DNA of 64,000 nt from Niastella vici (GTDB taxonomy: Bacteria; Bacteroidota; Bacteroidia; Chitinophagales; Chitinophagaceae), in the NCBI RefSeq assembly GCF_002077945.1, contig NZ_LVYD01000048.1, forward strand, positions 124,001 to 188,000. Direction: 5' to 3'. Made by a program: the position numbers and the translations under genes. Under the pieces are notes generated by a model. That model saw only the letters and a program-made list of their open reading frames with translations. It ran no database searches and had not been told where the DNA came from. This document shows positions 1 to 64,000 of this stretch, piece after piece (the stretch's first letter is position 1; every line of letters begins with the position of its first letter).

Positions 1-468
1 CCAGGTTTTTCCGTTATCGACACTATACGCCAGGCTTTGGTTCTGAAAATTGTTCCGGCCAGCTTTCTCTCCGTTGGGGTCATGATGTGTAAAGATGGCT
101 ACCAATGGCGGCTGACCATTTTTGCCAAACCCCGATGTATTATTCTTATCCACTACCGCGCTGCCCGAAAATATATAGCCAAGGCTATCGGGGAAAAGTG
201 CCACCGGCTGCTGCTGCCAGTGAACCAGGTCTTTACTGGTGGCATGCCCCCAATGCATAGGTCCCCATACGGTACTGTCGGGATAATATTGAAAGAATAA
301 ATGATATACGCCGTTATAATATACCATTCCGTTGGGATCGTTGGTCCATTTTTCGCGGGGCGAAAAATGGACCTGTGGACGATACATTTCATGATATACG
401 GTCTGTGCATGCAATGATGCGGCACAGCAGGTTGAGATAATACATATAGCAGCAAAAACCAGTCTCAT
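1..468 (-). CDS. GH32 fructan hydrolase (levanase/inulinase/invertase type), 3' end missing
   Basis: Only the first 156 codons are in the window; the gene runs off the left edge. The ATG at 468 opens a signal peptide ending near residue 22 (LHAQ). Residues 41-47 read WTNDPNG, the GH32 signature whose Asp (D44) is the catalytic nucleophile, followed by YNGVYHLFFQYYP and the WGPMHWGHATSKDLVHW block, all typical of family GH32. The enzyme should hydrolyse fructosyl linkages in levan, inulin or sucrose outside the cytoplasm. It is the last visible gene of a leftward set with SusD, SusC, fructokinase and an MFS transporter, which fits fructan breakdown. Exo or endo mode cannot be decided because the rest of the catalytic domain is missing. 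Confidence 0.93.
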   Translation of the reverse strand, partial: MRLVFAAICIISTCCAASLHAQTVYHEMYRPQVHFSPREKWTNDPNGMVYYNGVYHLFFQYYPDSTVWGPMHWGHATSKDLVHWQQQPVALFPDSLGYIFSGSAVVDKNNTSGFGKNGQPPLVAIFTHHDPNGEKAGRNNFQNQSLAYSVDNGKTW

Positions 469-514
469 TGTATTAAACAGGATTTGTTTACAATATTCAA
501 ATTGGCCAATGGGG

Positions 515-604
515 AATGGTCAATGGTCAATAGAACCCAATTGTGCAGGCTTTGAAATAAATAGCGAAGCTCAAAATTGAGACGCCCTTTCACCATTGAC
601 CATT
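515..604. repeat. Inverted repeat of AATGGTCA-type units between susD and the GH32 gene
   Basis: AATGGTCAATGGT (515-527) is the perfect reverse complement of ACCATTGACCATT (592-604), with 64 bp between. Each arm is itself a short tandem of a 7-bp unit (AATGGTC; the right arm continues CACCATTCAC). The element fills most of the 148-bp gap between the GH32 start and the susD stop. It could fold as an mRNA hairpin that tunes downstream expression, or be a dispersed intergenic repeat. Which one cannot be told from one copy. Confidence 0.6.
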
Positions 605-616
605 CACCATTCACGA

Positions 617-2323
617 TCAGTAGCCGGGGTTTTGCTTGTACAACCCTTTGGTAAATGTAATTTCCGACTGCGGTATTGGTAAATACTCATCCCGGCCGGC
701 AGTAAATACAGCAGTAGCCAAAAATGTTCGCCTGCTTTTTTCAATGCTTATATAATCGTTCAGCACCTGTGCAGCGAGGCCCCAGCGAACCAGATCAAAG
801 AAACGCTGGCCTTCTGTGGCGAACTCTAACCGCCGCTCCCACTGCAGCGCTGTACGGGCATACGCCTGTGTAAAGCCTATAGCCCCATACGGTTGAATAT
901 TATAGGTAGAAGCAAAGGTACCATCTGCCTTTTTCAACCTTCCTGTACTTGCTGCCGCGCGGGTCCTTATCTGGTTAATAAGCGGCAGGGCTTTGGCCGG
1001 CTGCCCCAGTTCAATATAGGCTTCTGCCTGCATTAATAAAACCTCGTCGTACCGCAGTAGATCATAATTCTTTGCAACGCCCATAAACGGACCATTTTTA
1101 AAATAAGAGGAACTGGTTGCCAATTGCTGGTTACGCATCGTATGAAAATAGCCATATACACCCGGGTCGCGTACCCAGCTATTGCTGAAGGGCTTTGTAT
1201 TATCATATTTGTACACATGCCCGTCGATGCCTACTGTATGATCAATGCGCACATCAACCGTTGTGGTGCTTAAATTGGCTATGCTGTTGTTAAATGTAGT
1301 AAAATTAGGCAAACCAGATGCGTTGGTCGTGTAGGCATTCACGAGGTTCTGACTGGCCGCATGAAAACCGCAGCAACCGTATTGTGGTGCGCCATGCGGA
1401 TAGTTCAACCCATCTTCATAATTCAACCGGCCCGAAGTAGTGCCATCGTTGATGGTGAACTGAATGGCGAAGACCGATTCCTTTCCATTCTCTGTTTCGG
1501 GTAAAAAATTATCGGCTATATCGGCGCTTAAGGCATACTTACCCGACGCAATAACCGACTGGCACAGGTCAACCACTTCCTGCAACCTCGATTGATTAAT
1601 ATTGATCACCTTATGGGTGGCATTCTGTTCGTAGGCCTGAAATAACCGCAGCTTTGCCAGGTAAGCCTGCGCCGCATATTTATTTGGCCGGCCGATCTGT
1701 GACTGGGTCTCGGGCAAATTATCCACGGCATATTGAAAATCAGCCGCGATCTTATTCCAGGAGTCTTCCCACGACAGATCGTTCGACACGGTTAATATAT
1801 CTTCCGAAGTAGCGTTCTCATCAAAGATGGGAATGTTCTTATACAGGAGTTTCATGGTAAAATAACTATGCGCCCGTAAGAACTTTAATTCGGCCAGTCT
1901 TGACTTTTTATCCGGAAAGCTTGCATCTGAAATATTATTCACTGCCCGTAGCGCTACATTGGCGCGGGAAATGGATTTAAATAAATTTTTCCAGGTGCGT
2001 GAAATAAAAAAGTCCATCGTTGGCGTTACCAGGTTGTAATGTTCCATGGCATCTATTTCGCCTACATCGCCGGTACCACCGCCGCCTTTGTAGGCATCAT
2101 CGCTGCGCACACTTCCGTACGCCCACATACTGTAGATGGGCCCGGTCATATCACCGTTACCTATGGCCGCGTACGCAGCCGTTACCAACCCTTCAACGGC
2201 TGTTGGCGAGGAAAGGGCCGTTGATGACAGTACGCCGGTTGGCGTGTATTCCAATTGTTTTTTACAGGAACCAAATACCAGTATGGCTGAAGATATTATG
2301 AGTGGGAGATATGCTTTTTTCAT
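617..2323 (-). CDS. SusD/RagB family nutrient-binding outer-membrane lipoprotein
   Basis: 568 residues with a lipoprotein signal (MKKAYLPLI... lipobox FGSC, Cys20). The body has the SusD pattern: an N-terminal TPR-like half with LRAHSYFTMKLLYKNIPI, and a C-terminal RagB part with YDLLRYDEVLLMQAEAYIELG, ALPLINQIRTRA and ERRLEFATEGQRFFDLVRWG, ending in the usual YLPIPQSEI...NPGY. SusD proteins sit on the cell surface as a lid over SusC and capture oligosaccharide. The gene is 24 bp downstream of susC on the same strand, so the two are surely co-transcribed. Its neighbours suggest fructo-oligosaccharides as ligand (inference). Confidence 0.95.
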   Translation of the reverse strand: MKKAYLPLIISSAILVFGSCKKQLEYTPTGVLSSTALSSPTAVEGLVTAAYAAIGNGDMTGPIYSMWAYGSVRSDDAYKGGGGTGDVGEIDAMEHYNLVTPTMDFFISRTWKNLFKSISRANVALRAVNNISDASFPDKKSRLAELKFLRAHSYFTMKLLYKNIPIFDENATSEDILTVSNDLSWEDSWNKIAADFQYAVDNLPETQSQIGRPNKYAAQAYLAKLRLFQAYEQNATHKVININQSRLQEVVDLCQSVIASGKYALSADIADNFLPETENGKESVFAIQFTINDGTTSGRLNYEDGLNYPHGAPQYGCCGFHAASQNLVNAYTTNASGLPNFTTFNNSIANLSTTTVDVRIDHTVGIDGHVYKYDNTKPFSNSWVRDPGVYGYFHTMRNQQLATSSSYFKNGPFMGVAKNYDLLRYDEVLLMQAEAYIELGQPAKALPLINQIRTRAAASTGRLKKADGTFASTYNIQPYGAIGFTQAYARTALQWERRLEFATEGQRFFDLVRWGLAAQVLNDYISIEKSRRTFLATAVFTAGRDEYLPIPQSEITFTKGLYKQNPGY

Positions 2324-2347
2324 TTTGTTGCTGATTTTGACAGGTTA

Positions 2348-5300
2348 TTAGAATGAGGCATTTACACCAAACGTGAAGGTTTTAGGCACCGGTATGGGAT
2401 CCAGGTCAATCCTTTCCGGATCGGGACTTTGATATTGTTTGCTCTTGAACCAGAACAGGTTCTCGGCCATAGCATATACCCGCAACGCGGTAAAGATCAT
2501 TCTGGGCTTTAAATTATACCCCAGCTGCATATTGCGCATCTTGAAATAGGAAGTGCTCACCATGAAGTAGTCGGAAGTACGTCCTTCGTTATTATTATCC
2601 TTAAGCGTTAAGGCCGGTATATTGGTATTGGTGTGTTGGGGCGTCCAGCCATTGAATACGCCGGGTCCTACGTTTTCGCGGCTCTTCATCAGGTTATTGT
2701 ATAAAGTATATACATCAAACCCTTTTCTGCCTGCTACACCTGAGCCAAATATCGACAGATCGAATTTTTTGTAAGTGAGGTCAATGCGCAAACCATATTC
2801 CAGTTTAGGTAGTGTAGTGCCTATCCAATTACGGTCGAGGTCATTGATAACACCATCGTTATTGTCATCTACATACCGTATTCTGCCGGGGCCGGCGCCA
2901 ATTTGCGTGGGGGCCTTATTCACTTCATCCTGCGATTGAAAAATGCCGTTTGTTTTATAGCCGAAAATATCGAACTGGGAATGGCCTATGATGGTATTCA
3001 CCAGGTTGCCCGCATAGGCTGGGCGTACACTTTCGGGCAGCTCGGTTATTTTATCCCTGAAATGCGCGAAGTTCATTCGTACATCATAGCCAAAATCGCC
3101 TTTCTTTTCGCCCGCATAACCTACGACCAGCTCCCAGCCTTTATTGGTTTTGGAAGCACCGTTCACTGCTTTTTGCTGTCCTTCGCCCAACGCTGATGCT
3201 ACCGGTGGAATAATGAGGATACCGGTTGTTTTACGCGAGAAATAATCGAACGATCCGTAGATCCGGTTCTTGAAGAGGGTGAAGTCTATACCGGTATTGA
3301 TCTCATCGGTTGTTTCCCATTTAAGATCGGGGTTCGCGGCCTGCGTTTGTACAAACCCTGATGGCAATGTACCGGTGTTAGCGCCGGAAAGCGAATAGGC
3401 GGTGCCGATATTCATATACTGTTCCCAGAAGCCGGGCGTAAGCTGGTTCTGGTTGGTGCCATACCGGGTATCGAAAAGCCCAAAGCGGGCGAGGTCGCCG
3501 ATCTGCTGGTTACCCACGCGGCCAACACCTGCTCTTAATTTTAGCTCAGAGAAAAGCTTTTGGAACTCCATAAAATTTTCCCTGTCTAACCGCCAGCCTA
3601 CAGAAGCGGCGGGAAAAACACCATACCGGTTATTGGCGCCAAAACGCGATGAACCGTCACGCCGAACAGTGAGCGCGGCTAAGTATTTATCTGAAAAATT
3701 GTAGTCGAGACGGCCGAATACAGAGTACAGGCGATTACCGGTCGATCCGCCCGACACATAGGTATTACCCGTGCCGGCATTCAGCGTAAAATACTCCCGG
3801 GTTTGAATGGCAAAGCCTTCCTTTTTCGTATTCTGGAAATCAAGATTGGTATTGATGTACTCGGTACCTGCCAGGAATTTTAAACTGTGCTTTTCATTAA
3901 TATTCCAGTTGTAGCGCACGGTATTAGAAAATGTATAACTCAAATACTTATTCTGATCTAATGTCAGGCTGTTGGTAGTTCTGTTAAAAGCGCCTTCGGT
4001 AAACGTTGGCAGAATGGTTTTGCTTAAATAGGTGTTGTAGTCTGCACCCAGTGTTGACCTGATGAACAGATTTTTGATGGGTTGAATTTCCGCGAAAACA
4101 CTACCGAATGTACTCAGCCGGTTGGCATTATCCCACCTTGACAAATATTGCATGTGCAGCGGGTTATTGCGGTCTGAGTAACCACCGCCTGAGGCGCCGG
4201 CAAAGGTAACGCCGTCGTTTTGATATACCGGAATGGTAGGCGCCAGGGTAACTGCCAGGAATGTAGTGGCAGCGCCGCCAATATCACGTGTGGTAAGCAA
4301 TTCGTTTGAATTGGCCACCCTTACATTAACACCAAACGTAACTTTATTGTCAAACGCTCTTGTTATGGCGTTGATGCCGCCGTACATACGCTCGTAGCCG
4401 GTATAGCGCAACATACCGGTATTCTTTAAATAACCCAGGTTCACCTCAAGTGATGAATTCTTATTGCCGGCAGTAACGGTTAAACTGTTATTGCTTACCA
4501 GGCCGGTCTTATACATCACATTCTGCCAGTTGGTATTTCCCACGGGTGTATTGGGATCGCCGCCCACAAAGGGTTTAACGGTTACGCCATTTAATACCGG
4601 GTTACTATAATCATTGTTCCAGTCAAAATTATATATTTCGCCATAGGCAGCAGCGGGGTCCTGTTTATCATTTACAGATGCCTGCCACAGGGCTTTGCCC
4701 CGGTCAACCGCATTCAGCATTTTGAATCGTACCGATCTTTCAGACTGGGCCGAAATACTGGAATTCAATTGAATATTCACTTTTCCATTGGTATTACCGC
4801 CATTTTTTGTGGTAACGATAATAACGCCATTGGATGCGCGCGAACCGTATACCGAGGCGGCAGAAGCGTCTTTTAACACCTGTACCGAAGCGATCACTGC
4901 CGGATCGAGGTTTTGAAACACTTCGGGCCTGGTGGTTGGTATACCGTCAATAATGTACAGCGGATCATTAGAGCCCAATGTGTTGGCGCCCCTGATGAGT
5001 ATGCGGGAATTGGTGCCATTGGGTGCGCCGCCATTCTTTTCAATATACAAACCGGCCACGCGGCCCTGCAGGGCCTGCATCGTATTGCCGGAACTGTTAT
5101 TCTTAACCGGCGTCATGTCTACTACGGCAACTGCACCGGTGAGGTCTTTTTTCCGTTGGGTTTGATACCCTATTACCACAAACTGCTCCAGTTCCTTTTC
5201 TCCTTCTTCCATATCAACCGACAGATCATGCATATTGCCGGGCACTTTGATGGTCACCGTTTTCATTCCAATAAATGAAATGGTAACCAAATCGCCTGCT

Positions 5301-5485
5301 GATGCTTCTATGATGAATTTTCCGTTTGAGTCGGTGACTACCATTTTATTATTGGCTGCCACGGTGGCTCCTGAAAGCGGCGTGCGGTTGGTCTTGTGCA
5401 CAACCACTCCACTAATCGTTTTTTTCTGGGCAAAGACCATTACCGAAAACAGCAATCCGGCGATGATCATAAACAATCGTTGCAT
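2348..5485 (-). CDS. SusC/RagA family TonB-dependent outer-membrane transporter
   Basis: 1045 residues. A signal peptide (residues 1-19) is followed by a carboxypeptidase-regulatory-like beta domain (KTISGVVVHKTNRTPLSGATV, about 21-105), then the plug with QFVVIGYQTQRKKDLTGAV, the SusC signature LYIIDGIPT at about 176 and VYGSRASNGVIIVTTKNG. The remaining ~800 residues are the 22-strand barrel with the usual Arg-rich and aromatic strand motifs (YLAALTVRRDGSSRFG), ending in an aromatic residue (VNASF). It imports oligosaccharide captured by the adjacent SusD using TonB energy. No STN domain is present, so no sigma/anti-sigma link is expected. It starts 36 bp downstream of the fructokinase stop. 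Confidence 0.96.
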   Translation of the reverse strand: MQRLFMIIAGLLFSVMVFAQKKTISGVVVHKTNRTPLSGATVAANNKMVVTDSNGKFIIEASAGDLVTISFIGMKTVTIKVPGNMHDLSVDMEEGEKELEQFVVIGYQTQRKKDLTGAVAVVDMTPVKNNSSGNTMQALQGRVAGLYIEKNGGAPNGTNSRILIRGANTLGSNDPLYIIDGIPTTRPEVFQNLDPAVIASVQVLKDASAASVYGSRASNGVIIVTTKNGGNTNGKVNIQLNSSISAQSERSVRFKMLNAVDRGKALWQASVNDKQDPAAAYGEIYNFDWNNDYSNPVLNGVTVKPFVGGDPNTPVGNTNWQNVMYKTGLVSNNSLTVTAGNKNSSLEVNLGYLKNTGMLRYTGYERMYGGINAITRAFDNKVTFGVNVRVANSNELLTTRDIGGAATTFLAVTLAPTIPVYQNDGVTFAGASGGGYSDRNNPLHMQYLSRWDNANRLSTFGSVFAEIQPIKNLFIRSTLGADYNTYLSKTILPTFTEGAFNRTTNSLTLDQNKYLSYTFSNTVRYNWNINEKHSLKFLAGTEYINTNLDFQNTKKEGFAIQTREYFTLNAGTGNTYVSGGSTGNRLYSVFGRLDYNFSDKYLAALTVRRDGSSRFGANNRYGVFPAASVGWRLDRENFMEFQKLFSELKLRAGVGRVGNQQIGDLARFGLFDTRYGTNQNQLTPGFWEQYMNIGTAYSLSGANTGTLPSGFVQTQAANPDLKWETTDEINTGIDFTLFKNRIYGSFDYFSRKTTGILIIPPVASALGEGQQKAVNGASKTNKGWELVVGYAGEKKGDFGYDVRMNFAHFRDKITELPESVRPAYAGNLVNTIIGHSQFDIFGYKTNGIFQSQDEVNKAPTQIGAGPGRIRYVDDNNDGVINDLDRNWIGTTLPKLEYGLRIDLTYKKFDLSIFGSGVAGRKGFDVYTLYNNLMKSRENVGPGVFNGWTPQHTNTNIPALTLKDNNNEGRTSDYFMVSTSYFKMRNMQLGYNLKPRMIFTALRVYAMAENLFWFKSKQYQSPDPERIDLDPIPVPKTFTFGVNASF

Positions 5486-5521
5486 AGTGTTAATTTTGGT
5501 TTGAAAGATTTTTTATTTTGA

Positions 5522-6442
5522 TCAGGAATGTATTACAGGCAGGTTCCCGGCCAATTGCATTACCTCAGCAATATCATATTCAGGACAGGCGCCTGGTTTT
5601 GAAGCAATGAGCGCGCCCATGGCACAGGCATAGTCGAGCATTTCAACGGGCGGCGACCGGTCGATCAGTTTCGACAACAGGGCAGCCAGGAAGGCGTCGC
5701 CGCTGCCCACCGTATCGGCTACCTGTACGCGGTAACCGGGGTGCTGATAAATAATTCCTTCCCGGTTCAGCAGGGCGCCATTCTCGCCCATAGTTACTAC
5801 TATGGTTTCTATTCGGAAGCGGTCCTGCAGCAATTGTATTTTATCTGTTACTGTATGTGCAGCGGAATACCAGCCGGCGATCAGGTCCAGTTCGGCGCCA
5901 TTCAGTTTTAAAATGTCTGCTTTGTGCAATAATTGTTCAACAACGCGGGGGCTGAAGTGCGGCGGCCGTATATTTATATCCAGTACTTTGTGTTTAGCTG
6001 ATTCCAACAGTTTGAACAGTGTATTCCCTGAAGTATAATTGCGGCAGGCGAGGCTGCCAAAGATGAAGTAATCTGTTTCCTGCATCAGGGTGGTAAACCG
6101 GTCGTCCCAGGTTATAAAATCCCAGGCAGATGGATATACGATATCGTATTTCATTTCATGCAGCCCGTTTGGCTGGGCATAAACAATACCGGTAGCGTAC
6201 GTTTTGTTTGTACTTACATAATCCCTATCAATACCCCATTGCGATAAAAGTTGTATGAGGGTGGAACCGTAATGATCACTTCCCACACTGGAGATCAAAG
6301 AAGGATTGCGGTTCAATTTATGTAAGTGATAAGCCACATTCATAGGCGCACCGCCCGGCAATTCACCGGCAGGCAAAACATCCCAAAGGATCTCGCCATA
6401 ACAAACGCAGCTGACAGGCTTCCGTGAATTTTGAATACTCAT
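5522..6442 (-). CDS. PfkB-family fructokinase
   Basis: 306 residues, the usual length for a PfkB sugar kinase. The N-terminal substrate-binding GELPGGAPMNVAYHLHKL and the C-terminal PfkB signature DTVGSGDAFLAALL are intact, with D249 as the catalytic base and the GSGD anion hole. It phosphorylates a free sugar, here most likely fructose to fructose-6-phosphate, after import by the MFS transporter encoded 30 bp upstream. The kinase-transporter-SusCD-GH32 set supports fructose over other PfkB substrates such as ribose or 2-keto-3-deoxygluconate, but that is inference from context. Confidence 0.9.
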   Translation of the reverse strand: MSIQNSRKPVSCVCYGEILWDVLPAGELPGGAPMNVAYHLHKLNRNPSLISSVGSDHYGSTLIQLLSQWGIDRDYVSTNKTYATGIVYAQPNGLHEMKYDIVYPSAWDFITWDDRFTTLMQETDYFIFGSLACRNYTSGNTLFKLLESAKHKVLDINIRPPHFSPRVVEQLLHKADILKLNGAELDLIAGWYSAAHTVTDKIQLLQDRFRIETIVVTMGENGALLNREGIIYQHPGYRVQVADTVGSGDAFLAALLSKLIDRSPPVEMLDYACAMGALIASKPGACPEYDIAEVMQLAGNLPVIHS

Positions 6443-6472
6443 AAGCTGAATTGTAATGATGATGAATAATAA

Positions 6473-7801
6473 TTAATGGAGTGCCAGCGACCGTTCTATC
6501 TGTTCCAGTGATTTACCCTTTGTTTCGGGCATCAGTTTCCAAACAAACAGCAGTTGTATAACCATCATGATGCAGAAGAATAAAAAGGTATTACCGCCGC
6601 CCAGTTTTTCGGCCAGCATTGGAAAAGAAAAGGCAATGATGGCGGCCATGATCCAATGGGTAAAGCTGCCCAGTGTTTGTCCTTTTGCCCGCACCTGGTT
6701 GGGGAAGATCTCGGCCATAAACACCCAGATCACCGCACCCTGGCTGAAAGCGAAAAAAGCGATATATACGAGCAGGTAAACCGTAACAGCCCAGCCGCTG
6801 AAGTTGTGTGTGTAGAAAGCCTGGGCTACCAGTCCGAGTGTTGAGATTAAGCCAATTGAACCGATCAGCATCAATGTCTTTCTGCCAATTCTGTCAATAA
6901 AATTGATGGCAATAAGGGTAAAAATGAAGTTTACCACCCCAATGCCCACGGTTGAAAGCAGGGAGGATGTTCGGCCCAAACCGGTCATCTCAAAAATGCG
7001 GGGCGCATAATATATAATAGCATTGATGCCCGATACCTGGTTAAAAACGGCAAAGGCGACAGCGAGAAAAACCGGGAACCGGTATTTGCGCGAAAGCAAC
7101 TGCACATTGGCCGAAGGGCCGTTCTGGTGCTGGCTGTTTTTGATATTTTCAATTTCCCCTTCGTAACCAAGCGGCATTACTACTTTTAATACAGCGGCCG
7201 CTTCTTCCAGTTTTCCTTTTCGCAAGATCAACCACCGGGGGCTTTCGGGCACCAGTTGAAGCAGTATCAGGAACAGCAAAGAGGGAAAAGCCTGTACCCC
7301 CAGCATCCAGCGCCAGGCAGTTTCCCCCTCCTGCCCTATCAGGTAATTGCTGAAATAAGACAATAAAATTCCCAACACGATATTGAACTGGAAGAGGGCC
7401 ACCAGCCGGCCTCTTTTTTCAGCAGGAGCAATCTCGGAAATATAAACAGGGGCAGTTACTGAAGAAGCGCCAACACCCAAACCACCGAAAAAGCGAAAGA
7501 ACAAAAAGACATACCAGTTGGTTGAAAAGGCGGTTCCCAGGGAAGAAACCAGGTACATGGCAGCTATAATTAGTAAAGTATTTCTTCGGCCCAACCGTTC
7601 GCAGGGAATGCTGCCAACCAGGGAACCAATAACAGTACCGATCAAAGCAATGGAAACCGTGAGGCCGTGTTCAACAGCATTAAGGGACCAGTAAGCCTGG
7701 ATAGATTGCTCGGCCCCCGAAATAACGGCCGTATCAAACCCAAACAGAAACCCGCCAAGCGCCACAACAATACTCCACAACAAAACTTTTCTTTTGTTCA
7801 T
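6473..7801 (-). CDS. Sugar-porter MFS transporter (inner-membrane monosaccharide import, probably fructose)
   Basis: 442 residues with about 12 hydrophobic segments and the sugar porter family marks: SLVGSIPCERLGRRNTLLI after TM2, RFFGGLGVGASSVTAPVYISEIAPAEKRG in the TM4-5 region, PESPRWLILRKG before the central loop, NQVSGINAIIYYAPRIF in TM7, DRIGRKTLMLIG, and a final PETKGKSLEQIE. These are the GLUT/XylE-type motifs for proton-coupled or facilitated hexose transport. It is the first gene of the leftward operon and faces the hybrid sensor gene across a 297-bp divergent region, so its promoter should be in that gap. Confidence 0.93.
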   Translation of the reverse strand: MNKRKVLLWSIVVALGGFLFGFDTAVISGAEQSIQAYWSLNAVEHGLTVSIALIGTVIGSLVGSIPCERLGRRNTLLIIAAMYLVSSLGTAFSTNWYVFLFFRFFGGLGVGASSVTAPVYISEIAPAEKRGRLVALFQFNIVLGILLSYFSNYLIGQEGETAWRWMLGVQAFPSLLFLILLQLVPESPRWLILRKGKLEEAAAVLKVVMPLGYEGEIENIKNSQHQNGPSANVQLLSRKYRFPVFLAVAFAVFNQVSGINAIIYYAPRIFEMTGLGRTSSLLSTVGIGVVNFIFTLIAINFIDRIGRKTLMLIGSIGLISTLGLVAQAFYTHNFSGWAVTVYLLVYIAFFAFSQGAVIWVFMAEIFPNQVRAKGQTLGSFTHWIMAAIIAFSFPMLAEKLGGGNTFLFFCIMMVIQLLFVWKLMPETKGKSLEQIERSLALH

Positions 7802-8098
7802 ACGACAAGCAATTTTATGTAAACATATCGCACGGCGCCCCCGATAGGGTAGCAGTCCTGTTTCAAAGATTTATTTAGCAGAAAATATGGCACTTAACAT
7901 TTAAATCGTTAAATTTCAATAGAGAACAAATTCGAATTACTGCACATTTGTTGATTGTTTATAGATTTTGTACCACCGTTTTTAGAAAATGTTACATGAA
8001 TGGGGTTACTGGTATTTCGCAAAAAATGCAAACCGTTTTATGATTACCTATATTTATATAAGCGACGATTTTTTTGATTTTTATTGCCGGCCATTAAT
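7802..8098. promoter_or_regulatory. Divergent control region between the fructan operon and its sensor gene
   Basis: This 297-bp AT-rich gap must hold the promoters for both the leftward operon and the rightward hybrid sensor. A perfect 6-bp inverted repeat, ATTTAA-ATCG-TTAAAT, lies at 7899-7914 and is a candidate site for the sensor's AraC-type domain. No exact TAnnTTTG minus-7 element was found; close variants occur on both strands (for example TAGATTTTG near 7965). The binding site assignment is a guess from position and symmetry. Confidence 0.4.
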
Positions 8099-10879
8099 AT
8101 GAAACGATCATTTACGAATTGCCTGTCATTACGATTGCTCCGTTTGTTCATTGCGGGCATGTTATTGCTTTTTCTTTTTTGTGCCTGTACCGGTCAAAAA
8201 AAGGAGGCTGCTTATACCATCGGGTTTTCGCAATGTGTGGAATCTGACGCCTGGCGCAAGACCATGCTCGAAGGCATGAAAAGAGAGCTGACCTTTCACC
8301 CCAATATCAATTTTATTTACAGGCAGGCTGATGGCAATAGCCAGAAACAGGTGAGCCAGGTAAAGGAGCTGCTGCAAAAAAAGATCGACCTGCTTATTAT
8401 TTCTCCCAACGAAGCTGATCCGTTAACGCCCGTGGTAGAAGAAGCCTTTTCGAAAGGCATTCCTGTAATTGTTGTAGACCGGAAAATTTCCACCCCGCTT
8501 TATACAGCCTATGTAGGCGGCGACAATTACGCCATAGGTAAAATGGCCGGTGAGTACGCCCTGCACTGGCTAAATGGCAAGGGAAAGATCATTGAAATTA
8601 CAGGGCTGCCCAAATCATCGCCGGCCATGGAACGGCATAAAGGCTTTACCGATGCATTAAAGAACTATCCGGCCATACAGATCATACACCAGGTTAATGG
8701 CGAATGGTTGAACCAGACGGCCAAAAAAGAGTTTGCAGCAATTGCCCCACAGTATCCTGATGTTAACCTGGTATTTGCACATAATGATATGATGGCCCAT
8801 GGCGTATATGAAGTATATAAGAACAGTTCGCACCCGCAACCGGCTATTATTGGCGTAGACGGCCTTCCCAATGCCGGCATGCAATTTATTGCCGGCAAAG
8901 AAATTACCGCCACCATGCTGTACCCCACCGGCGGCGAAGAAGCCATCAGGATAGCATTAAAGGTCCTGAACAAACAGGATTATGTAAAAGAGAACCTGCT
9001 TCAAACCACGGTCATTGATTCAACCAACGTGCGTATAATGGAGCTGCAGGCAGCCAAGGCCATCAGCCAGCAACAACAAATAGAACGGCAGCTGGGAATG
9101 CTGAAAGAGCAGCAAAGGATCTATAACAACCAGCGCACGTTTGTGTATATACTGGTTACCTCGCTGGTGCTATCGCTTCTACTGGGCTCACTGGCTTTTT
9201 ATTCCCTGCGCGAAAACCGCAAGATCAATAGCAAGCTGCACCGGAAAAACCAGGAGATCCTCGAACACCAGGCGCAATTGGTAGAAATGTCGGCCAAAGC
9301 AAAAGCCGCCAACGAAGCCAAGGTCAACTTCTTTACCAATATCTCGCACGAGTTCAGGACCCCGTTAACACTTATACTGGGGCCGCTGGAAGAATTACTG
9401 GGTAGCACCAGGAACCAGTACAACCTCAGCCAAACGCTTACCTTAATTCAAAAGAATGTATTACGCCTGTTACGGCTGGTGAACCAACTGATCGATTTCA
9501 GAAAAATAGAAGTAGATAAAATGCGCATAAAGGCTTCGGAGAACGATCTGATCATTTTTGTTGCCGACATTATACAATCGTACAAAAGCATTGCGCAAAA
9601 AAGGAATATTGATCTCCGGCTGATCACCAAAGAAAGACAACTGCCCGTTTGGATGGACGTGAACATGCTCGATAAAGTGATCTTTAACCTGCTGTCAAAT
9701 GCTTTCAAGTTTACCAAAGACAATGGCTATATACATATTTATATCAGCAGGAACGACAACAATGCGATCATCCGCATTGAAGACAATGGCGTTGGCATGG
9801 GGGCCGATGCCGTTGCCCATGCATTTGATGTATTTTACCAGGGTGAGTATGAAAATTACAAGGGATCGGGGCTGGGGTTGGCGCTGTCAAAAGAACTGAT
9901 CACGTTGCATAAAGGCACCATCACCGTATTGAGTGAGAAATGGAAAGGCACCTGCTTTGAAATTAACCTGCCGTTGGGCACAGCCCACTTACTGCCCAAT
10001 GAAATGGCGCCGGAACAGCAACAGGAAACCAAACAGGCTGTTCTATACGAGCACGAGAAAATATTTACTGCCGACCTGAAGAATGAAACAGTTGAAAAGC
10101 CCGAAACATCGGTAGCGCCATCAGAAAAAGAATATTCCATCCTCGTTATAGAAGACAATGCCGACCTGCGACAATTCCTGGTCAATAAATTAAACACCCA
10201 ATACGAGATACTGGAAGCCGATAACGGGCAAACTGCCCTGCAACAGGCATTCGACGTTATTCCTGACCTCATCATCTGTGATGTGGTGATCCCCGGTAAA
10301 GACGGTATGGCGCTGACTTCCATTTTTAAAAATGACTTTCGCACTTCGCATATTCCTGTTGTTTTGTTGACGGCCAAAACAGCCATAGAGCAACAAATAG
10401 AAGGCATGAAGAACATGGCCGACGCCTATATTACCAAACCATTCAACATTACATTTCTGTTGCAAACCATACAAAGCCTGTTGGGTAACCGGGCGCGGTT
10501 AAAAGAACATTTTACGAGCGGGGTACCTACCGGTTTAAAAACCCAAACCATTGGAAAACCCGACCGTAAATTCATCAATGACTTTTCGGCCCTGGTAGAA
10601 AGCAATTTGTCGAACGAAGAATTGACGGTAGAAGTGATCTGCAAACAGATGGGCATGTCAAGGGTTCAACTATACAGGAAGGTAAAAGCGCTCATGAATA
10701 GTAACGTAAATGATTATATTCTGAATACAAGACTGCAAAAGGCAAAATATCTTTTAAAGAATGAGCCCTATTCCATCGGTGAAATAGCCAGCAAAACGGG
10801 TTTTTCTTCATCGGCCTATTTCTCCAGTGTGTTTAAAACCAAAACAGGGCTCTCGCCCAAGGAATACCGGGAAAAATGA
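8099..10879 (+). CDS. Hybrid two-component system with periplasmic sugar-binding domain and AraC output
   Basis: 926 residues from the ATG at 8099; an in-frame TTG 15 bp upstream is less likely. Order: N-terminal membrane signal with a lipobox-like LFCAC; type 1 periplasmic-binding (LacI/RbsB-like) domain at about 35-320 with GFSQCVESDAWRKTMLEGM and VFAHNDMMAHGVYE; TM at about 347-370; coiled coil; HisKA with ISHEFRTPLT (phospho-His H417); HATPase with NLLSNAFKFT, DNGVGM and GSGLGLALSKEL; receiver with phospho-Asp D728 and the TAK/KPF residues; C-terminal AraC HTH. The layout matches the fructose-sensing regulator of Bacteroides fructan loci, so it probably binds fructose in the periplasm and activates the divergent operon. 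Ligand identity is inferred. Confidence 0.93.
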   Translation: MKRSFTNCLSLRLLRLFIAGMLLLFLFCACTGQKKEAAYTIGFSQCVESDAWRKTMLEGMKRELTFHPNINFIYRQADGNSQKQVSQVKELLQKKIDLLIISPNEADPLTPVVEEAFSKGIPVIVVDRKISTPLYTAYVGGDNYAIGKMAGEYALHWLNGKGKIIEITGLPKSSPAMERHKGFTDALKNYPAIQIIHQVNGEWLNQTAKKEFAAIAPQYPDVNLVFAHNDMMAHGVYEVYKNSSHPQPAIIGVDGLPNAGMQFIAGKEITATMLYPTGGEEAIRIALKVLNKQDYVKENLLQTTVIDSTNVRIMELQAAKAISQQQQIERQLGMLKEQQRIYNNQRTFVYILVTSLVLSLLLGSLAFYSLRENRKINSKLHRKNQEILEHQAQLVEMSAKAKAANEAKVNFFTNISHEFRTPLTLILGPLEELLGSTRNQYNLSQTLTLIQKNVLRLLRLVNQLIDFRKIEVDKMRIKASENDLIIFVADIIQSYKSIAQKRNIDLRLITKERQLPVWMDVNMLDKVIFNLLSNAFKFTKDNGYIHIYISRNDNNAIIRIEDNGVGMGADAVAHAFDVFYQGEYENYKGSGLGLALSKELITLHKGTITVLSEKWKGTCFEINLPLGTAHLLPNEMAPEQQQETKQAVLYEHEKIFTADLKNETVEKPETSVAPSEKEYSILVIEDNADLRQFLVNKLNTQYEILEADNGQTALQQAFDVIPDLIICDVVIPGKDGMALTSIFKNDFRTSHIPVVLLTAKTAIEQQIEGMKNMADAYITKPFNITFLLQTIQSLLGNRARLKEHFTSGVPTGLKTQTIGKPDRKFINDFSALVESNLSNEELTVEVICKQMGMSRVQLYRKVKALMNSNVNDYILNTRLQKAKYLLKNEPYSIGEIASKTGFSSSAYFSSVFKTKTGLSPKEYREK

Positions 10880-10917
10880 CGGGGGGTGTGTGACGGTTAT
10901 TGAATACCGATGAGGCC

Positions 10918-11082
10918 ATGGTTTATTATAGCAAGTTCAAAGCCAATCCAAGATCAGCATCGGCTCCCGGACTTATCGAGATACTGCAACGCACTATTAC
11001 TTTTATGCAAAGAAGAGAAGCGGGCGTAAAAAGCGGTTATTCGGGCAATTTGCCCGAGAAAATTGCTGTTTCCAAACAATAA
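10918..11082 (+). CDS. Possible small protein, 54 residues, unknown
   Basis: An ATG at 10918 opens 54 codons beginning MVYYSKFKANPRSASAPG and ending KIAVSKQ. It starts 38 bp after the sensor stop and ends 24 bp before a strong terminator, so it would be co-transcribed. The composition (basic, some helix potential) is protein-like but nothing is recognised. It may simply be a chance frame in the 3' UTR. Confidence 0.3.
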   Translation: MVYYSKFKANPRSASAPGLIEILQRTITFMQRREAGVKSGYSGNLPEKIAVSKQ

Positions 11083-11106
11083 GTTTCGCTTTACTACATT
11101 ATAAGA

Positions 11107-11138
11107 GCATTCGCCAGCGGCGGATGCTTTTTTGTTTT
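11107..11138 (+). terminator. Rho-independent terminator after the hybrid sensor gene
   Basis: GCATTCGCC (11107-11115) pairs with GGCGGATGC (11119-11127) through one G-U pair and a 3-nt loop, followed by TTTTTTGTTTT. The position fits the end of the sensor transcript. Confidence 0.85.
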
Positions 11139-11254
11139 AGGACCCCGGGATTGCATTTTTCGGTCAATTGCCGTAACTTTTTCGCCGGCTTTGTTACTAA
11201 TGTTACAGGTTTTTAAAACCACCAACAATCACCAACCCTTTAAATCAAACGAAA

Positions 11255-12250
11255 ATGGGATTATTTGATTTTGTCAGAAACGAATTTTTAGAGGTCATCG
11301 ACTGGGTCGATAACACTACAGATACCGTTATTTACAAATTTCCCGATAAGGGAAACAAGATTATGAACGGCGCTAAATTAACCGTTCGCGAATCCCAGGT
11401 AGCCGTTTTGATGCATGAAGGTTCGTTTGGCGATGTATACAGCCCCGGCATGTACGACCTAACCACGCCCAACATGCCGGTCACTACCACGCTTCAATCG
11501 TGGAAATATCTTTTCGATGATCCTTTCAAGGTTGACGTTTTTTTCGTTAGCACCAAACAATTCACCAGCCTGAAATGGGGCACTACCAATCCCGTTATTA
11601 TTCGCGATCCCGAATTCAAACAGGTTCGTGTAAGGGCATTTGGTACGTATACCATGCGGGTAACGGATCCCCAAAAATTCATCAAGGAATTTTCCGGCAC
11701 CAACAGCCGGGTAAAAATAGATACGGTTTGTGAACAGCTGCGCAATGCCATCGTAAGCAAGCTGGCTGAAGGACTGGCAGAAGCCAAAATTTCAGTACTT
11801 GATCTGGCAGCCAACTTTACAGAACTGGGCGATAAATTAAGACCCATATTCCAGGCAGAATTTGACGTTTGGGGTATTGAACTGGGCCGGTTTTATATTG
11901 ATGGCGTAAGCCTGCCTGAAGAAGTGGAACGCATGCTCGACAAGACCACTCAAATGAGCATGCTCTCTGATAAAATGACCCAGTTCAACCAACTGCAGAG
12001 TGGCATTGCTTTGGAAAAAATGGCCGATAATCCCGGTACCGGAGATACTGCGGGTATTGGTGCAGGTCTTTTATTGACCAATATGATGCAACAGCAACAG
12101 CCGCAAAATAACGCCGGTTCCACCCCTGCTGTCAATAATCAACAACAAATGCTCGACCTGTTGAAACAACTGGGTGAGCTGAAAGCATCCGGCATTATAA
12201 CCGAAGAAGAATTCAATAAAAAGAAAGCCGATATCCTGAGCAAGCTCTAA
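11255..12250 (+). CDS. SPFH-domain protein with C-terminal SHOCT motif (YdjI-like 'virion core protein' family)
   Basis: 331 residues, no signal peptide. The N-terminal part (FLEVIDWVDNTTDTVIYKFP) and the central region (VAVLMHEGSFGDVYSPGMYDL; QVRVRAFGTYTMRVTDPQKFI) match the SPFH/Band-7-like family often named 'virion core protein'. Residues 180-240 form the helical part (FDVWGIELGRFYIDGVSLP). After a Gln/Asn/Gly linker, residues 298-331 (DLLKQLGELKASGIITEEEF...ILSKL) form a SHOCT motif, a short module that occurs at protein termini and is thought to mediate oligomerisation. B. subtilis YdjI is the best-known relative and works with a PspA-type envelope-stress protein. The next gene, 22 bp on, encodes the expected zinc-ribbon membrane partner. 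Confidence 0.85.
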   Translation: MGLFDFVRNEFLEVIDWVDNTTDTVIYKFPDKGNKIMNGAKLTVRESQVAVLMHEGSFGDVYSPGMYDLTTPNMPVTTTLQSWKYLFDDPFKVDVFFVSTKQFTSLKWGTTNPVIIRDPEFKQVRVRAFGTYTMRVTDPQKFIKEFSGTNSRVKIDTVCEQLRNAIVSKLAEGLAEAKISVLDLAANFTELGDKLRPIFQAEFDVWGIELGRFYIDGVSLPEEVERMLDKTTQMSMLSDKMTQFNQLQSGIALEKMADNPGTGDTAGIGAGLLLTNMMQQQQPQNNAGSTPAVNNQQQMLDLLKQLGELKASGIITEEEFNKKKADILSKL

Positions 12251-12272
12251 AAGAACCCCGATACCCCCAGCT

Positions 12273-13373
12273 ATGGAAAAAACATCCACTGATTCCCTGT
12301 TGCTGTTCCCCTGCCCGGGATGCAATGCACAATTACATTTTAAACCCGGTAACCAGCAACTGAATTGCCAGTATTGCGGTACCAATGTACAGATAGATAA
12401 TACAACAGCACCGTTACAGGAATTTGATCTGCAACCTCTGCTATCAGTAGCCGAAGACACTGCCGCCACCACTGAACAAATAACACACAAGTGTACCCGT
12501 TGTGGCTCCCAGTCAACAGTCTCTGCCGATACAGCCACTTTTGTATGTGCGTATTGTAAATTCGAGGTGGTAAACCCGAACGCTTATAAAACCCGCAATA
12601 TTCAGCCGTCGGCCCTCGTTCCATTTAAAATTGGTAAGGAAAAAGCACTATCCCTTTTTAAAGAATGGGTAGTCCTGGGCAGCTTTACGCCCAAAGATGT
12701 GGGCAAGGTTGACCTGCAGGAAAACATCCGGGGCGTTTATTTGCCTTTCTGGACCTATGACGCCAGAACCACTTCCAGATGGCGCGGTGAGGCTGGCCGC
12801 TATTATTATGTAACGGTAGAAGATACAGATTCCAACGGTAAAAAAACCACGCGCCGGGAGCAAAGAACGGAATGGCTATCGCGTAGCGGTACTTTTGAGC
12901 ATTCCTTCGACGATGTACTGGTATGCGGTACCAGCAACGTGCCGTCAAATACAATTGGAGCCATTTTGCCTTTTGAACTCAAAGGGCTGGTTAACTTCAA
13001 TGAAAGTTATCTCTCCGGTTTTGAAGCCGATGTATATAATGTTTCAGCGAAAGACGGCTATGCAAAAGCTAAAAGTTTAATGGAAAGAGAGATCTACCAT
13101 GCATGCGCCAGTGATTGCGAAATAGACACCTATCGCGATCTCGATATTGATACCAGCATCAGCGACAAAACCTATAAACATATACTGTTACCAATTTACT
13201 TTTGCACGTACGTGTATAAGGACAAGACCTACCCTTTCATGATCAATGGCCAAACAGGTAGAATAAAGGGTCAAAGACCGGAAGGAAGAACAGGCGCCGT
13301 GAAAATCACTTTAATAATACTTGGCATTATACTTATTCTTTATATACTTAGCAGGGTATTTCCAACCCACTAA
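12273..13373 (+). CDS. Zinc-ribbon membrane protein, partner of the SPFH protein (YdjG-like)
   Basis: 366 residues. Two TFIIB-like zinc ribbons lie at the N-terminus: C14-P-G-C17 with C32-Q-Y-C35, and C74-T-R-C77 with C92-A-Y-C95. A globular part follows (LVPFKIGKEKALSLFKEWV, GVYLPFWTYDARTTSRWRGEAG...), and the protein ends in one TM helix (residues about 343-363, VKITLIILGIILILYIL). The family is sometimes misnamed PriA/'primosomal protein'. In B. subtilis a similar zinc-ribbon TM protein (YdjG) recruits a PspA homologue and is linked to YdjI. The operon layout here suggests an envelope-stress or membrane-quality role. A terminator follows 30 bp after the stop. Confidence 0.8.
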   Translation: MEKTSTDSLLLFPCPGCNAQLHFKPGNQQLNCQYCGTNVQIDNTTAPLQEFDLQPLLSVAEDTAATTEQITHKCTRCGSQSTVSADTATFVCAYCKFEVVNPNAYKTRNIQPSALVPFKIGKEKALSLFKEWVVLGSFTPKDVGKVDLQENIRGVYLPFWTYDARTTSRWRGEAGRYYYVTVEDTDSNGKKTTRREQRTEWLSRSGTFEHSFDDVLVCGTSNVPSNTIGAILPFELKGLVNFNESYLSGFEADVYNVSAKDGYAKAKSLMEREIYHACASDCEIDTYRDLDIDTSISDKTYKHILLPIYFCTYVYKDKTYPFMINGQTGRIKGQRPEGRTGAVKITLIILGIILILYILSRVFPTH

Positions 13374-13403
13374 CTGAAACATACCCTCAGGAAATAAAAT
13401 CAG

Positions 13404-13438
13404 AACCCCGTCCCGACAGCTATCAGGACGGGGTTTTG
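13404..13438 (+). terminator. Rho-independent terminator after the SPFH/zinc-ribbon operon
   Basis: ACCCCGTCC (13405-13413) pairs perfectly with GGACGGGGT (13426-13434), 12-nt loop, then TTTTG. It closes the two-gene operon. Confidence 0.9.
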
Positions 13439-13478
13439 TATTATTCAGTATATTGGACATCATTTAACGAGATTGCCA

Positions 13479-14393
13479 ATGAAATTTTCTGAACTAATGC
13501 TGCTGTTACTGCTATGTTGCAGCAGTTATGCATTGAAAGCCACTAACGACCGTTCCTGCATAACCGATACCGGTATCGTAGCTGATGGCGCTACGCCCCG
13601 CCTGGTAGCCCGGAATTTTTCCTTTACCGAAGGCCCGGCTACTGATAAGAAAGGAAATATCTTTTTTACCGATCAGCCCAATAATAAGATCTGGAAATTC
13701 GGAACCGATGGCCAGCTTTCCCTTTTTATGGACAGCGCCGGCAGATCGAACGGGTTGTATTTTGATAAGAAAGGCAACCTGCTTTCGTGTGCCGACGAGC
13801 AAAACCAGCTTTGGTCAATCAACAGGCAAAAAAAGATAACAGTTCTGATAAATGACCTCGATGGCAAAAAACTGAATGGCCCCAATGACCTGTGGGTGGC
13901 TCCCCGTGGTGATATTTATTTTACTGATCCCTATTACCAACGCAAGTGGTGGACAAGAACAAAACCCGAAATAGACAAAGAAAAAGTGTATGTGCTGATG
14001 CGTGGCAGCAAGACGCCGGTAGCGGTGGTAGATAGCCTGCAACGCCCCAATGGCATTGTAGGTACACCTGATGGGAAATACCTGTATGTAGCAGATATTA
14101 AAGGGAACAAGGTCTATAAGTACACGATCAATAAAGACGGCTCTTTAAGTAATGCGCAGCTCTTTGTTAATATGGGCTCCGATGGTATGACGCTCGATAA
14201 CCAGGGCAATTTATATCTTACCGGCAGGGGTGTTACTGTTTTCAACAGCAATGGTCAGCAGATCGCACACATTGATATTCCTGAAAAATGGACTGCCAAC
14301 GTTGCCTTTGGCGGAATGCACCGGAACATTTTATTTATCACCGCTTCAGAGGCGGTTTATGTGTTGGAGATGAAGGTAAGGGGGATTGAATAG
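13479..14393 (+). CDS. SMP-30/gluconolactonase/LRE-family beta-propeller, secreted
   Basis: 304 residues from the ATG at 13479 (a TTG lies 6 bp upstream). A signal peptide (LMLLLLLCCSSYALKA) precedes a six-bladed propeller. Family marks include FTEGPATDKKGNIFFTDQPNNKIWKF, the metal-binding Asn/Asp region LNGPNDLWVAPRGDIYFTDPYY, RPNGIVGTPDGKYLYVADIKGN and a final GSDGMTLDNQGNLYL. Members are Ca2+/Zn2+-dependent lactonases acting on gluconolactone or similar sugar lactones; the secretion signal means it acts in the periplasm or outside. The true substrate is unknown. It abuts the next, convergent gene with a 2-bp gap. Confidence 0.85.
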   Translation: MKFSELMLLLLLCCSSYALKATNDRSCITDTGIVADGATPRLVARNFSFTEGPATDKKGNIFFTDQPNNKIWKFGTDGQLSLFMDSAGRSNGLYFDKKGNLLSCADEQNQLWSINRQKKITVLINDLDGKKLNGPNDLWVAPRGDIYFTDPYYQRKWWTRTKPEIDKEKVYVLMRGSKTPVAVVDSLQRPNGIVGTPDGKYLYVADIKGNKVYKYTINKDGSLSNAQLFVNMGSDGMTLDNQGNLYLTGRGVTVFNSNGQQIAHIDIPEKWTANVAFGGMHRNILFITASEAVYVLEMKVRGIE

Positions 14394-14395
14394 CG

Positions 14396-15556
14396 TTACA
14401 AATACCGCAACCACTTCTTTTCTTTATGTTTCTCCTTATATTGGCCGTACCATTTGCAAAGCGGGTACATGATCAATACAATGCAAGCCCATACCCAATA
14501 GATTGCCCAGAGTGGTAACCCACTACCCGATTTTGGCCGGCCAAAATTAAAACCGAATACCATGTCACGGCTTTTAAATCCCTGCATAAAGATCATTACA
14601 AAAACAAGCGGGTGTATGATGTACCAATGCACCAGAAAATAAAACAGCGGCACTTTACCATACACACTAACGTATTCAGTGAACCTGTTTTTTATTCCCT
14701 GCACGGCAGCCAGTATCAGGAACATAATACCTAAGAACAGCAAACAGAATTGCAGTGAAGGTGGGTACTTGGTAACGTTGATAAAGGAAAGAAATGTAAA
14801 CAACCCATTTTTCTGATGCGACCAGGGAACCGGATCTCCGTATACATTGACGAACCGGAGCAAAACAAACAAACCTACAGCTGTTAATCCTGCTTTCACC
14901 AAAAGGGACCGTTGCCGCGGTATATCGGGCCCGAAATACTTTCCTGCTGCAAAACCAACCAGCATGATCCCCAACCAGGGAATGGGCGGATAACTCATAA
15001 AGAACAACCTGCCTCCTCCCAATGGATACACGCCGGGAGCAAATAAGGGCATCAATATTTTCTTTACCAGGGATGTTTCTGCAAAGGGCGCCAACGGCGC
15101 CAGGTTATGCAGGCATATGATGGAAATACCAATAATGCCGGTCACATTCGTTCTTACACGTAACAACAAACTCAATATTATAAACCCCACACCAATGGTG
15201 GCGATCACTTCAAAAATAAAGAGCCCAAAATGCACATCAAACCATAATCCGAAATTCACCAGTGTAAATTCAAGCACGATCAGCCAAATGCCTCTTGTTA
15301 ACAGGAACTTTCCTGTTGCGGAAATATCATTCTTACCTTTCATGGAAAGAAAAGCAGCTGCACCTGACAGAAAAACAAAAACCGGTGCGCAGAGATACGT
15401 TACCCATCGCGTGAAAAACAAGACTGGTGTAGTGGTATTCAGGTTCGTTGGCAGCTGCGTAATAGAAGTGGTATGCATCAGGTCACGAACATGGTCAAGG
15501 GCCATAATGATCATTACCAGCCCCCGCATGAAATCAATCGATTGAATTCTTTTCAT
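14396..15556 (-). CDS. DUF1624 / heparan-alpha-glucosaminide N-acetyltransferase-like membrane protein
   Basis: 386 residues with about 10 TM segments. The N-terminus RIQSIDFMRGLVMIIMALDHVRD is the mark of the DUF1624/YeiB/HGSNAT superfamily of membrane acyltransferases, and FLSGAAAFLSMKG and PLFYFLVHWYIIHPL are further conserved blocks. The His in LDHVRD is in the position of the conserved active-site region. Probably transfers an acyl group across the inner membrane to a cell-surface sugar; the acceptor is unknown. It ends in a basic tail (KEKHKEKKWLRYL). No partner gene is obvious; the gene upstream is divergent. Confidence 0.8.
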   Translation of the reverse strand: MKRIQSIDFMRGLVMIIMALDHVRDLMHTTSITQLPTNLNTTTPVLFFTRWVTYLCAPVFVFLSGAAAFLSMKGKNDISATGKFLLTRGIWLIVLEFTLVNFGLWFDVHFGLFIFEVIATIGVGFIILSLLLRVRTNVTGIIGISIICLHNLAPLAPFAETSLVKKILMPLFAPGVYPLGGGRLFFMSYPPIPWLGIMLVGFAAGKYFGPDIPRQRSLLVKAGLTAVGLFVLLRFVNVYGDPVPWSHQKNGLFTFLSFINVTKYPPSLQFCLLFLGIMFLILAAVQGIKNRFTEYVSVYGKVPLFYFLVHWYIIHPLVFVMIFMQGFKSRDMVFGFNFGRPKSGSGLPLWAIYWVWACIVLIMYPLCKWYGQYKEKHKEKKWLRYL

Positions 15557-15777
15557 GGATGGTCAGTTTCTTATTATATATCCCAATTTATTACCTGCCG
15601 CTGAAACAAAGAGCCCCTTTTCGACGATCGGCTAACAGGCCTGGTATCGGTAGTTTACCTGCATTTTCAGCAGGTTTGTCGAAAAAGCCCCGAAACAGGC
15701 GCCTGCAGGCGGTGCCGGGGTAATAAAAACGTTTATTAATATGTAAGTTTGTTACCGGGACCATCAGCACCCGGTTT

Positions 15778-16812
15778 ATGTATTCAATTAACAAAGAGCT
15801 CCTTTTCAATATTATTTTCTGGCTGCTCTATTTCATTTATGAGTGGCTGGGGCTTGCCGCACTTTCGGGCCAGTATGGTTTATATTTTATGAACGCCGTC
15901 ATGGCATTGCCGCTTTCACTTCTTATATCTTACCTCACTGTTCACATCTTTGTAAAGAAGTTCTATCACAAAGGAGAAAAATTAAAATTCTGGGTATGCC
16001 AGATCACAGTTTCCATCATATTCCTCTTAATAAGACGATACATAAATTACTATATAATTTATCCGCTCTACGCTCCTTTTGCGCAGCAAATTCCATTATT
16101 TTCTTTCGGTAAGCTGATTGTTGAACTGGTGAACCTGTATGCCATAGTGGGCGTTTATGCATTGTTCTATTTTGTGCGGTCGTTGTATGAAGAGCAACAA
16201 CGGGTGCAGCACCTGGTGCAGGAAAAAACTGTTGCTGAACTGGAGTTATTGAAATCGCAGGTACAGCCGCATTTTATTTTTAATGCGCTGAATAATATTT
16301 ACTCAACGGCACTTGCTAAAAGTCCGGAAACAGCCAAACAGATCGCCCATTTATCCGATTTCCTGAATTATAATCTGCACGAATCAAAACAGGATCCGGT
16401 TTCCCTGGCCGCTGAAATTGTATACATAAAGAATTACATCGAATTGCAGAAAAGCAGGTATGAAAACAAGCTGGATGCATCGGTAAATATTTATGACGAA
16501 ATAAGCGACCTGTATATTGCGCCCCTGCTGTTATTGCCGCTTGTTGAAAACAGTTTTAAACATGGTATCGAAAATTCCATTAAACCGGGCTGGATAAGGG
16601 TGGATGTATCGAGGCAGGATGATAATTTCTCCATTAAAGTAGAGAACAGCCGGGAAGAAAAAATGCCGCAGGCCCCTGTGAAAAACGGCGGTATTGGTTT
16701 AAAAAACGTACAAAAGCGGTTACAATTGATCTATCCCAATAAACATGAATTCAGGATCATTGAGGAACCTCATTCGTGGTTAGTGGTATTAAAAATAACA
16801 ATTGAACGATGA
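15778..16812 (+). CDS. LytS/YehU-type sensor histidine kinase
   Basis: 344 residues. Four N-terminal TM segments (to about residue 130), a short coiled coil (SLYEEQQRVQHLVQEKTVAELELLKSQ), then the His_kinase (PF06580) core: QVQPHFIFNALNNIYS with the phospho-His H165, and a GHKL ATPase with LPLVENSFKHGIE and GGIGLKNVQKRL. This is the common membrane kinase of Bacteroidota that pairs with LytTR regulators. Its stop overlaps the start of the response regulator by 4 bp (ATGA), a clear sign of translational coupling. No recognised extracellular sensor domain, so the signal is probably felt in the membrane. Confidence 0.93.
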   Translation: MYSINKELLFNIIFWLLYFIYEWLGLAALSGQYGLYFMNAVMALPLSLLISYLTVHIFVKKFYHKGEKLKFWVCQITVSIIFLLIRRYINYYIIYPLYAPFAQQIPLFSFGKLIVELVNLYAIVGVYALFYFVRSLYEEQQRVQHLVQEKTVAELELLKSQVQPHFIFNALNNIYSTALAKSPETAKQIAHLSDFLNYNLHESKQDPVSLAAEIVYIKNYIELQKSRYENKLDASVNIYDEISDLYIAPLLLLPLVENSFKHGIENSIKPGWIRVDVSRQDDNFSIKVENSREEKMPQAPVKNGGIGLKNVQKRLQLIYPNKHEFRIIEEPHSWLVVLKITIER

Positions 16813-17522
16813 CAAAATGCATTATCGTAGATGATGAGCGGCCTGCAAGGGACCTGATACGGCTTCACCTTTCGGGCCTGCAGGATTTTGAATTGCTGGA
16901 AACATTCGATAATGCACTGGATGCTTTTAACTTTCTGCAAAGATCAACTGTGGACCTGATATTTTTAGACATCCAGATGCCCCAGGTATCTGGCCTGGAA
17001 CTCATAAAATCATTAAAGATCTGCCCAAAGATCATACTCACCACGGCTTTCAGGGAGCATGCCGCTGAGGCGTTTGACCTGGATGTATTGGATTACCTGA
17101 TAAAACCGGTAATCCGCGAACGTTTTATGAAAGCCATCTCAAAATTCACTTACTACAATAATACAATTCCGGAACAAACAAGAATTCCCAGCAGTTTCGA
17201 TAATGCGTATATCTTTTTAAAAACGGGGAAAGAACAAACCAGGGTCTTTCTTAAAGACATTCTTTATATAGAAGGTTATAAGGATTATATAAAAGTGCAT
17301 ACCCCCAACAGGGTGTTCGTTGCTTTTGAAAGATTAAGCTATATGGAAGAAAAGCTACCCGAAAATAAATTCGCCAGAATTCATAAATCGTACATAGTTT
17401 CGCTCGACGGCATAACCCAATACAATGCCGGGGAAATAAAAATTGCAGAAACTTCCCTGGCCATCGGGCGTATATTTAAGAACAATTTTTTAAAGAAGAT
17501 ACAGGGGTATAAGCGCGGTTAA
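16809..17522 (+). CDS. LytTR-family response regulator
   Basis: 237 residues. Receiver domain 1-115 with the acidic pair VDDERP, phospho-acceptor D54 in LIFLDIQMP, the TTAF switch and K in LIKPV; LytTR DNA-binding domain about 135-237 (DILYIEGYKDYIKVHTPNR, FARIHKSYIVSLDGI, AIGRIFKNNFLKKI). It is the cognate partner of the LytS kinase whose stop codon it overlaps. LytTR proteins bind pairs of short direct repeats about two helical turns apart. No target sites were found next to this operon itself. Confidence 0.94.
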   Translation: MTKCIIVDDERPARDLIRLHLSGLQDFELLETFDNALDAFNFLQRSTVDLIFLDIQMPQVSGLELIKSLKICPKIILTTAFREHAAEAFDLDVLDYLIKPVIRERFMKAISKFTYYNNTIPEQTRIPSSFDNAYIFLKTGKEQTRVFLKDILYIEGYKDYIKVHTPNRVFVAFERLSYMEEKLPENKFARIHKSYIVSLDGITQYNAGEIKIAETSLAIGRIFKNNFLKKIQGYKRG

Positions 17523-17613
17523 CGGATGCAGCTTGTTTCCTGTACAAATATTTCGATCCGCTTCAGGTGAATTTTAATATTCTGATCATCGCCCGTTCAT
17601 ATTCTTATTTCAT

Positions 17614-18258
17614 TCATTGTTTACTCAACAAAGTTCCATTATGATCTATCACCATAGCAGGCCTGCGCAGGCTGATATGAGTGGGTAATTCCTCGAATTG
17701 ATAAATTTCGTTTTCACCGGCGGCTGATAAATTAGCCATTTCCACCCGGCCCAGATCAACGCCGTAAGAATGTTCGCCCAACAGGTTATACATAGCGTCA
17801 TAAGCCAGGAGCAAAAATTGACGGTTGTTTTCTTCGGTGCACAGGGGGTGGTAGATTATAATATCTGTATCGGCAGGTTCGTCACTGGCAAAAGAAAAAC
17901 TGAACTCGCTGGGATGGATACCTGCTTTCTCAATAGGCTTTTCCAACATAAAATCAACCGGCATGGGTTCTTCCAGGGAAATGATCGTCCAACCGGGTAT
18001 TTCAGGTGCTTTGGCTACGAATGCTTCCACTTTCTCAAAAAACATCGCCCTGCCATTTACAGTGACGGTTAATTTCGCGACTCCATTATCAGGCAATGTT
18101 ATACTGAACCCAAAGTATCTGAAACATACCCGTAAATGCGCCGTCAATTCATTCATCCAGTAACCAGCTTCTTTTTTCGTCTTTTTCTTCAGTTCCAGGT
18201 ATTCTTTATTATTACGTTTGAACCATTCCCAGAAATGGCTCTTTGGTAACTTGCTCAT
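17614..18258 (-). CDS. Conserved-looking cytoplasmic protein of unknown function
   Basis: 214 residues, no signal peptide and no TM. The N-terminus SHFWEWFKRNNKEYLELKKKTKKE is helical and charged; the rest is mixed alpha/beta with LEEPMPVDFMLEKPIEKA, DIIIYHPLCTEENNRQFLLLAYDAMYNLLGE and a final ISLRRPAMVIDHNGTLLSKQ. I do not recognise a named family. Codon use and composition match its neighbours. It is convergent with the LytTR regulator and sits 72 bp downstream of the next gene's stop on the same strand, with a terminator between, so it is probably transcribed alone. Confidence 0.75.
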   Translation of the reverse strand: MSKLPKSHFWEWFKRNNKEYLELKKKTKKEAGYWMNELTAHLRVCFRYFGFSITLPDNGVAKLTVTVNGRAMFFEKVEAFVAKAPEIPGWTIISLEEPMPVDFMLEKPIEKAGIHPSEFSFSFASDEPADTDIIIYHPLCTEENNRQFLLLAYDAMYNLLGEHSYGVDLGRVEMANLSAAGENEIYQFEELPTHISLRRPAMVIDHNGTLLSKQ

Positions 18259-18280
18259 ACAACTCGTTTGTAATTAATCA

Positions 18281-18319
18281 AAAAGGAAAGGTGCCCCGGT
18301 TTACCCCGGGACACCTTCC
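18281..18319 (-). terminator. Terminator downstream of the 18331-18900 gene
   Basis: Read leftward, GGAAGGTGTCCCGG pairs with CCGGGGCACCTTTCC across a short loop, followed by TTTTT. One or two mismatches only. It separates two leftward genes. Confidence 0.8.
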
Positions 18320-18330
18320 TGGTAAACACC

Positions 18331-18900
18331 TTACAAAGATACTACCAATATTCCTTCATTTCCCGGAACATCAGTGGCTATGGCTTTGATCTTGCTACCA
18401 GCCAGTCCGTTGTTTACCTGCGTGGCGGTGTAGGTGAAATCAACACCATTGAAGCTAAGTTCAGCATTACCTTCTTCCAGTAGCTTGCCATCGGCAGCAT
18501 ATATTTCTACCCGTACACTCACTACGCGGAAATCATCAATTGCCAGGCCAACGATTTTGTCGCCGGCTTTGCCTTTGTAATTACGCGTATTGATGTTTTT
18601 AATAACAGGCGGAGATATATAATCTTCCAATGCCCTGCTATACACGTTTTGCCTGGGTTTCAGCACAGCTGCATAAGCTTCCGCCATGCTTCTGTCCGGA
18701 TTTCGAATAATTCCCCGTGCATATCGTGATGCGATCAGGAATTTTTCCTGTGTTTCGGCCTGTTCAGGTGTTGGTTTCCCTTTCCTGCGTTTAGGCGCTT
18801 TAGCAACTACTGTTTTACCATCCCACTCGCGAAAAACGAGTTCTTTTCCGAGTGTTCCGCTGAATTTGCCTGTTACCAGACTATTGTTTGAATGTGCCAT
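18331..18900 (-). CDS. Conserved Bacteroidota-type protein of unknown function
   Basis: 189 residues from the ATG at 18900; a longer frame reaching 19044 has no good start and poor composition, so the internal start MAHSNNSLVTGKFSGTLGKE was chosen. The beginning resembles the small Bacteroidota proteins that open with a 'GTLG..VFR..DGKTVV' beta motif, followed by a basic segment (AKAPKRRKGKPTPEQAETQEKF) and a C-terminal beta-rich half (IVGLAIDDFRVVSVRVEIYA...). It could be a structural or nucleic-acid-associated protein; no function can be given. Three phased ATGTGACG repeats lie 160-211 bp upstream and may control it. Confidence 0.7.
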   Translation of the reverse strand: MAHSNNSLVTGKFSGTLGKELVFREWDGKTVVAKAPKRRKGKPTPEQAETQEKFLIASRYARGIIRNPDRSMAEAYAAVLKPRQNVYSRALEDYISPPVIKNINTRNYKGKAGDKIVGLAIDDFRVVSVRVEIYAADGKLLEEGNAELSFNGVDFTYTATQVNNGLAGSKIKAIATDVPGNEGILVVSL

Positions 18901-19511
18901 GATTATTAAATTTAAAAAGTGATTGAATAATGATACCGTATCAACCGCCGCCAGGGAGAGGGCTAACAGGTTCGCTCTTCCTGTTATCCCTGAGCGAAAC
19001 TCCGTTGGCTGCGACTGATGACACAAATGTATATCAGTGATCAACGCACATTTTCAAAAATGTGACGATGTTTTGGTATTGATGTGACGGTCTTCGCTTA
19101 TTGATGTGACGTTTGGTAATTTCTCCTCGAAAGCAGTTCGTTTTTAGGGACGGGAGTAGGAAAACGGTGTGACGAACTGTAGCTGTCGTGGGATGTTTGG
19201 TAGTGCTTCGTCAATTCGTCCTCTTAGCCTCCTCGAAATCACATTTATTCTCCTTATGTGAAACCTCGAATTTACCTCGCGTTGACCTCAAAATCCGAGG
19301 ACCTGCCCCCGGCTTCTCCTCTTTGGGTCCCCGGAATCCGAGGAAGCAAAGAGGACCCATAGTGAAAAAGCTGTGGTATCATCAAGGTGTCATCGAGTTA
19401 GCATCCGGGCTACAATCCAGACCAGGCGTACATCTTACACATCCAAGTATATATAATCTTTGAAGCATTTTCTTTACATTGTAATCATTTCTAACGCTAA
19501 CTTTATTCACT
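18901..19511. other. 611-bp divergent intergenic region
   Basis: It separates the leftward unknown gene (start 18900) from the rightward lone LytTR gene (start 19512). It holds the three 22-bp-spaced ATGTGACG repeats (separate entry), a fourth variant GTGTGACG at 19167-19174, and a GC-rich stretch at about 19290-19365 where short words such as GGGTCC, AAAGAGG and CCGAGG recur in both orientations. A 91-codon open frame there is basic and unstructured in look and is not called as a gene. Confidence 0.6.
19060..19111. promoter_or_regulatory. Three ATGTGACG direct repeats at exact 22-bp spacing, candidate LytTR sites
   Basis: ATGTGACG occurs at 19060-19067, 19082-19089 and 19104-19111, that is, every 22 bp; copies two and three share the longer ATTGATGTGACG. 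LytTR domains are known to bind direct repeats of about 9 bp separated by 12-13 bp, giving a 21-22 bp period. A lone LytTR protein gene starts 400 bp to the right. Autoregulation or control of the 18331-18900 gene is inferred. Confidence 0.55.
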
Positions 19512-19832
19512 ATGTCGAAGCCTTTTTTTGTGTGGAAAAATAAAGTATTGAAGAGTGTGAGCCCTGAAGATGTGATGTGCCTTGAAACAGAAGGGAATTA
19601 TACCAAGATCATTCTTTCAAATAAAAGTTATTACCACGTGCGTTCGAGCTTATCGGCTGCATTAAAAAAACTTCCTCCCGACATGTTCATCAAAACACAT
19701 CGCTCGTATGCAGCTTCCATTCATTTTATTGATGACGTAGCCAGAGATCATTTAGTAGTTGGCGGGGAATCAATTCCCATTTCCCGGCAATATTACAAGC
19801 CCGTGATCAGGCAGTTGAATATTATTGAGTGA
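19512..19832 (+). CDS. Stand-alone LytTR DNA-binding regulator
   Basis: 106 residues making up one LytTR domain with no receiver or membrane part: SPEDVMCLETEGNYTKIILSN, YYHVRSSLSAALKKLP, FIKTHRSYAASIHFIDDV and IPISRQYYKPVIRQL are the family's conserved blocks. Single-domain LytTR proteins are common in Bacteroidota. Without a receiver it may act constitutively or be controlled by abundance. The 22-bp phased repeats upstream are a natural target. The next gene in the same direction begins 226 bp on and is AT-rich. Confidence 0.9.
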   Translation: MSKPFFVWKNKVLKSVSPEDVMCLETEGNYTKIILSNKSYYHVRSSLSAALKKLPPDMFIKTHRSYAASIHFIDDVARDHLVVGGESIPISRQYYKPVIRQLNIIE

Positions 19833-20058
19833 GGAGATAAAGCCAGGAATTTTGAAAAAGGATTAATATTATTACCTTTATATTTTATCCTGTACTTACC
19901 TCTTGAGTATTAAACAAAAGTGCCCCAACCAAAGTATTTGACATTCCTTTATTTATTGATATGCTGGTTCTTTGAATGATTTCATTCAATGCCAGGTAAA
20001 AAGATATTAATCCAGGCATTTCCAAGGCAGGGTATTTATTCAATTTAAAAGTTCGACA

Positions 20059-22749
20059 ATGGTTTCTATTCATTTAAGTCAATTAAAACTTTATAAAAAA
20101 TTATTAGAAAAAGTCACCAATGATCCTGTAGCAGGAGTTTTAAATGGATTAATAATTTCACTTTCCGGCGATGCCCATGAATTATTGGGTTTCATCCGAA
20201 ATAAATTTCCGTCATACACAGGACACGACCTGCAACATTCCTGGCGAATCATTAAACGCCTGGAAGACGTAATTTCAGAAGAAGCAATTGAAAATTTAAC
20301 TCCTATTGAAATATTTTCCCTGATAATAGCTGCCGCATTTCATGATGTCGGTATGATAGCAGACGGGCTATCGCAAGATGAATTACGAAAGAAGCACCAC
20401 ATAAAATCGGATGATTTTTTAAATGAATTTCTAACTCATCGGATGGCAAATATCAGCGAATATCTCAATAGATTGACTCCCTGTATTGGATTTATTGCCA
20501 GATCTCATGGAATGACATGGGAAGAAATGACCTCGCATGAATTTTTTCGCAGAACTGAAAGAATTTTTGAACAACAATTAAGGGTCAGGGTACTTTCTAT
20601 TTTATTACGTATTGGGGACCTGCTTGATCTGGATTCCGACAGAAGTTGTGATCCATTAAGAAGATATGCTCCATCCTACTTTCAGGATAGAACATCGGAT
20701 ATACATCACAATCGACATAAAAATGTCGCCCATTTGCTCCTCACGCCAGAAAATATAGAAATTGAAGTCATTTCACACACAAAAGAAGAGCATACCATCT
20801 GGACTGAATGGCTAGGGTACCTAAAGCAAGATATTCTACATGCCAACACATATGTATTTAAAGGGGAATTAAATAAATTCCAGCTACCAAAAGTAATTGA
20901 TAAAATTATCCGTGACGAAAAAGCAACTTATGAATTATGGCCGTTAAGATTTGAAATTGACGAAAAAGGAAAAATCTGGGATGTAATTTCTCAATCCATC
21001 TATACAAGCAAATTTGATTTTTTACGAGAATTAATACAAAACAGCATAGATGCCTGTTTGAGGTGGATATATATTCATCCTGATGGCAATGTTAGTGGCT
21101 GCAATCCTAAATTCTGGCAGTTGCAAGATTATGAACCACATGTCTGTATCTCTTTTTCTGAGTTAAAAAATGAGTTAGTGGTTTCAGATAATGGAGTTGG
21201 AATGGATAAATATGCATTAAAACATTTCCTTTTTAATGTGGCTAGTTCGGGATACAAAAAAGAAGCAGAAAACAGAAACATTCCATTTCCTTCGATCGCA
21301 AAGTTTGGAATCGGTTTTGTTTCATGCCTTGTTAGAGCCGATAAAATTATAGTCAAAACCCAGTCCCGGGAAAATAATAAAGAAGGCGGCAGGGATGTGA
21401 CTTTAAAAACAGAAGCGTTGGATGCATACTCCGAAATAGTTGATTGTGCGTTTGGGACACAAGTGAAATTGTATTTGAAGAAATCAACCACATATAATGA
21501 CATACTAAATTATATCTATAAAAATTATTACAGCCCTTCTGTAAAAATTTTCATTTATAATGAAGACTATCTGAAGAAATTAATTGAAATATTGAATACC
21601 ATTTCATTTAAGGGAAAATCATATGACCTTAAGTACTATCAAAAACCTGAAAACATTGAAAAGCTTATACAAAATACTGATTATAAGGAATTGGAGGATA
21701 TGCTAAAATCTAGAAAATCCGAAAATTTAAATAATTTGAATAAAATATTCAACTTTTATGGATATATAAAACCGATCACAGAACCAATCAAAACCAGACT
21801 TATGAATCCAGTCTTTTTACGCCTGGATAATAATTTTGAGATAGCGGGATCTTCCCCAAATCTTATTGGAAAGAGTAACAAAAATCAAGTATCATTACTA
21901 TTTATACCTGTCTTTTTTCAGGACAATGAACTTGGTATCGAATGGAATTCCATACATATCTTTATCATTAATCGAAAATCACATGAAAAAACACTTTTTC
22001 GCTATATCACTTCGGCTGACAGGGAAAATGATAGCATTCTGATCTTAACCAGAAGTGAATATGAAGATGAGGCCGAACAGATCCAGGAAGATTATGATGA
22101 TAATGAAAGTGAAGCCTACCTCGATTTTGGCCATGAAGATACCACTGAATATACTCTTCCTTTTAACCAGCCCCCAAAAAATAAACGAAAACCCGATGTT
22201 TTCAAAATTGATTCAAATATTGAAAGAATATCCGAGAAACTTCATGGGATTGTCACTTCCGAATCTGATGGCGAATCCGAAAAACCTTACGATTTTGTAC
22301 CTGGTTTCAAACAAAATGAAGAAAATAAACAAAAGGCAAGTAACTATGTTTCACGAACAGACAAAATAATTGGGGACATAGACAACATGTTTAGAAATTT
22401 ACTGACAGGAGATGTTTTCCAGGATGGGATAAAATTACCCATAAAAGCCAGTTCTATAGCCCCTATTGGAGCAACACATGCCAGATGTTGTTTATTTGGT
22501 AATTCGCGCTTTGATTTAAACGTGACCCGCAATTTTATCAATGAGTCGCACGCATTGCTTGGCAACTGGATGTCAGCTGCGGGAAAAAAAATACAAAAAA
22601 AGATTCTCTCCAAAGTGAATTCTGTCTTTGAGATGAATGATATAAAATATTCTCCACGCGATTTCATAATGGAAAAAAGCTACCCTGATCCGGATATCAT
22701 TCATGAATATTCAACAATATTGCTTAAGTCAATTTTGGAAAAGTTTTAA
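20059..22749 (+). CDS. HD-domain / Hsp90-like (GHKL) ATPase fusion protein
   Basis: 896 residues, soluble. Residues 40-190 form an HD-type metal-dependent domain: H56/H60 in TGHDLQHSW, the H95-D96 pair in AAAFHDVGM, a later His in ARSHGMTWEE, and RIGDLLDLDSDR near 186. Residues about 290-480 form a GHKL ATPase of the Hsp90/MORC kind: FLRELIQNSIDAC (E324, N328), DNGVGM (D377) and KFGIGFVS (G417/G419). The rest is a long, Lys/Asn-rich part with an acidic linker near 670-700. This pairing suggests an ATP-driven protein that controls an HD phosphohydrolase. The gene is clearly more AT-rich than its neighbours, as if acquired. A conflict or stress role is possible but not shown. Confidence 0.85.
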   Translation: MVSIHLSQLKLYKKLLEKVTNDPVAGVLNGLIISLSGDAHELLGFIRNKFPSYTGHDLQHSWRIIKRLEDVISEEAIENLTPIEIFSLIIAAAFHDVGMIADGLSQDELRKKHHIKSDDFLNEFLTHRMANISEYLNRLTPCIGFIARSHGMTWEEMTSHEFFRRTERIFEQQLRVRVLSILLRIGDLLDLDSDRSCDPLRRYAPSYFQDRTSDIHHNRHKNVAHLLLTPENIEIEVISHTKEEHTIWTEWLGYLKQDILHANTYVFKGELNKFQLPKVIDKIIRDEKATYELWPLRFEIDEKGKIWDVISQSIYTSKFDFLRELIQNSIDACLRWIYIHPDGNVSGCNPKFWQLQDYEPHVCISFSELKNELVVSDNGVGMDKYALKHFLFNVASSGYKKEAENRNIPFPSIAKFGIGFVSCLVRADKIIVKTQSRENNKEGGRDVTLKTEALDAYSEIVDCAFGTQVKLYLKKSTTYNDILNYIYKNYYSPSVKIFIYNEDYLKKLIEILNTISFKGKSYDLKYYQKPENIEKLIQNTDYKELEDMLKSRKSENLNNLNKIFNFYGYIKPITEPIKTRLMNPVFLRLDNNFEIAGSSPNLIGKSNKNQVSLLFIPVFFQDNELGIEWNSIHIFIINRKSHEKTLFRYITSADRENDSILILTRSEYEDEAEQIQEDYDDNESEAYLDFGHEDTTEYTLPFNQPPKNKRKPDVFKIDSNIERISEKLHGIVTSESDGESEKPYDFVPGFKQNEENKQKASNYVSRTDKIIGDIDNMFRNLLTGDVFQDGIKLPIKASSIAPIGATHARCCLFGNSRFDLNVTRNFINESHALLGNWMSAAGKKIQKKILSKVNSVFEMNDIKYSPRDFIMEKSYPDPDIIHEYSTILLKSILEKF

Positions 22750-22868
22750 TTCAGTTTGCATTTGCATACGCACCAATTACATTTCAGGCTTTTATTATAG
22801 CATTTCATTCATCCGTTTCAAGCCAGAAAACACAGGCCAATTAGTTTCGCAGCATTAATACTACAAAC

Positions 22869-24179
22869 ATGCTACGAAAATTGAATCTCCTTTTTTCTGC
22901 CACCCTGTTTTTCGCAATACTGTTTTTGAATAGTTGTAAAAAGGAAAGCCCCGGTATACAATCACCAGAAGAACCCGTAACGCCTTTTCCCACTGCAATA
23001 GGAAAACCAGTTGGCAACGCATCCATAAAAGAAATAGGCGCAGGCGGCGGCTCAATTACTTCGCCCGACGGCAGGATCACGGTAGCTATTCCTGCCGGTG
23101 CTTTAAGCAATAATACTTCTATTACCATTCAACCCATAGAAAACACTACCCCATTAGGCATTGGGTTGTCATACGACTTTCTTCCCAACGGACAACAGTT
23201 TGCAAAACCTGTCACCGTAACACTTCATTATACCAATGAAGAGCTGGCTGGCACCTCTGCCGCCCTGCTTGAGTTTGGAACGCAGAACGCTCAAAATGTA
23301 TGGCAGGGATCAGGCAATTTGCAGGTGAATACTACCGCTCAAACTGTTTCTGCTACCATCAAACATTTCAGCCGGTGGTCATTTTACGCCACTTTCAAAC
23401 TATTACCCAGCGAAAAAACATTGCTGGTAAATCAAACTGCTTTATTACAGGTAATGAAGCTGCCTTACAGCGAAGACCCCGACCCCAACAATGTGCAGGA
23501 ACTCCTTCACGTACTTGGCGAGCCAACAATTGTGGCCGCAGACAAGGTAAGTAACTGGACTGTGAACGCACAGGCAAGCGCTGCCGGAAACAGTAATGGG
23601 TGGTTAACAGGTTCAGCAACCAATGAAAAACAATACCATGCACCGGCCAACGTGCCAGCCAACAATCCCGTAGCAGTAAGCGCCAACATTAATACCGGCA
23701 AAGGCACTATAACCCTGGTTTCGAACATCACCGTACAAAAAGAAACGTCGTTTGAATTTAGCTGTGATGGGCAAAGCTATAAGAATCTCGAAGGAACTGT
23801 AAGTGCCTCTACAACTGCAGGAACATTTTATCTTTTTATGCTATCAAAAGAAATCACCGGCGATAAAGTGCCCAGTCTTGTATTGACCATGGGCGAAGGA
23901 TTTAAAGGAGCGGGCAGTTATTCTTTTGGCGAGAAGAACCTGGTGGCCTGTACGGTTACAACCTCTCCTTATGAATGGAAGACAGAATACTTTGAAGAAG
24001 GCACTGTGATGCCCCGCTTTGGAAATGGAACAGTGAATATTACAACCTGGGGCAAGGTGGGTGAATTAGTGACCGGGACTATTTCAGGCACCCTGCATTA
24101 TCAAAAAACAGTTGGCAATATCACCGAACACAGAACAGCTGCCGTAAACGCCCAATTCTCCTATATCAGGAATGAGTAA
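22869..24179 (+). CDS. Surface lipoprotein with ZU5-like domain
   Basis: 436 residues. Lipoprotein signal with lipobox LNSC (Cys23) followed by KK. Residues 55-110 (IGAGGGSITSPDGRITVAIP, AGALSNNTSITIQPI) match the ZU5-type beta domain often found in Bacteroidota lipoproteins, followed by TVTLHYTNEELAGTSAALLEF and a beta-rich C-terminus with SFEFSCDGQSYKNLEG and a hydrophilic barrel-like end. It is probably exposed in the outer membrane; no enzymatic motif is visible. It is 119 bp downstream of the HD-GHKL gene but returns to the local base composition. Confidence 0.8.
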   Translation: MLRKLNLLFSATLFFAILFLNSCKKESPGIQSPEEPVTPFPTAIGKPVGNASIKEIGAGGGSITSPDGRITVAIPAGALSNNTSITIQPIENTTPLGIGLSYDFLPNGQQFAKPVTVTLHYTNEELAGTSAALLEFGTQNAQNVWQGSGNLQVNTTAQTVSATIKHFSRWSFYATFKLLPSEKTLLVNQTALLQVMKLPYSEDPDPNNVQELLHVLGEPTIVAADKVSNWTVNAQASAAGNSNGWLTGSATNEKQYHAPANVPANNPVAVSANINTGKGTITLVSNITVQKETSFEFSCDGQSYKNLEGTVSASTTAGTFYLFMLSKEITGDKVPSLVLTMGEGFKGAGSYSFGEKNLVACTVTTSPYEWKTEYFEEGTVMPRFGNGTVNITTWGKVGELVTGTISGTLHYQKTVGNITEHRTAAVNAQFSYIRNE

Positions 24180-24241
24180 AGGAATGCATGGGTAACTAAC
24201 AAAAAGAATTATATTTACTTTCTGTTATTAAACCCTGCAAC

Positions 24242-25228
24242 GTGAACATACCTTTATTTGAACGACTGCACAAAGAAGGCCTGATTTCAGACGCGTCGCT
24301 TGAACAAGTAAAGCAACGCGAAAATTCAAGCCTTTTTTCAGTGCATTGGGAACTAAAAACGATCTTATATCTCGGCATTCTTCTGCTTACCGGGGGATTG
24401 GGTATTTTGATCTATAAAAATATCGATACGATCGGCCACCAGGCCATACTCACCGCAATAGGACTTTTATGCGTAGGATGCTTTTATTATTGTGAACGTA
24501 AAAAGCTCCCCTTTGCCACCACCAGGGTACCGGCGCCTAATTCATTTTTTGATTATATTCTCCTGCTGGGCTGCCTTACCCTCATCACTTTTATAACCTA
24601 CCTGCAGGTGCAGTACACCGCTTTCGGCAACGCGTATGGGCTGGCGACGTTCATCCCCATGGTCATTTTATTTTTCTGTGCCTATTATTTCGACCATCTG
24701 GGTGTTTTAAGCATGGCGATAACCAATTTGGCCGCCTGGATGGGTATAGCCATTACCCCCCTCAGCATATTGCAGGCAAACGATTTTGACAATTCGAAGA
24801 TCATTTTTGCGGGGTTATTATTAGGTGTTGCGTTGAATGCGATAGCCTGGGCCAGCAAACAGCGGAATATAAAAGCGCATTTTGGCTTTACGTACATCAA
24901 CTTTGGCATGAATATCCTGTTCATTGCCTGTTTGGCCGGCATGTTCCACTTTTCAGCATATTACGTGCTTTGGCTTTTACCCCTTGCTGGTATTGTATTC
25001 TATTTCTATAAGAGATCGCTCGCTACTGCTTCTTTTTATTTTCTGCTAATGTTAACGTTGTATGGATATATAGGCCTCAGTTATGTGATAATACGATTGA
25101 TACTATCTACAGATCTGGATCTGGGAACAGTTTGCGTTGCTTTAATGTATCTCATTTTATCAGGTATAGGAGTGGTCGTATTTCTGATCAGGATGAACAA
25201 AAAACTGAAGCACAATGATAGCATATAA
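24242..25228 (+). CDS. DUF2157-type multi-spanning membrane protein
   Basis: 328 residues from a GTG start at 24242, the first start that keeps the cytosolic head PLFERLHKEGLISDASLEQVKQRE. That head followed by about 10 TM helices (KTILYLGILLLTGGLGILIYKNID...) is typical of DUF2157 proteins. The last 14 bp overlap the next gene, so the two are translated together and probably form a complex. The function of the family is unknown. Confidence 0.75.
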   Translation: MNIPLFERLHKEGLISDASLEQVKQRENSSLFSVHWELKTILYLGILLLTGGLGILIYKNIDTIGHQAILTAIGLLCVGCFYYCERKKLPFATTRVPAPNSFFDYILLLGCLTLITFITYLQVQYTAFGNAYGLATFIPMVILFFCAYYFDHLGVLSMAITNLAAWMGIAITPLSILQANDFDNSKIIFAGLLLGVALNAIAWASKQRNIKAHFGFTYINFGMNILFIACLAGMFHFSAYYVLWLLPLAGIVFYFYKRSLATASFYFLLMLTLYGYIGLSYVIIRLILSTDLDLGTVCVALMYLILSGIGVVVFLIRMNKKLKHNDSI

Positions 25229-26381
25229 CCATACATCTCTTGATAATTTACTAATTAATGAAAAAGCAGAAGCAGCTTTGCATCATACCCTTATTTCAAA
25301 AGAAGAGGCAGCAGCTATCAAACAAACATATCCTGTCAATTTATACTCGCCCAATATATTTATACGGATAGGATTATTTCTGCTTACAGTAGTAATCATT
25401 CTTTTGGGGTTTGGTTTATTTTGCCTGTTAATATTAAACGGCAGAGAGACGGCGTTTGGTGTACTTGCCCTTGTTACTTCTTTGGGCACGTATGGAGCGC
25501 TGGAATTTTTAATCAGCGAGAAAAAGCTTTACCGGTCGGGAATCGACGATGCCATGATATGGCTAAGCATCGCATTCATGGTAACGGCCGTCAACCTGCT
25601 ATTTTCCTCCCCATCATTCCTTGCCCAATCGGTACTGGTTTTTATACTGGCCGCTTATTTCCTGCTGCGGTTTGGCAATATTCTTATGGGCGGTCTTGCT
25701 TTTATTGCGTTCCTTTCCATTGTATTTAATGGCGCCATTAAATTGGGCGATAGCGCAAAAACAGCCATGCCCTTTCTGCTCATGGCCATTTCCATTTCTG
25801 TTTACTGGCTTGTACGGAAATACAAAAATGACAACCGCTTACGCTATTATAAAGCCTGTTGCACGTTTGTAGAGATATTGGCCCTGCTTACCCTGTATAT
25901 TGCCGGAAATTATTTTGCAGTAAGAGAAGTAAGCAACTTACTATTTGAGCTCAATTTAAAAGAAGGTGAATCTATACCTGCCGGATGGTTTTTCTGGATC
26001 TGGACAGCGCTTCTTCCTTTAGTATACATCTTCAGAGGCATACAAAAGAGGGATGGTATAATATTGAGAACTGGTTTAATTCTGGTGGCAGCCATTGTAT
26101 TCACTGTACGATATTACCATCACATTGCGCCCATTGAAATAGCGATGAGTATCGGTGGCCTTATAATGATACTTGTGGCGTATGGCATTACCAAATACCT
26201 TACCCCGTCCAAACATGGATTTACGCATGCCGAACCGAATGATCCGCAGCTGGCGGGATTGCTTCAGGTAGAGTCATTAGTAGTTGCGCAAACTTTCCAA
26301 ACAACACCGGCAGCGCCAGATAAGCATTTTGATTTTGGTGAAGGCAGCACGGGTGGCGGGGGCGCTACGGGGAGTTATTAA
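25215..26381 (+). CDS. DUF2157/DUF4401-like multi-spanning membrane protein with Gly-rich tail
   Basis: 388 residues. It has the same plan as the gene it overlaps: a short cytosolic head (LINEKAEAALHHTLISKEEAAAIKQTYP), then about 10 TM helices, so the two look like diverged paralogues. The C-terminus after the last TM is soluble and ends DFGEGSTGGGGATGSY, a glycine-rich tail like those of some TPM-domain membrane proteins. No catalytic motif was seen. It is convergent with the ATP-grasp gene, 8 bp apart. Confidence 0.72.
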   Translation: MIAYNHTSLDNLLINEKAEAALHHTLISKEEAAAIKQTYPVNLYSPNIFIRIGLFLLTVVIILLGFGLFCLLILNGRETAFGVLALVTSLGTYGALEFLISEKKLYRSGIDDAMIWLSIAFMVTAVNLLFSSPSFLAQSVLVFILAAYFLLRFGNILMGGLAFIAFLSIVFNGAIKLGDSAKTAMPFLLMAISISVYWLVRKYKNDNRLRYYKACCTFVEILALLTLYIAGNYFAVREVSNLLFELNLKEGESIPAGWFFWIWTALLPLVYIFRGIQKRDGIILRTGLILVAAIVFTVRYYHHIAPIEIAMSIGGLIMILVAYGITKYLTPSKHGFTHAEPNDPQLAGLLQVESLVVAQTFQTTPAAPDKHFDFGEGSTGGGGATGSY

Positions 26382-26388
26382 CAATGTT

Positions 26389-27108
26389 TCATATATTATT
26401 CACCGTTGCCCCAATGATACAATCAATTACCTTCTCAGCATTGCAGCTGTTCAAACCCGCACCCCAACAGGCATTGAATTCAAGGACGAACCAACCCGTT
26501 TGTTCACTGAATGCAATATCTATAACCACTACGCGGGGCAGCTGCTCTTTATTATTGGTAATAAAGTCAGCCACAAATTTTTCTGCTTCCTGCAGATTGG
26601 CCGAGCCTTCGTAAAAAGCTATGTCGCGCACGGTGCCATCGTTACTATAACACCTTGCCTCTGCCTGTATAGTATCAATGATATTGGAAATTAAGATCTC
26701 CTCTGTTTCCGGAAGACCTTCCGTTGCCCTTTGAAAGTCGTGTAATGTTTGAAAAATACCTGCTAAAAATATTTTTGGAACAACGGGTTTAGCAAAAAGA
26801 GGGAAATGGCTATCGGTTAGTTGTCCGGCTTGTTTTAACTGAACTGTTCTCTTTGTCCATTTATGTTCAAGCCTTGCAATTAGTGTATCATCAGGCGAAA
26901 CTAACTCCACATTATAGATCTGGGCCAGTACAAAAGCAAATGCCTGGTTTCCATATATGGCAATTTTTTGCATTGCCAGGTCTTCGTCTCTAACCCAGAA
27001 CTTACCTAACCTTCTGACCCCGCCGCCATGTTTTACCCAAGCAGCGGCTACCTGATCTGATTCCGGGTCTGCTTTTTCCGGTATTAAAAGAGTGATGAAG
27101 TTATTCAT
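26389..27108 (-). CDS. ATP-grasp domain protein (DUF4343/R2K-like)
   Basis: 239 residues, soluble. The start lies at MNNFITLLIPEKADPESDQVAAAW. The middle (HFPLFAKPVVPKIFLAGIF) looks like the ATP-grasp lysine strand, and the C-terminus RVVVIDIAFSEQTGWFVLEFNACWGAGLNSCNAEK carries the Mg-binding E-x-N motif (LEFNACWG) of the DUF4343 family. ATP-grasp ligases join a carboxylate to an amine using ATP; R2K relatives are thought to modify proteins or peptides. The substrate is unknown. It is transcribed alone. Confidence 0.75.
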   Translation of the reverse strand: MNNFITLLIPEKADPESDQVAAAWVKHGGGVRRLGKFWVRDEDLAMQKIAIYGNQAFAFVLAQIYNVELVSPDDTLIARLEHKWTKRTVQLKQAGQLTDSHFPLFAKPVVPKIFLAGIFQTLHDFQRATEGLPETEEILISNIIDTIQAEARCYSNDGTVRDIAFYEGSANLQEAEKFVADFITNNKEQLPRVVVIDIAFSEQTGWFVLEFNACWGAGLNSCNAEKVIDCIIGATVNNI

Positions 27109-27463
27109 AACATCTCATTACAAATGAAAAATACAAAAATATCTACTGATTAAAATGGTCGTTACAACAAAATAATATCTTTATATATTATCAATAGCCA
27201 ATTATCCTTTGAAATAACTAAAAATCCATCTATGAAATACCGTCTACTGTTTATACCCCTACTCTCCCAATCGGGATTAAGTTCCTCAAAACCACCTGAT
27301 CTCCGCTTTTTGTAATACATATGATCAATTTAGGTTAATGGGTACTGTTGCATTCAGTTACCCCTTAGGTATGGTTTTTGTTTAAGTCAAAGCCAGTGTG
27401 ATTTGACTATGAAAACATAATCCTTTTATATAATACAAAATCACCTTAAAACAACCTTACTCT
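27109..27463. other. 355-bp intergenic region, no gene seen
   Basis: AT-rich spacer between two divergent genes (ATP-grasp, leftward; reprolysin-type protease, rightward). No exact TAnnTTTG promoter, repeat or RNA-like fold was noticed on either strand. Confidence 0.5.
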
Positions 27464-30400
27464 ATGACGCGCAGACTGCTGCTGTCGCTTGCGACCTGCC
27501 TGCCTATCTTGCATGCTATGGCGCAAGACGGACTATGGACTCCTGTTACGAAAAGCTCCTTACAAACCTATCTGAATGGCCGCTCTGCAGCTTCACCAAT
27601 GCCCACACATTATGAGCTGGTAAAGCTGAACTTCAACCTGCTGCAAACGTTGCAACAACAAGCGCCATTAATAAAGCCAGGTGAACGTTCATCCCTATCG
27701 CCTGTACGCATTTCCCTTCCCCTACCCGTTGCCGGTAAAACTTTATCGAGCGCTTTTACAGAATCGCCTGTACTTGTTGATGCGCTCACAAAACAATTAA
27801 CCGGTTTAAAAACCTACGAATTAAAAGATCCGGTTACCCTTGGTTTGCAAGGACGGTTAACCATCACAGCACAAGGTGTTACCGGTTTGATCTTTACAAC
27901 CAATGGCAGCGCATATATCAGTCCGTTGGGGGCCGATCAACCGGGCGTGCATATGGTATATTACGTAAAAGACATCCCTGTTACGGAACCTATCTTATGC
28001 GGGGCAAAAGAAGTAGTGGAAGGCGCAGCCAACCGTGTTGCGGCCGTACAGGCAAGTGATTGCAGACTGCGTAATTACAAACTGGCTGTTGCTGCTACCG
28101 GCGAATACACTTACTGGGCAGGCGGCACACAAAGCCAGGCGCTCACCTATATCGCCACGCTGGTGAACGATGTAACATCCATTTACCAACGCGATGCGGG
28201 AATCACATTTACGCTGGTAAGCAATAACAGCATTATTTTTACCGACTCACTTTCCGACCCATATCCTACTGTATCATTTCCTGATGGCACTACTTTAAGT
28301 AACAACCATAGTACACTTGTCACAAATTTGGGAAGCGGCAATTTTGATGAAGGTATTGTATTGAACTATGGTTGGAACGGCGGGCTGGCCTCTTTAGGCG
28401 CCGTTTGCAACGCTACCCGTAAAGGGCAGGCTGCCGCCGGCCTTAATTTCGGTTCAGGCAGCAACCCGACCGCAGGCCCGCAAGGTCCCGTTTTCGTAGG
28501 CACGGTGGCCCATGAAATGGGACACCAGTTCAATGCTACGCACACGATGGCTGCTACCAATGGCGCCTGCAGCGGTAATACTACTTCAGCTACGGCCTAT
28601 GAACCGGGCGGCGGTTCCACCATTATGGCTTATGCCGGCTCCTGTACCGGCAACTCTTATCAAAATAATTCAGACCTGTATTTTCATGGCGGCAGCATTT
28701 TACAGATCGCCAGTTTTTCTGTAAACTCTGCCACCTGTGTTACGCCTATCACTACGAGCAATACAGCACCCACTATAACGGTGGCGGCTACGGCCTATAC
28801 AATACCTGTATCAACGCCTTTTATGCTTTCAGCAACCGGTACAGATATGACCAATAGTACTTTGTACTATTGCTGGGAACAAATGGATGCAAACGCTACC
28901 ACCACAGCACCGCCTGCGGCAACTGCTACCAGTGGACCGAACTTTCGCTCGTACCCGCCTACCACAAGCAATACCCGGGTGTTTCCCCGCCTGGCTGATC
29001 TTGTTAGCGGCGCCACCACCACTTACGAAGTGTTGCCCAGTGTAACCCGCGCCATGAACTTTCAGGTAATGGTACGTGATGCAGCAAGTGGCGGCGGTTG
29101 TACGGCGCAAACAACCGTAACAGTGAATACCAATACTGCTGCAGGGCCTTTTAGCGTTACTTCACAAAATACAGCCACCAGCTGGACGGCCAATGGCACC
29201 AATACAGCCACAATTACCTGGAACGTGGCAAGTACCAATGTGGCGCCCGTCAACTGTTCAAATGTTGACATTATTTTATCTACCGATGGTGGCCTCACGT
29301 TCACTGATACCCTGGCAGCCAATACCGGCAATGATGGAACAGAAAACATCACCATACCCAGCCTGCCAACATCGATCGGCCGCATAATGGTAAAAGCCCG
29401 CGGCAATATCTTTTTTAATATCAATGCCGCCAATATAACTATTACGAGCAGTTGTTCTGCCAATGGCACATCCTTTACACCAACCACTGATGTTACCGGT
29501 GCTGCCGGCAGTTCGGCCCTTGATCTGAGCTTATCGCCTGTTTATGGAACGGTTGTAAGCATCAGCGGTTCCCTGGCCACCACCGACCCGGCCAGTAACC
29601 TTACTTTATTAAACACCAATACCAATTCCTGCGCAGGTTTCAGCAACGTTTACCTGTACGATGCGTACCGGTTCACCCCCAGCGTAAGTGGTACCTATAC
29701 CTTTACCCGTACCACCGGCAGTTCTTCCGATATTTTTAACCTGTATTCAGATGCATTTGTCCCCGGCAACGCCTGTAGTAATTTTATTACTTCGAGCGGC
29801 CGGTACAATGGTGCTTCTGCCTCTATTGTAAATAGCTATACGGCTACTTTAAATGCGGGCCAGTATTATACCATGACGGTTGGCTCTTTTAACAACAGTG
29901 GAAACAGCCCCATTTTCCCCGACAATTATACTATCACGGCCACCGGCCCAGGCACCCTGTATTCAAACACGCCCAATCCCGGTGCAGGATTCAGCTACAC
30001 ATACGTGATAGTTGACAATGCCACCGGCCTCATAAAAGCCATTGATGCGAGCGCCAACCTGAGCAATGCTGCCACTTACCCGGCTGGCAGCAATTATACG
30101 GTGTATGGCCTTTCCTATTCCAATGCTGTTTCTGCGGCAGCACTGAATTCATACGCGGGCACCTCCTTTACTTCATTCAAAAACGCCTTGCTGTATAATC
30201 CTGCCACACTTTGTGGAAGCGTTAGCCTGAACAATATAGATGTAGCTGTTACAGCCATATTGTTCGCACAAACAATACCGCTTAACGCCTATAAGAAAGG
30301 AAATACGGTCAATCTTAAATGGACGACCACCGCAGAACAGAACAGCAGCTATTTTGAGATCTGGCGTTCGGCAAACGGCAATGATTTTAATGAGCTTACC

Positions 30401-30811
30401 GGCAGGGTGACTGCAAAAGGAAATAATAGCTCAACTGTTGACTATGAGTTGAATGATTATTCTCCACTGGCTACCTGGAATTATTACCGGGTAAAACAAG
30501 TTGATGCAAACGGCAATTCAACATGGGGAAGTGTTGCGCGCATCAATATGCAGCAGGAGCAAACAACGCTGTCGGTATATCCCAACCCGGTAAAAACATC
30601 CCTTACGCTTGAATACCTTTCTGCCAGCGTAGAAACAATAGGTGTTCGGGTGCTCAATAGCGAAGGTAACCTGGTTTATCAATCACGCTTTACCGCGCAA
30701 AATGGCACCAACCTGTATAAGGTACCGGTTGGCGCATTACCCCAGGGTATATATGTAGTGCAGTTGGTTAGCACTTCAGGAAGTGTTACCGCACGGTTTG
30801 TGAAAGAATAA
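27464..30811 (+). CDS. Secreted reprolysin-like (M12B) zinc metalloprotease with T9SS sorting domain
   Basis: 1115 residues. Signal peptide 1-21 (ILHAMAQ), a propeptide-like region, then a metzincin catalytic domain: H350-E-M-G-H-x-F-x-x-x-H with ATHT, and the Met-turn STIMAYAGSC (M388). Beyond about 430 lie Ig/Fn3-like modules (TSWTANGTNTATITWNVAST; VNLKWTTTAEQNSSYFEIWR). The last ~75 residues (SVYPNPVKTSLTLEY from 1037, then PQGIYVVQL...RFVKE) are a T9SS type A sorting domain, so it is exported across the outer membrane and probably anchored or released at the surface. It should degrade external protein. A terminator follows. Confidence 0.93.
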   Translation: MTRRLLLSLATCLPILHAMAQDGLWTPVTKSSLQTYLNGRSAASPMPTHYELVKLNFNLLQTLQQQAPLIKPGERSSLSPVRISLPLPVAGKTLSSAFTESPVLVDALTKQLTGLKTYELKDPVTLGLQGRLTITAQGVTGLIFTTNGSAYISPLGADQPGVHMVYYVKDIPVTEPILCGAKEVVEGAANRVAAVQASDCRLRNYKLAVAATGEYTYWAGGTQSQALTYIATLVNDVTSIYQRDAGITFTLVSNNSIIFTDSLSDPYPTVSFPDGTTLSNNHSTLVTNLGSGNFDEGIVLNYGWNGGLASLGAVCNATRKGQAAAGLNFGSGSNPTAGPQGPVFVGTVAHEMGHQFNATHTMAATNGACSGNTTSATAYEPGGGSTIMAYAGSCTGNSYQNNSDLYFHGGSILQIASFSVNSATCVTPITTSNTAPTITVAATAYTIPVSTPFMLSATGTDMTNSTLYYCWEQMDANATTTAPPAATATSGPNFRSYPPTTSNTRVFPRLADLVSGATTTYEVLPSVTRAMNFQVMVRDAASGGGCTAQTTVTVNTNTAAGPFSVTSQNTATSWTANGTNTATITWNVASTNVAPVNCSNVDIILSTDGGLTFTDTLAANTGNDGTENITIPSLPTSIGRIMVKARGNIFFNINAANITITSSCSANGTSFTPTTDVTGAAGSSALDLSLSPVYGTVVSISGSLATTDPASNLTLLNTNTNSCAGFSNVYLYDAYRFTPSVSGTYTFTRTTGSSSDIFNLYSDAFVPGNACSNFITSSGRYNGASASIVNSYTATLNAGQYYTMTVGSFNNSGNSPIFPDNYTITATGPGTLYSNTPNPGAGFSYTYVIVDNATGLIKAIDASANLSNAATYPAGSNYTVYGLSYSNAVSAAALNSYAGTSFTSFKNALLYNPATLCGSVSLNNIDVAVTAILFAQTIPLNAYKKGNTVNLKWTTTAEQNSSYFEIWRSANGNDFNELTGRVTAKGNNSSTVDYELNDYSPLATWNYYRVKQVDANGNSTWGSVARINMQQEQTTLSVYPNPVKTSLTLEYLSASVETIGVRVLNSEGNLVYQSRFTAQNGTNLYKVPVGALPQGIYVVQLVSTSGSVTARFVKE

Positions 30812-30833
30812 GAACAGGCAACAACATAAAGAA

Positions 30834-30872
30834 AAGGGCATTTAACCAGCTAAGGGTTAGATGCCTTTTTCT
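30834..30872 (+). terminator. Terminator after the reprolysin gene
   Basis: GGCATTTAACC pairs with GGGTTAGATGCC (one or two imperfections), followed by TTTTTCTTTT. Confidence 0.8.
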
Positions 30873-30981
30873 TTTCAGGCCCTACATGGCAAGATCGTTG
30901 AATATTTGGCTAATCCTTTATTGCATAGCCAGTACATTTATTCTTTAGTTGCATGCCTGTTATGCATCTAAATTTTGCCGT

Positions 30982-32478
30982 ATGAAGAAATTTTCCCGGT
31001 TTTTCTTACTAAGCAGTTTTCTTCTTTGTACAGTAACTATATACGCCCAAAATGTTGACAAAGACGCCAGGGCGGAACACTCCATGATCAATGTAAAAGA
31101 AGAAAAGACTGCCACGCATACCACGCATACCGGTGCGCAATGGTTTCCCGAAGCCGGGCTTGGCCTGTTCATTCATTGGGGGTTATCTTCTGTAAAAAAC
31201 ATGGACATCAGCTGGCCAATGATCCCGGGCCGGGCGCTCAGTGAGAAGAAACTGGATTCGGCAGAACTACAGCGGGTGGTTCGCGAAAAAGATTATAACC
31301 TGAATGGAAAGCCGCCCGTTATTACGCCCACTGAATATTGGGCGATGGCCAGGGATTTTAATCCACAGCATTATAATCCTGATAAATGGATAAAAGCAGC
31401 AAAGGATGCCGGCTTTCAGTATGTAGTGCTTACAACCCGTCATCACGAGGGCTTTGCACTATGGCCAAGCGCTTATGGAGATTTCAGTACCAAAAATTAT
31501 ATTGGTGGAACAGATCTGCTGAAGCCTTATGTGGATGCAGTTCGAAAATATGGATTGAAATTGGGTTTTTATTATTCTCCCCCCAATTGGTATTTCGACC
31601 GGGATTATATGAGTTTCATTTACGGCCGGGCTTATACCCTGAACCCCTCTTTACCAAAAGTTGATGCAGACCTGAATCCCAGAACAGCCAAAAGATCAGA
31701 AGAGGAGATCAAACAACACCAGGCAGCATATGCAGCCATGGTGAAAGGCCAGGTTGAAGAATTGCTTACCCGCTATGGTAAAATTGATCTGATCTGGTTC
31801 GATGGAAAACCACCTGTTCCCAATGCCACTGAAATAATTACCCAGGAGGAGATGCGAAAATTACAACCAGGCATTGTTATCAATCCGCGCCTGCATGGAA
31901 AAGGCGATTATATCACTTTTGAACGAAATCCACCCAAACAGGACCCCGGAGATACCTGGGCTGAGTTTTGCAATACCTGGACGAATAGTTGGGCCAATAG
32001 TAATACGCAACCCTTCCGGTCGAATGCATTTGTATTGGGAGAATTCGTTTCTGCACGAGCCTGGGGTGTGAACTACCTGTTAGGTGTAGGCCCTACAGCT
32101 GATGGTGTTTTTCCACAGTCAGTGTACGACAACATGAAAGTTGTTGCCGGCTGGATGAAAAAGAACAGCCGTTCGGTTCAGCAGGTACAGCAATTACCTG
32201 CCGGCGAAACGGCTTCGGTTCCTGCTACAGCCAACAAAAATTACCGGTACCTGTTCGCCATTCCTGCATTTAAAGAAGGTGGCAAATATGACGCAGACCG
32301 CTTACCGGCAAAGGATACTACGATCAGCCTGCAAACAACCTTGCAGCCAACAGCAGTTTCCCTGTTGGGTTCCAAACAAAAAATAAATTATAAATATACC
32401 AACGGCCAGCTGATCATTGATTTACCGGCCGGCATTCGTACCGATCTGGTCGATGTGATTGAGGTTAAATTAAACTGA
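30982..32478 (+). CDS. GH29 alpha-L-fucosidase
   Basis: 498 residues from the ATG at 30982; upstream in-frame TTG/ATG codons would put basic residues ahead of a good signal peptide (FFLLSSFLLCTVTIYAQ). GH29 blocks: WFPEAGLGLFIHWGLSS, AMARDFNPQHYNPDKWIKAAKDAGFQYVVLTTRHHEGFALW, KLGFYYSPPNWY and the nucleophile region IDLIWFDG (D274). A C-terminal beta domain completes the fold. It removes alpha-L-fucose from glycans in the periplasm or at the surface. No fucose permease or other fucose gene is nearby, so it seems to be a single scavenging enzyme rather than part of a larger locus. Confidence 0.93.
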   Translation: MKKFSRFFLLSSFLLCTVTIYAQNVDKDARAEHSMINVKEEKTATHTTHTGAQWFPEAGLGLFIHWGLSSVKNMDISWPMIPGRALSEKKLDSAELQRVVREKDYNLNGKPPVITPTEYWAMARDFNPQHYNPDKWIKAAKDAGFQYVVLTTRHHEGFALWPSAYGDFSTKNYIGGTDLLKPYVDAVRKYGLKLGFYYSPPNWYFDRDYMSFIYGRAYTLNPSLPKVDADLNPRTAKRSEEEIKQHQAAYAAMVKGQVEELLTRYGKIDLIWFDGKPPVPNATEIITQEEMRKLQPGIVINPRLHGKGDYITFERNPPKQDPGDTWAEFCNTWTNSWANSNTQPFRSNAFVLGEFVSARAWGVNYLLGVGPTADGVFPQSVYDNMKVVAGWMKKNSRSVQQVQQLPAGETASVPATANKNYRYLFAIPAFKEGGKYDADRLPAKDTTISLQTTLQPTAVSLLGSKQKINYKYTNGQLIIDLPAGIRTDLVDVIEVKLN

Positions 32479-32757
32479 GGCCGCTGTTTGTTCATCGGCG
32501 AACAGCCCGGGTTCAGCATTTTGTTGGAATATCAAAACAGCATTGGTCATTGCTGCATGATAACCCAGAAAATAAACAGCGATCAGCGGTAAGGCCAGAA
32601 CGCTTTCTACAAAAAATTGCGATTCTTCAGGAACCGGTATCAGGAGTAGTTGAAAAACATGCCCCCTAATGAAAAGGGTAAATTCAAATGCCAGTTCATT
32701 TATTAACCAGAAGGAAATAATTTCCTTTTTCCTGCCATGGTGATGCCAATTACGCAA
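32470..32757 (-). CDS. Doubtful small membrane-type frame, possibly a gene remnant
   Basis: 95 codons from a TTG with no in-frame ATG before the middle. The text is protein-like: two hydrophobic stretches (LAFEFTLFIRGHVFQLLLIPV and ESVLALPLIAVYFLGYHAAM) and a reasonable end. It overlaps the last 9 bp of the fucosidase on the other strand. No family is recognised. It may be a decayed fragment of a membrane gene or a chance frame. Confidence 0.25.
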   Translation of the reverse strand: MRNWHHHGRKKEIISFWLINELAFEFTLFIRGHVFQLLLIPVPEESQFFVESVLALPLIAVYFLGYHAAMTNAVLIFQQNAEPGLFADEQTAASV

Positions 32758-32860
32758 TGTATCTGCGCAGCCATCTCCCCAGCCCCACTACATTAAAAGA
32801 ATCTCCCAATTAAAAAGCTGAAAACCAGGAACCTTAAAATATTTTCAGAAAAATATTTTA

Positions 32861-32881
32861 CTACGCAGGTCGGCTGCGTAG
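32861..32881. promoter_or_regulatory. Perfect inverted repeat upstream of the Ro60-like gene
   Basis: CTACGCAG-GTCGG-CTGCGTAG, 8-bp arms and 5-bp centre, ends 44 bp before the TROVE start codon. Just before it lies a second imperfect repeat of AAATATTTT words (32837-32860). The site could be an operator or a 5' UTR hairpin. No T-run follows, so it is not a terminator. Confidence 0.45.
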
Positions 32882-32925
32882 CAGCATATGCATATTTGCT
32901 ATGTCAATACGATAAAACAAATTTT

Positions 32926-34455
32926 ATGAGATTCAATTTCAGTACTAAAGACAAAACAGCAGCAGTAAACCACGCGGGTGCTAAAGCTTATACTTTAACT
33001 CCTGAAATGGAATTATATACTGCCATTGCTACCACAATGCTTAATGATTCCTTTTATGAGAAAGCAGATGCCCGGTTAGCAAGGATAAAAAATTTGATGA
33101 CGAAGGTAAAAGCTCCTTTCATTGCCAAACTCGCAGTATATGCACGGCAGGAAATGAATTTGCGTACCGCACCAGTTGTGCTGGCCACTGAACTGGCTAA
33201 AATTCATAAAGGAGATGACCTGGTAGCAAAAATGGTTGAAAAAGTAGTAAAAAGACCCGATGAGATAACCGAAATGCTGGCCTATTATCAAATAGCCAAT
33301 GAAAGAACAGGAAATAAAAAATTGAATAAATTTTCTAAACAGCTGCAAAAGGGGTTAGCTGCCTCATTCAACAACTTTGATGAATACCAATTTGCAAAAT
33401 ATAACCGGGCCACGGAAGTAAAATTGCGTGATGCATTATTTCTTGTTCACCCAAAAGCCAGGGATGAAGCGCAGCAATTGCTTTTCAATAAGATCGTGAA
33501 CAATGAACTGGCTGTTCCCTATACATGGGAAACCGAGCTTTCTGCACTGGGACAACAAACGTTTACCTCAGCATATGCGAAGAAAAATGCGATCAAAGCA
33601 AAATGGGAAGAACTGATAAGCAGCAGGAAATTAGGGTATATGGCCCTGCTTAGAAATTTGAGAAATATCCTGGAAAGTGAAGTAAGTAAAGATCATATAA
33701 AAATAGTGTATGAATACCTTACCAACAAAACCGCGGTTGGTAATTCAAAACAACTGCCATTCAGGTTTCTGGCGGCCTATAAAGAGTTGAAAGCTGTTGA
33801 CTCAGGGTATACTTCCTATATAATGAAAGCTTTGGAAAATGCATTGGTATTAAGTGTGCAAAACATGAAAGGCTTTGACCTGGAAACAAAAGTGGTTATT
33901 GCCTGTGACGTATCCGGATCTATGCAGCAGCCGGTTTCTGCGAAAAGCAAAGTGTTGATGTATGATATTGGTTTGTTGCTTGGAATGCTGTTGCAATCGA
34001 GATGTGAAAATGTACTGACTGGTATGTTTGGTGACACCTGGAAAACAGTGCCTTTGCCTTCTACCGGAGTATTGGCTAATGTGGATGCATTCTATAAAAG
34101 GGAAGGTGAAGTTGGTTATTCAACCAATGGATATCTCGTTCTGAAAGACCTGATAGCTAAAAAATATGTGGCAGATAAGATCATGTTGTTTACCGATACC
34201 CAATTGTGGGACAGCAACACCAATAACCAGGGTGCAGAGAATACTATTAGTTATCAATGGAATGCCTATAAAAAAATAGCACCAAACGCAAAATTGTATG
34301 TCTTTGATCTGGCAGGGCATAAACATGTGCCATTAAAAGTTGAGCAAAATGGGGTTCATTTGATTGCAGGCTGGAGCGATAAAGTGTTTGAAGTGATGGA
34401 TGCAATTGAAGATGGCGCCAATGCACTTGATGCAGTTAAAAAGATAGAATTATAA
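32926..34455 (+). CDS. rsr: TROVE-domain protein, Ro60/Rsr orthologue
   Basis: 509 residues from the ATG at 32926. Residues about 15-310 form the TROVE HEAT-repeat ring (GAKAYTLTPEMELYTAIATTML; KVKAPFIAKLAVYARQEMNL; MALLRNLRNILE; LPFRFLAAYKEL), and residues 320-509 a von Willebrand A domain with MIDAS D328-V-S-G-S and MLFTDTQLWD. This is the Ro60 architecture: the ring holds the 3' ends of misfolded RNA and its rim binds Y RNAs, which gate access or tether nucleases such as PNPase. Three Y RNA-like units start 15 bp downstream, as in other bacterial Ro loci. No RtcB ligase gene lies nearby. Confidence 0.95.
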   Translation: MRFNFSTKDKTAAVNHAGAKAYTLTPEMELYTAIATTMLNDSFYEKADARLARIKNLMTKVKAPFIAKLAVYARQEMNLRTAPVVLATELAKIHKGDDLVAKMVEKVVKRPDEITEMLAYYQIANERTGNKKLNKFSKQLQKGLAASFNNFDEYQFAKYNRATEVKLRDALFLVHPKARDEAQQLLFNKIVNNELAVPYTWETELSALGQQTFTSAYAKKNAIKAKWEELISSRKLGYMALLRNLRNILESEVSKDHIKIVYEYLTNKTAVGNSKQLPFRFLAAYKELKAVDSGYTSYIMKALENALVLSVQNMKGFDLETKVVIACDVSGSMQQPVSAKSKVLMYDIGLLLGMLLQSRCENVLTGMFGDTWKTVPLPSTGVLANVDAFYKREGEVGYSTNGYLVLKDLIAKKYVADKIMLFTDTQLWDSNTNNQGAENTISYQWNAYKKIAPNAKLYVFDLAGHKHVPLKVEQNGVHLIAGWSDKVFEVMDAIEDGANALDAVKKIEL

Positions 34456-34470
34456 TAAGCTATTTGCAGA

Positions 34471-34630
34471 TAAAAACTGTAAGTGTCGTAGAGTAGAGTT
34501 ACTTCGATTATGGATCGGGATGTTGCGGGTTCGAATCCCGCTTCCGCAGCCATTCATTCACTCAATGCGGAATAGTTCAATGGAAGAACACCTAACGTAC
34601 TTTATTCGCCTTTTACCTTACAATTTTTTA
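34471..34630 (+). ncRNA. Y RNA-like tRNA-mimic RNA, copy 1
   Basis: About 160 nt. Terminal helix TAAAAACTGTAAG (34471-34483) with CTTACAATTTTTTA (34617-34630). Then a 5' hairpin GTAG-loop-TTAC flanked by the conserved GTGTC and ACTTCGATTA. Then a tRNA-like module in permuted order: T arm GCGGG-TTCGAAT-CCCGC (34525-34541), a closed acceptor-like stem TTCCGCA (34542-34548)/TGCGGAA (34566-34572), and D arm GTTC-AATGGAA-GAAC (34576-34589). GG(a)TGT and ACACC can form the junction stem. A conserved TTCGCCTTTTACC precedes the 3' strand. It begins 15 bp after the Ro60-like stop, so it is probably cut from the same transcript. Known bacterial Y RNAs (YrlA) also mimic tRNA; boundaries are estimated. 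Confidence 0.78.
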
Positions 34631-34636
34631 CCGATG

Positions 34637-34789
34637 TTAAACACAGGCAGGTGCCGTAGAAAAAAGATACTTCGACTATTAATCGGGCGGTCGCGGGTTC
34701 GAGTCCCGCTCCTATTACAACAGTAATATGATAGCTCAGTTGGTAGAGCACCACATGCTTTTTTCGCCTTTTGCCCTGCTTGTGTTTAA
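34637..34789 (+). ncRNA. Y RNA-like tRNA-mimic RNA, copy 2
   Basis: About 153 nt, the most regular of the three. TTAAACACAGGCAGG (34637-34651) pairs over 15 bp, with one G-U, with CCTGCTTGTGTTTAA (34775-34789). The 5' element reads GTGCCGTAG ... TACTTCGACTA. T arm GCGGG-TTCGAGT-CCCGC (34693-34709); acceptor-like stem TATTAC/GTAATA with a 4-nt loop (34713-34728), extended by outer pairs; D arm AGCTC-AGTTGGTA-GAGCA, which is the textbook tRNA D-arm sequence (34733-34750). TTCGCCTTTTGCC precedes the 3' strand. There is no anticodon arm in the usual place, so it is not a tRNA gene. Confidence 0.8.
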
Positions 34790-34811
34790 ATCGCTTTCAC
34801 ATTCTTTAAGA

Positions 34812-34959
34812 TAATAAACAAGTGCCGTAGAGAAGAGCTACTTCGATTAGGGATATGGGGGTGCAGGTTCAAGCCCTGCTCACGGGTACAATCCGTGATA
34901 GCGCAACCGGTAGCGCACCATACAAGAATACTCTTTTCGGGTTGTTGCCTTGTTTGTTT
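34812..34959 (+). ncRNA. Y RNA-like tRNA-mimic RNA, copy 3
   Basis: About 148 nt. Terminal helix with core AAACAAG (34816-34822)/CTTGTTT (34949-34955), extended by A-T pairs. The 5' hairpin is GTAG-AGAAGAG-CTAC, then TTCGATTA. Junction stem TATGG (34854-34858)/CCATA (34918-34922). T arm GCAGG-TTCAAGC-CCTGC (34863-34879); acceptor-like stem TCACGG/CCGTGA with a 7-nt loop (34880-34898); D arm GCGC-AACCGGTA-GCGC (34901-34916). The 3' conserved element has changed to TTTTCGGGTTGTTGCC. All stems differ in sequence from copies 1 and 2 but pair fully, which argues for function. Confidence 0.76.
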
Positions 34960-34996
34960 TCATTAACCGGAAGATGCGTATATTTAGATCTTCCTT

Positions 34997-35590
34997 ATGG
35001 ATATCCATGACCACATCTTAAAAAACGTTGCTAAACACATTTCCCTTTCCCGGGAAGAGGCTGCCCATTTTACTTCGTTGCTGATCTATAAAGAAGTACC
35101 CAAAAAGACAACGCTGCTGGCAGAAGGCCATGCATGTAACCAGTTAAGCTATGTTCATTCCGGTGCATTGCGATCATACTGCCTCGATAAAGAAGGAAAA
35201 GAATCAACCATTATGTTTGCTGTAGCCGACTGGTGGTTAACGGATATGTATTGTTTCCTGAATGATAAACCGGCCATGATGTATATAGAGGCCATTGAAG
35301 ACAGTTGTATCCTGAACCTGAGCAGGGAAAACTTTAACAACCTGTTCAACGCGGTCCCAAAGTTTGAACGCTTTTTCAGGATACTGCTACAGAATGCCTA
35401 CACAAGAGAACAACTGCGCACCATAGAAAACCTTACCCTTACAGCAGAAGAACGATACTTCCGGTTTATAAATAAATATCCGCAAATTGCAAGTCAGGTA
35501 ACACAAAAACAAATTGCATCCTACCTTGGCATTACACCTGAATTTTTAAGCGCCATCCGGAAAAAGAATGTACCACGCAGGGCGCGATAG
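34997..35590 (+). CDS. Crp/Fnr-family transcriptional regulator
   Basis: 197 residues. A cNMP-binding-like beta roll (KKTTLLAEGHACNQLSYVHSGALRSYCLDKEGKE...FAVADWWLTDMYCFL) is followed by a dimer helix (FERFFRILLQNAYTREQLRTIENLTLTAEERYFRF) and a winged HTH (ITQKQIASYLGITPEFLSAIRKK-type). It lacks Cys ligands for an Fe-S cluster and the exact cAMP-binding residues, as is usual for this large Bacteroidota subgroup. It begins 37 bp after the last Y RNA-like unit; whether it shares their transcript is unknown. Confidence 0.9.
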   Translation: MDIHDHILKNVAKHISLSREEAAHFTSLLIYKEVPKKTTLLAEGHACNQLSYVHSGALRSYCLDKEGKESTIMFAVADWWLTDMYCFLNDKPAMMYIEAIEDSCILNLSRENFNNLFNAVPKFERFFRILLQNAYTREQLRTIENLTLTAEERYFRFINKYPQIASQVTQKQIASYLGITPEFLSAIRKKNVPRRAR

Positions 35591-35655
35591 AAAAAAATCT
35601 TAATATACCTTAAGACAGAATTGCCTGTTTCTTTATTGCTTTGTAAAAAAAACGC

Positions 35656-36030
35656 ATGTTAATTCTAATTGCCGGCCCTTACCGAAGTGGCACCAATGAT
35701 GATCCGCAATTGATGAAACAAAACCTCGAAAAGCTTGAATCGGTTGCATTGCCTTTATTTCAAAAAGGGCATATTCCCTTTATTGGCGAGTGGATTGCAC
35801 TGCCTCTTATTCGTTTGGCCGGCTCGCAAAAACCCGGTGACGAGGCCTGGGAGAAAATACAATATCCCGTGGCGCATCGAATGTTGGAAAAATGCGATGG
35901 GGTGCTTCGGTTGGCGGGTGCATCGAAGGGAGCCGATGAAGATGTTAGAAAGGCGAAAGAAAGAGGGTTAAAAGTTTATTACAGCCTCGAAGAAGTGCCT
36001 GATGCCAATGAAGAAAATGGGGGTTCCTGA
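35656..36030 (+). CDS. DUF4406 / nucleoside 2-deoxyribosyltransferase-like protein
   Basis: 124 residues. It starts MLILIAGPYRSGTNDDPQLMKQNLE, the phosphate/ribose loop of the deoxyribosyltransferase-like fold, and continues with GHIPFIGEWIALPL, YPVAHRMLEKCDGVLRL and GASKGADEDVRKAKERGLKVYYSLEEV, the DUF4406 pattern in which an Asp and a late Glu contact the nucleoside. Members probably act on nucleotide-like ligands; no substrate is known. It lies 65 bp downstream of the Crp/Fnr gene and may be in one operon with it. Confidence 0.75.
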   Translation: MLILIAGPYRSGTNDDPQLMKQNLEKLESVALPLFQKGHIPFIGEWIALPLIRLAGSQKPGDEAWEKIQYPVAHRMLEKCDGVLRLAGASKGADEDVRKAKERGLKVYYSLEEVPDANEENGGS

Positions 36031-36195
36031 AGCTGTTACCCTTAAACTTTTCCATATGTAGTAGTATTGATGGGGCAGGTTTTTCCAAAATCAGGGCGAT
36101 GTAGTGTTTTTGATGTACCTCTTATTTTGGCAAAAGTTGATTTTAGTGGCAATTTCAGCGCACACACTAAAATCAACTAATTAAAACTTGTCATC

Positions 36196-37413
36196 ATGAG
36201 AAAAAGGTCTTTGCGCATCCTTGCATGCGCCATCGTATTTATTACATTAGCTCTTTCCGTCAATTCCTGCAAAAAGGATATTCATACCAGTGACTCCACT
36301 GCCCCTGCCAAGGCTATTACGCCCCGGGCAGTAACCTATCAGCTCATCTGGTCCGACGAATTCAATGGTTCCAGCGTGAATGCCGGCAACTGGAACATCG
36401 ACAATGGAAATCCCAATGTGAACAACGAGCTGGAATATTACCAGGCGGCCAATGCTACCGTAACCGGTGGCAACCTGGTGATCACAGCCCGGCAACAAAG
36501 CATGGGCGGACAACCCTACACTTCTGCCAAGCTGAACTCATATGGAAAATTTTCCACCACCTATGGGCGTATTGAAGCACGCATGAAACTGCCCATGGTG
36601 CAGGGAACCTGGCCCGCTTTCTGGATGCTGGGCAACAATATCAACACCGGCGCAGGATGGCCACAATGCGGTGAAATTGATATCATGGAGCACGTAAACA
36701 CTTCCAACAGCATACTCGGAACCATGCACTGGAACAGCGGCGGACATGTTCAATACGGAAGCAGCACTACTACAACACCCGGCGACTTTCACGTATATGC
36801 AGTGGAGTGGGATAATTCCAGTATCAGGTGGTATGTTGACAATGTGCTATATGTGACCGGTAATATTGCCAACAATATCAACAACACCGGCGCTTTTCAC
36901 CTGCCTTTCTATATCATCCTTAACCTGGCTGTAGGCGGCGATCTTCCCGGTTCTACCGTTAACAATGGGGCCCTGCCTACGTCGATGTATGTTGACTACG
37001 TGCGGGTATATAGCATGAATTCATCTTCTACCCCACCTATTGGACAAACCATTACCCTCAAAGGCTCCAACAATCTTTATGTGAGCAGTGAGAACGGCAC
37101 GCAGGCTATGACCTGCAACCGCACTGCCGCACAAGGCTGGGAGCAGTTTCTGGTAGTGGATGCCGGCGGTGGCAAAGTGGCGTTGCAAAGCCAGGGCAAA
37201 TATGTTTCCAGTGAGAACGGTCTTAATCCCATTACCTGCAACAGAACCTCCATTGGCGGTTGGGAGCAATTTAACTGGATCTCCAATTCAGATGGAACAA
37301 TTTCCCTTCAGGGCAGTAACGGACTTTTTGTGAGCAGTGAAAATGGCACCCAGGCGATGACGTGCAACCGCACAGCCATCGATGCATGGGAAAAATTCCG
37401 CGTAAACCAGTAA
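36196..37413 (+). CDS. GH16 beta-glucanase lipoprotein with C-terminal beta-trefoil
   Basis: 405 residues. Lipobox VNSC (Cys25) then KK. Residues about 45-275 are GH16: [42 protein letters not shown], and the catalytic E160-I-D-I-M-E165 motif in [10 protein letters not shown], which suggests a laminarinase-type endo-beta-1,3-(1,4)-glucanase. Residues about 280-405 hold three repeats of the form '[17 protein letters not shown]...GWEQF', a fascin/ricin-like beta-trefoil that probably binds carbohydrate. The same module is in the GH18 chitinase at 43287-44897. It acts at the surface on beta-glucan such as fungal wall material (inference). Confidence 0.92.
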
Positions 37414-37421
37414 TATTTACA

Positions 37422-37458
37422 GCCCTGTTCCAAAAACTATTGGGACGGGGCTTCTTAT
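37422..37458 (+). terminator. Terminator after the GH16 gene
   Basis: GCCCTGTTCC (37422-37431) pairs with GGGACGGGGC (37442-37451) with two G-U pairs, then TTCTTATT. It lies just before the next gene's start at 37471. Confidence 0.7.
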
Positions 37459-37470
37459 TCCATCAATAGT

Positions 37471-38358
37471 ATGGTAAAGCTCATCCCGCTCTTACTACTC
37501 TTCGGCGTGCACGCAGGCATGGCCCAGGACCTTCCAGCAAAATTGCAGGTATCAGTAACCAGCGGGTACGAACAGCAAGACCTGCGATGGTCCATTGCAG
37601 GTAATACCAATGGCCAGAACCCGAATATACTGTCAGAACTTAAATGGAAAAACGTTGCCGGACCTGTAACCGGCCTGCATATACAATATAGATTCTTTAA
37701 CCACTGGCAGTTGGAAGGCGAATATGCGCACCCCTTCTTTTTATCGGGAAAAGTATATGATACAGATTATGGCAGCAACGATCGCACTAACAAAGTGTAT
37801 GACGAACAGTTCAACGCAGGCAAAGGTGGCGCTGATCGCTGGCAGGCGGGTTTGGCAAACCGGATACCACTCACAAGAACAATTTCGATCACTCCTTCGG
37901 CGGGTTATGGCATATTCCATCAAACACTTTATATAGCAGGTAATACCTCCATCTTCAGCAATCTCAACAGCACCTACAAAACAAAATGGGCAGGCCCATA
38001 CGGGCAGATCCTGTGCTCACTGGCACCAACAAAGAAATTAGGGATGAATGCCGGCATCCGTTATAGCCAGGTGCGATACAGGGCCAGCGCCAACTGGAAC
38101 CTGATCAGGGAGTTCAACCATCCTGAAAGCTTCCGGCATACGGCTAATGGCTATGGCATACACGCGCATACATCTATGTTATATCGCGCATCGCGTATGC
38201 ATTCAATAGGTATTACAGGTACTTATTCCTGCTGGCAAACAGGCCGAGGCATTGACGAAATGTATTTGGCCGGCGGCGGATCGCAGCAAACACAATTGAA
38301 CGAGGTACATTCGGCGGGCTGGCAGGTGAAGGTGGAATGGCGGATATCATTTTATTAG
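37471..38358 (+). CDS. Outer-membrane beta-barrel protein (omptin/Protochlamydia-OMP-like)
   Basis: 295 residues. Signal peptide 1-19 (LFGVHAGMAQ), then alternating amphipathic strands: ITSGYEQQDLRWSIAG-type opening, SELKWKNVAGPVTGLHIQYRF, WQLEGEYAHPFFLSGKVYDTDYG, ISITPSAGYGIFHQTLYI, KKLGMNAGIRYSQVRYRASANW, and a final aromatic residue (WRISFY). The text resembles the Protochlamydia outer-membrane protein family with a ten-strand barrel. The order 'LSELKWKN' with conserved Asp/His-like loops is also seen in omptins, but no protease residues can be assigned. Function unknown. Confidence 0.7.
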   Translation: MVKLIPLLLLFGVHAGMAQDLPAKLQVSVTSGYEQQDLRWSIAGNTNGQNPNILSELKWKNVAGPVTGLHIQYRFFNHWQLEGEYAHPFFLSGKVYDTDYGSNDRTNKVYDEQFNAGKGGADRWQAGLANRIPLTRTISITPSAGYGIFHQTLYIAGNTSIFSNLNSTYKTKWAGPYGQILCSLAPTKKLGMNAGIRYSQVRYRASANWNLIREFNHPESFRHTANGYGIHAHTSMLYRASRMHSIGITGTYSCWQTGRGIDEMYLAGGGSQQTQLNEVHSAGWQVKVEWRISFY

Positions 38359-38892
38359 CATAGCTACTTCCTCTTTATTTTTTGAAATAAAAATGAAATT
38401 GTCGCCGTAAGCGATAAAGTTAAAAGGGTCGATACTTAAAATTTCTTCCCAAAACTCAGTCACCAATTGTTCATGAAACTCGATATTTTTCATTATTCCA
38501 ACCTTATCCCAGATTGGATCTGCATTGGTTAATTCCTGCCCTTTGCTCGCTAAGGAAAAGCCTCCATAATTCACAAAATAGGTCATACCGGGAAACCCGG
38601 TGGGTGAGGTAAACAAACACCACTGATCATTTCGTTCATAAAAGAGCTCGCTAATATGCCTTTGTGTGAGCTCAGGAGAATAAGCGATCCCATTCACTTC
38701 ATGCCATCCATTTGCTTTTTCTTCACCCGTCAGGCGCAGCGGGCCACCATCAAAACACACCATTGCCAAATATTTACCAATTAAGATCTTGCCTTGTTTT
38801 TTTAGAAAGTCCGAAAAATTAAATGCCTTTACAGGGAATTCGATCCAGTAGTAATTGCCATATTGGCCTAATATGTAGTTTGATTTGTTCAT
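38347..38892 (-). CDS. Hypothetical protein of 181 residues
   Basis: Soluble, no signal peptide. It opens MNKSNYILGQYGNYYWIEFPV and has mixed alpha/beta character with GKILIGKYLAMVCFDGGPLRL, YERNDQWCLFTSPTGFPGMTYFVNYGG and a final INFIAYGDNFIFISKNKEEVAMLIK-type strand. Not recognised. Its last 12 bp overlap the end of the convergent barrel gene. It is 14 bp downstream of the lipoprotein gene on the same strand, so the two form a small operon and may act together. Confidence 0.7.
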   Translation of the reverse strand: MNKSNYILGQYGNYYWIEFPVKAFNFSDFLKKQGKILIGKYLAMVCFDGGPLRLTGEEKANGWHEVNGIAYSPELTQRHISELFYERNDQWCLFTSPTGFPGMTYFVNYGGFSLASKGQELTNADPIWDKVGIMKNIEFHEQLVTEFWEEILSIDPFNFIAYGDNFIFISKNKEEVAMLIK

Positions 38893-38906
38893 TGTAGCTT
38901 TCTCGG

Positions 38907-39443
38907 TTACCTTATTTCTCCTTTGAGGATTGTTTCATAATTCTTTAATTCCTCAACTGAAAAAGAGTTACAGGGAAGGGCCAGCACCTCACCATAAACT
39001 CTTGGGTCAACATTCTCCTTAACTTTTGCAAACTGCGGGTCATCTACAGATTGTAAACGCAACAATTGATTATCTAAAATAAAAGCAAGTTTTCTTCCAT
39101 TTGCCTTTTGCATAGCAGTATTCAGCGCTTGTGCGCCTGACTTGTTCAACCAGATAAAAAGACACCAGAATATCTTTTCGTGAAACAAGTAAGCTTTTTC
39201 AAAGCTGGCTGCAGTTACAATAGGTGCAGGTTCAATGTTATAGCTTTCACTGGATTTAACAAGCTGCCTTTTGTATCCTGTTGCTGTTTCCGAAACGAAA
39301 TACCAGCCTGTGTAAAGCACACTATCAGGATTGTTATTAATAGGATGCTCAGGAGCATCATTCGTTTTGCGTTTACCTGTTGCGTCAGAAACATGGCAGT
39401 TAACCAGTAATGAAATCAGGATGAATGTTGCTATAATTCTCAT
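38907..39443 (-). CDS. Lipoprotein with SecD P1-head-like domain
   Basis: 178 residues. Signal with lipobox LVNC (Cys16). Residues about 95-140 read FIWLNKSGAQALNTAMQKAN, then GRKLAFILDNQLL, which resembles the P1 'head' of SecD ('L-x-K-x-G-A...GKKLAI-x-LDG-x-L'), a module also found in stand-alone lipoproteins. The remainder has YTGWYFVSETATGYKRQL near the N-terminus, a Bacteroidota motif of short periplasmic proteins. No part of the SecD membrane channel is present, so it is not a translocase. It leads a two-gene operon with the 181-residue protein. Confidence 0.6.
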   Translation of the reverse strand: MRIIATFILISLLVNCHVSDATGKRKTNDAPEHPINNNPDSVLYTGWYFVSETATGYKRQLVKSSESYNIEPAPIVTAASFEKAYLFHEKIFWCLFIWLNKSGAQALNTAMQKANGRKLAFILDNQLLRLQSVDDPQFAKVKENVDPRVYGEVLALPCNSFSVEELKNYETILKGEIR

Positions 39444-39548
39444 TTTATAAAAATACGCAATGCGATCATGCTACCCAAAAACACATTAACTAAAATGCGT
39501 ATTCGATTCGTGACTACATCAATATAAAAAATCACTAATCGGAATATA

Positions 39549-39575
39549 TTTGCCTGAAGCATTTTTTTATATTTG
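39549..39575 (+). promoter_or_regulatory. Candidate Bacteroidota promoter of the C1 protease gene
   Basis: TTTG at 39549-39552 and TATATTTG at 39568-39575 match the minus-33 (TTTG) and minus-7 (TAnnTTTG) elements described for the Bacteroidota primary sigma factor, with slightly short spacing. The predicted start near 39582 leaves a 27-nt leader before the ATG at 39609. Confidence 0.5.
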
Positions 39576-39608
39576 ATTGTTGACATTTTTTTCCATTAAA
39601 CACTTATT

Positions 39609-41345
39609 ATGAAAAAACTTTTATCCTTGCCTGCAGCCCGCAGATGGCTGTATCCCCTTACTATTTTCCTTTTCTTCTCAATGCCAGGCCAACTGTTGGC
39701 CCAACTGCATCCCCTCGGCGCGGTGCTTATGAGCAAATCGGAGTACGACAAATTACCACGGGCCAACTGGGACTCACTCCGGAAATATTCCAATACCGCC
39801 ACGATTGCGAGCCAATCGGCGCCCAACGCCAGGGCCGGTTATACCATGCTCATCAATCCACCGATAGGCAACCAGGGCACCGAAGCTTCTTGCGTAGGCT
39901 GGGCAGTAGGTTATTCAGCAATGGGCATTTTGATGTATCCCCGCTACAATAGCTGGAATGCTGCTGAAAGAAGCCCTAACTATGTATTTAACCAGATCAG
40001 GCAGGGTGGAAATGATTGCACCGTTGGCTCCTACCCTACCGATGCCCTGAACCTGGTTAAAACCCAGGGCGATTGCTCCTGGAATCTGATGCCCTATGTC
40101 GACGGTGCCTGCACCGTGCTGCCCAATGCGACGCAAATAGCCGATGCAAACCAGCATGTGGCCACGCAATGGACCACCCTGGGCGCCACAGATGTGACCG
40201 GAATAAAACAGGCCCTTGACCTCGGCTTTCCAGTGGTGGCAGTTTTCAATGTATATCAATCATTCGATAACATGTGGAGTACCGGCGGAGGCATATGGAA
40301 CATGCCCAATTCCGGTACCATCCGCGGTAGCCATGCCGTTTGCATCATCGGGTACGACGATACCCGGCAAATGTTTAAAATGCAAAACCAATGGGGCGCT
40401 TTTGGGGGCGACAACGGTTATATCTGGGTAAGCTATAACGGTATTCAAAACTATGGCTACTTTTCAGAACTGTATGTGCTCTACGCTGCCAACCAGGCTA
40501 GCCCAATGAGCATCACCGGTGATAACGTGGTTTGTACTACCTCTACTAACTATACTGTCAGCAACCTGCCGGCTGGTGCTACCGTAACGTGGACAGCTTC
40601 GCCCGCTGCAGTTGCTACCATCAACAGCCCTAATGCTACACAAACCACCATCACGAGCAATGGTACCTATGGTGTAGTGACGCTTACCGCATCCGTTAAC
40701 ATCCCGGGTGGCCCGGCGGTTGTTTTAACATCTACGCCGATATCAGTAAATAAACCGTATCCCGTAGGCATCGCCGGCTATTCTAACCTCACTTATTGCG
40801 AGTACTATGATTTTGCGGTGCTGGCAGGTGGTGGATCCTCCTATCCCTATTACGGAACGTTGCAGGTATCGGCTTATGGGGCTACTTCTTATTCGTGGAG
40901 CGTTCAAAATTCTACTAACATGTACTGGTCTAACCTGGGTGGCGGTGCTGTATCTGCCGCTTCCAAACTCAGCAACGCGAGCCTGACGCTTCTTTGTCGT
41001 GCTTCTAATAGTTGTGGATCCACATCGCAATATTTTTATTTTCAACCGTTGGTCTGCAACCAGGCAAGAATGGCTACGCCGGTCGCAGAATCGAACACCA
41101 ACGTATTGTTGGTGGTTTATCCCAATCCGGTCACGGACAAACTCACCATTACCCTGCCAAATGATCTTATTGCCGGCCATGCCGCAATAACCATAACAGA
41201 TATCTATGGCCGGCAGGTGCAACGGCAGGAAGGCGTTTCCAATAAAACCACGCTTTCTGTTGCCTCGCTGGCGCCGGGGATCTACATGGTGCAGGTACAT
41301 TCGGGCAACAAGCTGTTGATGACAAAGAAAATAGTGAAGAACTGA
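39609..41345 (+). CDS. Secreted C1-family (papain-like) cysteine protease with T9SS sorting domain
   Basis: 578 residues. Signal peptide 1-32 (FFSMPGQLLAQ). The peptidase domain (about 75-295) has IGNQGTEASCVGWAVGYSAM with catalytic C95, SHAVCIIGYDD with H242, and KMQNQWG with N260, the complete papain triad. No long propeptide is seen. An Ig-like domain follows (SITGDNVVCTTSTNYTVSNL...TWTASPAAVATI), then a PKD/Ig-like part, and a T9SS type A sorting domain from about 500 (VVYPNPVTDKLTITLP...ASLAPGIYMVQVHSG...KKIVKN). It is exported and should degrade external protein. Confidence 0.92.
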   Translation: MKKLLSLPAARRWLYPLTIFLFFSMPGQLLAQLHPLGAVLMSKSEYDKLPRANWDSLRKYSNTATIASQSAPNARAGYTMLINPPIGNQGTEASCVGWAVGYSAMGILMYPRYNSWNAAERSPNYVFNQIRQGGNDCTVGSYPTDALNLVKTQGDCSWNLMPYVDGACTVLPNATQIADANQHVATQWTTLGATDVTGIKQALDLGFPVVAVFNVYQSFDNMWSTGGGIWNMPNSGTIRGSHAVCIIGYDDTRQMFKMQNQWGAFGGDNGYIWVSYNGIQNYGYFSELYVLYAANQASPMSITGDNVVCTTSTNYTVSNLPAGATVTWTASPAAVATINSPNATQTTITSNGTYGVVTLTASVNIPGGPAVVLTSTPISVNKPYPVGIAGYSNLTYCEYYDFAVLAGGGSSYPYYGTLQVSAYGATSYSWSVQNSTNMYWSNLGGGAVSAASKLSNASLTLLCRASNSCGSTSQYFYFQPLVCNQARMATPVAESNTNVLLVVYPNPVTDKLTITLPNDLIAGHAAITITDIYGRQVQRQEGVSNKTTLSVASLAPGIYMVQVHSGNKLLMTKKIVKN

Positions 41346-41372
41346 CAATAGTAACGGCTGCCTTTTAATATG

Positions 41373-41413
41373 CAAATGCCTATAGCCGGTACAGGCTATA
41401 GGCATTTGTTTTT
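41373..41413 (+). terminator. Strong terminator after the C1 protease gene
   Basis: CAAATGCCTATAGCC (41373-41387) and GGCTATAGGCATTTG (41394-41408) form a perfect 15-bp stem with a 6-nt loop, followed by TTTTT. Confidence 0.93.
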
Positions 41414-41488
41414 GGCAGATGCTGAATATAAAAGCTTGCCGTTGTGTGCAAATTATTAATAGGTTGCATCTTCTAAGAAAGATAATTC

Positions 41489-41992
41489 ATGCAAAATATT
41501 CTTTCATTTTCTGCTATCCTCAAACTAATCAATTCCTGGACAGCGTTTGTTATAATCGTAGTTTGTATGAATAGTTGCCAGGGTAAAATACCAAGGAAGC
41601 AGTGGGCCTTTGCAAGCGTTAACCCCACAATCGCTAACAATGCCATTTATAGTCAACTGGATAAGGAGAACGAAGTTTTTTCAATCTATGAAGACCGGGA
41701 TTCTTCGAAAAAAAGGACAAGTGGTGTGGCTTATTTCACCAAAGGACACGTGAACCTTTCCGATAGTAATGCCGCCAGGTTCAATAACTGTCGGTCCTAT
41801 TTCTATCATGACATTTTACTTATAAACATTGGAATTGGAAATGGCGTCGGTGGTTACGGGTTTACCATTCATTACAAAGACAGGAAATTTTATACAGAGC
41901 CTTATTATATCACTGACATAGTTATTCCCGACAAACCCGAGCCCAATTTTGAAGTTGTCCGTCTGCAGAAGTTATTGACCCGTCAAAACTAA
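41489..41992 (+). CDS. Hypothetical lipoprotein
   Basis: 167 residues. A long hydrophobic N-terminus (LINSWTAFVIIVVCMNSC) ends in a lipobox MNSC at Cys30. The mature part is small and beta-rich (FSIYEDRDSSKKRTSGVAYF, YHDILLINIGIGNGVGGYGFTIHYKDRKFYTEPYYITD). No family recognised. Its last ~70 bp overlap, on the other strand, a truncated frame that starts right behind the NHL gene. Confidence 0.65.
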   Translation: MQNILSFSAILKLINSWTAFVIIVVCMNSCQGKIPRKQWAFASVNPTIANNAIYSQLDKENEVFSIYEDRDSSKKRTSGVAYFTKGHVNLSDSNAARFNNCRSYFYHDILLINIGIGNGVGGYGFTIHYKDRKFYTEPYYITDIVIPDKPEPNFEVVRLQKLLTRQN

Positions 41993-42131
41993 AAGCGAAA
42001 TGATATTTTGCCAGCTGCTTCTGCTGCCCGTCTAACGAGTATTGTTGTCCTGCGGAAACCCAATCAATAATATAGCCATTTACCCAATCTATCGTTTGTA
42101 AAAAATTGGTTTTGATGGTTCGTCGTGTCAT
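41922..42131 (-). pseudogene. Truncated 5' gene fragment behind the NHL gene
   Basis: 69 codons from an ATG at 42131, only 5 bp after the NHL stop, which is normal operon spacing. The first ~55 residues are convincingly protein-like (TIDWVNGYIIDWVSAGQQYS, then LDGQQKQLAKYHFAFSFDGS), but the frame stops soon after and its tail runs antisense through the end of the 41489-41992 gene. It looks like the beginning of a longer gene whose rest was lost by rearrangement. The parent family is not named with certainty. Confidence 0.42.
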
Positions 42132-42136
42132 AAATA

Positions 42137-43174
42137 CTACCGAATTACCTCATTTGATTTAACCGGAAAGAATAATGCGATGTGAGTTGGTCTTTTAAAT
42201 AATTTAATGCCATCTGAGGCGTTCGACAAAACCGTCCTTCCCGCGCCACTGATATCATCTAACCGGGTCACATACCCGGCATCTATATCGGTAACATAAA
42301 TGCGGTCGTTCTTATCTATCGCTATTCCAGCTGGTTTTACCAAATAATGACCACTTGCTCCGCCCGGGCCTATGCCTTCAAAAGATTGCATATTGCGGCC
42401 ATCCATATCGTCAATCCTTACTATTTTGGAACCATCCGGCTTCACATAATAGATCCTGTTCTTGCTGTCTACAGCAACGTCACTTACCGATTGAACCTGA
42501 CAGCCCCTGCCTCCATATTGTTGCCCGTCGTAGGTCTTCCATCCATCACCATTCATATTGTCGATACGCACAATTCGGTTGTTCCCAAGATCGGCTACAT
42601 AAATTCGACCGCTTGCATCAATCGTGATCCCAAAAGGATTTTTAAACTGGCCTGCACCCGATCCGGTTGATCCAAAACTGACGAGATTGGTGCCAGACAG
42701 ATCGTCGATCCGGATCACCTGTCCCAGATCTGCATCTGTAATATAGATCCGGCCCTGTCTGTCGCATGCTATTGCAGTAGGACGTTTTAACGGTCCGGTG
42801 AATTTGCCGAATTTTCTCGCCTCCTTAATGTACGGAGGTTGTGAGTACCCAACCCATACTACCTCATAAACATTCCCTTTGTTATCGGCGCCAATTCCCT
42901 GCACTCCAGACAAACGCTCTGTTATCACGTGGTTTTTGCCGGTAAAATCTTCCATAAGGAGCATGGGATAAGCCCCATTATCTACATACTCATCATATAC
43001 ATACATGGCAGGTTCCCTTACAATAACAGCAGTATTAATGACATTGACAGGTTTTTGCATTGGTTTTGCCAATTCAACATTTACCTTCTGCTGGGCTATT
43101 CCGGTGGAGCAAGTCGTTGAGCATAAAATAACGAACAACGCGTTCGCTACTATTTTAGCAGGTTTGGTTGACAT
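42137..43174 (-). CDS. NHL-repeat beta-propeller protein, secreted
   Basis: 345 residues with an N-terminal signal (ANALFVILCSTTCSTGIAQ; the Cys may serve as a lipobox). Six propeller blades are seen, each of the form 'P-x-x-I-A-x-D-x-x-G-R-I-Y-I-x-D-x-x-x-x-x-V-x-R-I-D-D', for example RPTAIACDRQGRIYITDADL, NPFGITIDASGRIYVADLGNN and KPAGIAIDKNDRIYVTDID. NHL propellers bind proteins, sugars or nucleic acid; some act as lyases. No catalytic residues could be assigned. It heads an operon with the truncated frame at 41922-42131. Confidence 0.82.
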   Translation of the reverse strand: MSTKPAKIVANALFVILCSTTCSTGIAQQKVNVELAKPMQKPVNVINTAVIVREPAMYVYDEYVDNGAYPMLLMEDFTGKNHVITERLSGVQGIGADNKGNVYEVVWVGYSQPPYIKEARKFGKFTGPLKRPTAIACDRQGRIYITDADLGQVIRIDDLSGTNLVSFGSTGSGAGQFKNPFGITIDASGRIYVADLGNNRIVRIDNMNGDGWKTYDGQQYGGRGCQVQSVSDVAVDSKNRIYYVKPDGSKIVRIDDMDGRNMQSFEGIGPGGASGHYLVKPAGIAIDKNDRIYVTDIDAGYVTRLDDISGAGRTVLSNASDGIKLFKRPTHIALFFPVKSNEVIR

Positions 43175-43233
43175 AATATTAAATTATTATACGCCAAAAT
43201 AAACAAAAAAAGGATATGAATAATATTCCAATG

Positions 43234-43261
43234 AAAAAGGGCCGCCTGGAACAGCGGCCCC
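43234..43261 (-). terminator. Terminator after the chitinase gene
   Basis: Read leftward, GGGCCGC pairs with GCGGCCC across an 8-nt loop and is followed by TTTTTC. It lies 26 bp past the chitinase stop. Confidence 0.85.
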
Positions 43262-43286
43262 TTCTCACATTATTGCGTGTGACCGC

Positions 43287-44897
43287 CTATTTCACAATTA
43301 CTTTTTGCACATAACTATTGCCCGCATTTTCAATTTTTACGAGGTATGTTCCTGGTAAATATTTTACCGGAATGTTAATAGTACCTGTGCCGGTTTTATA
43401 TTGAGCCAGTGTTTTACCAGTTATATCCATTACCGTTACATGTACAGGCGCATTGGCATTGTATTGTTTTACGGTAACAGTTAAAGCTGATCCTTTTTGT
43501 ACCGGGTTGGGGTAAATTCCTCCTTGGGTGCCCCCGGTAACAAAATTCAATGCTGCTGTTGCCACCCTTGTACCTGTTGCAGTAACGATGCCATATTTGA
43601 ACTTTTCCCAGCCCTGAATGCTTGTACGGTTACAGTTCATAGCCTGTGCGCCATTCTCTGAACTTACATACAAGCCATTGTTGCCACGCAACGAAATGGT
43701 ACTGTCTGCATTTACCAGCCAGTCAAACTGCTCCCAGCCCTGTGCAGTGGCGCGGTTGCAGGTCATGGCCTGCGCACCATTTTCAGATGACACAAATTTA
43801 TTCATGCTCTGCAACGTTACTTTTCCATTACCGGCGTCCCCTACAATAAACTGTTCCCAGCCCTGGGGCACAGTGCGGTTACAATTCATGGCCTTTGTAC
43901 CATTTTCTGAACTTACATACAATGCATTATTGCCCTGAAGCCAAATTGTTTTTCCTATGGGGGCTGTAACAACTGGACCACTACCACTCCTGTTCACTAC
44001 TACTTCATGAATAGCCGATACCAACGAGTACTGGCCGCTTACATCACCCGAAAGTTCCCACATCATAATACCCCCGCCCTGATCAAAAGCAAGGTTGGTT
44101 TTATTTTTAATGGTAGTAATTCCATTATACCCTTTCCCATTGTAGGTATCTGAATAAGGGTCAGCCCCCTGGGCCAGCAATTGCGCATACGTTTCCCAGG
44201 TAGGGCGGCAGTAAAAAGGAACGCCCAGAATGGCTTTGGCAGCCGGCACACCTCTTCCGCGCCAGTAATTCATACACTCAACCGCCAGGTTGTAGGTAGA
44301 ATGCTGGTAATCATTGTCGTCATATGCCATAATGGTCAAATAATCAACCGTATCGAAAACGCCGGTCACAATGTGGGTGCCATAATTACCGATAACCGCA
44401 ATAGTGCACAGCTTTCCATTGTTATGCATGGTAGCTGACAGCTGTTGCATCATGAGTAAGAAATTATTGGCTTCTGTTCCGTCAGATGGGTATTCCCAGT
44501 CAATGTCTATACCGTCGAGGTTATACTGGTTGGCAAAAGCCAGCATATTATTGGCAAAGTTGACACGGTTGGTTGCGCTGGCTACTATTCCATGAAAGCC
44601 ATCTCCTCCACCCCCACCGCCTACTGAGACCAGCACTTTCACCCCATTGGCGTGCGCAGCGGTAACCAGGCTTTGCAGCTTCGAAGGGTTTTCAATGGAC
44701 TGATACCCGCCATTGGAAGTGGGTATCAAAAAAGCATAATTTACATGTGTTAATTTGCTGAACTGGATATCACTTACCGAACCGGCCCAGGTAGGCAGGT
44801 ATCCTACTACTTTAAACTGCGCTTCTGCCGGTGTCATTAGTGATGACAGCAATACCAGCAGCATACAGTACATCATTCTGCATAAACTTGTTTTCAT
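43287..44897 (-). CDS. GH18 chitinase with beta-trefoil module and T9SS sorting domain
   Basis: 536 residues. Signal peptide 1-26 (MTPAEAQ). The GH18 barrel (about 28-305) has [14 protein letters not shown] and the catalytic [10 protein letters not shown] with acid E135, then [13 protein letters not shown] and [13 protein letters not shown]. Residues 315-440 carry three 'LYVSSENG...MNCNRT...GWEQF' repeats, the same fascin/ricin-like trefoil as in the GH16 protein at 36196. The end ([16 protein letters not shown]...[13 protein letters not shown]...KVIVK) is a T9SS type A sorting domain. It cleaves chitin outside the cell. The pairing with GH16 glucanase and proteases suits attack on fungal walls (inference). 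Confidence 0.94.
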
Positions 44898-45223
44898 TTG
44901 GTAATTGGTTTAAATGTATTATGAATGGTATTAATGCATTGGAAGTTTATCTTAAAACTAATTTTATGGCGGCAGGTTGCCCGACAATAACCTGCCAGGA
45001 TTCTTCATCATGTTTTCAATTTTAATGGTTAACAAAAAACGTATACTGATTTACGGGGATGCTTAGGGGGATCAGTGCGAAGGGGATGCAAAGATGCAAT
45101 CAAAAAGGGGTGGATGCCAAAATTGAGGGTACGTCAAAAACTCTACAGCAGAAAACGGCTGTATGATTATCAGCATATTACAAAACACTCGCGCGTACTA
45201 TATTACGTAAACAGATAAAATCC
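44898..45223. other. 326-bp intergenic region with one inverted repeat
   Basis: Lies between the chitinase start and the sensor stop, both leftward genes. GGCAGGTT (44971-44978) and AACCTGCC (44989-44996) form a perfect 8-bp inverted repeat 74 bp upstream of the chitinase start, a candidate operator. The rest is plain, with a purine-rich stretch (GGGGATGC words) at about 45055-45115. Confidence 0.5.
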
Positions 45224-48130
45224 TCAACTGGTAACCGTAATTAAAAAATCGTACAGGTTGATGTCGTTCGAAGTAATACCCAGTTTTTTGCGCAGGCGGT
45301 ATCGCCCGGTTTCAACCCCGCGAATGGAGATATTCATCAGCTGGGCAATTTCCTTGGTGTTTAAGTTCAATCGAAGATAGGCTGCCAGTTTTAATTCGGA
45401 ACTGGTAAGTGCGGGACTATAATCTTTAAGCTTTTTCAAAAAATTAGCGTGCACCTGGTCAAAGTGACTGGTGAACTGCTCCCATTCCTGGGTAATGTCG
45501 AGTTCATTGTCAATTAAACGGATGATCTTTTCAAATTCTTTGGAACCGGCTTTGAACCCTTCGTTATTTCTAAATTCGTTCAGATCAACTTTTATTTTTG
45601 AAAAAACGCTCACTTTTCGAACGAGGTTCATGGCGGTAGAAGCCAGTTGCGCCTTTTTATGCTCAATATCGGCATGCAGTTTTTCGTTCGTGAGCCGAAT
45701 GATCTCCTGCTCATTTTTACCCCTCTCCAGTTCGTGAAACAGCTTCAGTTGCTTTTGCTGTTCTTCATATCGCTGTTGTTGTTGCAGCAGTTTTTGTTGT
45801 TCGCGGTGACGAAATTGCTGCTGCTGCCATTTATAAAACCAATACATTATGCCTGCAAACACACAGAAATATAACGAGTAAGCCCACCATGTTCTGTACC
45901 AGGGGGGCAAGATGGTAAAGGAAAAGCTGGCAATAGCCGATTCATTATCAAAGTTACTCCGGCTTTTTACCTGGAATATATAGTGGCCGGGCGGCAGATT
46001 GGTAAATTCCCGCTCTGATTTGTGGGTCCAGGCACACCAATCCTCATCCAATCCTTTTAAAAAATAGCTGTAAGAAATATGCTGCTGTTGACCGTATAAA
46101 ACTGCGCTACATTGAAAATTCAACGAGTTGAAGCGGTAATTTATCCTGGGTTCCAACCATTTTTTCCCGGGCTCAACATAGCCGCCATACAGGAGGTTTT
46201 CTTTTTTACCGGCCCGCTGCACCATCCTGATAAATGTAGTTAGCTGAAATTTACTTTTTTTATAACGTGCATAATTAAGATGAAAGAACCCTCTTTCAGC
46301 GGCGATCAACACATTGTTACTGTCGATAATATTTATATGTTCAAAGCCATCGGGCATGATCTTATCATCTAATTCCGGAATGTATATTAACCGGGGACCT
46401 CCACCCGACCGGTCAATTACCCCCACCCGTTTGTTGCTGCAAAACCAGATATTACCTGCCCCGTCTTCCTTCAGGTAATCGACCCGCAAAGTGCCAAACA
46501 GCTTATTAAAATAGCCGGAGGGTACAAATTCATTTCCTGTGGGGTCCAATTCAAAAATACCATTGTCGTTTGTCAGCACCACCCTGCCTGCAACCGGGTA
46601 CAGGTGGTTATTGTTTTTAGACAGGATCATTTTACGATCACTGTAACTCGTTGCCACCGGCCTTTTTTGTTCGTCAAAAGAAACCCTATACAACCCTCTG
46701 TAGGGATGAAGGGCCCAAATGGTGTTATTATTCTTTACTACAAAACGGGCCGACTCAAACGGTACGTACACATCGGAATAAATGAAGCGATTGTTTTTAT
46801 AATTGAAAAAGCTAATGCCGTTGTAAGTACCTGCCGCAATCACCGAAGAAGGGAAGCTATCGTTTAATGGAAGGAACGTCCAATAACCGGTTCCCTCATT
46901 AACAGGCACGGCTTTGTTGCCGTTCACCCAAAAAGCGCCTTTGTTATGAGCCAGCAACAATTGTCCGTTCACTTCCGAAACATTCCAAACCTGGCCCTTT
47001 GAGTTTTCGACCAGCGTAAATGAGCCAATGGTAAAACTAAGATCTGTACCGGCAGCTGACAGGCCCGTGCTGTATAAACCACTTGAAGTACCGAGGTATA
47101 ACTGGTTATTGTGAACAATAGAGCTGGTTCCGCTATTCCGGTCAACAGGTTCGGGAAAAATATTTTTAATAGCGTTATTCCAGGTAATACAAACAATACC
47201 ATTATCAAGCCCCATCCATAGATTTTGGTCCCTGTCGAGGTAAATGCATAAAACATTGTTGGTTTGAACACCTTCCCTGATTGTAAACCGTTGTATAAAT
47301 TTTCCTTCTTTATTTATAATAACACACCCGCCGAGACTGGTGTTCAGGGCGATCTTATCGGGTGACAGCAGGCGGGCGCCGGCTATGTTACTGGCAGCGA
47401 TCTCTTTAATATCCCTGCTTTCAAAACGCACCAGGGTATCATTTTTCAGAATAAACAAACCATGAGCTACAGAAGTAATTAACAGGCTGTCTTTCCCAAA
47501 ATGAGTTATACTTTTTATTTCAACATTTGCGGGCAGGCTGCCGGTCTTAATGCAGGGGATCCATTGGCTGTTCTTAAAACATACCAATCCCTTTTCGAAA
47601 TCATAGGCCAGTAGTTTGCCATCGGCATAGTCTAAAAATCCCCAGTTAATGCTGTTGTATACTTTAATAGTATGGCCATTGTACTCGAATATTTTTTTAC
47701 GGGAACAGAAGAAAATATGTTGCTGCACGATCTTTACATTCCATACATCTGTGAAATCATAATCACCAGGTTGCAAGCCGCTTCGCAAAGAAGTGTAGGT
47801 TAGTTCGCCATTTTTGTCCGGATAGAAATAACCAAATTCCTGTTGTGCGCCAACATATATTCTGTCATCCCTGTCAATTGCCAGGGACCGTACGGTAGTA
47901 GCATTGGGAAGTGAATAGATGCGCCAGAAAGTACCATCGAAGCTGAGCAGCCCATTGCTGTTGGCGAAATACATAATACCGCGGCGGTCCTGTGCTATAT
48001 CGCCATTTTGCCGCCCGGCTTTATAATCCTGCTTATAGTAGTTTAAGATAGTAGGAATACCGATCGTATTCTGTGCCCAGGTCAGTTGATTAAGGCATAA
48101 AACGGATATCAATAAAAATACTTTTTTCAT
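45224..48130 (-). CDS. Membrane one-component sensor: Reg_prop propeller, Y_Y_Y, TM, coiled coil, LuxR-type HTH
   Basis: 968 residues. Signal peptide 1-19 (QLTWAQ). Residues about 25-640 form a beta-propeller (GDIAQDRRGIMYFANSNGLLSFDG, VLCIYLDRDQNLWMGLDNGI, VDYLKEDGAGNIWFCSNKRV). A Y_Y_Y triple-tyrosine domain (YSYFLKGLDEDWCAWTHKSE...GHYIFQVKS) is at about 660-740, then one TM (AYSLYFCVFAGIMYWFY), a Gln/Arg coiled coil, and a C-terminal LuxR-like HTH (LTSSELKLAAYLRLNLNTKEIAQLMNIS). There is no kinase or receiver. It should sense a ligand in the periplasm and act on DNA from the membrane. It probably regulates nearby exported enzymes, but no target site is known. Confidence 0.88.
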   Translation of the reverse strand: MKKVFLLISVLCLNQLTWAQNTIGIPTILNYYKQDYKAGRQNGDIAQDRRGIMYFANSNGLLSFDGTFWRIYSLPNATTVRSLAIDRDDRIYVGAQQEFGYFYPDKNGELTYTSLRSGLQPGDYDFTDVWNVKIVQQHIFFCSRKKIFEYNGHTIKVYNSINWGFLDYADGKLLAYDFEKGLVCFKNSQWIPCIKTGSLPANVEIKSITHFGKDSLLITSVAHGLFILKNDTLVRFESRDIKEIAASNIAGARLLSPDKIALNTSLGGCVIINKEGKFIQRFTIREGVQTNNVLCIYLDRDQNLWMGLDNGIVCITWNNAIKNIFPEPVDRNSGTSSIVHNNQLYLGTSSGLYSTGLSAAGTDLSFTIGSFTLVENSKGQVWNVSEVNGQLLLAHNKGAFWVNGNKAVPVNEGTGYWTFLPLNDSFPSSVIAAGTYNGISFFNYKNNRFIYSDVYVPFESARFVVKNNNTIWALHPYRGLYRVSFDEQKRPVATSYSDRKMILSKNNNHLYPVAGRVVLTNDNGIFELDPTGNEFVPSGYFNKLFGTLRVDYLKEDGAGNIWFCSNKRVGVIDRSGGGPRLIYIPELDDKIMPDGFEHINIIDSNNVLIAAERGFFHLNYARYKKSKFQLTTFIRMVQRAGKKENLLYGGYVEPGKKWLEPRINYRFNSLNFQCSAVLYGQQQHISYSYFLKGLDEDWCAWTHKSEREFTNLPPGHYIFQVKSRSNFDNESAIASFSFTILPPWYRTWWAYSLYFCVFAGIMYWFYKWQQQQFRHREQQKLLQQQQRYEEQQKQLKLFHELERGKNEQEIIRLTNEKLHADIEHKKAQLASTAMNLVRKVSVFSKIKVDLNEFRNNEGFKAGSKEFEKIIRLIDNELDITQEWEQFTSHFDQVHANFLKKLKDYSPALTSSELKLAAYLRLNLNTKEIAQLMNISIRGVETGRYRLRKKLGITSNDINLYDFLITVTS

Positions 48131-48398
48131 AGGTAACTACCTGACAATTATATAGCATCATCTTTTGCACGGGGGATTATAGTGGTAGCTACGGAGAGTT
48201 ATGGGGGCAGGTTCTATTAAACTTTAAAAACAAATATAGGTTGCTGATAGAAATTGCCATATTGGCTTGATAACTTTATTTGTTAACATTTCTGTTTTCA
48301 ATGCCCGGCTTCAAACATATATTGATTAATGAGATGCTTAATGAATAAATTCTTCGTTAGCGACTTTATCAATTCCTTTCATTCATGGAACCGACCGG

Positions 48399-50867
48399 CT
48401 AATGAATTAGCTCAACGACACCTTTTCTTTCAACCAGGTTACCCATATAGTCAATGCCTGCTGCTTTCCAAACGAAGGTATTTGTAGTTTGCGAAGCTGC
48501 ATTCACCATCCCATTCCATCCCACATTAGACCGGGTAGAAAAAAATACCTGTTGTCCCCATCTATTATACACCGCGAAGTAACGGAATTCCTTTATTCCA
48601 ACTGGTATTGCTTTCAATACATCATTACGGCCATCGCCATTTGGCGTAAATGCATTGGGTACATATATTTCAGGCCCGGGATACACTTTTATGTTGATAT
48701 TGTCCATATCTGTGCAACCGGCCGGAGTAGTGGCTGTTATGGTATAGCTGGCAGGCTGATCAATTGATAGAACCGGGTCTTTTACTAATGGATTGCTTAA
48801 ACCCAAAGCCGGGGACCAGCTATAGTTTGTAAATCCGCTGTTATTCACATCTACCGCATTTAACTGAAATGAGCGATTGGCCATGATAACTGTATCGTTT
48901 CCTGCAAACACTTTGGCAGGTGGCGTTACGTTTACGGTAACGGTTGCAGGCTGAACAGAGGAGCAGCCGTTTGCATCAGTAACAGTAAGCTGATAAGTAA
49001 TGTTTTCAAGAGGTTTGTTAACTGCAGGGGTATAAGAATGAGGATTATCCAGATAAGTGGCCGGTGTCCAATAGCAGGTAATACCTCCGCTTCCCTGTAA
49101 AGCAGTACTTTGGCCATAACATATCGGTGGCACGATATCAGCTATAGCTTTAGGAGCAGGATTTACGAATACTATAACCGAATCTTTTTGAGTACATGGG
49201 CCAAGAGTGGCGGTAACATAATACTTTGTAGTAGTGGCAGGAGATGCTACAGGATTGGGAAGCGAAGCATTGTTCAACCCTGCGGAAGGCGTCCACACAA
49301 AGCTGTTGGTATTTGAAGTGGCCGATAAAGCACTGCTGGTTCCTTCGCAGATGGTTATAGCTGCACCTGCATCAACAACAAGATTATTAGTAAGTGGTAC
49401 CATGATGGCTGAAGATATTATACAACCATTAGCATCTTTTACACTGGCAGTATAGGTGCCTGACGGCAGATTGTTAAACATATAATTATTACCAAACACC
49501 GTACCATCAATACTATATTGCAACGGCAAGGTGCCACCAGTGCCGTTTATAGTTACCATACCATCGTTGTTGTTGCAACTGGCCGCAGAAGCGCTTACTG
49601 ATAATTGGGGCCCGCTGTTAAAGCCTATTATAATAGTGGTGGTATTGGTAGCGCCTGTTGCGTCTTTTATTGTAACCGTATAAGTTCCTGCTGCCAGTTG
49701 TGTAAAGGTGTTGCCTGGTTGAAAATTGATCCCATTAACCGAGTACAGATATGGTAATGTTCCGTTACTGCCTGTGGCGGTAATAGTGCCATTGGCTAAC
49801 CCACAGTTTGCACTCGTTCCTATGGCCGATACAGCCACACAATTCCTGTTAACCTGTGCACTTATTGATTTGGATTGCCCGGCACCGTCTTTCACCGTTA
49901 AATAATACGACCCGCTTGGCAGGCCTGTAAACGTGTTGCTGACCTGAAAGTTGATCCCATCTATCGTATAGGTATATGGCGGTGTGCCGCCCTGGGCAGT
50001 TACCGTAACAGTGCCATCGTTTCCACTACAGGTTTCATTGGTAGTAGTGACAGCCGGTGAGCAGGACGACAGGATTGTAAATACAAATATCCGTAAATTG
50101 CCTGCAGCATCTTTAATATATACCGGATAAATGCCGGGCCCAAGATTATTAAATGTACCATTACCTGTATAATTAATACCATCCAAAGAGTAGGTGTATG
50201 GAAGTGCTCCTCCTGAAGCAGCTGCAATTATGCGTCCATCATTTTGGCAGGCAGAGGCAGAGGCCGAAGAATATCCCAAACCAAAAAAACAGGGACCGCC
50301 GCCTCCTAACGCATATTTATATGAGCCTGTACAGCCGTTTGCATCTTTCACAAAAAAAACATATTCGCCCGGCAACAAATTAGGGAATACATTACCCGCC
50401 TGGTAATTTACACCATTCATGCTGTAAGTGTAAGGAGGCGCTCCCCCACTTGCGGCCAACGTTACAATGCCATCCCTCGTTGCACAGGTTGTTGGTATTG
50501 TAAAACCTGATACCTGCACAGATGGTGCCGAATAGGTACCGGATATATATATCGATACAGTTTGAATAGCGCCTGTTGCATCTTTAACAGTAAGGGTATA
50601 ATAGCCTGACGCAAGACCAGTAAAATAACCTATAGGATGAGGACCTGAGTTATTAAGGTCATAGCTATACGGCGCCGTTCCATTACTTGCGTGCGCAATC
50701 ATGCTGCCATTATTGTTACCACACAAAGCTCCCGTTGAAGTAACGTTTACTGTAATATTGCTGGCTGCTCTGGCAGGGTTATTGCCAGCTGTTTGACCTA
50801 TTCCTTTATTTATGTACAAGAGGCAACAGCACAGGATAAAAACCAGGACTTTCTTACAGGAGGGCAT
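48399..50867 (-). CDS. Large secreted SprB-repeat protein with T9SS type B (gliding) C-terminus
   Basis: 822 residues. Signal peptide 1-25. Seven or more tandem SprB-type repeats of about 70 residues (for example CSGNDGTVTVTAQGGTPPYT, then YTIDGINFQVSNTFTGLPSG, then YYLTVKDGAG) fill residues 35-500. Ig-like segments with 'ITICEGTSSALSATSN' and 'KDSVIVFVNPAP' follow, and the last ~90 residues (IYVPNAFTPNGDGRNDVLKA...FAVYNRWGQQVF...ERKGVVELIH) are the gliding-motility/CHU_C type B sorting domain. Such proteins are T9SS-exported surface adhesins; a role in adhesion or gliding is likely. Tandem repeats make the region prone to recombination. Confidence 0.88.
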   Translation of the reverse strand: MPSCKKVLVFILCCCLLYINKGIGQTAGNNPARAASNITVNVTSTGALCGNNNGSMIAHASNGTAPYSYDLNNSGPHPIGYFTGLASGYYTLTVKDATGAIQTVSIYISGTYSAPSVQVSGFTIPTTCATRDGIVTLAASGGAPPYTYSMNGVNYQAGNVFPNLLPGEYVFFVKDANGCTGSYKYALGGGGPCFFGLGYSSASASACQNDGRIIAAASGGALPYTYSLDGINYTGNGTFNNLGPGIYPVYIKDAAGNLRIFVFTILSSCSPAVTTTNETCSGNDGTVTVTAQGGTPPYTYTIDGINFQVSNTFTGLPSGSYYLTVKDGAGQSKSISAQVNRNCVAVSAIGTSANCGLANGTITATGSNGTLPYLYSVNGINFQPGNTFTQLAAGTYTVTIKDATGATNTTTIIIGFNSGPQLSVSASAASCNNNDGMVTINGTGGTLPLQYSIDGTVFGNNYMFNNLPSGTYTASVKDANGCIISSAIMVPLTNNLVVDAGAAITICEGTSSALSATSNTNSFVWTPSAGLNNASLPNPVASPATTTKYYVTATLGPCTQKDSVIVFVNPAPKAIADIVPPICYGQSTALQGSGGITCYWTPATYLDNPHSYTPAVNKPLENITYQLTVTDANGCSSVQPATVTVNVTPPAKVFAGNDTVIMANRSFQLNAVDVNNSGFTNYSWSPALGLSNPLVKDPVLSIDQPASYTITATTPAGCTDMDNINIKVYPGPEIYVPNAFTPNGDGRNDVLKAIPVGIKEFRYFAVYNRWGQQVFFSTRSNVGWNGMVNAASQTTNTFVWKAAGIDYMGNLVERKGVVELIH

Positions 50868-51521
50868 TGGGGATAACAGATTTAGGGATAATTATTTCTT
50901 AATATGATGTAGAAAAGCACGGAATTGATAACATCAATAAAAATCATGGCAAATTAAAAGAACCGGTGGGCATTGTCAAATTATTTGAATGGGTGTGCTG
51001 ATTTGACCAATAGGTGTGTAGTTTTTGGCAAAAACTGCGTAATCAAATCATCTTGTTATTGACTGTAAATAAGAAAAACTAACCCGTTCATTAGTTTTTA
51101 CGGTAAGTAGGTAAAATCTCCCCGCTTTACCCGCAAACAAGGTTTGTGAAAGAAAAACAGGAGGCGATAGAGAAAACAATTAAAATGATAGAAGATAGAC
51201 GTTAGAAAAGAGCCCTGCTAAAAGCGGGGCTTTTTTATGTCATTAATGTTATGGGTATTAGTTAAATAAAAAGGGCTCCAATGAAGCGCGCTGAATTTAT
51301 CACATTTTTCAGCCGGTTTATCACATTTTTATTATATACCGTGTAAGCATTTGTATCAACTAACACTAATCCATCAGTTTCGCGCAATAAGATCTCTAAA
51401 TTTGACCGTACACAGATCAATATTAACCATCATACCATACCTATTGGGACTAGGACTACGTATGCCCAATGTATACAGGATTTTTACTGAGGTTTTACAG
51501 GTTAGCAGGCATTATGCCTTT
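50868..51521. other. 654-bp intergenic region with gene remnant and orphan terminator
   Basis: Separates two large leftward T9SS genes. On the + strand a frame without a start codon (51107-51205) reads as a plausible charged protein tail and is followed 5 bp later by a terminator, suggesting the lost end of a rightward gene. An 86-codon + frame at 51351-51611 runs over the end of the downstream T9SS gene and is not called. Nothing else was seen. Confidence 0.5.
51211..51236 (+). terminator. Orphan + strand terminator
   Basis: AGCCCTGCT (51211-51219) pairs with AGCGGGGCT (51223-51231) with one G-U pair and a 3-nt loop, then TTTTT. No + strand gene ends here apart from a short frame without a start (stop at 51203-51205). 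Confidence 0.75.
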
Positions 51522-53951
51522 TTACCTTATCAGTATAATATTTCCCTTTTGATTAACCACTTTACCGTTGTAATCGACACCCTGCACCATGTACACAAAG
51601 TTTTCGGTTGATTGCCTGTTGCCACCAACGTTACCATCCCAGCCCTTGCCTACCTGGTTGGTACTGAATACCAACTGACCCCAGCGATTATAAATCCTGA
51701 AGAAGTTCAGTTGCCCTATGCCCACCAATACGGGACGGATCACATCATTATGCCCATCGCCATTAGGTGTAAATGCGGAAGGCACAAAGATATTGGCCCC
51801 GGTTTTAAATACCCGCACAGTAACGGTATCATAGCCAGCACAACCGGCGGCGGTAGTAGCACTCACTATATAAGTAATATATTCCAGTGTGTTGGCAATG
51901 TAGGTAGCAACAGGATTGTAAATATTATCATGGTTCAATCCAGTGGCTGGTGTCCACTTGAATAAATTGGCATCCCTATTATTAACAGTAGTGGTTAACT
52001 GCAATGGTTGGTTGATCACTACAGAGGTATCATTACCGGCATCTACAATAATAGGTAATGTCACTTCTATATGGAAGGTATCCCTGAATTCATTGGGACA
52101 GCCGGTATTGTACACGCTTAGTACAACATCTGTTGTAACAAGTGGTGTAGCGGTGGTGCGCATAGTATATGGTAACGAAGGGATCACGCCGTCGCCCGTA
52201 CCTGTTAAAATGGCCGTATTGCTCCAGGTATAACTGGTACCCGCGGTAATAGTTGTATTCAATATAGCTGGCTTGCCATAGCAAATAATGGCAGAGTCAG
52301 GATCGATAGTGGCCGCAGGCATATTGGCATTAAAGAAGTGCGTAACAGCCACGTTACTCGTATCAAGCGGACACACGCCACTTTTCACAATTGTTCGATA
52401 AAATATTGTTTGTGTAACATTTCCTGTATTGTAGCTGGTATCCTGATATACAGGTGAAAAATCGGCCCAGCTCACACTGTCGTACGATAGCTGCCAGTTC
52501 ACCACGGCGCCTGTATAATTAGTTAAGGTAAGCGTAGGACTGATGGCTTGTCCGGCGCATACATTTGTATTACCGGGTTCCAGTTCACCGGCATCAGCTT
52601 TGGCATCTACAATAACTGTTGCCGCGCTACTGGTATCAATACTACAGGATCTTCCGTTTTGTACCACTGCCAGGTAGTGTGTGGTGGTAGTAAGATCCTG
52701 TGCAGTATAATTATCGGCAGTAATAGCTATCTCCTGCCAGTTAACGCCATCGGTTGAGGAAAGCCATTTCAGCACATTTCCTGTTTCGCCGGATAGCGTA
52801 AGCGTTGCCCTGTTGATGCCGGAGCAGATAGCAGTATCCCCTTTTACCTGACCGGGCACGGTAGCCGGCGTGGTAGTTACAGCAATGGTATCTCTTAGAT
52901 CAGCGCAACCATTTACTTCATGGTTAATTACATTACCATCTGTAGCTCCTATTGTTGCTGTAATAATATTGGTATTGGCGCCGGATACGATGGTCCAGCC
53001 GGCAGGAACTTCCCAATTGTAGGTAGCACCCGCCAGTGCCGGTACTGAATACGTTACGGTGCTATTGATGCAGGCAGCCGTTTCACCACTTATCTCCAAC
53101 CCCGCACAGGTATTACGCAGGGCAATATACGCATAAGCAAAATGTGCACCGGCAGCACAATTATCAGCTTCAAAGGTGAGCGTAACCTGCTTACCACGGT
53201 AAGGCGCCAGATCAAAAGTAACTTCAGTCCATCCTTTTGTCCATACATCATACAACCAGGTGCCATTTACGTTGTTGGTTCCCGAATAAGATAAAAACGG
53301 AACAGCACTATTGGTAAATCCATTTGCAATTGCCTTAGCAGTATCCAGTGTAGCGCCTTGAGTAGAACCACCGCCCGTATTGGTGCCATTATTCAAAGTA
53401 GGCAAGTAGTAGGAAGGCGAAGCACAGGTAATCACACTATCGCCCGTACTTAAGGTTGCTTTAAAAAGAGGTTGTTCATTTGAATTGTGTGTGCCGTTCT
53501 CCAACACCATGGCGTAAGCATAGGTCATGGTATAAGCATCAGTAGTAGACCCCGCAGGCACGTTAATAGTATAGGTAACGGAACTGGTAAAGCCACCCGG
53601 GTTGCTTTGTTGCGAATTATAATCGTGCGAGTTCGCTGTTGACCCCAGTTGTATAGAATAATTATACGAATAACCGTTGATCGCAGGAATTGTTGTAAAA
53701 CCACCATATGGATCTGTACCGGCGGAGGTGATCACTCTTATCCCTGTTTTCGAAATAGCATATTCATTAATAGAGGAAACACCCGTATTAGGAGCAGGAT
53801 AATTTATTTTGGCTCCTTTTACGAGACCGGTTGCGGCAGCCCAATTAGACAGATCACCTGTATTAAAGTTAATATTCGTTGGGCAAGTATGTGTTTGCGA
53901 GAAGCCAGGGACCGCTATTATTATGACAGCTATGCACAAAAAGTATTTCAT
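51522..53951 (-). CDS. Large secreted protein with Ig-like domains and T9SS type B sorting domain
   Basis: 809 residues. Signal peptide 1-19 (IIIAVPGFSQ). The first ~270 residues resemble a jelly-roll/choice-of-anchor domain (GDLSNWAAATGLVKGAKINY, VTLTFEADNCAAGAHFAYAYIALRNTCAGLEISG). Ig/PKD-like segments follow (ETAACINSTVTYSVPALAGA, TYNWEVPAGWTIVSG, several 'VPGQVKGDTAICSG' style blocks), and the end (IFVPSAFTPNGDGHNDVIRP...FRIYNRWGQLVF...QKGNIILIR) is the gliding-associated type B sorting signal. No enzyme motif is seen; it is probably a surface adhesin or matrix protein. Same orientation and type of tail as its downstream neighbour. Confidence 0.87.
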   Translation of the reverse strand: MKYFLCIAVIIIAVPGFSQTHTCPTNINFNTGDLSNWAAATGLVKGAKINYPAPNTGVSSINEYAISKTGIRVITSAGTDPYGGFTTIPAINGYSYNYSIQLGSTANSHDYNSQQSNPGGFTSSVTYTINVPAGSTTDAYTMTYAYAMVLENGTHNSNEQPLFKATLSTGDSVITCASPSYYLPTLNNGTNTGGGSTQGATLDTAKAIANGFTNSAVPFLSYSGTNNVNGTWLYDVWTKGWTEVTFDLAPYRGKQVTLTFEADNCAAGAHFAYAYIALRNTCAGLEISGETAACINSTVTYSVPALAGATYNWEVPAGWTIVSGANTNIITATIGATDGNVINHEVNGCADLRDTIAVTTTPATVPGQVKGDTAICSGINRATLTLSGETGNVLKWLSSTDGVNWQEIAITADNYTAQDLTTTTHYLAVVQNGRSCSIDTSSAATVIVDAKADAGELEPGNTNVCAGQAISPTLTLTNYTGAVVNWQLSYDSVSWADFSPVYQDTSYNTGNVTQTIFYRTIVKSGVCPLDTSNVAVTHFFNANMPAATIDPDSAIICYGKPAILNTTITAGTSYTWSNTAILTGTGDGVIPSLPYTMRTTATPLVTTDVVLSVYNTGCPNEFRDTFHIEVTLPIIVDAGNDTSVVINQPLQLTTTVNNRDANLFKWTPATGLNHDNIYNPVATYIANTLEYITYIVSATTAAGCAGYDTVTVRVFKTGANIFVPSAFTPNGDGHNDVIRPVLVGIGQLNFFRIYNRWGQLVFSTNQVGKGWDGNVGGNRQSTENFVYMVQGVDYNGKVVNQKGNIILIR

Positions 53952-54333
53952 CCTTGTTTTTATAGGAGCACAATTTTTTTGTATCCTGTAATACGTTCAA
54001 TTGATTGCCCTGGTTGGCAGGATACTTATTTTTCTACAGCTCACGGATCATTTATCGACGACAACGGCAAAATACTCGACGAAACGGGTAGGCGCACTTA
54101 ATGTGGAAACCTTCCCTGGACATTTTTTGTTTTATTGTCGAAGATCATTCGCCGGCCCTTGAAATATGGTTGGGGGGCTGACAGTAGCGAAGCACTGATT
54201 TTTTTGAGTTCCGGGAAGACTCGTTAGAGGGTATAGTTCGAAGTGGCATTTTAAAATCTGTGAATTGTCGAGGGAGATAATAAGCCCTCCCGAATTTTAT
54301 GGGAAGGCTTAACGGAAACATGTAATAAGCAGG
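53952..54333. other. 382-bp intergenic region
   Basis: Lies between two leftward genes. AAGCCcTCCC (54292-54301 region) and GGGAaGGCTT (54301-54310) form a hairpin that could end the 54334-54810 transcript (weak T-run). A + strand frame ending near 54101 has a short protein-like stretch (GWQDTYFSTAHGSFIDDNGK) but is mostly antisense to the T9SS gene and is not called. Confidence 0.45.
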
Positions 54334-54810
54334 TTAATTAAATTTTAAAACTGCCAGTGCAATGATTCCCAAAAACAGCAATAGTTGAATCGTGTAAAAA
54401 ATAGCGATTTTAGGTACTGTCATTTTTATCACGGTAGCGCTATCGGGATTATTTTCAAAAAAAGCGGTCTTTAACTTTTTTAGTTGCTTGTTCCCTATCA
54501 GAATTTCATTAAGCGGCAGCAGCAGAATAAGGGACAGTTTTAGCTGAAGCCATAGCATTTGCAAGAATACCCAACCGGTTATAAAGGTAAGTCCAATACC
54601 GGAAAGGATCAGCAAAATACCGCCTATTCCTTTTACTGGGGCCAGATTCGACAAGAGTTGTAAAAGACCTGTTGAGCTTTCACTTTTTATGTTAAACCTG
54701 TTTATGAAAGCACGAAAAGTGACGAAAGAGGCAACCGTGGTTCCGACCATCAGTATCAAACCGGAAAGATGCATAATGAGCAGTAACTGTCGCAACATTT
54801 GTGTATACAT
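54334..54810 (-). CDS. Small four-TM membrane protein (DUF2269/CopD-like)
   Basis: 158 residues with four hydrophobic helices: LLLIMHLSGLILMVGTTVASF, LLQLLSNLAPVKGIGGILLILSGIG, GWVFLQMLWLQLKLSLILLL and a final IFYTIQLLLFLGIIALAVL. The His in the first helix (LIMHLSG) is typical of DUF2269/CopD-like integral membrane proteins that may carry haem or act in copper handling. No cysteine or Met-rich metal motif is present. A cupredoxin gene lies 1 kb away, but no direct link can be shown. Function unknown. Confidence 0.65.
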   Translation of the reverse strand: MYTQMLRQLLLIMHLSGLILMVGTTVASFVTFRAFINRFNIKSESSTGLLQLLSNLAPVKGIGGILLILSGIGLTFITGWVFLQMLWLQLKLSLILLLPLNEILIGNKQLKKLKTAFFENNPDSATVIKMTVPKIAIFYTIQLLLFLGIIALAVLKFN

Positions 54811-54953
54811 TAGGTTATTTTTGTATGTTTATCTAAAATAATTCCCGACAAAACGAAGTTCCCGGCAGGTTGTTCCATTTTGTTTTTTATGAATTACCTG
54901 TTTGTAGCACAAAGTTCAGAAATGAAAAACGGCTGGTCGTTCACCCAGGTTAA

Positions 54954-55529
54954 TTAATTCTTTCCAGACATTCTTTTTCTGATGCGACTTAGTGATTGCG
55001 GCTTTATTCCTATGTAAGAGGCGATATAATATTGTGGTATGCGCTGTCCGGTATCAGGGAATCTCGTAAGGAAATTTTGATAGCGAAGTTCAGGAGGATC
55101 GTTGTACAGTGAGTTTACCTGGTTGATTAAATTTACATATACATCTTCAAGGCCTAGCCGCCCAAACCTTTCACCATATTTCACCCGCTCATAAAATAGC
55201 TGCATATTATTATGGCTGATGAAATAAACAGTACATGTTTCCAATGCCTGAATATTAATTTTGGATGGCTTTTGAGGCAGGAAGCTGGCATAGTCACAAA
55301 CGAATTCACCTTCCTTATTAAAATAGCTCGTTTTTTCCTCGCCATCAGTAATAGCATAATAACGAACCAACCCCTGTTCAATAAAAAAGATGTTTTTGCA
55401 TACATTTCCTGCCTGAAGCAGGTGTTGACCCTTTTGCATTTTTTCTACGCGAAACAAAGACCTGATGATAGCTTCATCATCAGAAGAAAGCGGAATGTAA
55501 TGTCGAATGGCTTTGAGTAGCATATCCAT
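54954..55529 (-). CDS. Crp/Fnr-family transcriptional regulator
   Basis: 191 residues from the ATG at 55529; a longer frame to 55724 has a poor, Arg-rich N-terminus. cNMP-binding-like domain (KGQHLLQAGNVCKNIFFIEQ, GLVRYYAITDGEEKTSYFNK) and C-terminal winged helix (RIPQYYIASYIGIKPQSLSRIRKRM). This is the widespread Bacteroidota Crp/Fnr subgroup whose effector is unknown. It is 143 bp upstream of the small membrane protein gene on the same strand and may regulate it. Confidence 0.88.
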   Translation of the reverse strand: MDMLLKAIRHYIPLSSDDEAIIRSLFRVEKMQKGQHLLQAGNVCKNIFFIEQGLVRYYAITDGEEKTSYFNKEGEFVCDYASFLPQKPSKINIQALETCTVYFISHNNMQLFYERVKYGERFGRLGLEDVYVNLINQVNSLYNDPPELRYQNFLTRFPDTGQRIPQYYIASYIGIKPQSLSRIRKRMSGKN

Positions 55530-55872
55530 ATTCAAATATACACGTTTCTCTAACTTTTCAGCCACACCGAAATGCCTCATTGAAGGCTGACTTACAGCCT
55601 TTTCCATTCTTGTTTCTATTACAGGGCGAAAAGAAATACCACTGCTGTAATGCAAGATATAATGGCAAAAAACAGCTCGCCGGGAGCCTTTGATTATTGT
55701 ATAGACCGAGATAATCAGTGACAATTAACAGAATGGTATTTGAGTAATTGCTAAACCGGTGCGGCTGCCCCAACACTATTGGCATTCCCCCGCCAGATTA
55801 ATTTAACATATCCTATTCCTGTTTGAGCAACCGGGAGGTTTCATTATTCGTAGTAGGTTATAAAGATTGTAT
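55530..55872. other. 343-bp divergent intergenic region, nothing identified
   Basis: Lies between the Crp/Fnr gene (leftward) and the cupredoxin gene (rightward). It must hold two promoters, but no exact TAnnTTTG element, repeat or RNA-like fold was noticed. Confidence 0.45.
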
Positions 55873-56247
55873 ATGAAAAAGCAATATTTAATACCATTGC
55901 TTATCATGGGGGCATTGGTAATAACCCTTGCAATACGTTGCAGTAAAGGGAGTTCGTATGGATCGTCTACTAATAATAATTCTAATAATACAAGCTCTAA
56001 CACTCCCACGGTAACTATGCAAAATATGAGTTTTTCAGTAGCCAGCCTTACTGTTAAAGCAGGCACTACTGTTACCTGGACCAACAATGACAATGTAACG
56101 CATACTGTTACAGCAGATGACAACAGTTTCAACAGCGGCGACATTACAGCAGGGCATTCCTATACGAAAACATTCAGCGTACAGGGTACTTTTCCCTACC
56201 ACTGTATATACCATTCTATGATGAAAGCTACTGTTATCGTTAATTAG
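55873..56247 (+). CDS. Cupredoxin (plastocyanin/amicyanin-like) blue-copper protein
   Basis: 124 residues from the ATG at 55873. A hydrophobic signal (LIPLLIMGALVITLAIRC; Cys23 may be lipidated) and a Ser/Asn-rich linker (28-44) lead to a single cupredoxin domain. The type 1 copper ligands are all present: H77 in NVTHTV, C111 and H114 in PYHCIYHSMM, and M116/M117. The short chain and the SMM end resemble amicyanin-type electron carriers. It probably carries electrons or copper in the periplasm, anchored by the linker. No redox partner gene is adjacent. Confidence 0.9.
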   Translation: MKKQYLIPLLIMGALVITLAIRCSKGSSYGSSTNNNSNNTSSNTPTVTMQNMSFSVASLTVKAGTTVTWTNNDNVTHTVTADDNSFNSGDITAGHSYTKTFSVQGTFPYHCIYHSMMKATVIVN

Positions 56248-56373
56248 ATCCCTGGAATGCTCAACACACCACAGAATGAAGGCTCACATTGTTGTGAACC
56301 TTCACTCTGTGGAGTCTGCCGGCAGATTATCGGGCTGAGGTTTGCCCACAACACCCAGGCGCTCATATTTAAG

Positions 56374-56799
56374 TTAAGTAGTTGAAAGTTTTTGATTGTG
56401 CCATAAACTTAAAACAATTGCCATAAATAACATTTTCATCAACCAGTCTCCAGTATGCACCAACCCCAGTTTCCAGGGCATATTATCCCAGATGATTGCG
56501 CCTGCCATACCAACGGCATGAAAAGCCAGCCATAATAAAAAAATTAATTTTACCGATTTTTTCCAGTCAGCAATTGCTAAACGGGTTATAAGTAATGCCA
56601 CCACATAAGAAGCGATGAGTTCGCGCAGTGGGGCAAAGATCATTGTCCATGATGGTGCAGACTGAACAGGAGCATGACGGTATTCCATCCAGATCTTTCC
56701 GAAGACAAAAGGGCTATACCAAATCAAGCTAAGAATAAAAGCGATAATGCCGGTTACAATAACGGCCCGGTAATTTATTGAATGCGATTTTGTGTTCAT
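56374..56799 (-). CDS. DUF1761 membrane protein
   Basis: 141 residues from the ATG at 56799; the longer frame adds a Phe/Arg-rich stretch unlike the family. Four TM helices with the DUF1761 marks VTGIIAFILSLIWYSPFVFGKIWMEY at the N-terminus, IASYVVALLITRL in the second helix and WLAFHAVGMAGAIIWDNMPW in the third. The family is common in Bacteroidota and of unknown function. A hairpin of TGAAGG/CCTTCA words lies at about 56276-56302, beyond its stop. Confidence 0.85.
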   Translation of the reverse strand: MNTKSHSINYRAVIVTGIIAFILSLIWYSPFVFGKIWMEYRHAPVQSAPSWTMIFAPLRELIASYVVALLITRLAIADWKKSVKLIFLLWLAFHAVGMAGAIIWDNMPWKLGLVHTGDWLMKMLFMAIVLSLWHNQKLSTT

Positions 56800-57023
56800 G
56801 GTTATTTGGTTTCGGATGATTAAAATAAAAGCAGTTAAAAGGCTATTGAATGTTGTTACATACCTATAACAACTGAAGGAAGGCAAACTGGACAGAAGAA
56901 GGAAAAAAATTAGCATGAGCACCCTGATATTCTAAAAAGCGAAGGTGACCGGTATATAACCCGGAATACTGCAATTTTGATCTTTTCAAATTAATTTGAA
57001 GTAAATTGTGTTCTATACGACAC

Positions 57024-57632
57024 ATGCAAAACAAACTTCAACAAGCCTACGGCAATATCGACATCTATCTGTTTGACCAACTGCTGAAGGGTCGTTATGA
57101 TAACTGTAAAAAATTGTTGGATGTGGGCTGCGGCAATGGACGAAACCTGGTTTACTTTTTACATAACGGTTACCAGGTCTTTGGTGTTGATCCACAACCA
57201 CACGCTATTGAAACAGTCAGGGAGTTATCAGCTGCATTGGCCCCTGATAATCCCCTGGAAAATTTCATGGTTTGCGAAGCTGAAAATTTGCCATATGACG
57301 ATGCCGCCTTTGACTTGATCATTTGCAGCGCGGTATTGCACTTTGCAAAGGATGTTCAGCATTTTGATACCATGCTGCGGAGTATGTTCCGGGTTTTAAA
57401 ACCAGCGGGGTACTTTTTTGCCCGGTTAGCATCGGATATTGGGATAGAGCACCTCGTAAAACCATTAGGCAATGACCGCTATTTACTGCCCGATGGCTCA
57501 GAACGCTTTTTAGTTAATGAACAGGTGTTGTTAAAATATACCAACGAGTTTGGTGTATTATATGAACCCATCAAAACCACTAACGTGCAAAATATGAGGT
57601 GCATGACTACCTGGTGTGTTCAGAAGCGCTGA
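57024..57632 (+). CDS. Class I SAM-dependent methyltransferase
   Basis: 202 residues from the ATG at 57024 (a TTG 18 bp upstream is less likely). Motif I LLDVGCGNGRNLVYFL binds SAM, VFGVDPQPHAIET is motif II, CEAENLPYDDAAFDLIICSAVLHF holds motif III/IV, and LRSMFRVLKPAGYFFARL is the post-motif strand. This is the Methyltransf_11/25 fold. The C-terminal part (GNDRYLLPDGSERFLVNEQVL) is substrate-specific but not recognised; Bacteroidota relatives are often linked to tellurite or small-molecule methylation, which is only a guess here. Confidence 0.88.
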   Translation: MQNKLQQAYGNIDIYLFDQLLKGRYDNCKKLLDVGCGNGRNLVYFLHNGYQVFGVDPQPHAIETVRELSAALAPDNPLENFMVCEAENLPYDDAAFDLIICSAVLHFAKDVQHFDTMLRSMFRVLKPAGYFFARLASDIGIEHLVKPLGNDRYLLPDGSERFLVNEQVLLKYTNEFGVLYEPIKTTNVQNMRCMTTWCVQKR

Positions 57633-57880
57633 GATTGATCAAAATGGTCGAAGCAGGTATTTACGGGTTCAGTCAGCACCGGATCAACCGGCCAGGGTTC
57701 TTCTTCCAGGTTAAGGGATGCTCCTATAGCAGTTAACATACAGGCGTTGGCTTAATACGGTGTCTCGCACAATCGCACCGCCAACAAAATGATTCTCATT
57801 ACTTTGTAATTTCCTCTGATGTGGAGGAGCGGTAATGATGGCCATACCGGATTTTGTACATTCGGGAAAATGAAGTCGGA

Positions 57881-58699
57881 ATGCAGTTTTCCCCATCTGA
57901 TATTTTAAAACCTTATGTGAAGAGCTATACTTTGATCTCGATTGACAGGGATTTGACAGATGAAGTGTTTTATCCCAGCGGCTATGTTGATCTGGTCATA
58001 AATGTTTCAGCGGGTAGTGCCTTTACGCTCATCGATGGCCGTAGCAGGAAGCTGCCGGGCGTTGAGTTGCTCGGACATCTTACATTGCCTTCCAGGCTTT
58101 CGGTTACAAAGGGCACATCTGTATTGATTGCCAGGATCTATCCATATGCCAGCTCACTCTTCTTTACTGATTCCATGTGGGAGTTCACCAATTATGCCAC
58201 AAATGCTTACGGAATATTTTCGAATGAGATCAATGATGTTTATTACAGTTTGATGGAGGCTGGTTCTATTGAACAAAAGGTTGCGCTGCTGGACAGGTTC
58301 CTAATTGGGAAACTCATTAAGAATGAAAAGCAACATAGGAAGTCTACAATTATCGGGCAGATCTGCAAACATATTTGTTTGACGGGAGAAAAATACGACA
58401 GTAAAACAGTATCATCTGGTTACGGGCTTTCAGAAAGGTATTTGGAAAAATTGTTTGTAGACCTGGTGGGCATATCACCGCGTGCCTTCTTTTCAGTATA
58501 TAGATTTAATAAAAGCCTTGACCTGGTCCTTTCATCTGGCCGCAAGTTAACATCGATTGCCTATGACTGTGGGTACTACGACCAATCTCATTTTATAAAA
58601 GAATTCACGAAATTCACAGGGATCACGCCTTTTGAAGCAAGGGCTTCGCTCCTGACCAATGGAGAGGAATTCCAGCAGGTGGTCAATATAGGCTTTTGA
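57881..58699 (+). CDS. AraC-family transcriptional regulator
   Basis: 272 residues from the ATG at 57881 (27 bp after an in-frame TTG). The N-terminal half (PYVKSYTLISIDRDLTDEVFYPSGYVDLVINVSAG) matches the DUF6597-type sensing domain common in Bacteroidota AraC proteins. The C-terminal half has two HTH motifs (SSGYGLSERYLEKLFVDLVGI, then KLTSIAYDCGYYDQSHFIKE, FTKFTGITPFEAR). The ligand is unknown. It faces the NTF2-like gene convergently, 38 bp apart. Confidence 0.9.
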   Translation: MQFSPSDILKPYVKSYTLISIDRDLTDEVFYPSGYVDLVINVSAGSAFTLIDGRSRKLPGVELLGHLTLPSRLSVTKGTSVLIARIYPYASSLFFTDSMWEFTNYATNAYGIFSNEINDVYYSLMEAGSIEQKVALLDRFLIGKLIKNEKQHRKSTIIGQICKHICLTGEKYDSKTVSSGYGLSERYLEKLFVDLVGISPRAFFSVYRFNKSLDLVLSSGRKLTSIAYDCGYYDQSHFIKEFTKFTGITPFEARASLLTNGEEFQQVVNIGF

Positions 58700-58737
58700 G
58701 GAATGATAAGCATCCCTGGAGATGCCTATCATGATTT

Positions 58738-59187
58738 TTACTGTTGGGGCGCACGATTGCTGCTAAACATATCCCGATGCATTTTCCAACCGGCGGCAGT
58801 CTTTTTCCAGATCACCATCACCTTTCCCTCATCTAATTTATTATGGTTAAGGTCAAATAATTCATAGTTGCTTTCTTCTGTGACGAAGTCGTTCCCTTCG
58901 CCGTAAATATGCTGGATTATAAAATTGCTATGCACTTTCGGGCCGTTTTTGAAGAAATTCAGAATATTGTCCCGGCCGCAAACGGGGGCGGAATTAGGAG
59001 GCAGGAGGCAGGCATCATCTGTGTACCTGGTTAAGATGGATCCATCGCCTTTATTTGCCAGATCGGAATAAATGGCATTACTGGCGATGATAGCTTTTCT
59101 GGCCTCCTCCAATTGCTGGTCTTTTTTTGACTGAGCCTGGCAAATGCAGGTTGCCAGGAGCGATACTGAAAGAATGATCATTTTCAT
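58738..59187 (-). CDS. Secreted SnoaL/NTF2-like (DUF4440-type) protein
   Basis: 149 residues from the ATG at 59187. Signal peptide (SVSLLATCICQAQ), then a small alpha+beta cone: EEARKAIIASNAIYSDLANKGDG, YTDDACLLPPNSAPVCGRDNIL, YELFDLNHNKLDEGKVMVIWKKTAAGWKMHRDMFSS. The fold is used both for enzymes and for ligand binding, and no active-site set stands out. Its start codon overlaps the stop of the small upstream frame (ATGA), indicating translational coupling. Confidence 0.8.
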   Translation of the reverse strand: MKMIILSVSLLATCICQAQSKKDQQLEEARKAIIASNAIYSDLANKGDGSILTRYTDDACLLPPNSAPVCGRDNILNFFKNGPKVHSNFIIQHIYGEGNDFVTEESNYELFDLNHNKLDEGKVMVIWKKTAAGWKMHRDMFSSNRAPQQ

Positions 59188-59402
59188 ACACTTATTTTTG
59201 ACAAAATAACTTCCCCTGGAGGACCGAAAATTGTAAGATTCCGCACAAAATGGGAGGAGATGGGGATCAAACCAGCGTATGGGTATAAAAAGAGCCATAT
59301 TGCTGTGACTTTTTTCGTGGAGCCAATCAGGTTTAACAGAAAGAATACGAGTCCTATCCACCCGTAAAGCTTAAACCGCCGTATATCAAATAATTTGCTC
59401 AT
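59184..59402 (-). CDS. Small membrane protein coupled to the SnoaL-like gene
   Basis: 72 residues from an ATG at 59402. It has a basic head (MSKLFDIRRFKLYG), one clear hydrophobic helix (WIGLVFFLLNLIGS) and a second partly hydrophobic part (AIWLFLYPYAGLIPI). Its TGA overlaps the ATG of the downstream gene by 4 bp, which is why it is called in spite of its length. Function unknown; chance overlap cannot be excluded. Confidence 0.45.
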   Translation of the reverse strand: MSKLFDIRRFKLYGWIGLVFFLLNLIGSTKKVTAIWLFLYPYAGLIPISSHFVRNLTIFGPPGEVILSKISV

Positions 59403-59598
59403 GCATTAATTCGGTGGACTAAAGATCGGTAAATCTTTCCCTTTTTCCTATGCTGCGTACCTGGTTGACCTGGATCTGCTGTCTGTTTACCATAATACGC
59501 TGTTTGCTGACAGCCCCTCATTGCATTTGATTTAATTGTTGATCATTGTATCGGCGACATCCGGAAAACCACCTATTTAACCTTTAAAAAAGCAAAAC

Positions 59599-60261
59599 AT
59601 GGGCAAATTGATTCAATTTGGCGAAACTGTAAAGGGATACGATACTCCAGTTCTTAATGAAAGAGAAATCAGAGCCGCCGTGGGAATATTATTTCTGGCA
59701 ACCTATACTTCGTTAATGCTTATCATTTTTAAAAACAATTTTATTCTGATAAAATATGTCGTAACCTTATCTCTTCTCGATTTTCTCATACGGGTATGCA
59801 TCAATCCCAAATTCTCTCCTACGCTGATCATCGGACGGTTAATTGTACGGAATCAGGTACCCGAATATGTGGGCGCGCAGCAAAAAAAGTTCGCCTGGAT
59901 CACCGGAGTGTTTTTGTCGGCTATCATGTTCGTTTTCTTTGTGATCGTAAATGCATACAGCCTCATAACAGGTATCATCTGCCTGATCTGCCTGGTATTC
60001 CTGTACTTTGAATCGTCATTCGGCATTTGCCTGGGTTGTAAATTCTACCCGATCTTCCATAAAAAGAAAGCGCAGCTTTGTCCCGGTGAAGTGTGCGATA
60101 TAAAGTCGCGGCAAAACATTCAAAAAACTTCGGTAACACAGTTACTCGTATTGGCTTCCTTTATCATATTCCTGTTCTTTACAGTACGGTTATTCAATGA
60201 CCGTTTCAGCAAGGAACCCTATGATTTGTTTGGAATTTCTGCTACTGCCAAATCCAAATGA
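59599..60261 (+). CDS. DUF4395 membrane protein
   Basis: 220 residues, four TM helices. Family marks: VLNEREIRAAVGILFLATYTSL, DFLIRVCINPKFSPTLIIGRLI and the cysteine pair FGICLGCKFYPIF with KKAQLCPGEVC. The cysteines may bind a metal or sulfur species; DUF4395 proteins are often beside rhodanese, thioredoxin-like or PLP sulfur genes. The stop overlaps by 4 bp the start of a gene for a cysteine desulfurase-like PLP enzyme, now truncated, which fits a sulfur-related role. Confidence 0.85.
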   Translation: MGKLIQFGETVKGYDTPVLNEREIRAAVGILFLATYTSLMLIIFKNNFILIKYVVTLSLLDFLIRVCINPKFSPTLIIGRLIVRNQVPEYVGAQQKKFAWITGVFLSAIMFVFFVIVNAYSLITGIICLICLVFLYFESSFGICLGCKFYPIFHKKKAQLCPGEVCDIKSRQNIQKTSVTQLLVLASFIIFLFFTVRLFNDRFSKEPYDLFGISATAKSK

Positions 60262-60581
60262 ATATGACCTTATTATCCTTACACCCAAAAAACGTCCTGG
60301 AGGAGTACTTCTCCGGCTACCGGAAAAACATTACCGGCGATCAACAAACTTTCGAATCTCCATTTGGAAAAAAACGGATCATCTATGCCGACTGGACGGC
60401 GAGCGGCAGGGCCTATCAACCCATTGAGAAATATATACAGGATGAGATACTACCTTTTGCGGCCAATACACATACAGAGACGACCATTACAGGTTCCCTG
60501 ATGTCGCAAGCTTATGAAACCGCAAAAAGCATTATAAAAGCCCATGTTAATGCGAACAATGAAGACGTGCTGATCGCTTAG
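60258..60581 (+). pseudogene. Truncated class V (cysteine desulfurase-like) PLP aminotransferase, N-terminal 107 residues
   Basis: The frame reads KKRIIYADWTASGRAYQPIE, FAANTHTETTITGSLMSQAY and KAHVNANNEDVLIA, the well-conserved start of class V aminotransferase-fold enzymes of about 480 residues. It then ends in TAG exactly where the glycine-rich cofactor loop should begin, so the PLP lysine and the rest of the enzyme are missing. The following 150 bp do not continue the family in any frame I could read. The gene is inactive as an enzyme. It remains coupled (ATGA) to the DUF4395 gene. Confidence 0.8.
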
Positions 60582-60735
60582 TGAAGAGTATAATATGTAG
60601 ACAGTGTAAGGCATAAAAAAGGCTCACTCAAATTTTATGCATATAATACCCTCACTTTATCGTTAGGTGAATAGACTTAAATATTTGACGATCAAATCGC
60701 CTTTAAAGGCTATTGTTGGAAAATATTGATGCTAC

Positions 60736-61023
60736 TTACCAAAATTTCCACCAGGGTTTATATCCTAAATTTCGTAAACCAATTTTCAATGCGGACCTTA
60801 CATAAGGATCGTCATCTAAATTATTTTTGGGATATTTTTCACCAGCAATTTTGAATTGCGCCCGAAAAAGCCCAATTTTTATACGCTCAAATATCCATTC
60901 TACATCATCTTCAGAAATATGAAATTCGGATTGAATGATCTCCATTACTTTTTCTTCATCTTTCAATCCAGTATCCCAAAGGCTTATAATCCTTTCCGCG
61001 ATATTATCTGGGTTCATTTTCAT
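60736..61023 (-). CDS. Small conserved-looking cytoplasmic protein, 95 residues
   Basis: Starts at the ATG at 61023 (a second ATG lies 6 bp on). Helical and acidic: NIAERIISLWDTGLKDEEKVM, FHISEDDVEWIFERIKIGLF, RAQFKIAGEKYPKNNLDDDPYVRSALKIGL and a Trp-rich end (YKPWWKFW). It has no signal or TM. Size and charge resemble immunity or adaptor proteins, but no partner toxin is beside it. Not recognised. Confidence 0.6.
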   Translation of the reverse strand: MKMNPDNIAERIISLWDTGLKDEEKVMEIIQSEFHISEDDVEWIFERIKIGLFRAQFKIAGEKYPKNNLDDDPYVRSALKIGLRNLGYKPWWKFW

Positions 61024-61144
61024 TACTTGCTGGTATTATTATAATTCCAAATTTATATCGCCATTCTTTTTCATCATGCCATTCGTACAAATATATAAAG
61101 CGTTGCCGACACCTTTTCTGTAAATTTCTTATCCTTGCTTTCAT
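61004..61144 (-). CDS. Possible tiny basic protein overlapping the 95-residue gene
   Basis: 46 codons from an ATG at 61144, overlapping the start of the next leftward gene by 20 bp. The text (KARIRNLQKRCRQRFIYLY, EWHDEKEWRYKFGI) is protein-like and basic, whereas its neighbour is acidic. It may be a short gene, a remnant of a longer one, or chance. Confidence 0.28.
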   Translation of the reverse strand: MKARIRNLQKRCRQRFIYLYEWHDEKEWRYKFGIIIIPASNENEPR

Positions 61145-61475
61145 AGTGAAAAAATCCTATCATTAGGGCAAAACTAATTGAAAGGATTTTCACAGTAGTG
61201 AAACGTGGATCTCCTTATGAAATTAGGTTAGCGGCTTAAATTGTTTTGGTACCTGCTTCCGGTTCCTTGGACAGCTTCGTTGCGTCGCAATCCGTTCATC
61301 GTCCATCTCACGGAGCAGCAACCTTTTTTGCAGTCAGTGATGATCTTAAGCAACGAGTTTCTAAGGTCCAGGGTACTTTTACAATAATTTACAAAGTTTA
61401 CATTTGAATTTACAATCCTGACCCTTCAAGCTGAAAGGATCAAAGTAGTTTCGCTGTATCAAACTTTAATAGGAT
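61145..61475. other. 331-bp intergenic region before the Reg_prop gene
   Basis: AAAATCCT and AGGATTTT words at about 61150-61190 form an 8-bp inverted repeat with a long loop. TACATTTG at 61399-61406 fits the minus-7 consensus TAnnTTTG and would start transcription about 63 nt before the Reg_prop ATG, but no TTTG is found at minus-33. Nothing else was seen. Confidence 0.4.
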
Positions 61476-62717
61476 ATGAAAAATAAAAGAAATGTTTTGT
61501 ACAGCCTGATTATCATGCTCGCAGGAGTAATCTATTTTCCCGTACAGGCCCAACAAAAAAATGGCGCTCAGGATACCGTTGAAACCAAAGACGTATCCAC
61601 TTCCCATGGACCCAACAGCTTTGTTCGCACCATCAAGCGAGATCGAAAGGGGAACATTTGGCTTGTTTCAAACGAAGGTATTATCCGTTACGATGGAAAG
61701 TCTTTTACCAATATTACCAGTAAAGTGAGTTCAGCCCGCTTCTGGAATGTTCTGGAAGATCGAAAAGGAAATCTTTGGTTCGGTACCAGAGATTCAGGTG
61801 TTTACTATTACAATGCCCGCCTGAATGACGGAGTCGGGCAGAGGGAATCCCTGCCTACCGGACAGGCAGGCTTTCAAAATTTCACAACCAGGGATGGGCT
61901 TGCTAATGATCGGGTTGGGAATATTTATGAAGATAAAACCGGTAATATTTGGTTCGGCACTGAAAACGGAGTAAGCCGTTATGATGGGAAATCCTTTCAA
62001 AACTTCACAACCAGGGATGGGCTTGCTAATGATCGGGTTGGGAATATTTATGAAGATAAAACCGGTAATATTTGGTTCGGCACTGAAAACGGAGCAAGCC
62101 GTTACGATGGGAAATCCTTTCGAAGTCTTAAAATGAAAGAAGCCCCTTCTGTCACTTCTACTGATTCTTTCCATATTTCAGTTTACCAACATCCGATTCC
62201 AGAAGATAGTTGGATGCATAATGCTGTTAATTCTATCATTGAAGACAAAACAGGAAAACTTTGGTTTGGCACAAGGGGCTATGCCTCCGTTTATGATGGA
62301 AAGACATTTACCACTATAACCAATAAGGATGGTAAATCTTTTGCAAATGTCCGTTCGATAATCAAAGATAAAAAAGGCAATATCTGGCTGGGGGCTTTTG
62401 ATGGCCTTTGGCGCTATGACGGCAGTACATTTACCAATTTTACTCAAAATTTTGTTGGATATATCTACGAAGATAGAAAAGGAAATATTTGGACTAATTC
62501 ACAAAGAGCTAATAATGGCGGGTGGGTACTTTCCCGCTATGATGAAAAGTCATTGACCAATGAAAAGCCAACTGTAACCGAAATAACAAATAAACCAATG
62601 ATCTCCGGGATTTTAGAGGACGATAAAGGAAATATTTGGTTTGGCGCATCTGATGGAGTGTATCGTTATGATGGAAAGACCATCACGGACTTTAAAAGTA
62701 AAGAGGGTCAGAAATAA
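61476..62717 (+). CDS. Reg_prop (two-component regulator propeller) protein without a signalling output
   Basis: 413 residues. Signal peptide 1-26 (GVIYFPVQAQ). The rest is a chain of Reg_prop blades of the pattern 'I-x-x-D-x-x-G-N-I-W-F-G-T-x-x-G-x-x-R-Y-D-G-K-S-F-x-N', each about 41 residues. It ends after the last blade with no Y_Y_Y, TM, kinase or HTH part, so by itself it cannot signal; it may be a secreted binding protein or a broken receptor. A 123-bp unit is duplicated almost exactly inside it, and a short palindromic insert encoding SLPTGQAG interrupts a blade (separate entries). Confidence 0.85.
   Translation: MKNKRNVLYSLIIMLAGVIYFPVQAQQKNGAQDTVETKDVSTSHGPNSFVRTIKRDRKGNIWLVSNEGIIRYDGKSFTNITSKVSSARFWNVLEDRKGNLWFGTRDSGVYYYNARLNDGVGQRESLPTGQAGFQNFTTRDGLANDRVGNIYEDKTGNIWFGTENGVSRYDGKSFQNFTTRDGLANDRVGNIYEDKTGNIWFGTENGASRYDGKSFRSLKMKEAPSVTSTDSFHISVYQHPIPEDSWMHNAVNSIIEDKTGKLWFGTRGYASVYDGKTFTTITNKDGKSFANVRSIIKDKKGNIWLGAFDGLWRYDGSTFTNFTQNFVGYIYEDRKGNIWTNSQRANNGGWVLSRYDEKSLTNEKPTVTEITNKPMISGILEDDKGNIWFGASDGVYRYDGKTITDFKSKEGQK
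61850..61870. repeat. Palindromic insert in the Reg_prop gene
   Basis: CCTGCCT-ACCGGAC-AGGCAGG (7-bp arms) in frame, encoding the SLPTGQAG tract. From memory, closely similar SLPTGQAG/LPAGRQAG tracts recur inside unrelated Bacteroidota proteins, which suggests a mobile palindromic repeat tolerated in coding sequence. Confidence 0.6.
61871..62116 (+). repeat. Tandem duplication of a 123-bp propeller blade
   Basis: 61871-61993 and 61994-62116 are 123-bp copies (41 codons) differing at only about three bases; one change alters Val to Ala (NGVSRY versus NGASRY). The unit equals one blade of the propeller, so the reading frame and the fold are kept. The near identity means the copy arose recently or is kept alike by recombination. 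Confidence 0.95.
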
Positions 62718-62838
62718 GCTGTATTGCCGACAATTTTAAGATGGAATTGTGCTTCAGGCGGTACATTTTCGGCAACGACTAGGGGTCAACATTTTTTACT
62801 CGGTGGTCTTTTAATCAATATACATAATTTACTTCATC

Positions 62839-62876
62839 GAGCCTGAAGGTCTTCGCGGTCTTCAGGCTTTTTTTAT
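62839..62876 (+). terminator. Terminator after the Reg_prop gene
   Basis: AGCCTGAAG (62840-62848) pairs with CTTCAGGCT (62860-62868), perfect 9-bp stem with an 11-nt loop, then TTTTTTT. Confidence 0.9.
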
Positions 62877-62973
62877 TCCTACATTTTTTCGTTTTACACT
62901 CCTTCTCATTTTTTCTGTTCAAATCTATGGTAATCCCGTATCCACACTTATATGCGCGTTCTCCTAGTAGCAG

Positions 62974-63696
62974 CTATTCTATTTCCCTTATATAAAGTGA
63001 TTTAACTTCTACGGCTGTCGGATTGTGCATGTGGCATAATTGAAAGCCTATGCGGCCTTCAGAGAAACCGGCATCGTGAACAATATCAATGGTTTTTACA
63101 CCATTCAGCCATGCTTGTATATGATGACCTTTTGCAATGATATAGTAATGGTTCCAGTCATTCTTCTTTACAATTTTTGAAACAAGGGTATCCGGGAACT
63201 TCTGTACCATGTTGCCCCTGCGTTCTTCCCATAAAGAACCCCAGTAGCCTTTGCCCATATCTACCTGGTAGCCGGGTGCATTGTCCCAGTTAGTAGGATT
63301 GATCCTGACACAGACACCGGAATTTGCATCATCGTCTCCCACCATTTTGATCAGTACATTTAGTTCATAGTCTTTATATGGCTTTTTTGTATAGCTGTAA
63401 TGATGCTCTTTTTCTTTTCCTATTGTACCTATAAGTAAATGATCTTTCAATTGCCAGAAAGCGGGTTCAAATTCCCAGTTGTTCCCGGAGATGAGGAGGT
63501 CTTCCCATCCTTTGCCAGATGGTTTGTCGTTCTTCATTTTTCCGGCAGCCGGTAAAGTATTCTTTAAGGTGGTATCCGGTTGTGCAGCAGCAGAAAAGGG
63601 ATGGAATACCAGCAGAAGAAAAAATGTGTTAAGAAGAAAGACATGGCTCCTGCCATGCACTTTTAATTGAAAAGTATCTTTTTTGTGGCAAGCCAT
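62974..63696 (-). CDS. DUF1080 (3-keto-disaccharide hydrolase-like) secreted protein
   Basis: 240 residues from the ATG at 63696 (a TTG 30 bp upstream gives a longer, charged head). A hydrophobic segment (SHVFLLNTFFLLLVFHPFSAAAQ) serves as signal. The rest is one LamG/jelly-roll DUF1080 domain: WEDLLISGNNWEFEPAFWQLKDHLLIGTIGKEKEHHYSYTKKPYKDYELNV-like order, NSGVCVRINPT, YQVDMGKGYWGSLWEERRG, WNHYYIIAKGHHIQAWLNGVKTIDI, FSEGRIGFQLC and VEVKSLYIREIE. Recent work assigns some members 3-keto-glycoside cleavage. The substrate here is unknown, and no 3-dehydrogenase gene is nearby. Confidence 0.88.
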   Translation of the reverse strand: MACHKKDTFQLKVHGRSHVFLLNTFFLLLVFHPFSAAAQPDTTLKNTLPAAGKMKNDKPSGKGWEDLLISGNNWEFEPAFWQLKDHLLIGTIGKEKEHHYSYTKKPYKDYELNVLIKMVGDDDANSGVCVRINPTNWDNAPGYQVDMGKGYWGSLWEERRGNMVQKFPDTLVSKIVKKNDWNHYYIIAKGHHIQAWLNGVKTIDIVHDAGFSEGRIGFQLCHMHNPTAVEVKSLYIREIE

Positions 63697-64000
63697 TTTT
63701 TTATTAAAGATAAGGATTGATATCAAACGGGAACGATTGAAATGTGAAGCTACAGGATATTGACAATCTATTTACTTCGTGTATCCATATATGATGATCC
63801 CTTCAAAATAAGCACTCCACATTATACCCTCCGCTAAAACCATTTGGCGGTTCGTCGAAGCCGTTTGGAGTCCGTATGAAATTGTATAAAATTCAACGGC
63901 GTTCATTCTTGGACTCTTTTTATTTTAAGTTATCCTACCTTTTGCAGATGTTATAAGCGTTCAAGTTCCTCCTGAAGGAAATTATTTATAACCAAACGAC
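63697..64000. other. 304-bp right-hand edge, no gene identified
   Basis: AT-rich and presumably the promoter side of the leftward DUF1080 gene. CCATTTGG (63839-63846) and CCGTTTGG (63861-63868) recur as similar words 22 bp apart. The window ends before any further gene can be read. Confidence 0.4.

What the first reader, a model, noticed from the sequence alone, without database searches (positions are those of the whole stretch)
32926..34996. Ro60-like protein followed by a tandem array of three Y RNA-like genes
Directly behind a TROVE/VWA (Ro60/Rsr) gene the sequence holds three ~150-nt units that share GTGyCGTAG ... yTACTTCGAyTA, a T-arm-like hairpin, a D-arm-like hairpin and (in two) TTCGCCTTTTrCC. 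Bacterial Ro proteins are known to work with Y RNAs encoded next to them, some of which mimic tRNA. An array of three diverged Y RNAs at one Ro gene in a Chitinophagaceae-like genome seems little described, and the copies could give the Ro ring different partners or cargo.
Basis: partly seen in the sequence, partly recalled or inferred. Interest (0 to 1): 0.92.

Follow-up and report, generated by a model that had tools for sequence, protein, structure and literature searches.

The report
Ro protein with Y-RNA gene array
This bacterium carries a Ro60-like ring protein gene followed by three small RNA genes, each joining a common stem to a rearranged copy of a transfer RNA body; relatives carry longer arrays in which the same stem holds many different RNA shapes, which could make the Ro protein an adaptor with interchangeable heads.

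Summary
Confirmed: a TROVE (Ro60/Rsr) gene at 32926-34455 is followed on the same strand by three Y-RNA units (34476-34625, 34644-34783, 34815-34957). A covariance model built from 32 units of other genomes finds exactly these three in the window (94-122 bits; E 7e-24 to 2e-31). Each has a paired handle (RTGYCGTAG..TACTTCG / ..TTRCY) carrying T-arm, closed acceptor hairpin and D-arm in that order: a tRNA permuted so that the handle replaces the anticodon arm, as in YrlA, though Rfam's YrlA cut-off is not reached.

Three is modest. In 79 of 80 named Bacteroidota TROVE loci I parsed 403 units, 1-11 per locus. In a phylum sample all 12 other genomes with tandem handles hold TROVE next to them. 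The handle is constant, the insert is not: permuted tRNA, tRNA opened at the D-loop, unpermuted tRNA, a GGGGAGGAAU module, short hairpins, and a ~165-nt RNA beginning with a copy of a 31-nt 23S rRNA segment. Related arrays occur in phages and on a Rhizobium plasmid.

Best reading: interchangeable adaptors for one Ro ring, working like the Rsr-YrlA-PNPase tether. RNA expression, Ro binding and function are inferred. The main bacterial Y-RNA papers were not readable here, so novelty is provisional.

The parts
32926..34455 (+). TROVE/vWA (Ro60/Rsr-type) protein gene, 509 aa, with the MIDAS motif DVSGSM
   Evidence: Pfam TROVE E 5.5e-30; profile of 12 relatives matches Xenopus Ro60 1yvp (E 2e-10) and Deinococcus Rsr 2nvo (E 4.3e-6)
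34476..34625 (+). Y-RNA unit 1: handle plus permuted tRNA body (T-arm 34525-34541, acceptor halves 34542-34548 and 34566-34572, D-arm 34575-34589); 17-nt acceptor loop that begins GCCA
   Evidence: R1 95.8 bits, E 2.5e-24; Rfam YrlA 37.2 bits; coordinates checked
34644..34783 (+). Y-RNA unit 2: handle plus permuted tRNA body (T-arm 34693-34709, acceptor halves 34710-34716 and 34725-34731, D-arm 34734-34749)
   Evidence: R1 121.7 bits, E 2.2e-31; Rfam YrlA 37.0 bits
34815..34957 (+). Y-RNA unit 3: handle plus permuted tRNA body (T-arm 34863-34879, acceptor halves 34880-34885 and 34893-34898, D-arm 34901-34916)
   Evidence: R1 94.2 bits, E 7e-24; Rfam YrlA 26.4 bits
34483..34506 (+). 5' half of the handle of unit 1 (RTGYCGT..TACTTCG box); the corresponding boxes of units 2 and 3 are at 34651-34674 and 34822-34845
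   Evidence: pattern match; pairing of box letters with the 3' half in relatives
34605..34617 (+). 3' half of the handle of unit 1 (TTCGCCTTTTACC); units 2 and 3 at 34763-34775 and 34936-34949
   Evidence: covariation

Best explanation
The locus encodes one Ro60/Rsr ring protein and three YrlA-type Y RNAs. Each RNA is a two-part adaptor: a conserved two-helix handle (the probable Ro-binding site) and an effector module that copies the elbow and acceptor of a tRNA but has no anticodon arm and no free 3' CCA end. Most likely the handle docks on the Ro ring while the tRNA-like head is gripped by a tRNA-recognising enzyme, PNPase being the known precedent, so that structured or damaged RNA threaded by Ro is passed to that enzyme. 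The array gives one Ro protein several adaptors; across the phylum the heads have been exchanged for other tRNA topologies and for an rRNA-like RNA while the handle stayed fixed. Shown here: the gene, the three units, the handle and arm pairings, the array context and the diversity of heads. Inferred: transcription, binding to Ro, the partner enzyme, and the idea that different heads have different partners.
For: Units. Handle as real RNA structure: in 147 of 457 plus-strand units whose 3' anchor was found by sequence alone, each 5' strand pairs better with its own 3' strand than with those of other units of the same array (inner helix 244 wins, 8 ties, 44 losses, p 1.6e-15; outer 227/20/51, p 9e-15); box letters co-vary (Y4 with R: C-G 190, T-A 133, T-G 22, C-A 3, other 7, of 355); on 32 aligned units 96.2% of cells pair and 25 of 31 pairs show changes on both sides, 0 of 500 shuffles as high. 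Link to Ro: 380 strict 5' boxes downstream of TROVE in 77 of 80 loci against 9 upstream, 2 on the minus strand and 0.45 expected; all 12 other phylum genomes with tandem handles have TROVE on the same strand within 1.8 kb, against 1 of 25 comparison genomes, and that one has its single handle beside its TROVE. Tether precedent: passages of PMC8394870 and PMC7790460. RNA-repair context in relatives: RtcB in 30 of 80 loci, a WYL regulator in 26.
Against: No expression or binding data. In the window no RtcB, RlaP or WYL gene is adjacent. Rfam's YrlA gathering score is not reached (37 bits at best against 69). Folding energy is only mildly low. Helices 3 and 4 of the count were selection criteria for the 32 units, and the parser that placed the 3' boxes used helix scores, so those figures lean towards the structure; the swap test does not share that bias but used a third of the units. 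Nothing shows that different heads bind different proteins.
Confidence: 0.72

Rival explanations
1. Decoy or sponge: the heads copy RNAs that nucleases, toxins or modification enzymes attack, and Ro displays them to divert the attacker. The array diversifies against different attackers.
For: Heads are mimics of RNA bodies, including a 31-nt copy of a conserved 23S rRNA segment; arrays sit with RtcB, RlaP, PNKP and clusters of real tRNA genes in relatives; Ro plus array also occurs in phages; patchy distribution, 21 of 294 family genomes. PMC7790460 passage proposes YrlA as a competitive inhibitor of an anticodon nuclease.
Against: The window's heads lack an anticodon loop, the usual cleavage site, and their acceptor ends are closed; acceptor stems change freely between orthologous units, so no specific tRNA is copied.
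Confidence: 0.15
2. Gate copies: the three RNAs are redundant; only the handle matters, covering Ro's RNA-binding surface, and the head merely stabilises the RNA. The array sets dosage.
For: Many units in relatives have almost no head (92 of 403 are short); the window's three heads are of one type.
Against: Tertiary-contact positions of the tRNA body are kept (U8-A9 'TA' in 95 of 114, T-loop TTCRA) while the acceptor stem keeps pairing through double changes, and single loci usually mix types (3 or more classes in 59 of 79).
Confidence: 0.1
3. The units are permuted tRNA genes whose transcripts are processed into working tRNAs.
For: Order T-arm, acceptor, D-arm as in permuted tRNA genes; unit 1 has GCCA after the acceptor 3' half.
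Against: No anticodon arm; NCCA in only 5 of 114 permuted heads, not much above chance; handle on both flanks.
Confidence: 0.01
4. Decayed tRNA cluster or chance repeats.
For: tRNA-like pieces; other tRNA-derived repeats exist elsewhere in this genome.
Against: Covariation, fixed position behind TROVE and strand bias.
Confidence: 0.01

Closest known systems
YrlA Y RNA (Rfam RF02553; Salmonella and others)
   Same: Encoded beside a Ro/Rsr gene; basal stem plus T-arm, closed acceptor hairpin and D-arm in that order; matches at E 2.5e-5, 2.9e-5 and 0.032
   Different: Below Rfam's gathering score; handle letters differ (RTGYCGTAG..TACTTCG against AAUGCuuggGgaaCUA in the Rfam consensus); three tandem copies here
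Deinococcus Y RNA (Rfam RF01053)
   Same: One GGGGAGGAAU-type unit of a relative (L108, Chryseolinea) aligns over the whole model, 34.2 bits, E 3.3e-4 in a 741-base search
   Different: No match in the window; of 8 such units in the loci scanned only this one matched
rsr-yrlBA-rtcBA RNA-repair operon with RYPER (Rsr, Y RNA, PNPase)
   Same: Ro-type gene with adjacent Y RNAs; relatives have RtcB next to the array
   Different: In the window RtcB is not adjacent; the genome's full-length RtcB match lies on another contig near a tRNA cluster
TROVE genes of jumbo phages
   Same: Phage TROVE loci also carry handle-type units; PMC7824862 passage notes phage TROVE with a tRNA-like partner
   Different: Units lie upstream of TROVE in the phage loci L130, L131, L133, L134; box letters there are GTGGCG or GTGGTG

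Membership tests
Ro60/Rsr (TROVE) protein | TROVE domain above Pfam cut-off | tested here: met
   105.3 bits against 23
Ro60/Rsr (TROVE) protein | C-terminal vWA domain with MIDAS motif | tested here: met
   DVSGSM is in the translation and in the invariant columns D328-S330-S332 of 12 relatives; the Pfam vWA_Ro60 match is below its own cut-off (22.1 against 27.7)
Ro60/Rsr (TROVE) protein | Homology to solved Ro60 and Rsr structures | tested here: met
   1yvp E 2e-10, 2nvo E 4.3e-6 with a 12-sequence profile; with the single sequence only two other TROVE chains (9l5y, 9kop) were found
YrlA (Rfam RF02553) | Score at or above Rfam's gathering cut-off (69 bits) | tested here: not met
   37.2, 37.0, 26.4 bits; none at gathering. 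The units are therefore filed as a variant, not as RF02553 members
YrlA (Rfam RF02553) | Next to a Ro/Rsr gene | tested here: met
   First unit about 20 nt after the TROVE stop codon
YrlA (Rfam RF02553) | T-arm, acceptor hairpin, D-arm order closed by a basal stem | tested here: met
YrlA (Rfam RF02553) | RNA is made, binds Rsr, carries D and pseudouridine, tethers PNPase | not testable with these tools
   needs experiments; known for YrlA from passages of PMC8394870
Deinococcus Y RNA (RF01053) | Match to the Rfam model | tested here: not met
   no match in window 30000-40000 at E up to 5
rsr-yrl-rtcBA RNA-repair operon | RtcB beside Rsr | tested here: not met
   window neighbours checked by Pfam are an alpha-L-fucosidase, a Crp-type cNMP-binding protein and one ORF without a Pfam match; RtcB match at C1
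tRNA gene | Called by ARAGORN | tested here: not met
   0 genes in the window

The most novel reading that the evidence does not exclude
Ro is a programmable display platform. One fixed handle is combined with an open-ended set of heads that copy cellular RNAs in several topologies (tRNA attached through the anticodon arm, through the D-loop or through the acceptor end, and a module that starts with 23S rRNA helix sequence), so an array is a library of RNA baits that routes Ro to different RNA-processing, repair or nuclease partners, gained and lost rapidly like a defence repertoire.
Probability: 0.3. Interest if true: 0.88.

Novelty: new variant of a known kind. Interest (0 to 1): 0.7.

Why it matters
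What bacterial Y RNAs recruit is known for very few species. If one Ro protein uses many interchangeable heads, then each head is a ready-made probe for an unknown partner, and the array explains why Ro is linked to both tRNA repair and rRNA processing. The same handle in phages suggests that viruses use the platform too. On the practical side, tRNA annotation tools call some of these units as tRNAs, and Rfam's present Y-RNA cut-offs miss most of them.

Tried and rejected
Other YrlA-like hits in this genome: the weak Rfam hits outside the window are tRNAs or tRNA-Arg-derived repeats at contig ends, not Y RNAs. With model R1 the next-best place in the genome after the three units scores 40.3 bits and lies in a tRNA cluster, so hits of other loci below about 40 bits were counted only if the handle letters are visible.

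Permuted tRNA genes: the GCCA of unit 1 suggested a tRNA 3' end, but NCCA follows the acceptor in only 5 of 114 permuted heads. Rejected as a general trait.

Deinococcus-type module: first thought general; only 1 of 8 such units in the loci scanned matches RF01053. Kept as a hint only.

23S-like insert: I looked for a full 23S domain. Only the first 31 nt match; the remaining body has no 23S match (best E 0.9) and its fold has little covariation (7 of 49 pairs changed on both sides, 11 sequences). A 29-mer of its body, up to 3 mismatches, is in 0 of 395 phylum genomes, so it is rare.

D-loop-opened and unpermuted heads: a first script listed 10 D-opened candidates, three of which I judged spurious by eye (L080, L090, L116). 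The strict rule gave 6 D-opened (L090 among them) and 5 unpermuted of 484 inserts, with 0 in 20 dinucleotide shuffles of the set; L024 and L088 are the same locus.

Pseudomonas sp. Leaf58 plasmid L137: six handle-like motifs seen by eye, but neither R1 nor Rfam scores them. Not counted. L135 (archaeal plasmid), L129, L132 and L126 gave only weak R1 hits (16-26 bits), some over annotated tRNAs; not counted. L128, L137 and L139 gave none.

Folding energy and promoter/terminator scans gave no support. NCBIfam had no match for the TROVE protein. Structure prediction was not run.

Rows dropped before counts: of 156 relatives found in genome contigs the tool kept the best 80; 7 of 410 parsed units outside arrays were dropped, and that count left out inserts over 200 nt. 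One of 33 candidate training units (L096) was left out of the alignment. Counts over 100 loci include 20 unnamed-genome loci, 4 of which repeat named ones, and a few background matches.
Full report
What is in the window. A 509-aa TROVE/vWA protein is encoded at 32926-34455 (Pfam TROVE E 5.5e-30). A profile of it and 11 relatives matches Xenopus Ro60 (1yvp, E 2e-10) and Deinococcus Rsr (2nvo, E 4.3e-6), so it is a Ro60/Rsr-type ring protein by homology. About 20 nt behind its stop codon three tandem units start, at 34476-34625, 34644-34783 and 34815-34957. Rfam's YrlA model matches all three end to end at 37.2, 37.0 and 26.4 bits (E 2.5e-5, 2.9e-5, 0.032), below its gathering score of 69; at gathering scores nothing in the window is found.

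Anatomy. Each unit is a handle plus a head. The handle is an outer helix, the box RTGYCGTAG, an inner helix and the box TACTTCG on the 5' side, answered on the 3' side by the inner helix, a TTCGCC..TTRCY box and the outer helix. In the window's units the head is a T-arm, a closed acceptor-like hairpin, the bases TA and a D-arm, in that order. That is a tRNA cut at the anticodon arm and closed at the acceptor end; the handle takes the place of the anticodon arm. Unit 1 has GCCA after its acceptor 3' half, but this is not a general trait (5 of 114 heads).

Relatives. The genome scan returned the best 80 of 156 relatives, all named records, most of them Bacteroidota by title. A strict 5'-box pattern occurs 380 times downstream of TROVE in 77 of the 80 loci, 9 times upstream, twice on the minus strand, and 0.45 times on average in first-order Markov controls. 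The fuller parser finds 403 units in 79 of 80 loci, 1-11 per locus with five the most common. In the family of the window's genome 21 of 294 genomes have a TROVE relative, so the gene is patchy.

Independent association test. Searching 395 genomes of the phylum by handle pattern alone, 57 have a match and 13, the window's genome included, have two or more in tandem; the backward control pattern gives scattered single matches too, two of them in the window's own genome. All 12 other tandem genomes have a TROVE gene on the same strand within 1.8 kb. Of 25 comparison genomes (13 with one non-tandem match, 12 with none) one has TROVE, and there the single match lies beside it. I tested 37 of the 395 genomes for TROVE, not all.

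Structure is selected. In 147 of 457 plus-strand units whose 3' anchor could be found by sequence alone, the 5' strand of the inner helix pairs better with its own 3' strand than with those of sister units in the same array (244 wins, 8 ties, 44 losses; p 1.6e-15), and likewise the outer helix (227/20/51; p 9e-15). Within the boxes, the fourth base and its partner switch together: C-G 190, T-A 133, T-G 22, C-A 3, other 7, of 355 units; the first base and its partner do so too (G-C 244, A-T 92, G-T 12, A-C 7), although that pair was part of the parser's helix score. On an alignment of 32 units, one per locus and none from the window or its nearest relatives L037 and L109, 96.2% of cells pair, 25 of 31 pairs change on both sides, and no shuffle of 500 reaches the covariation score (0.748 against a mean of 0.233); T-stem and acceptor pairing were selection criteria there. 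The model built from it finds the window's three units at 95.8, 121.7 and 94.2 bits and nothing else below E 1.

The heads are not constant. By script classes the 403 units hold 127 permuted tRNA bodies, 92 short heads, 90 with a T-arm but no recognised second arm, 53 others, 24 with a GGGAGGAA module, 10 rRNA-like, 4 D-loop-opened and 3 unpermuted. The classes are rough: a separate rule finds 11 rRNA-like heads. Single loci usually mix types: 3 or more classes in 59 of 79. Under strict rules 86 permuted, 6 D-opened and 5 unpermuted heads are found in 484 inserts, against none in 20 dinucleotide shuffles of the set; one D-opened case (L090) looks spurious and two unpermuted ones are the same locus. 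In the D-opened heads the tRNA is complete except that the D-loop is where the handle attaches and the anticodon loop is replaced; one is also present on the Rhizobium plasmid. Orthologous units of close relatives keep the handle and change the acceptor stem: unit 1 of the window and its counterparts in L037, L017 and L109 have different acceptor stems.

The rRNA-like head. In 11 loci (9 Chryseobacterium records, one Dysgonomonas, one metagenome bin labelled Limnohabitans) a head of 158-171 nt begins with TAACTATAACGGTCCTAAGGTAGCG or a close variant, which is a conserved 23S rRNA segment; in L064 31 of 31 bases are identical to the 23S gene of the same genome. The rest of the head is well conserved among the 11 (mean column identity 86% over the unit) but has no 23S match and is in no Rfam family in the one locus scanned (L057). 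A piece of it is absent from the 395 phylum genomes. The helix names H70/H71 are from memory.

Beyond the phylum. R1 finds units in TROVE loci of the Caulobacter phage CcrColossus (six, 36-92 bits), Xanthomonas phage Olaya (three, 74-107 bits), Brevundimonas phage Bambus (three, 35-86 bits), the gut phage csAssE-Sib (81 bits, plus two weak ones of 29.8 and 19.1 bits with visible handles), a Deinococcus gobiensis plasmid (one, 86 bits), a Rhizobium plasmid (55 bits) and four of five IMG/VR contigs. It finds nothing in three of the 17 loci searched and only weak scores in four. The Rhizobium plasmid shows about five units by eye between TROVE and RtcB, three of which Rfam YrlA matches (58.1, 49.1, 29.7 bits).

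Neighbours. Clustering ORFs around the 80 loci and scanning one representative per cluster: RtcB cluster in 30 loci (in 19 the first gene after the array), WYL-domain regulator cluster upstream in 26, RNase_T exonuclease in 11, SPFH in 10, two RlaP clusters in 6 each, RNaseH-like in 6, PNKP in 3. Nine of 80 loci hold five or more ARAGORN tRNA calls. The window's own locus has none of these beside it. Elsewhere in its genome an RtcB gene lies about 4 kb from a cluster of 12 ARAGORN calls, with AAA and RNaseH-like genes beside the cluster, two gene types that also follow the array in L088.

How it most likely works. Known from passages of PMC8394870 and PMC7790460: the basal stem of YrlA binds Rsr, its tRNA-like domain binds PNPase, and the complex degrades structured RNA; YrlA is a substrate of tRNA-modifying enzymes. 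By analogy the window's units tether the Ro ring to an enzyme that grips the tRNA elbow. What the comparative data add is that handle and head evolve as separate modules. The simplest reading is a set of interchangeable adaptors. Decoys against RNA-cleaving enzymes and redundant gates are the main rivals. None of these functional steps was tested here.

What is new. Y RNAs next to Ro genes, their tRNA-like domain and more than one Y RNA per species are known; from memory, Chen et al. 2014 reported likely Y RNAs near Ro60 in more than 250 bacterial and phage species. That paper, the 2018 structure paper and the 2018 and 2020 reviews are not held. Eight searches of the open library, seen as listings, showed no title or abstract on long Y-RNA arrays, other tRNA topologies or rRNA-like heads; five papers were opened at passages only. 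So the array of three is a new variant of a known kind, and the modular heads are probably, but not certainly, undescribed.

Noticed in passing
own genome G000 C62 end and C63:1-560 (loci L009, L011): Tandem repeats derived from a tRNA-Arg 5' part run to the ends of two contigs, next to an intact tRNA-Arg(TCT); they probably belong to one collapsed repeat array.
   Followed up: partly
own genome G000 C1 about 149924-156040 (locus L012): An RtcB gene, an RNaseH-like gene, an AAA ATPase and a cluster of 12 ARAGORN tRNA calls (one without a normal anticodon) lie together, resembling the neighbourhood of TROVE arrays in relatives.
   Followed up: partly
L131 2161-2228 (CcrColossus), L133 3657-3729 and 3802-3875 (csAssE-Sib): Features annotated as tRNA-Gln, tRNA-Tyr and tRNA-Lys lie inside Y-RNA handle units; the last carries a complete unpermuted tRNA-Lys with anticodon loop inside the handle.
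   Followed up: partly
L037 6543-6612, L110 7988-8058, L114 8517-8588, L115 7212-7284: ARAGORN calls Y-RNA units as tRNA-Asn, tRNA-Arg and tRNA-Lys: a source of false tRNA annotations.
   Followed up: no
L051 8009, L058 8531, L059 8215, L064 8199, L069 8146, L081 8931, L087 9108: A second conserved long head of unknown kind in Chryseobacterium arrays (..AGTGCAATTTCC..GGATCAGGTGCATGTCT), without T-arm.
   Followed up: no
L024, L039, L044, L075, L088, L093: Y-RNA units are interleaved or adjoining with real tRNA genes downstream of TROVE.
   Followed up: partly
window 26389-27108 (-): An R2K-type ATP-grasp protein lies 6 kb upstream; no link to the array is apparent.
   Followed up: no
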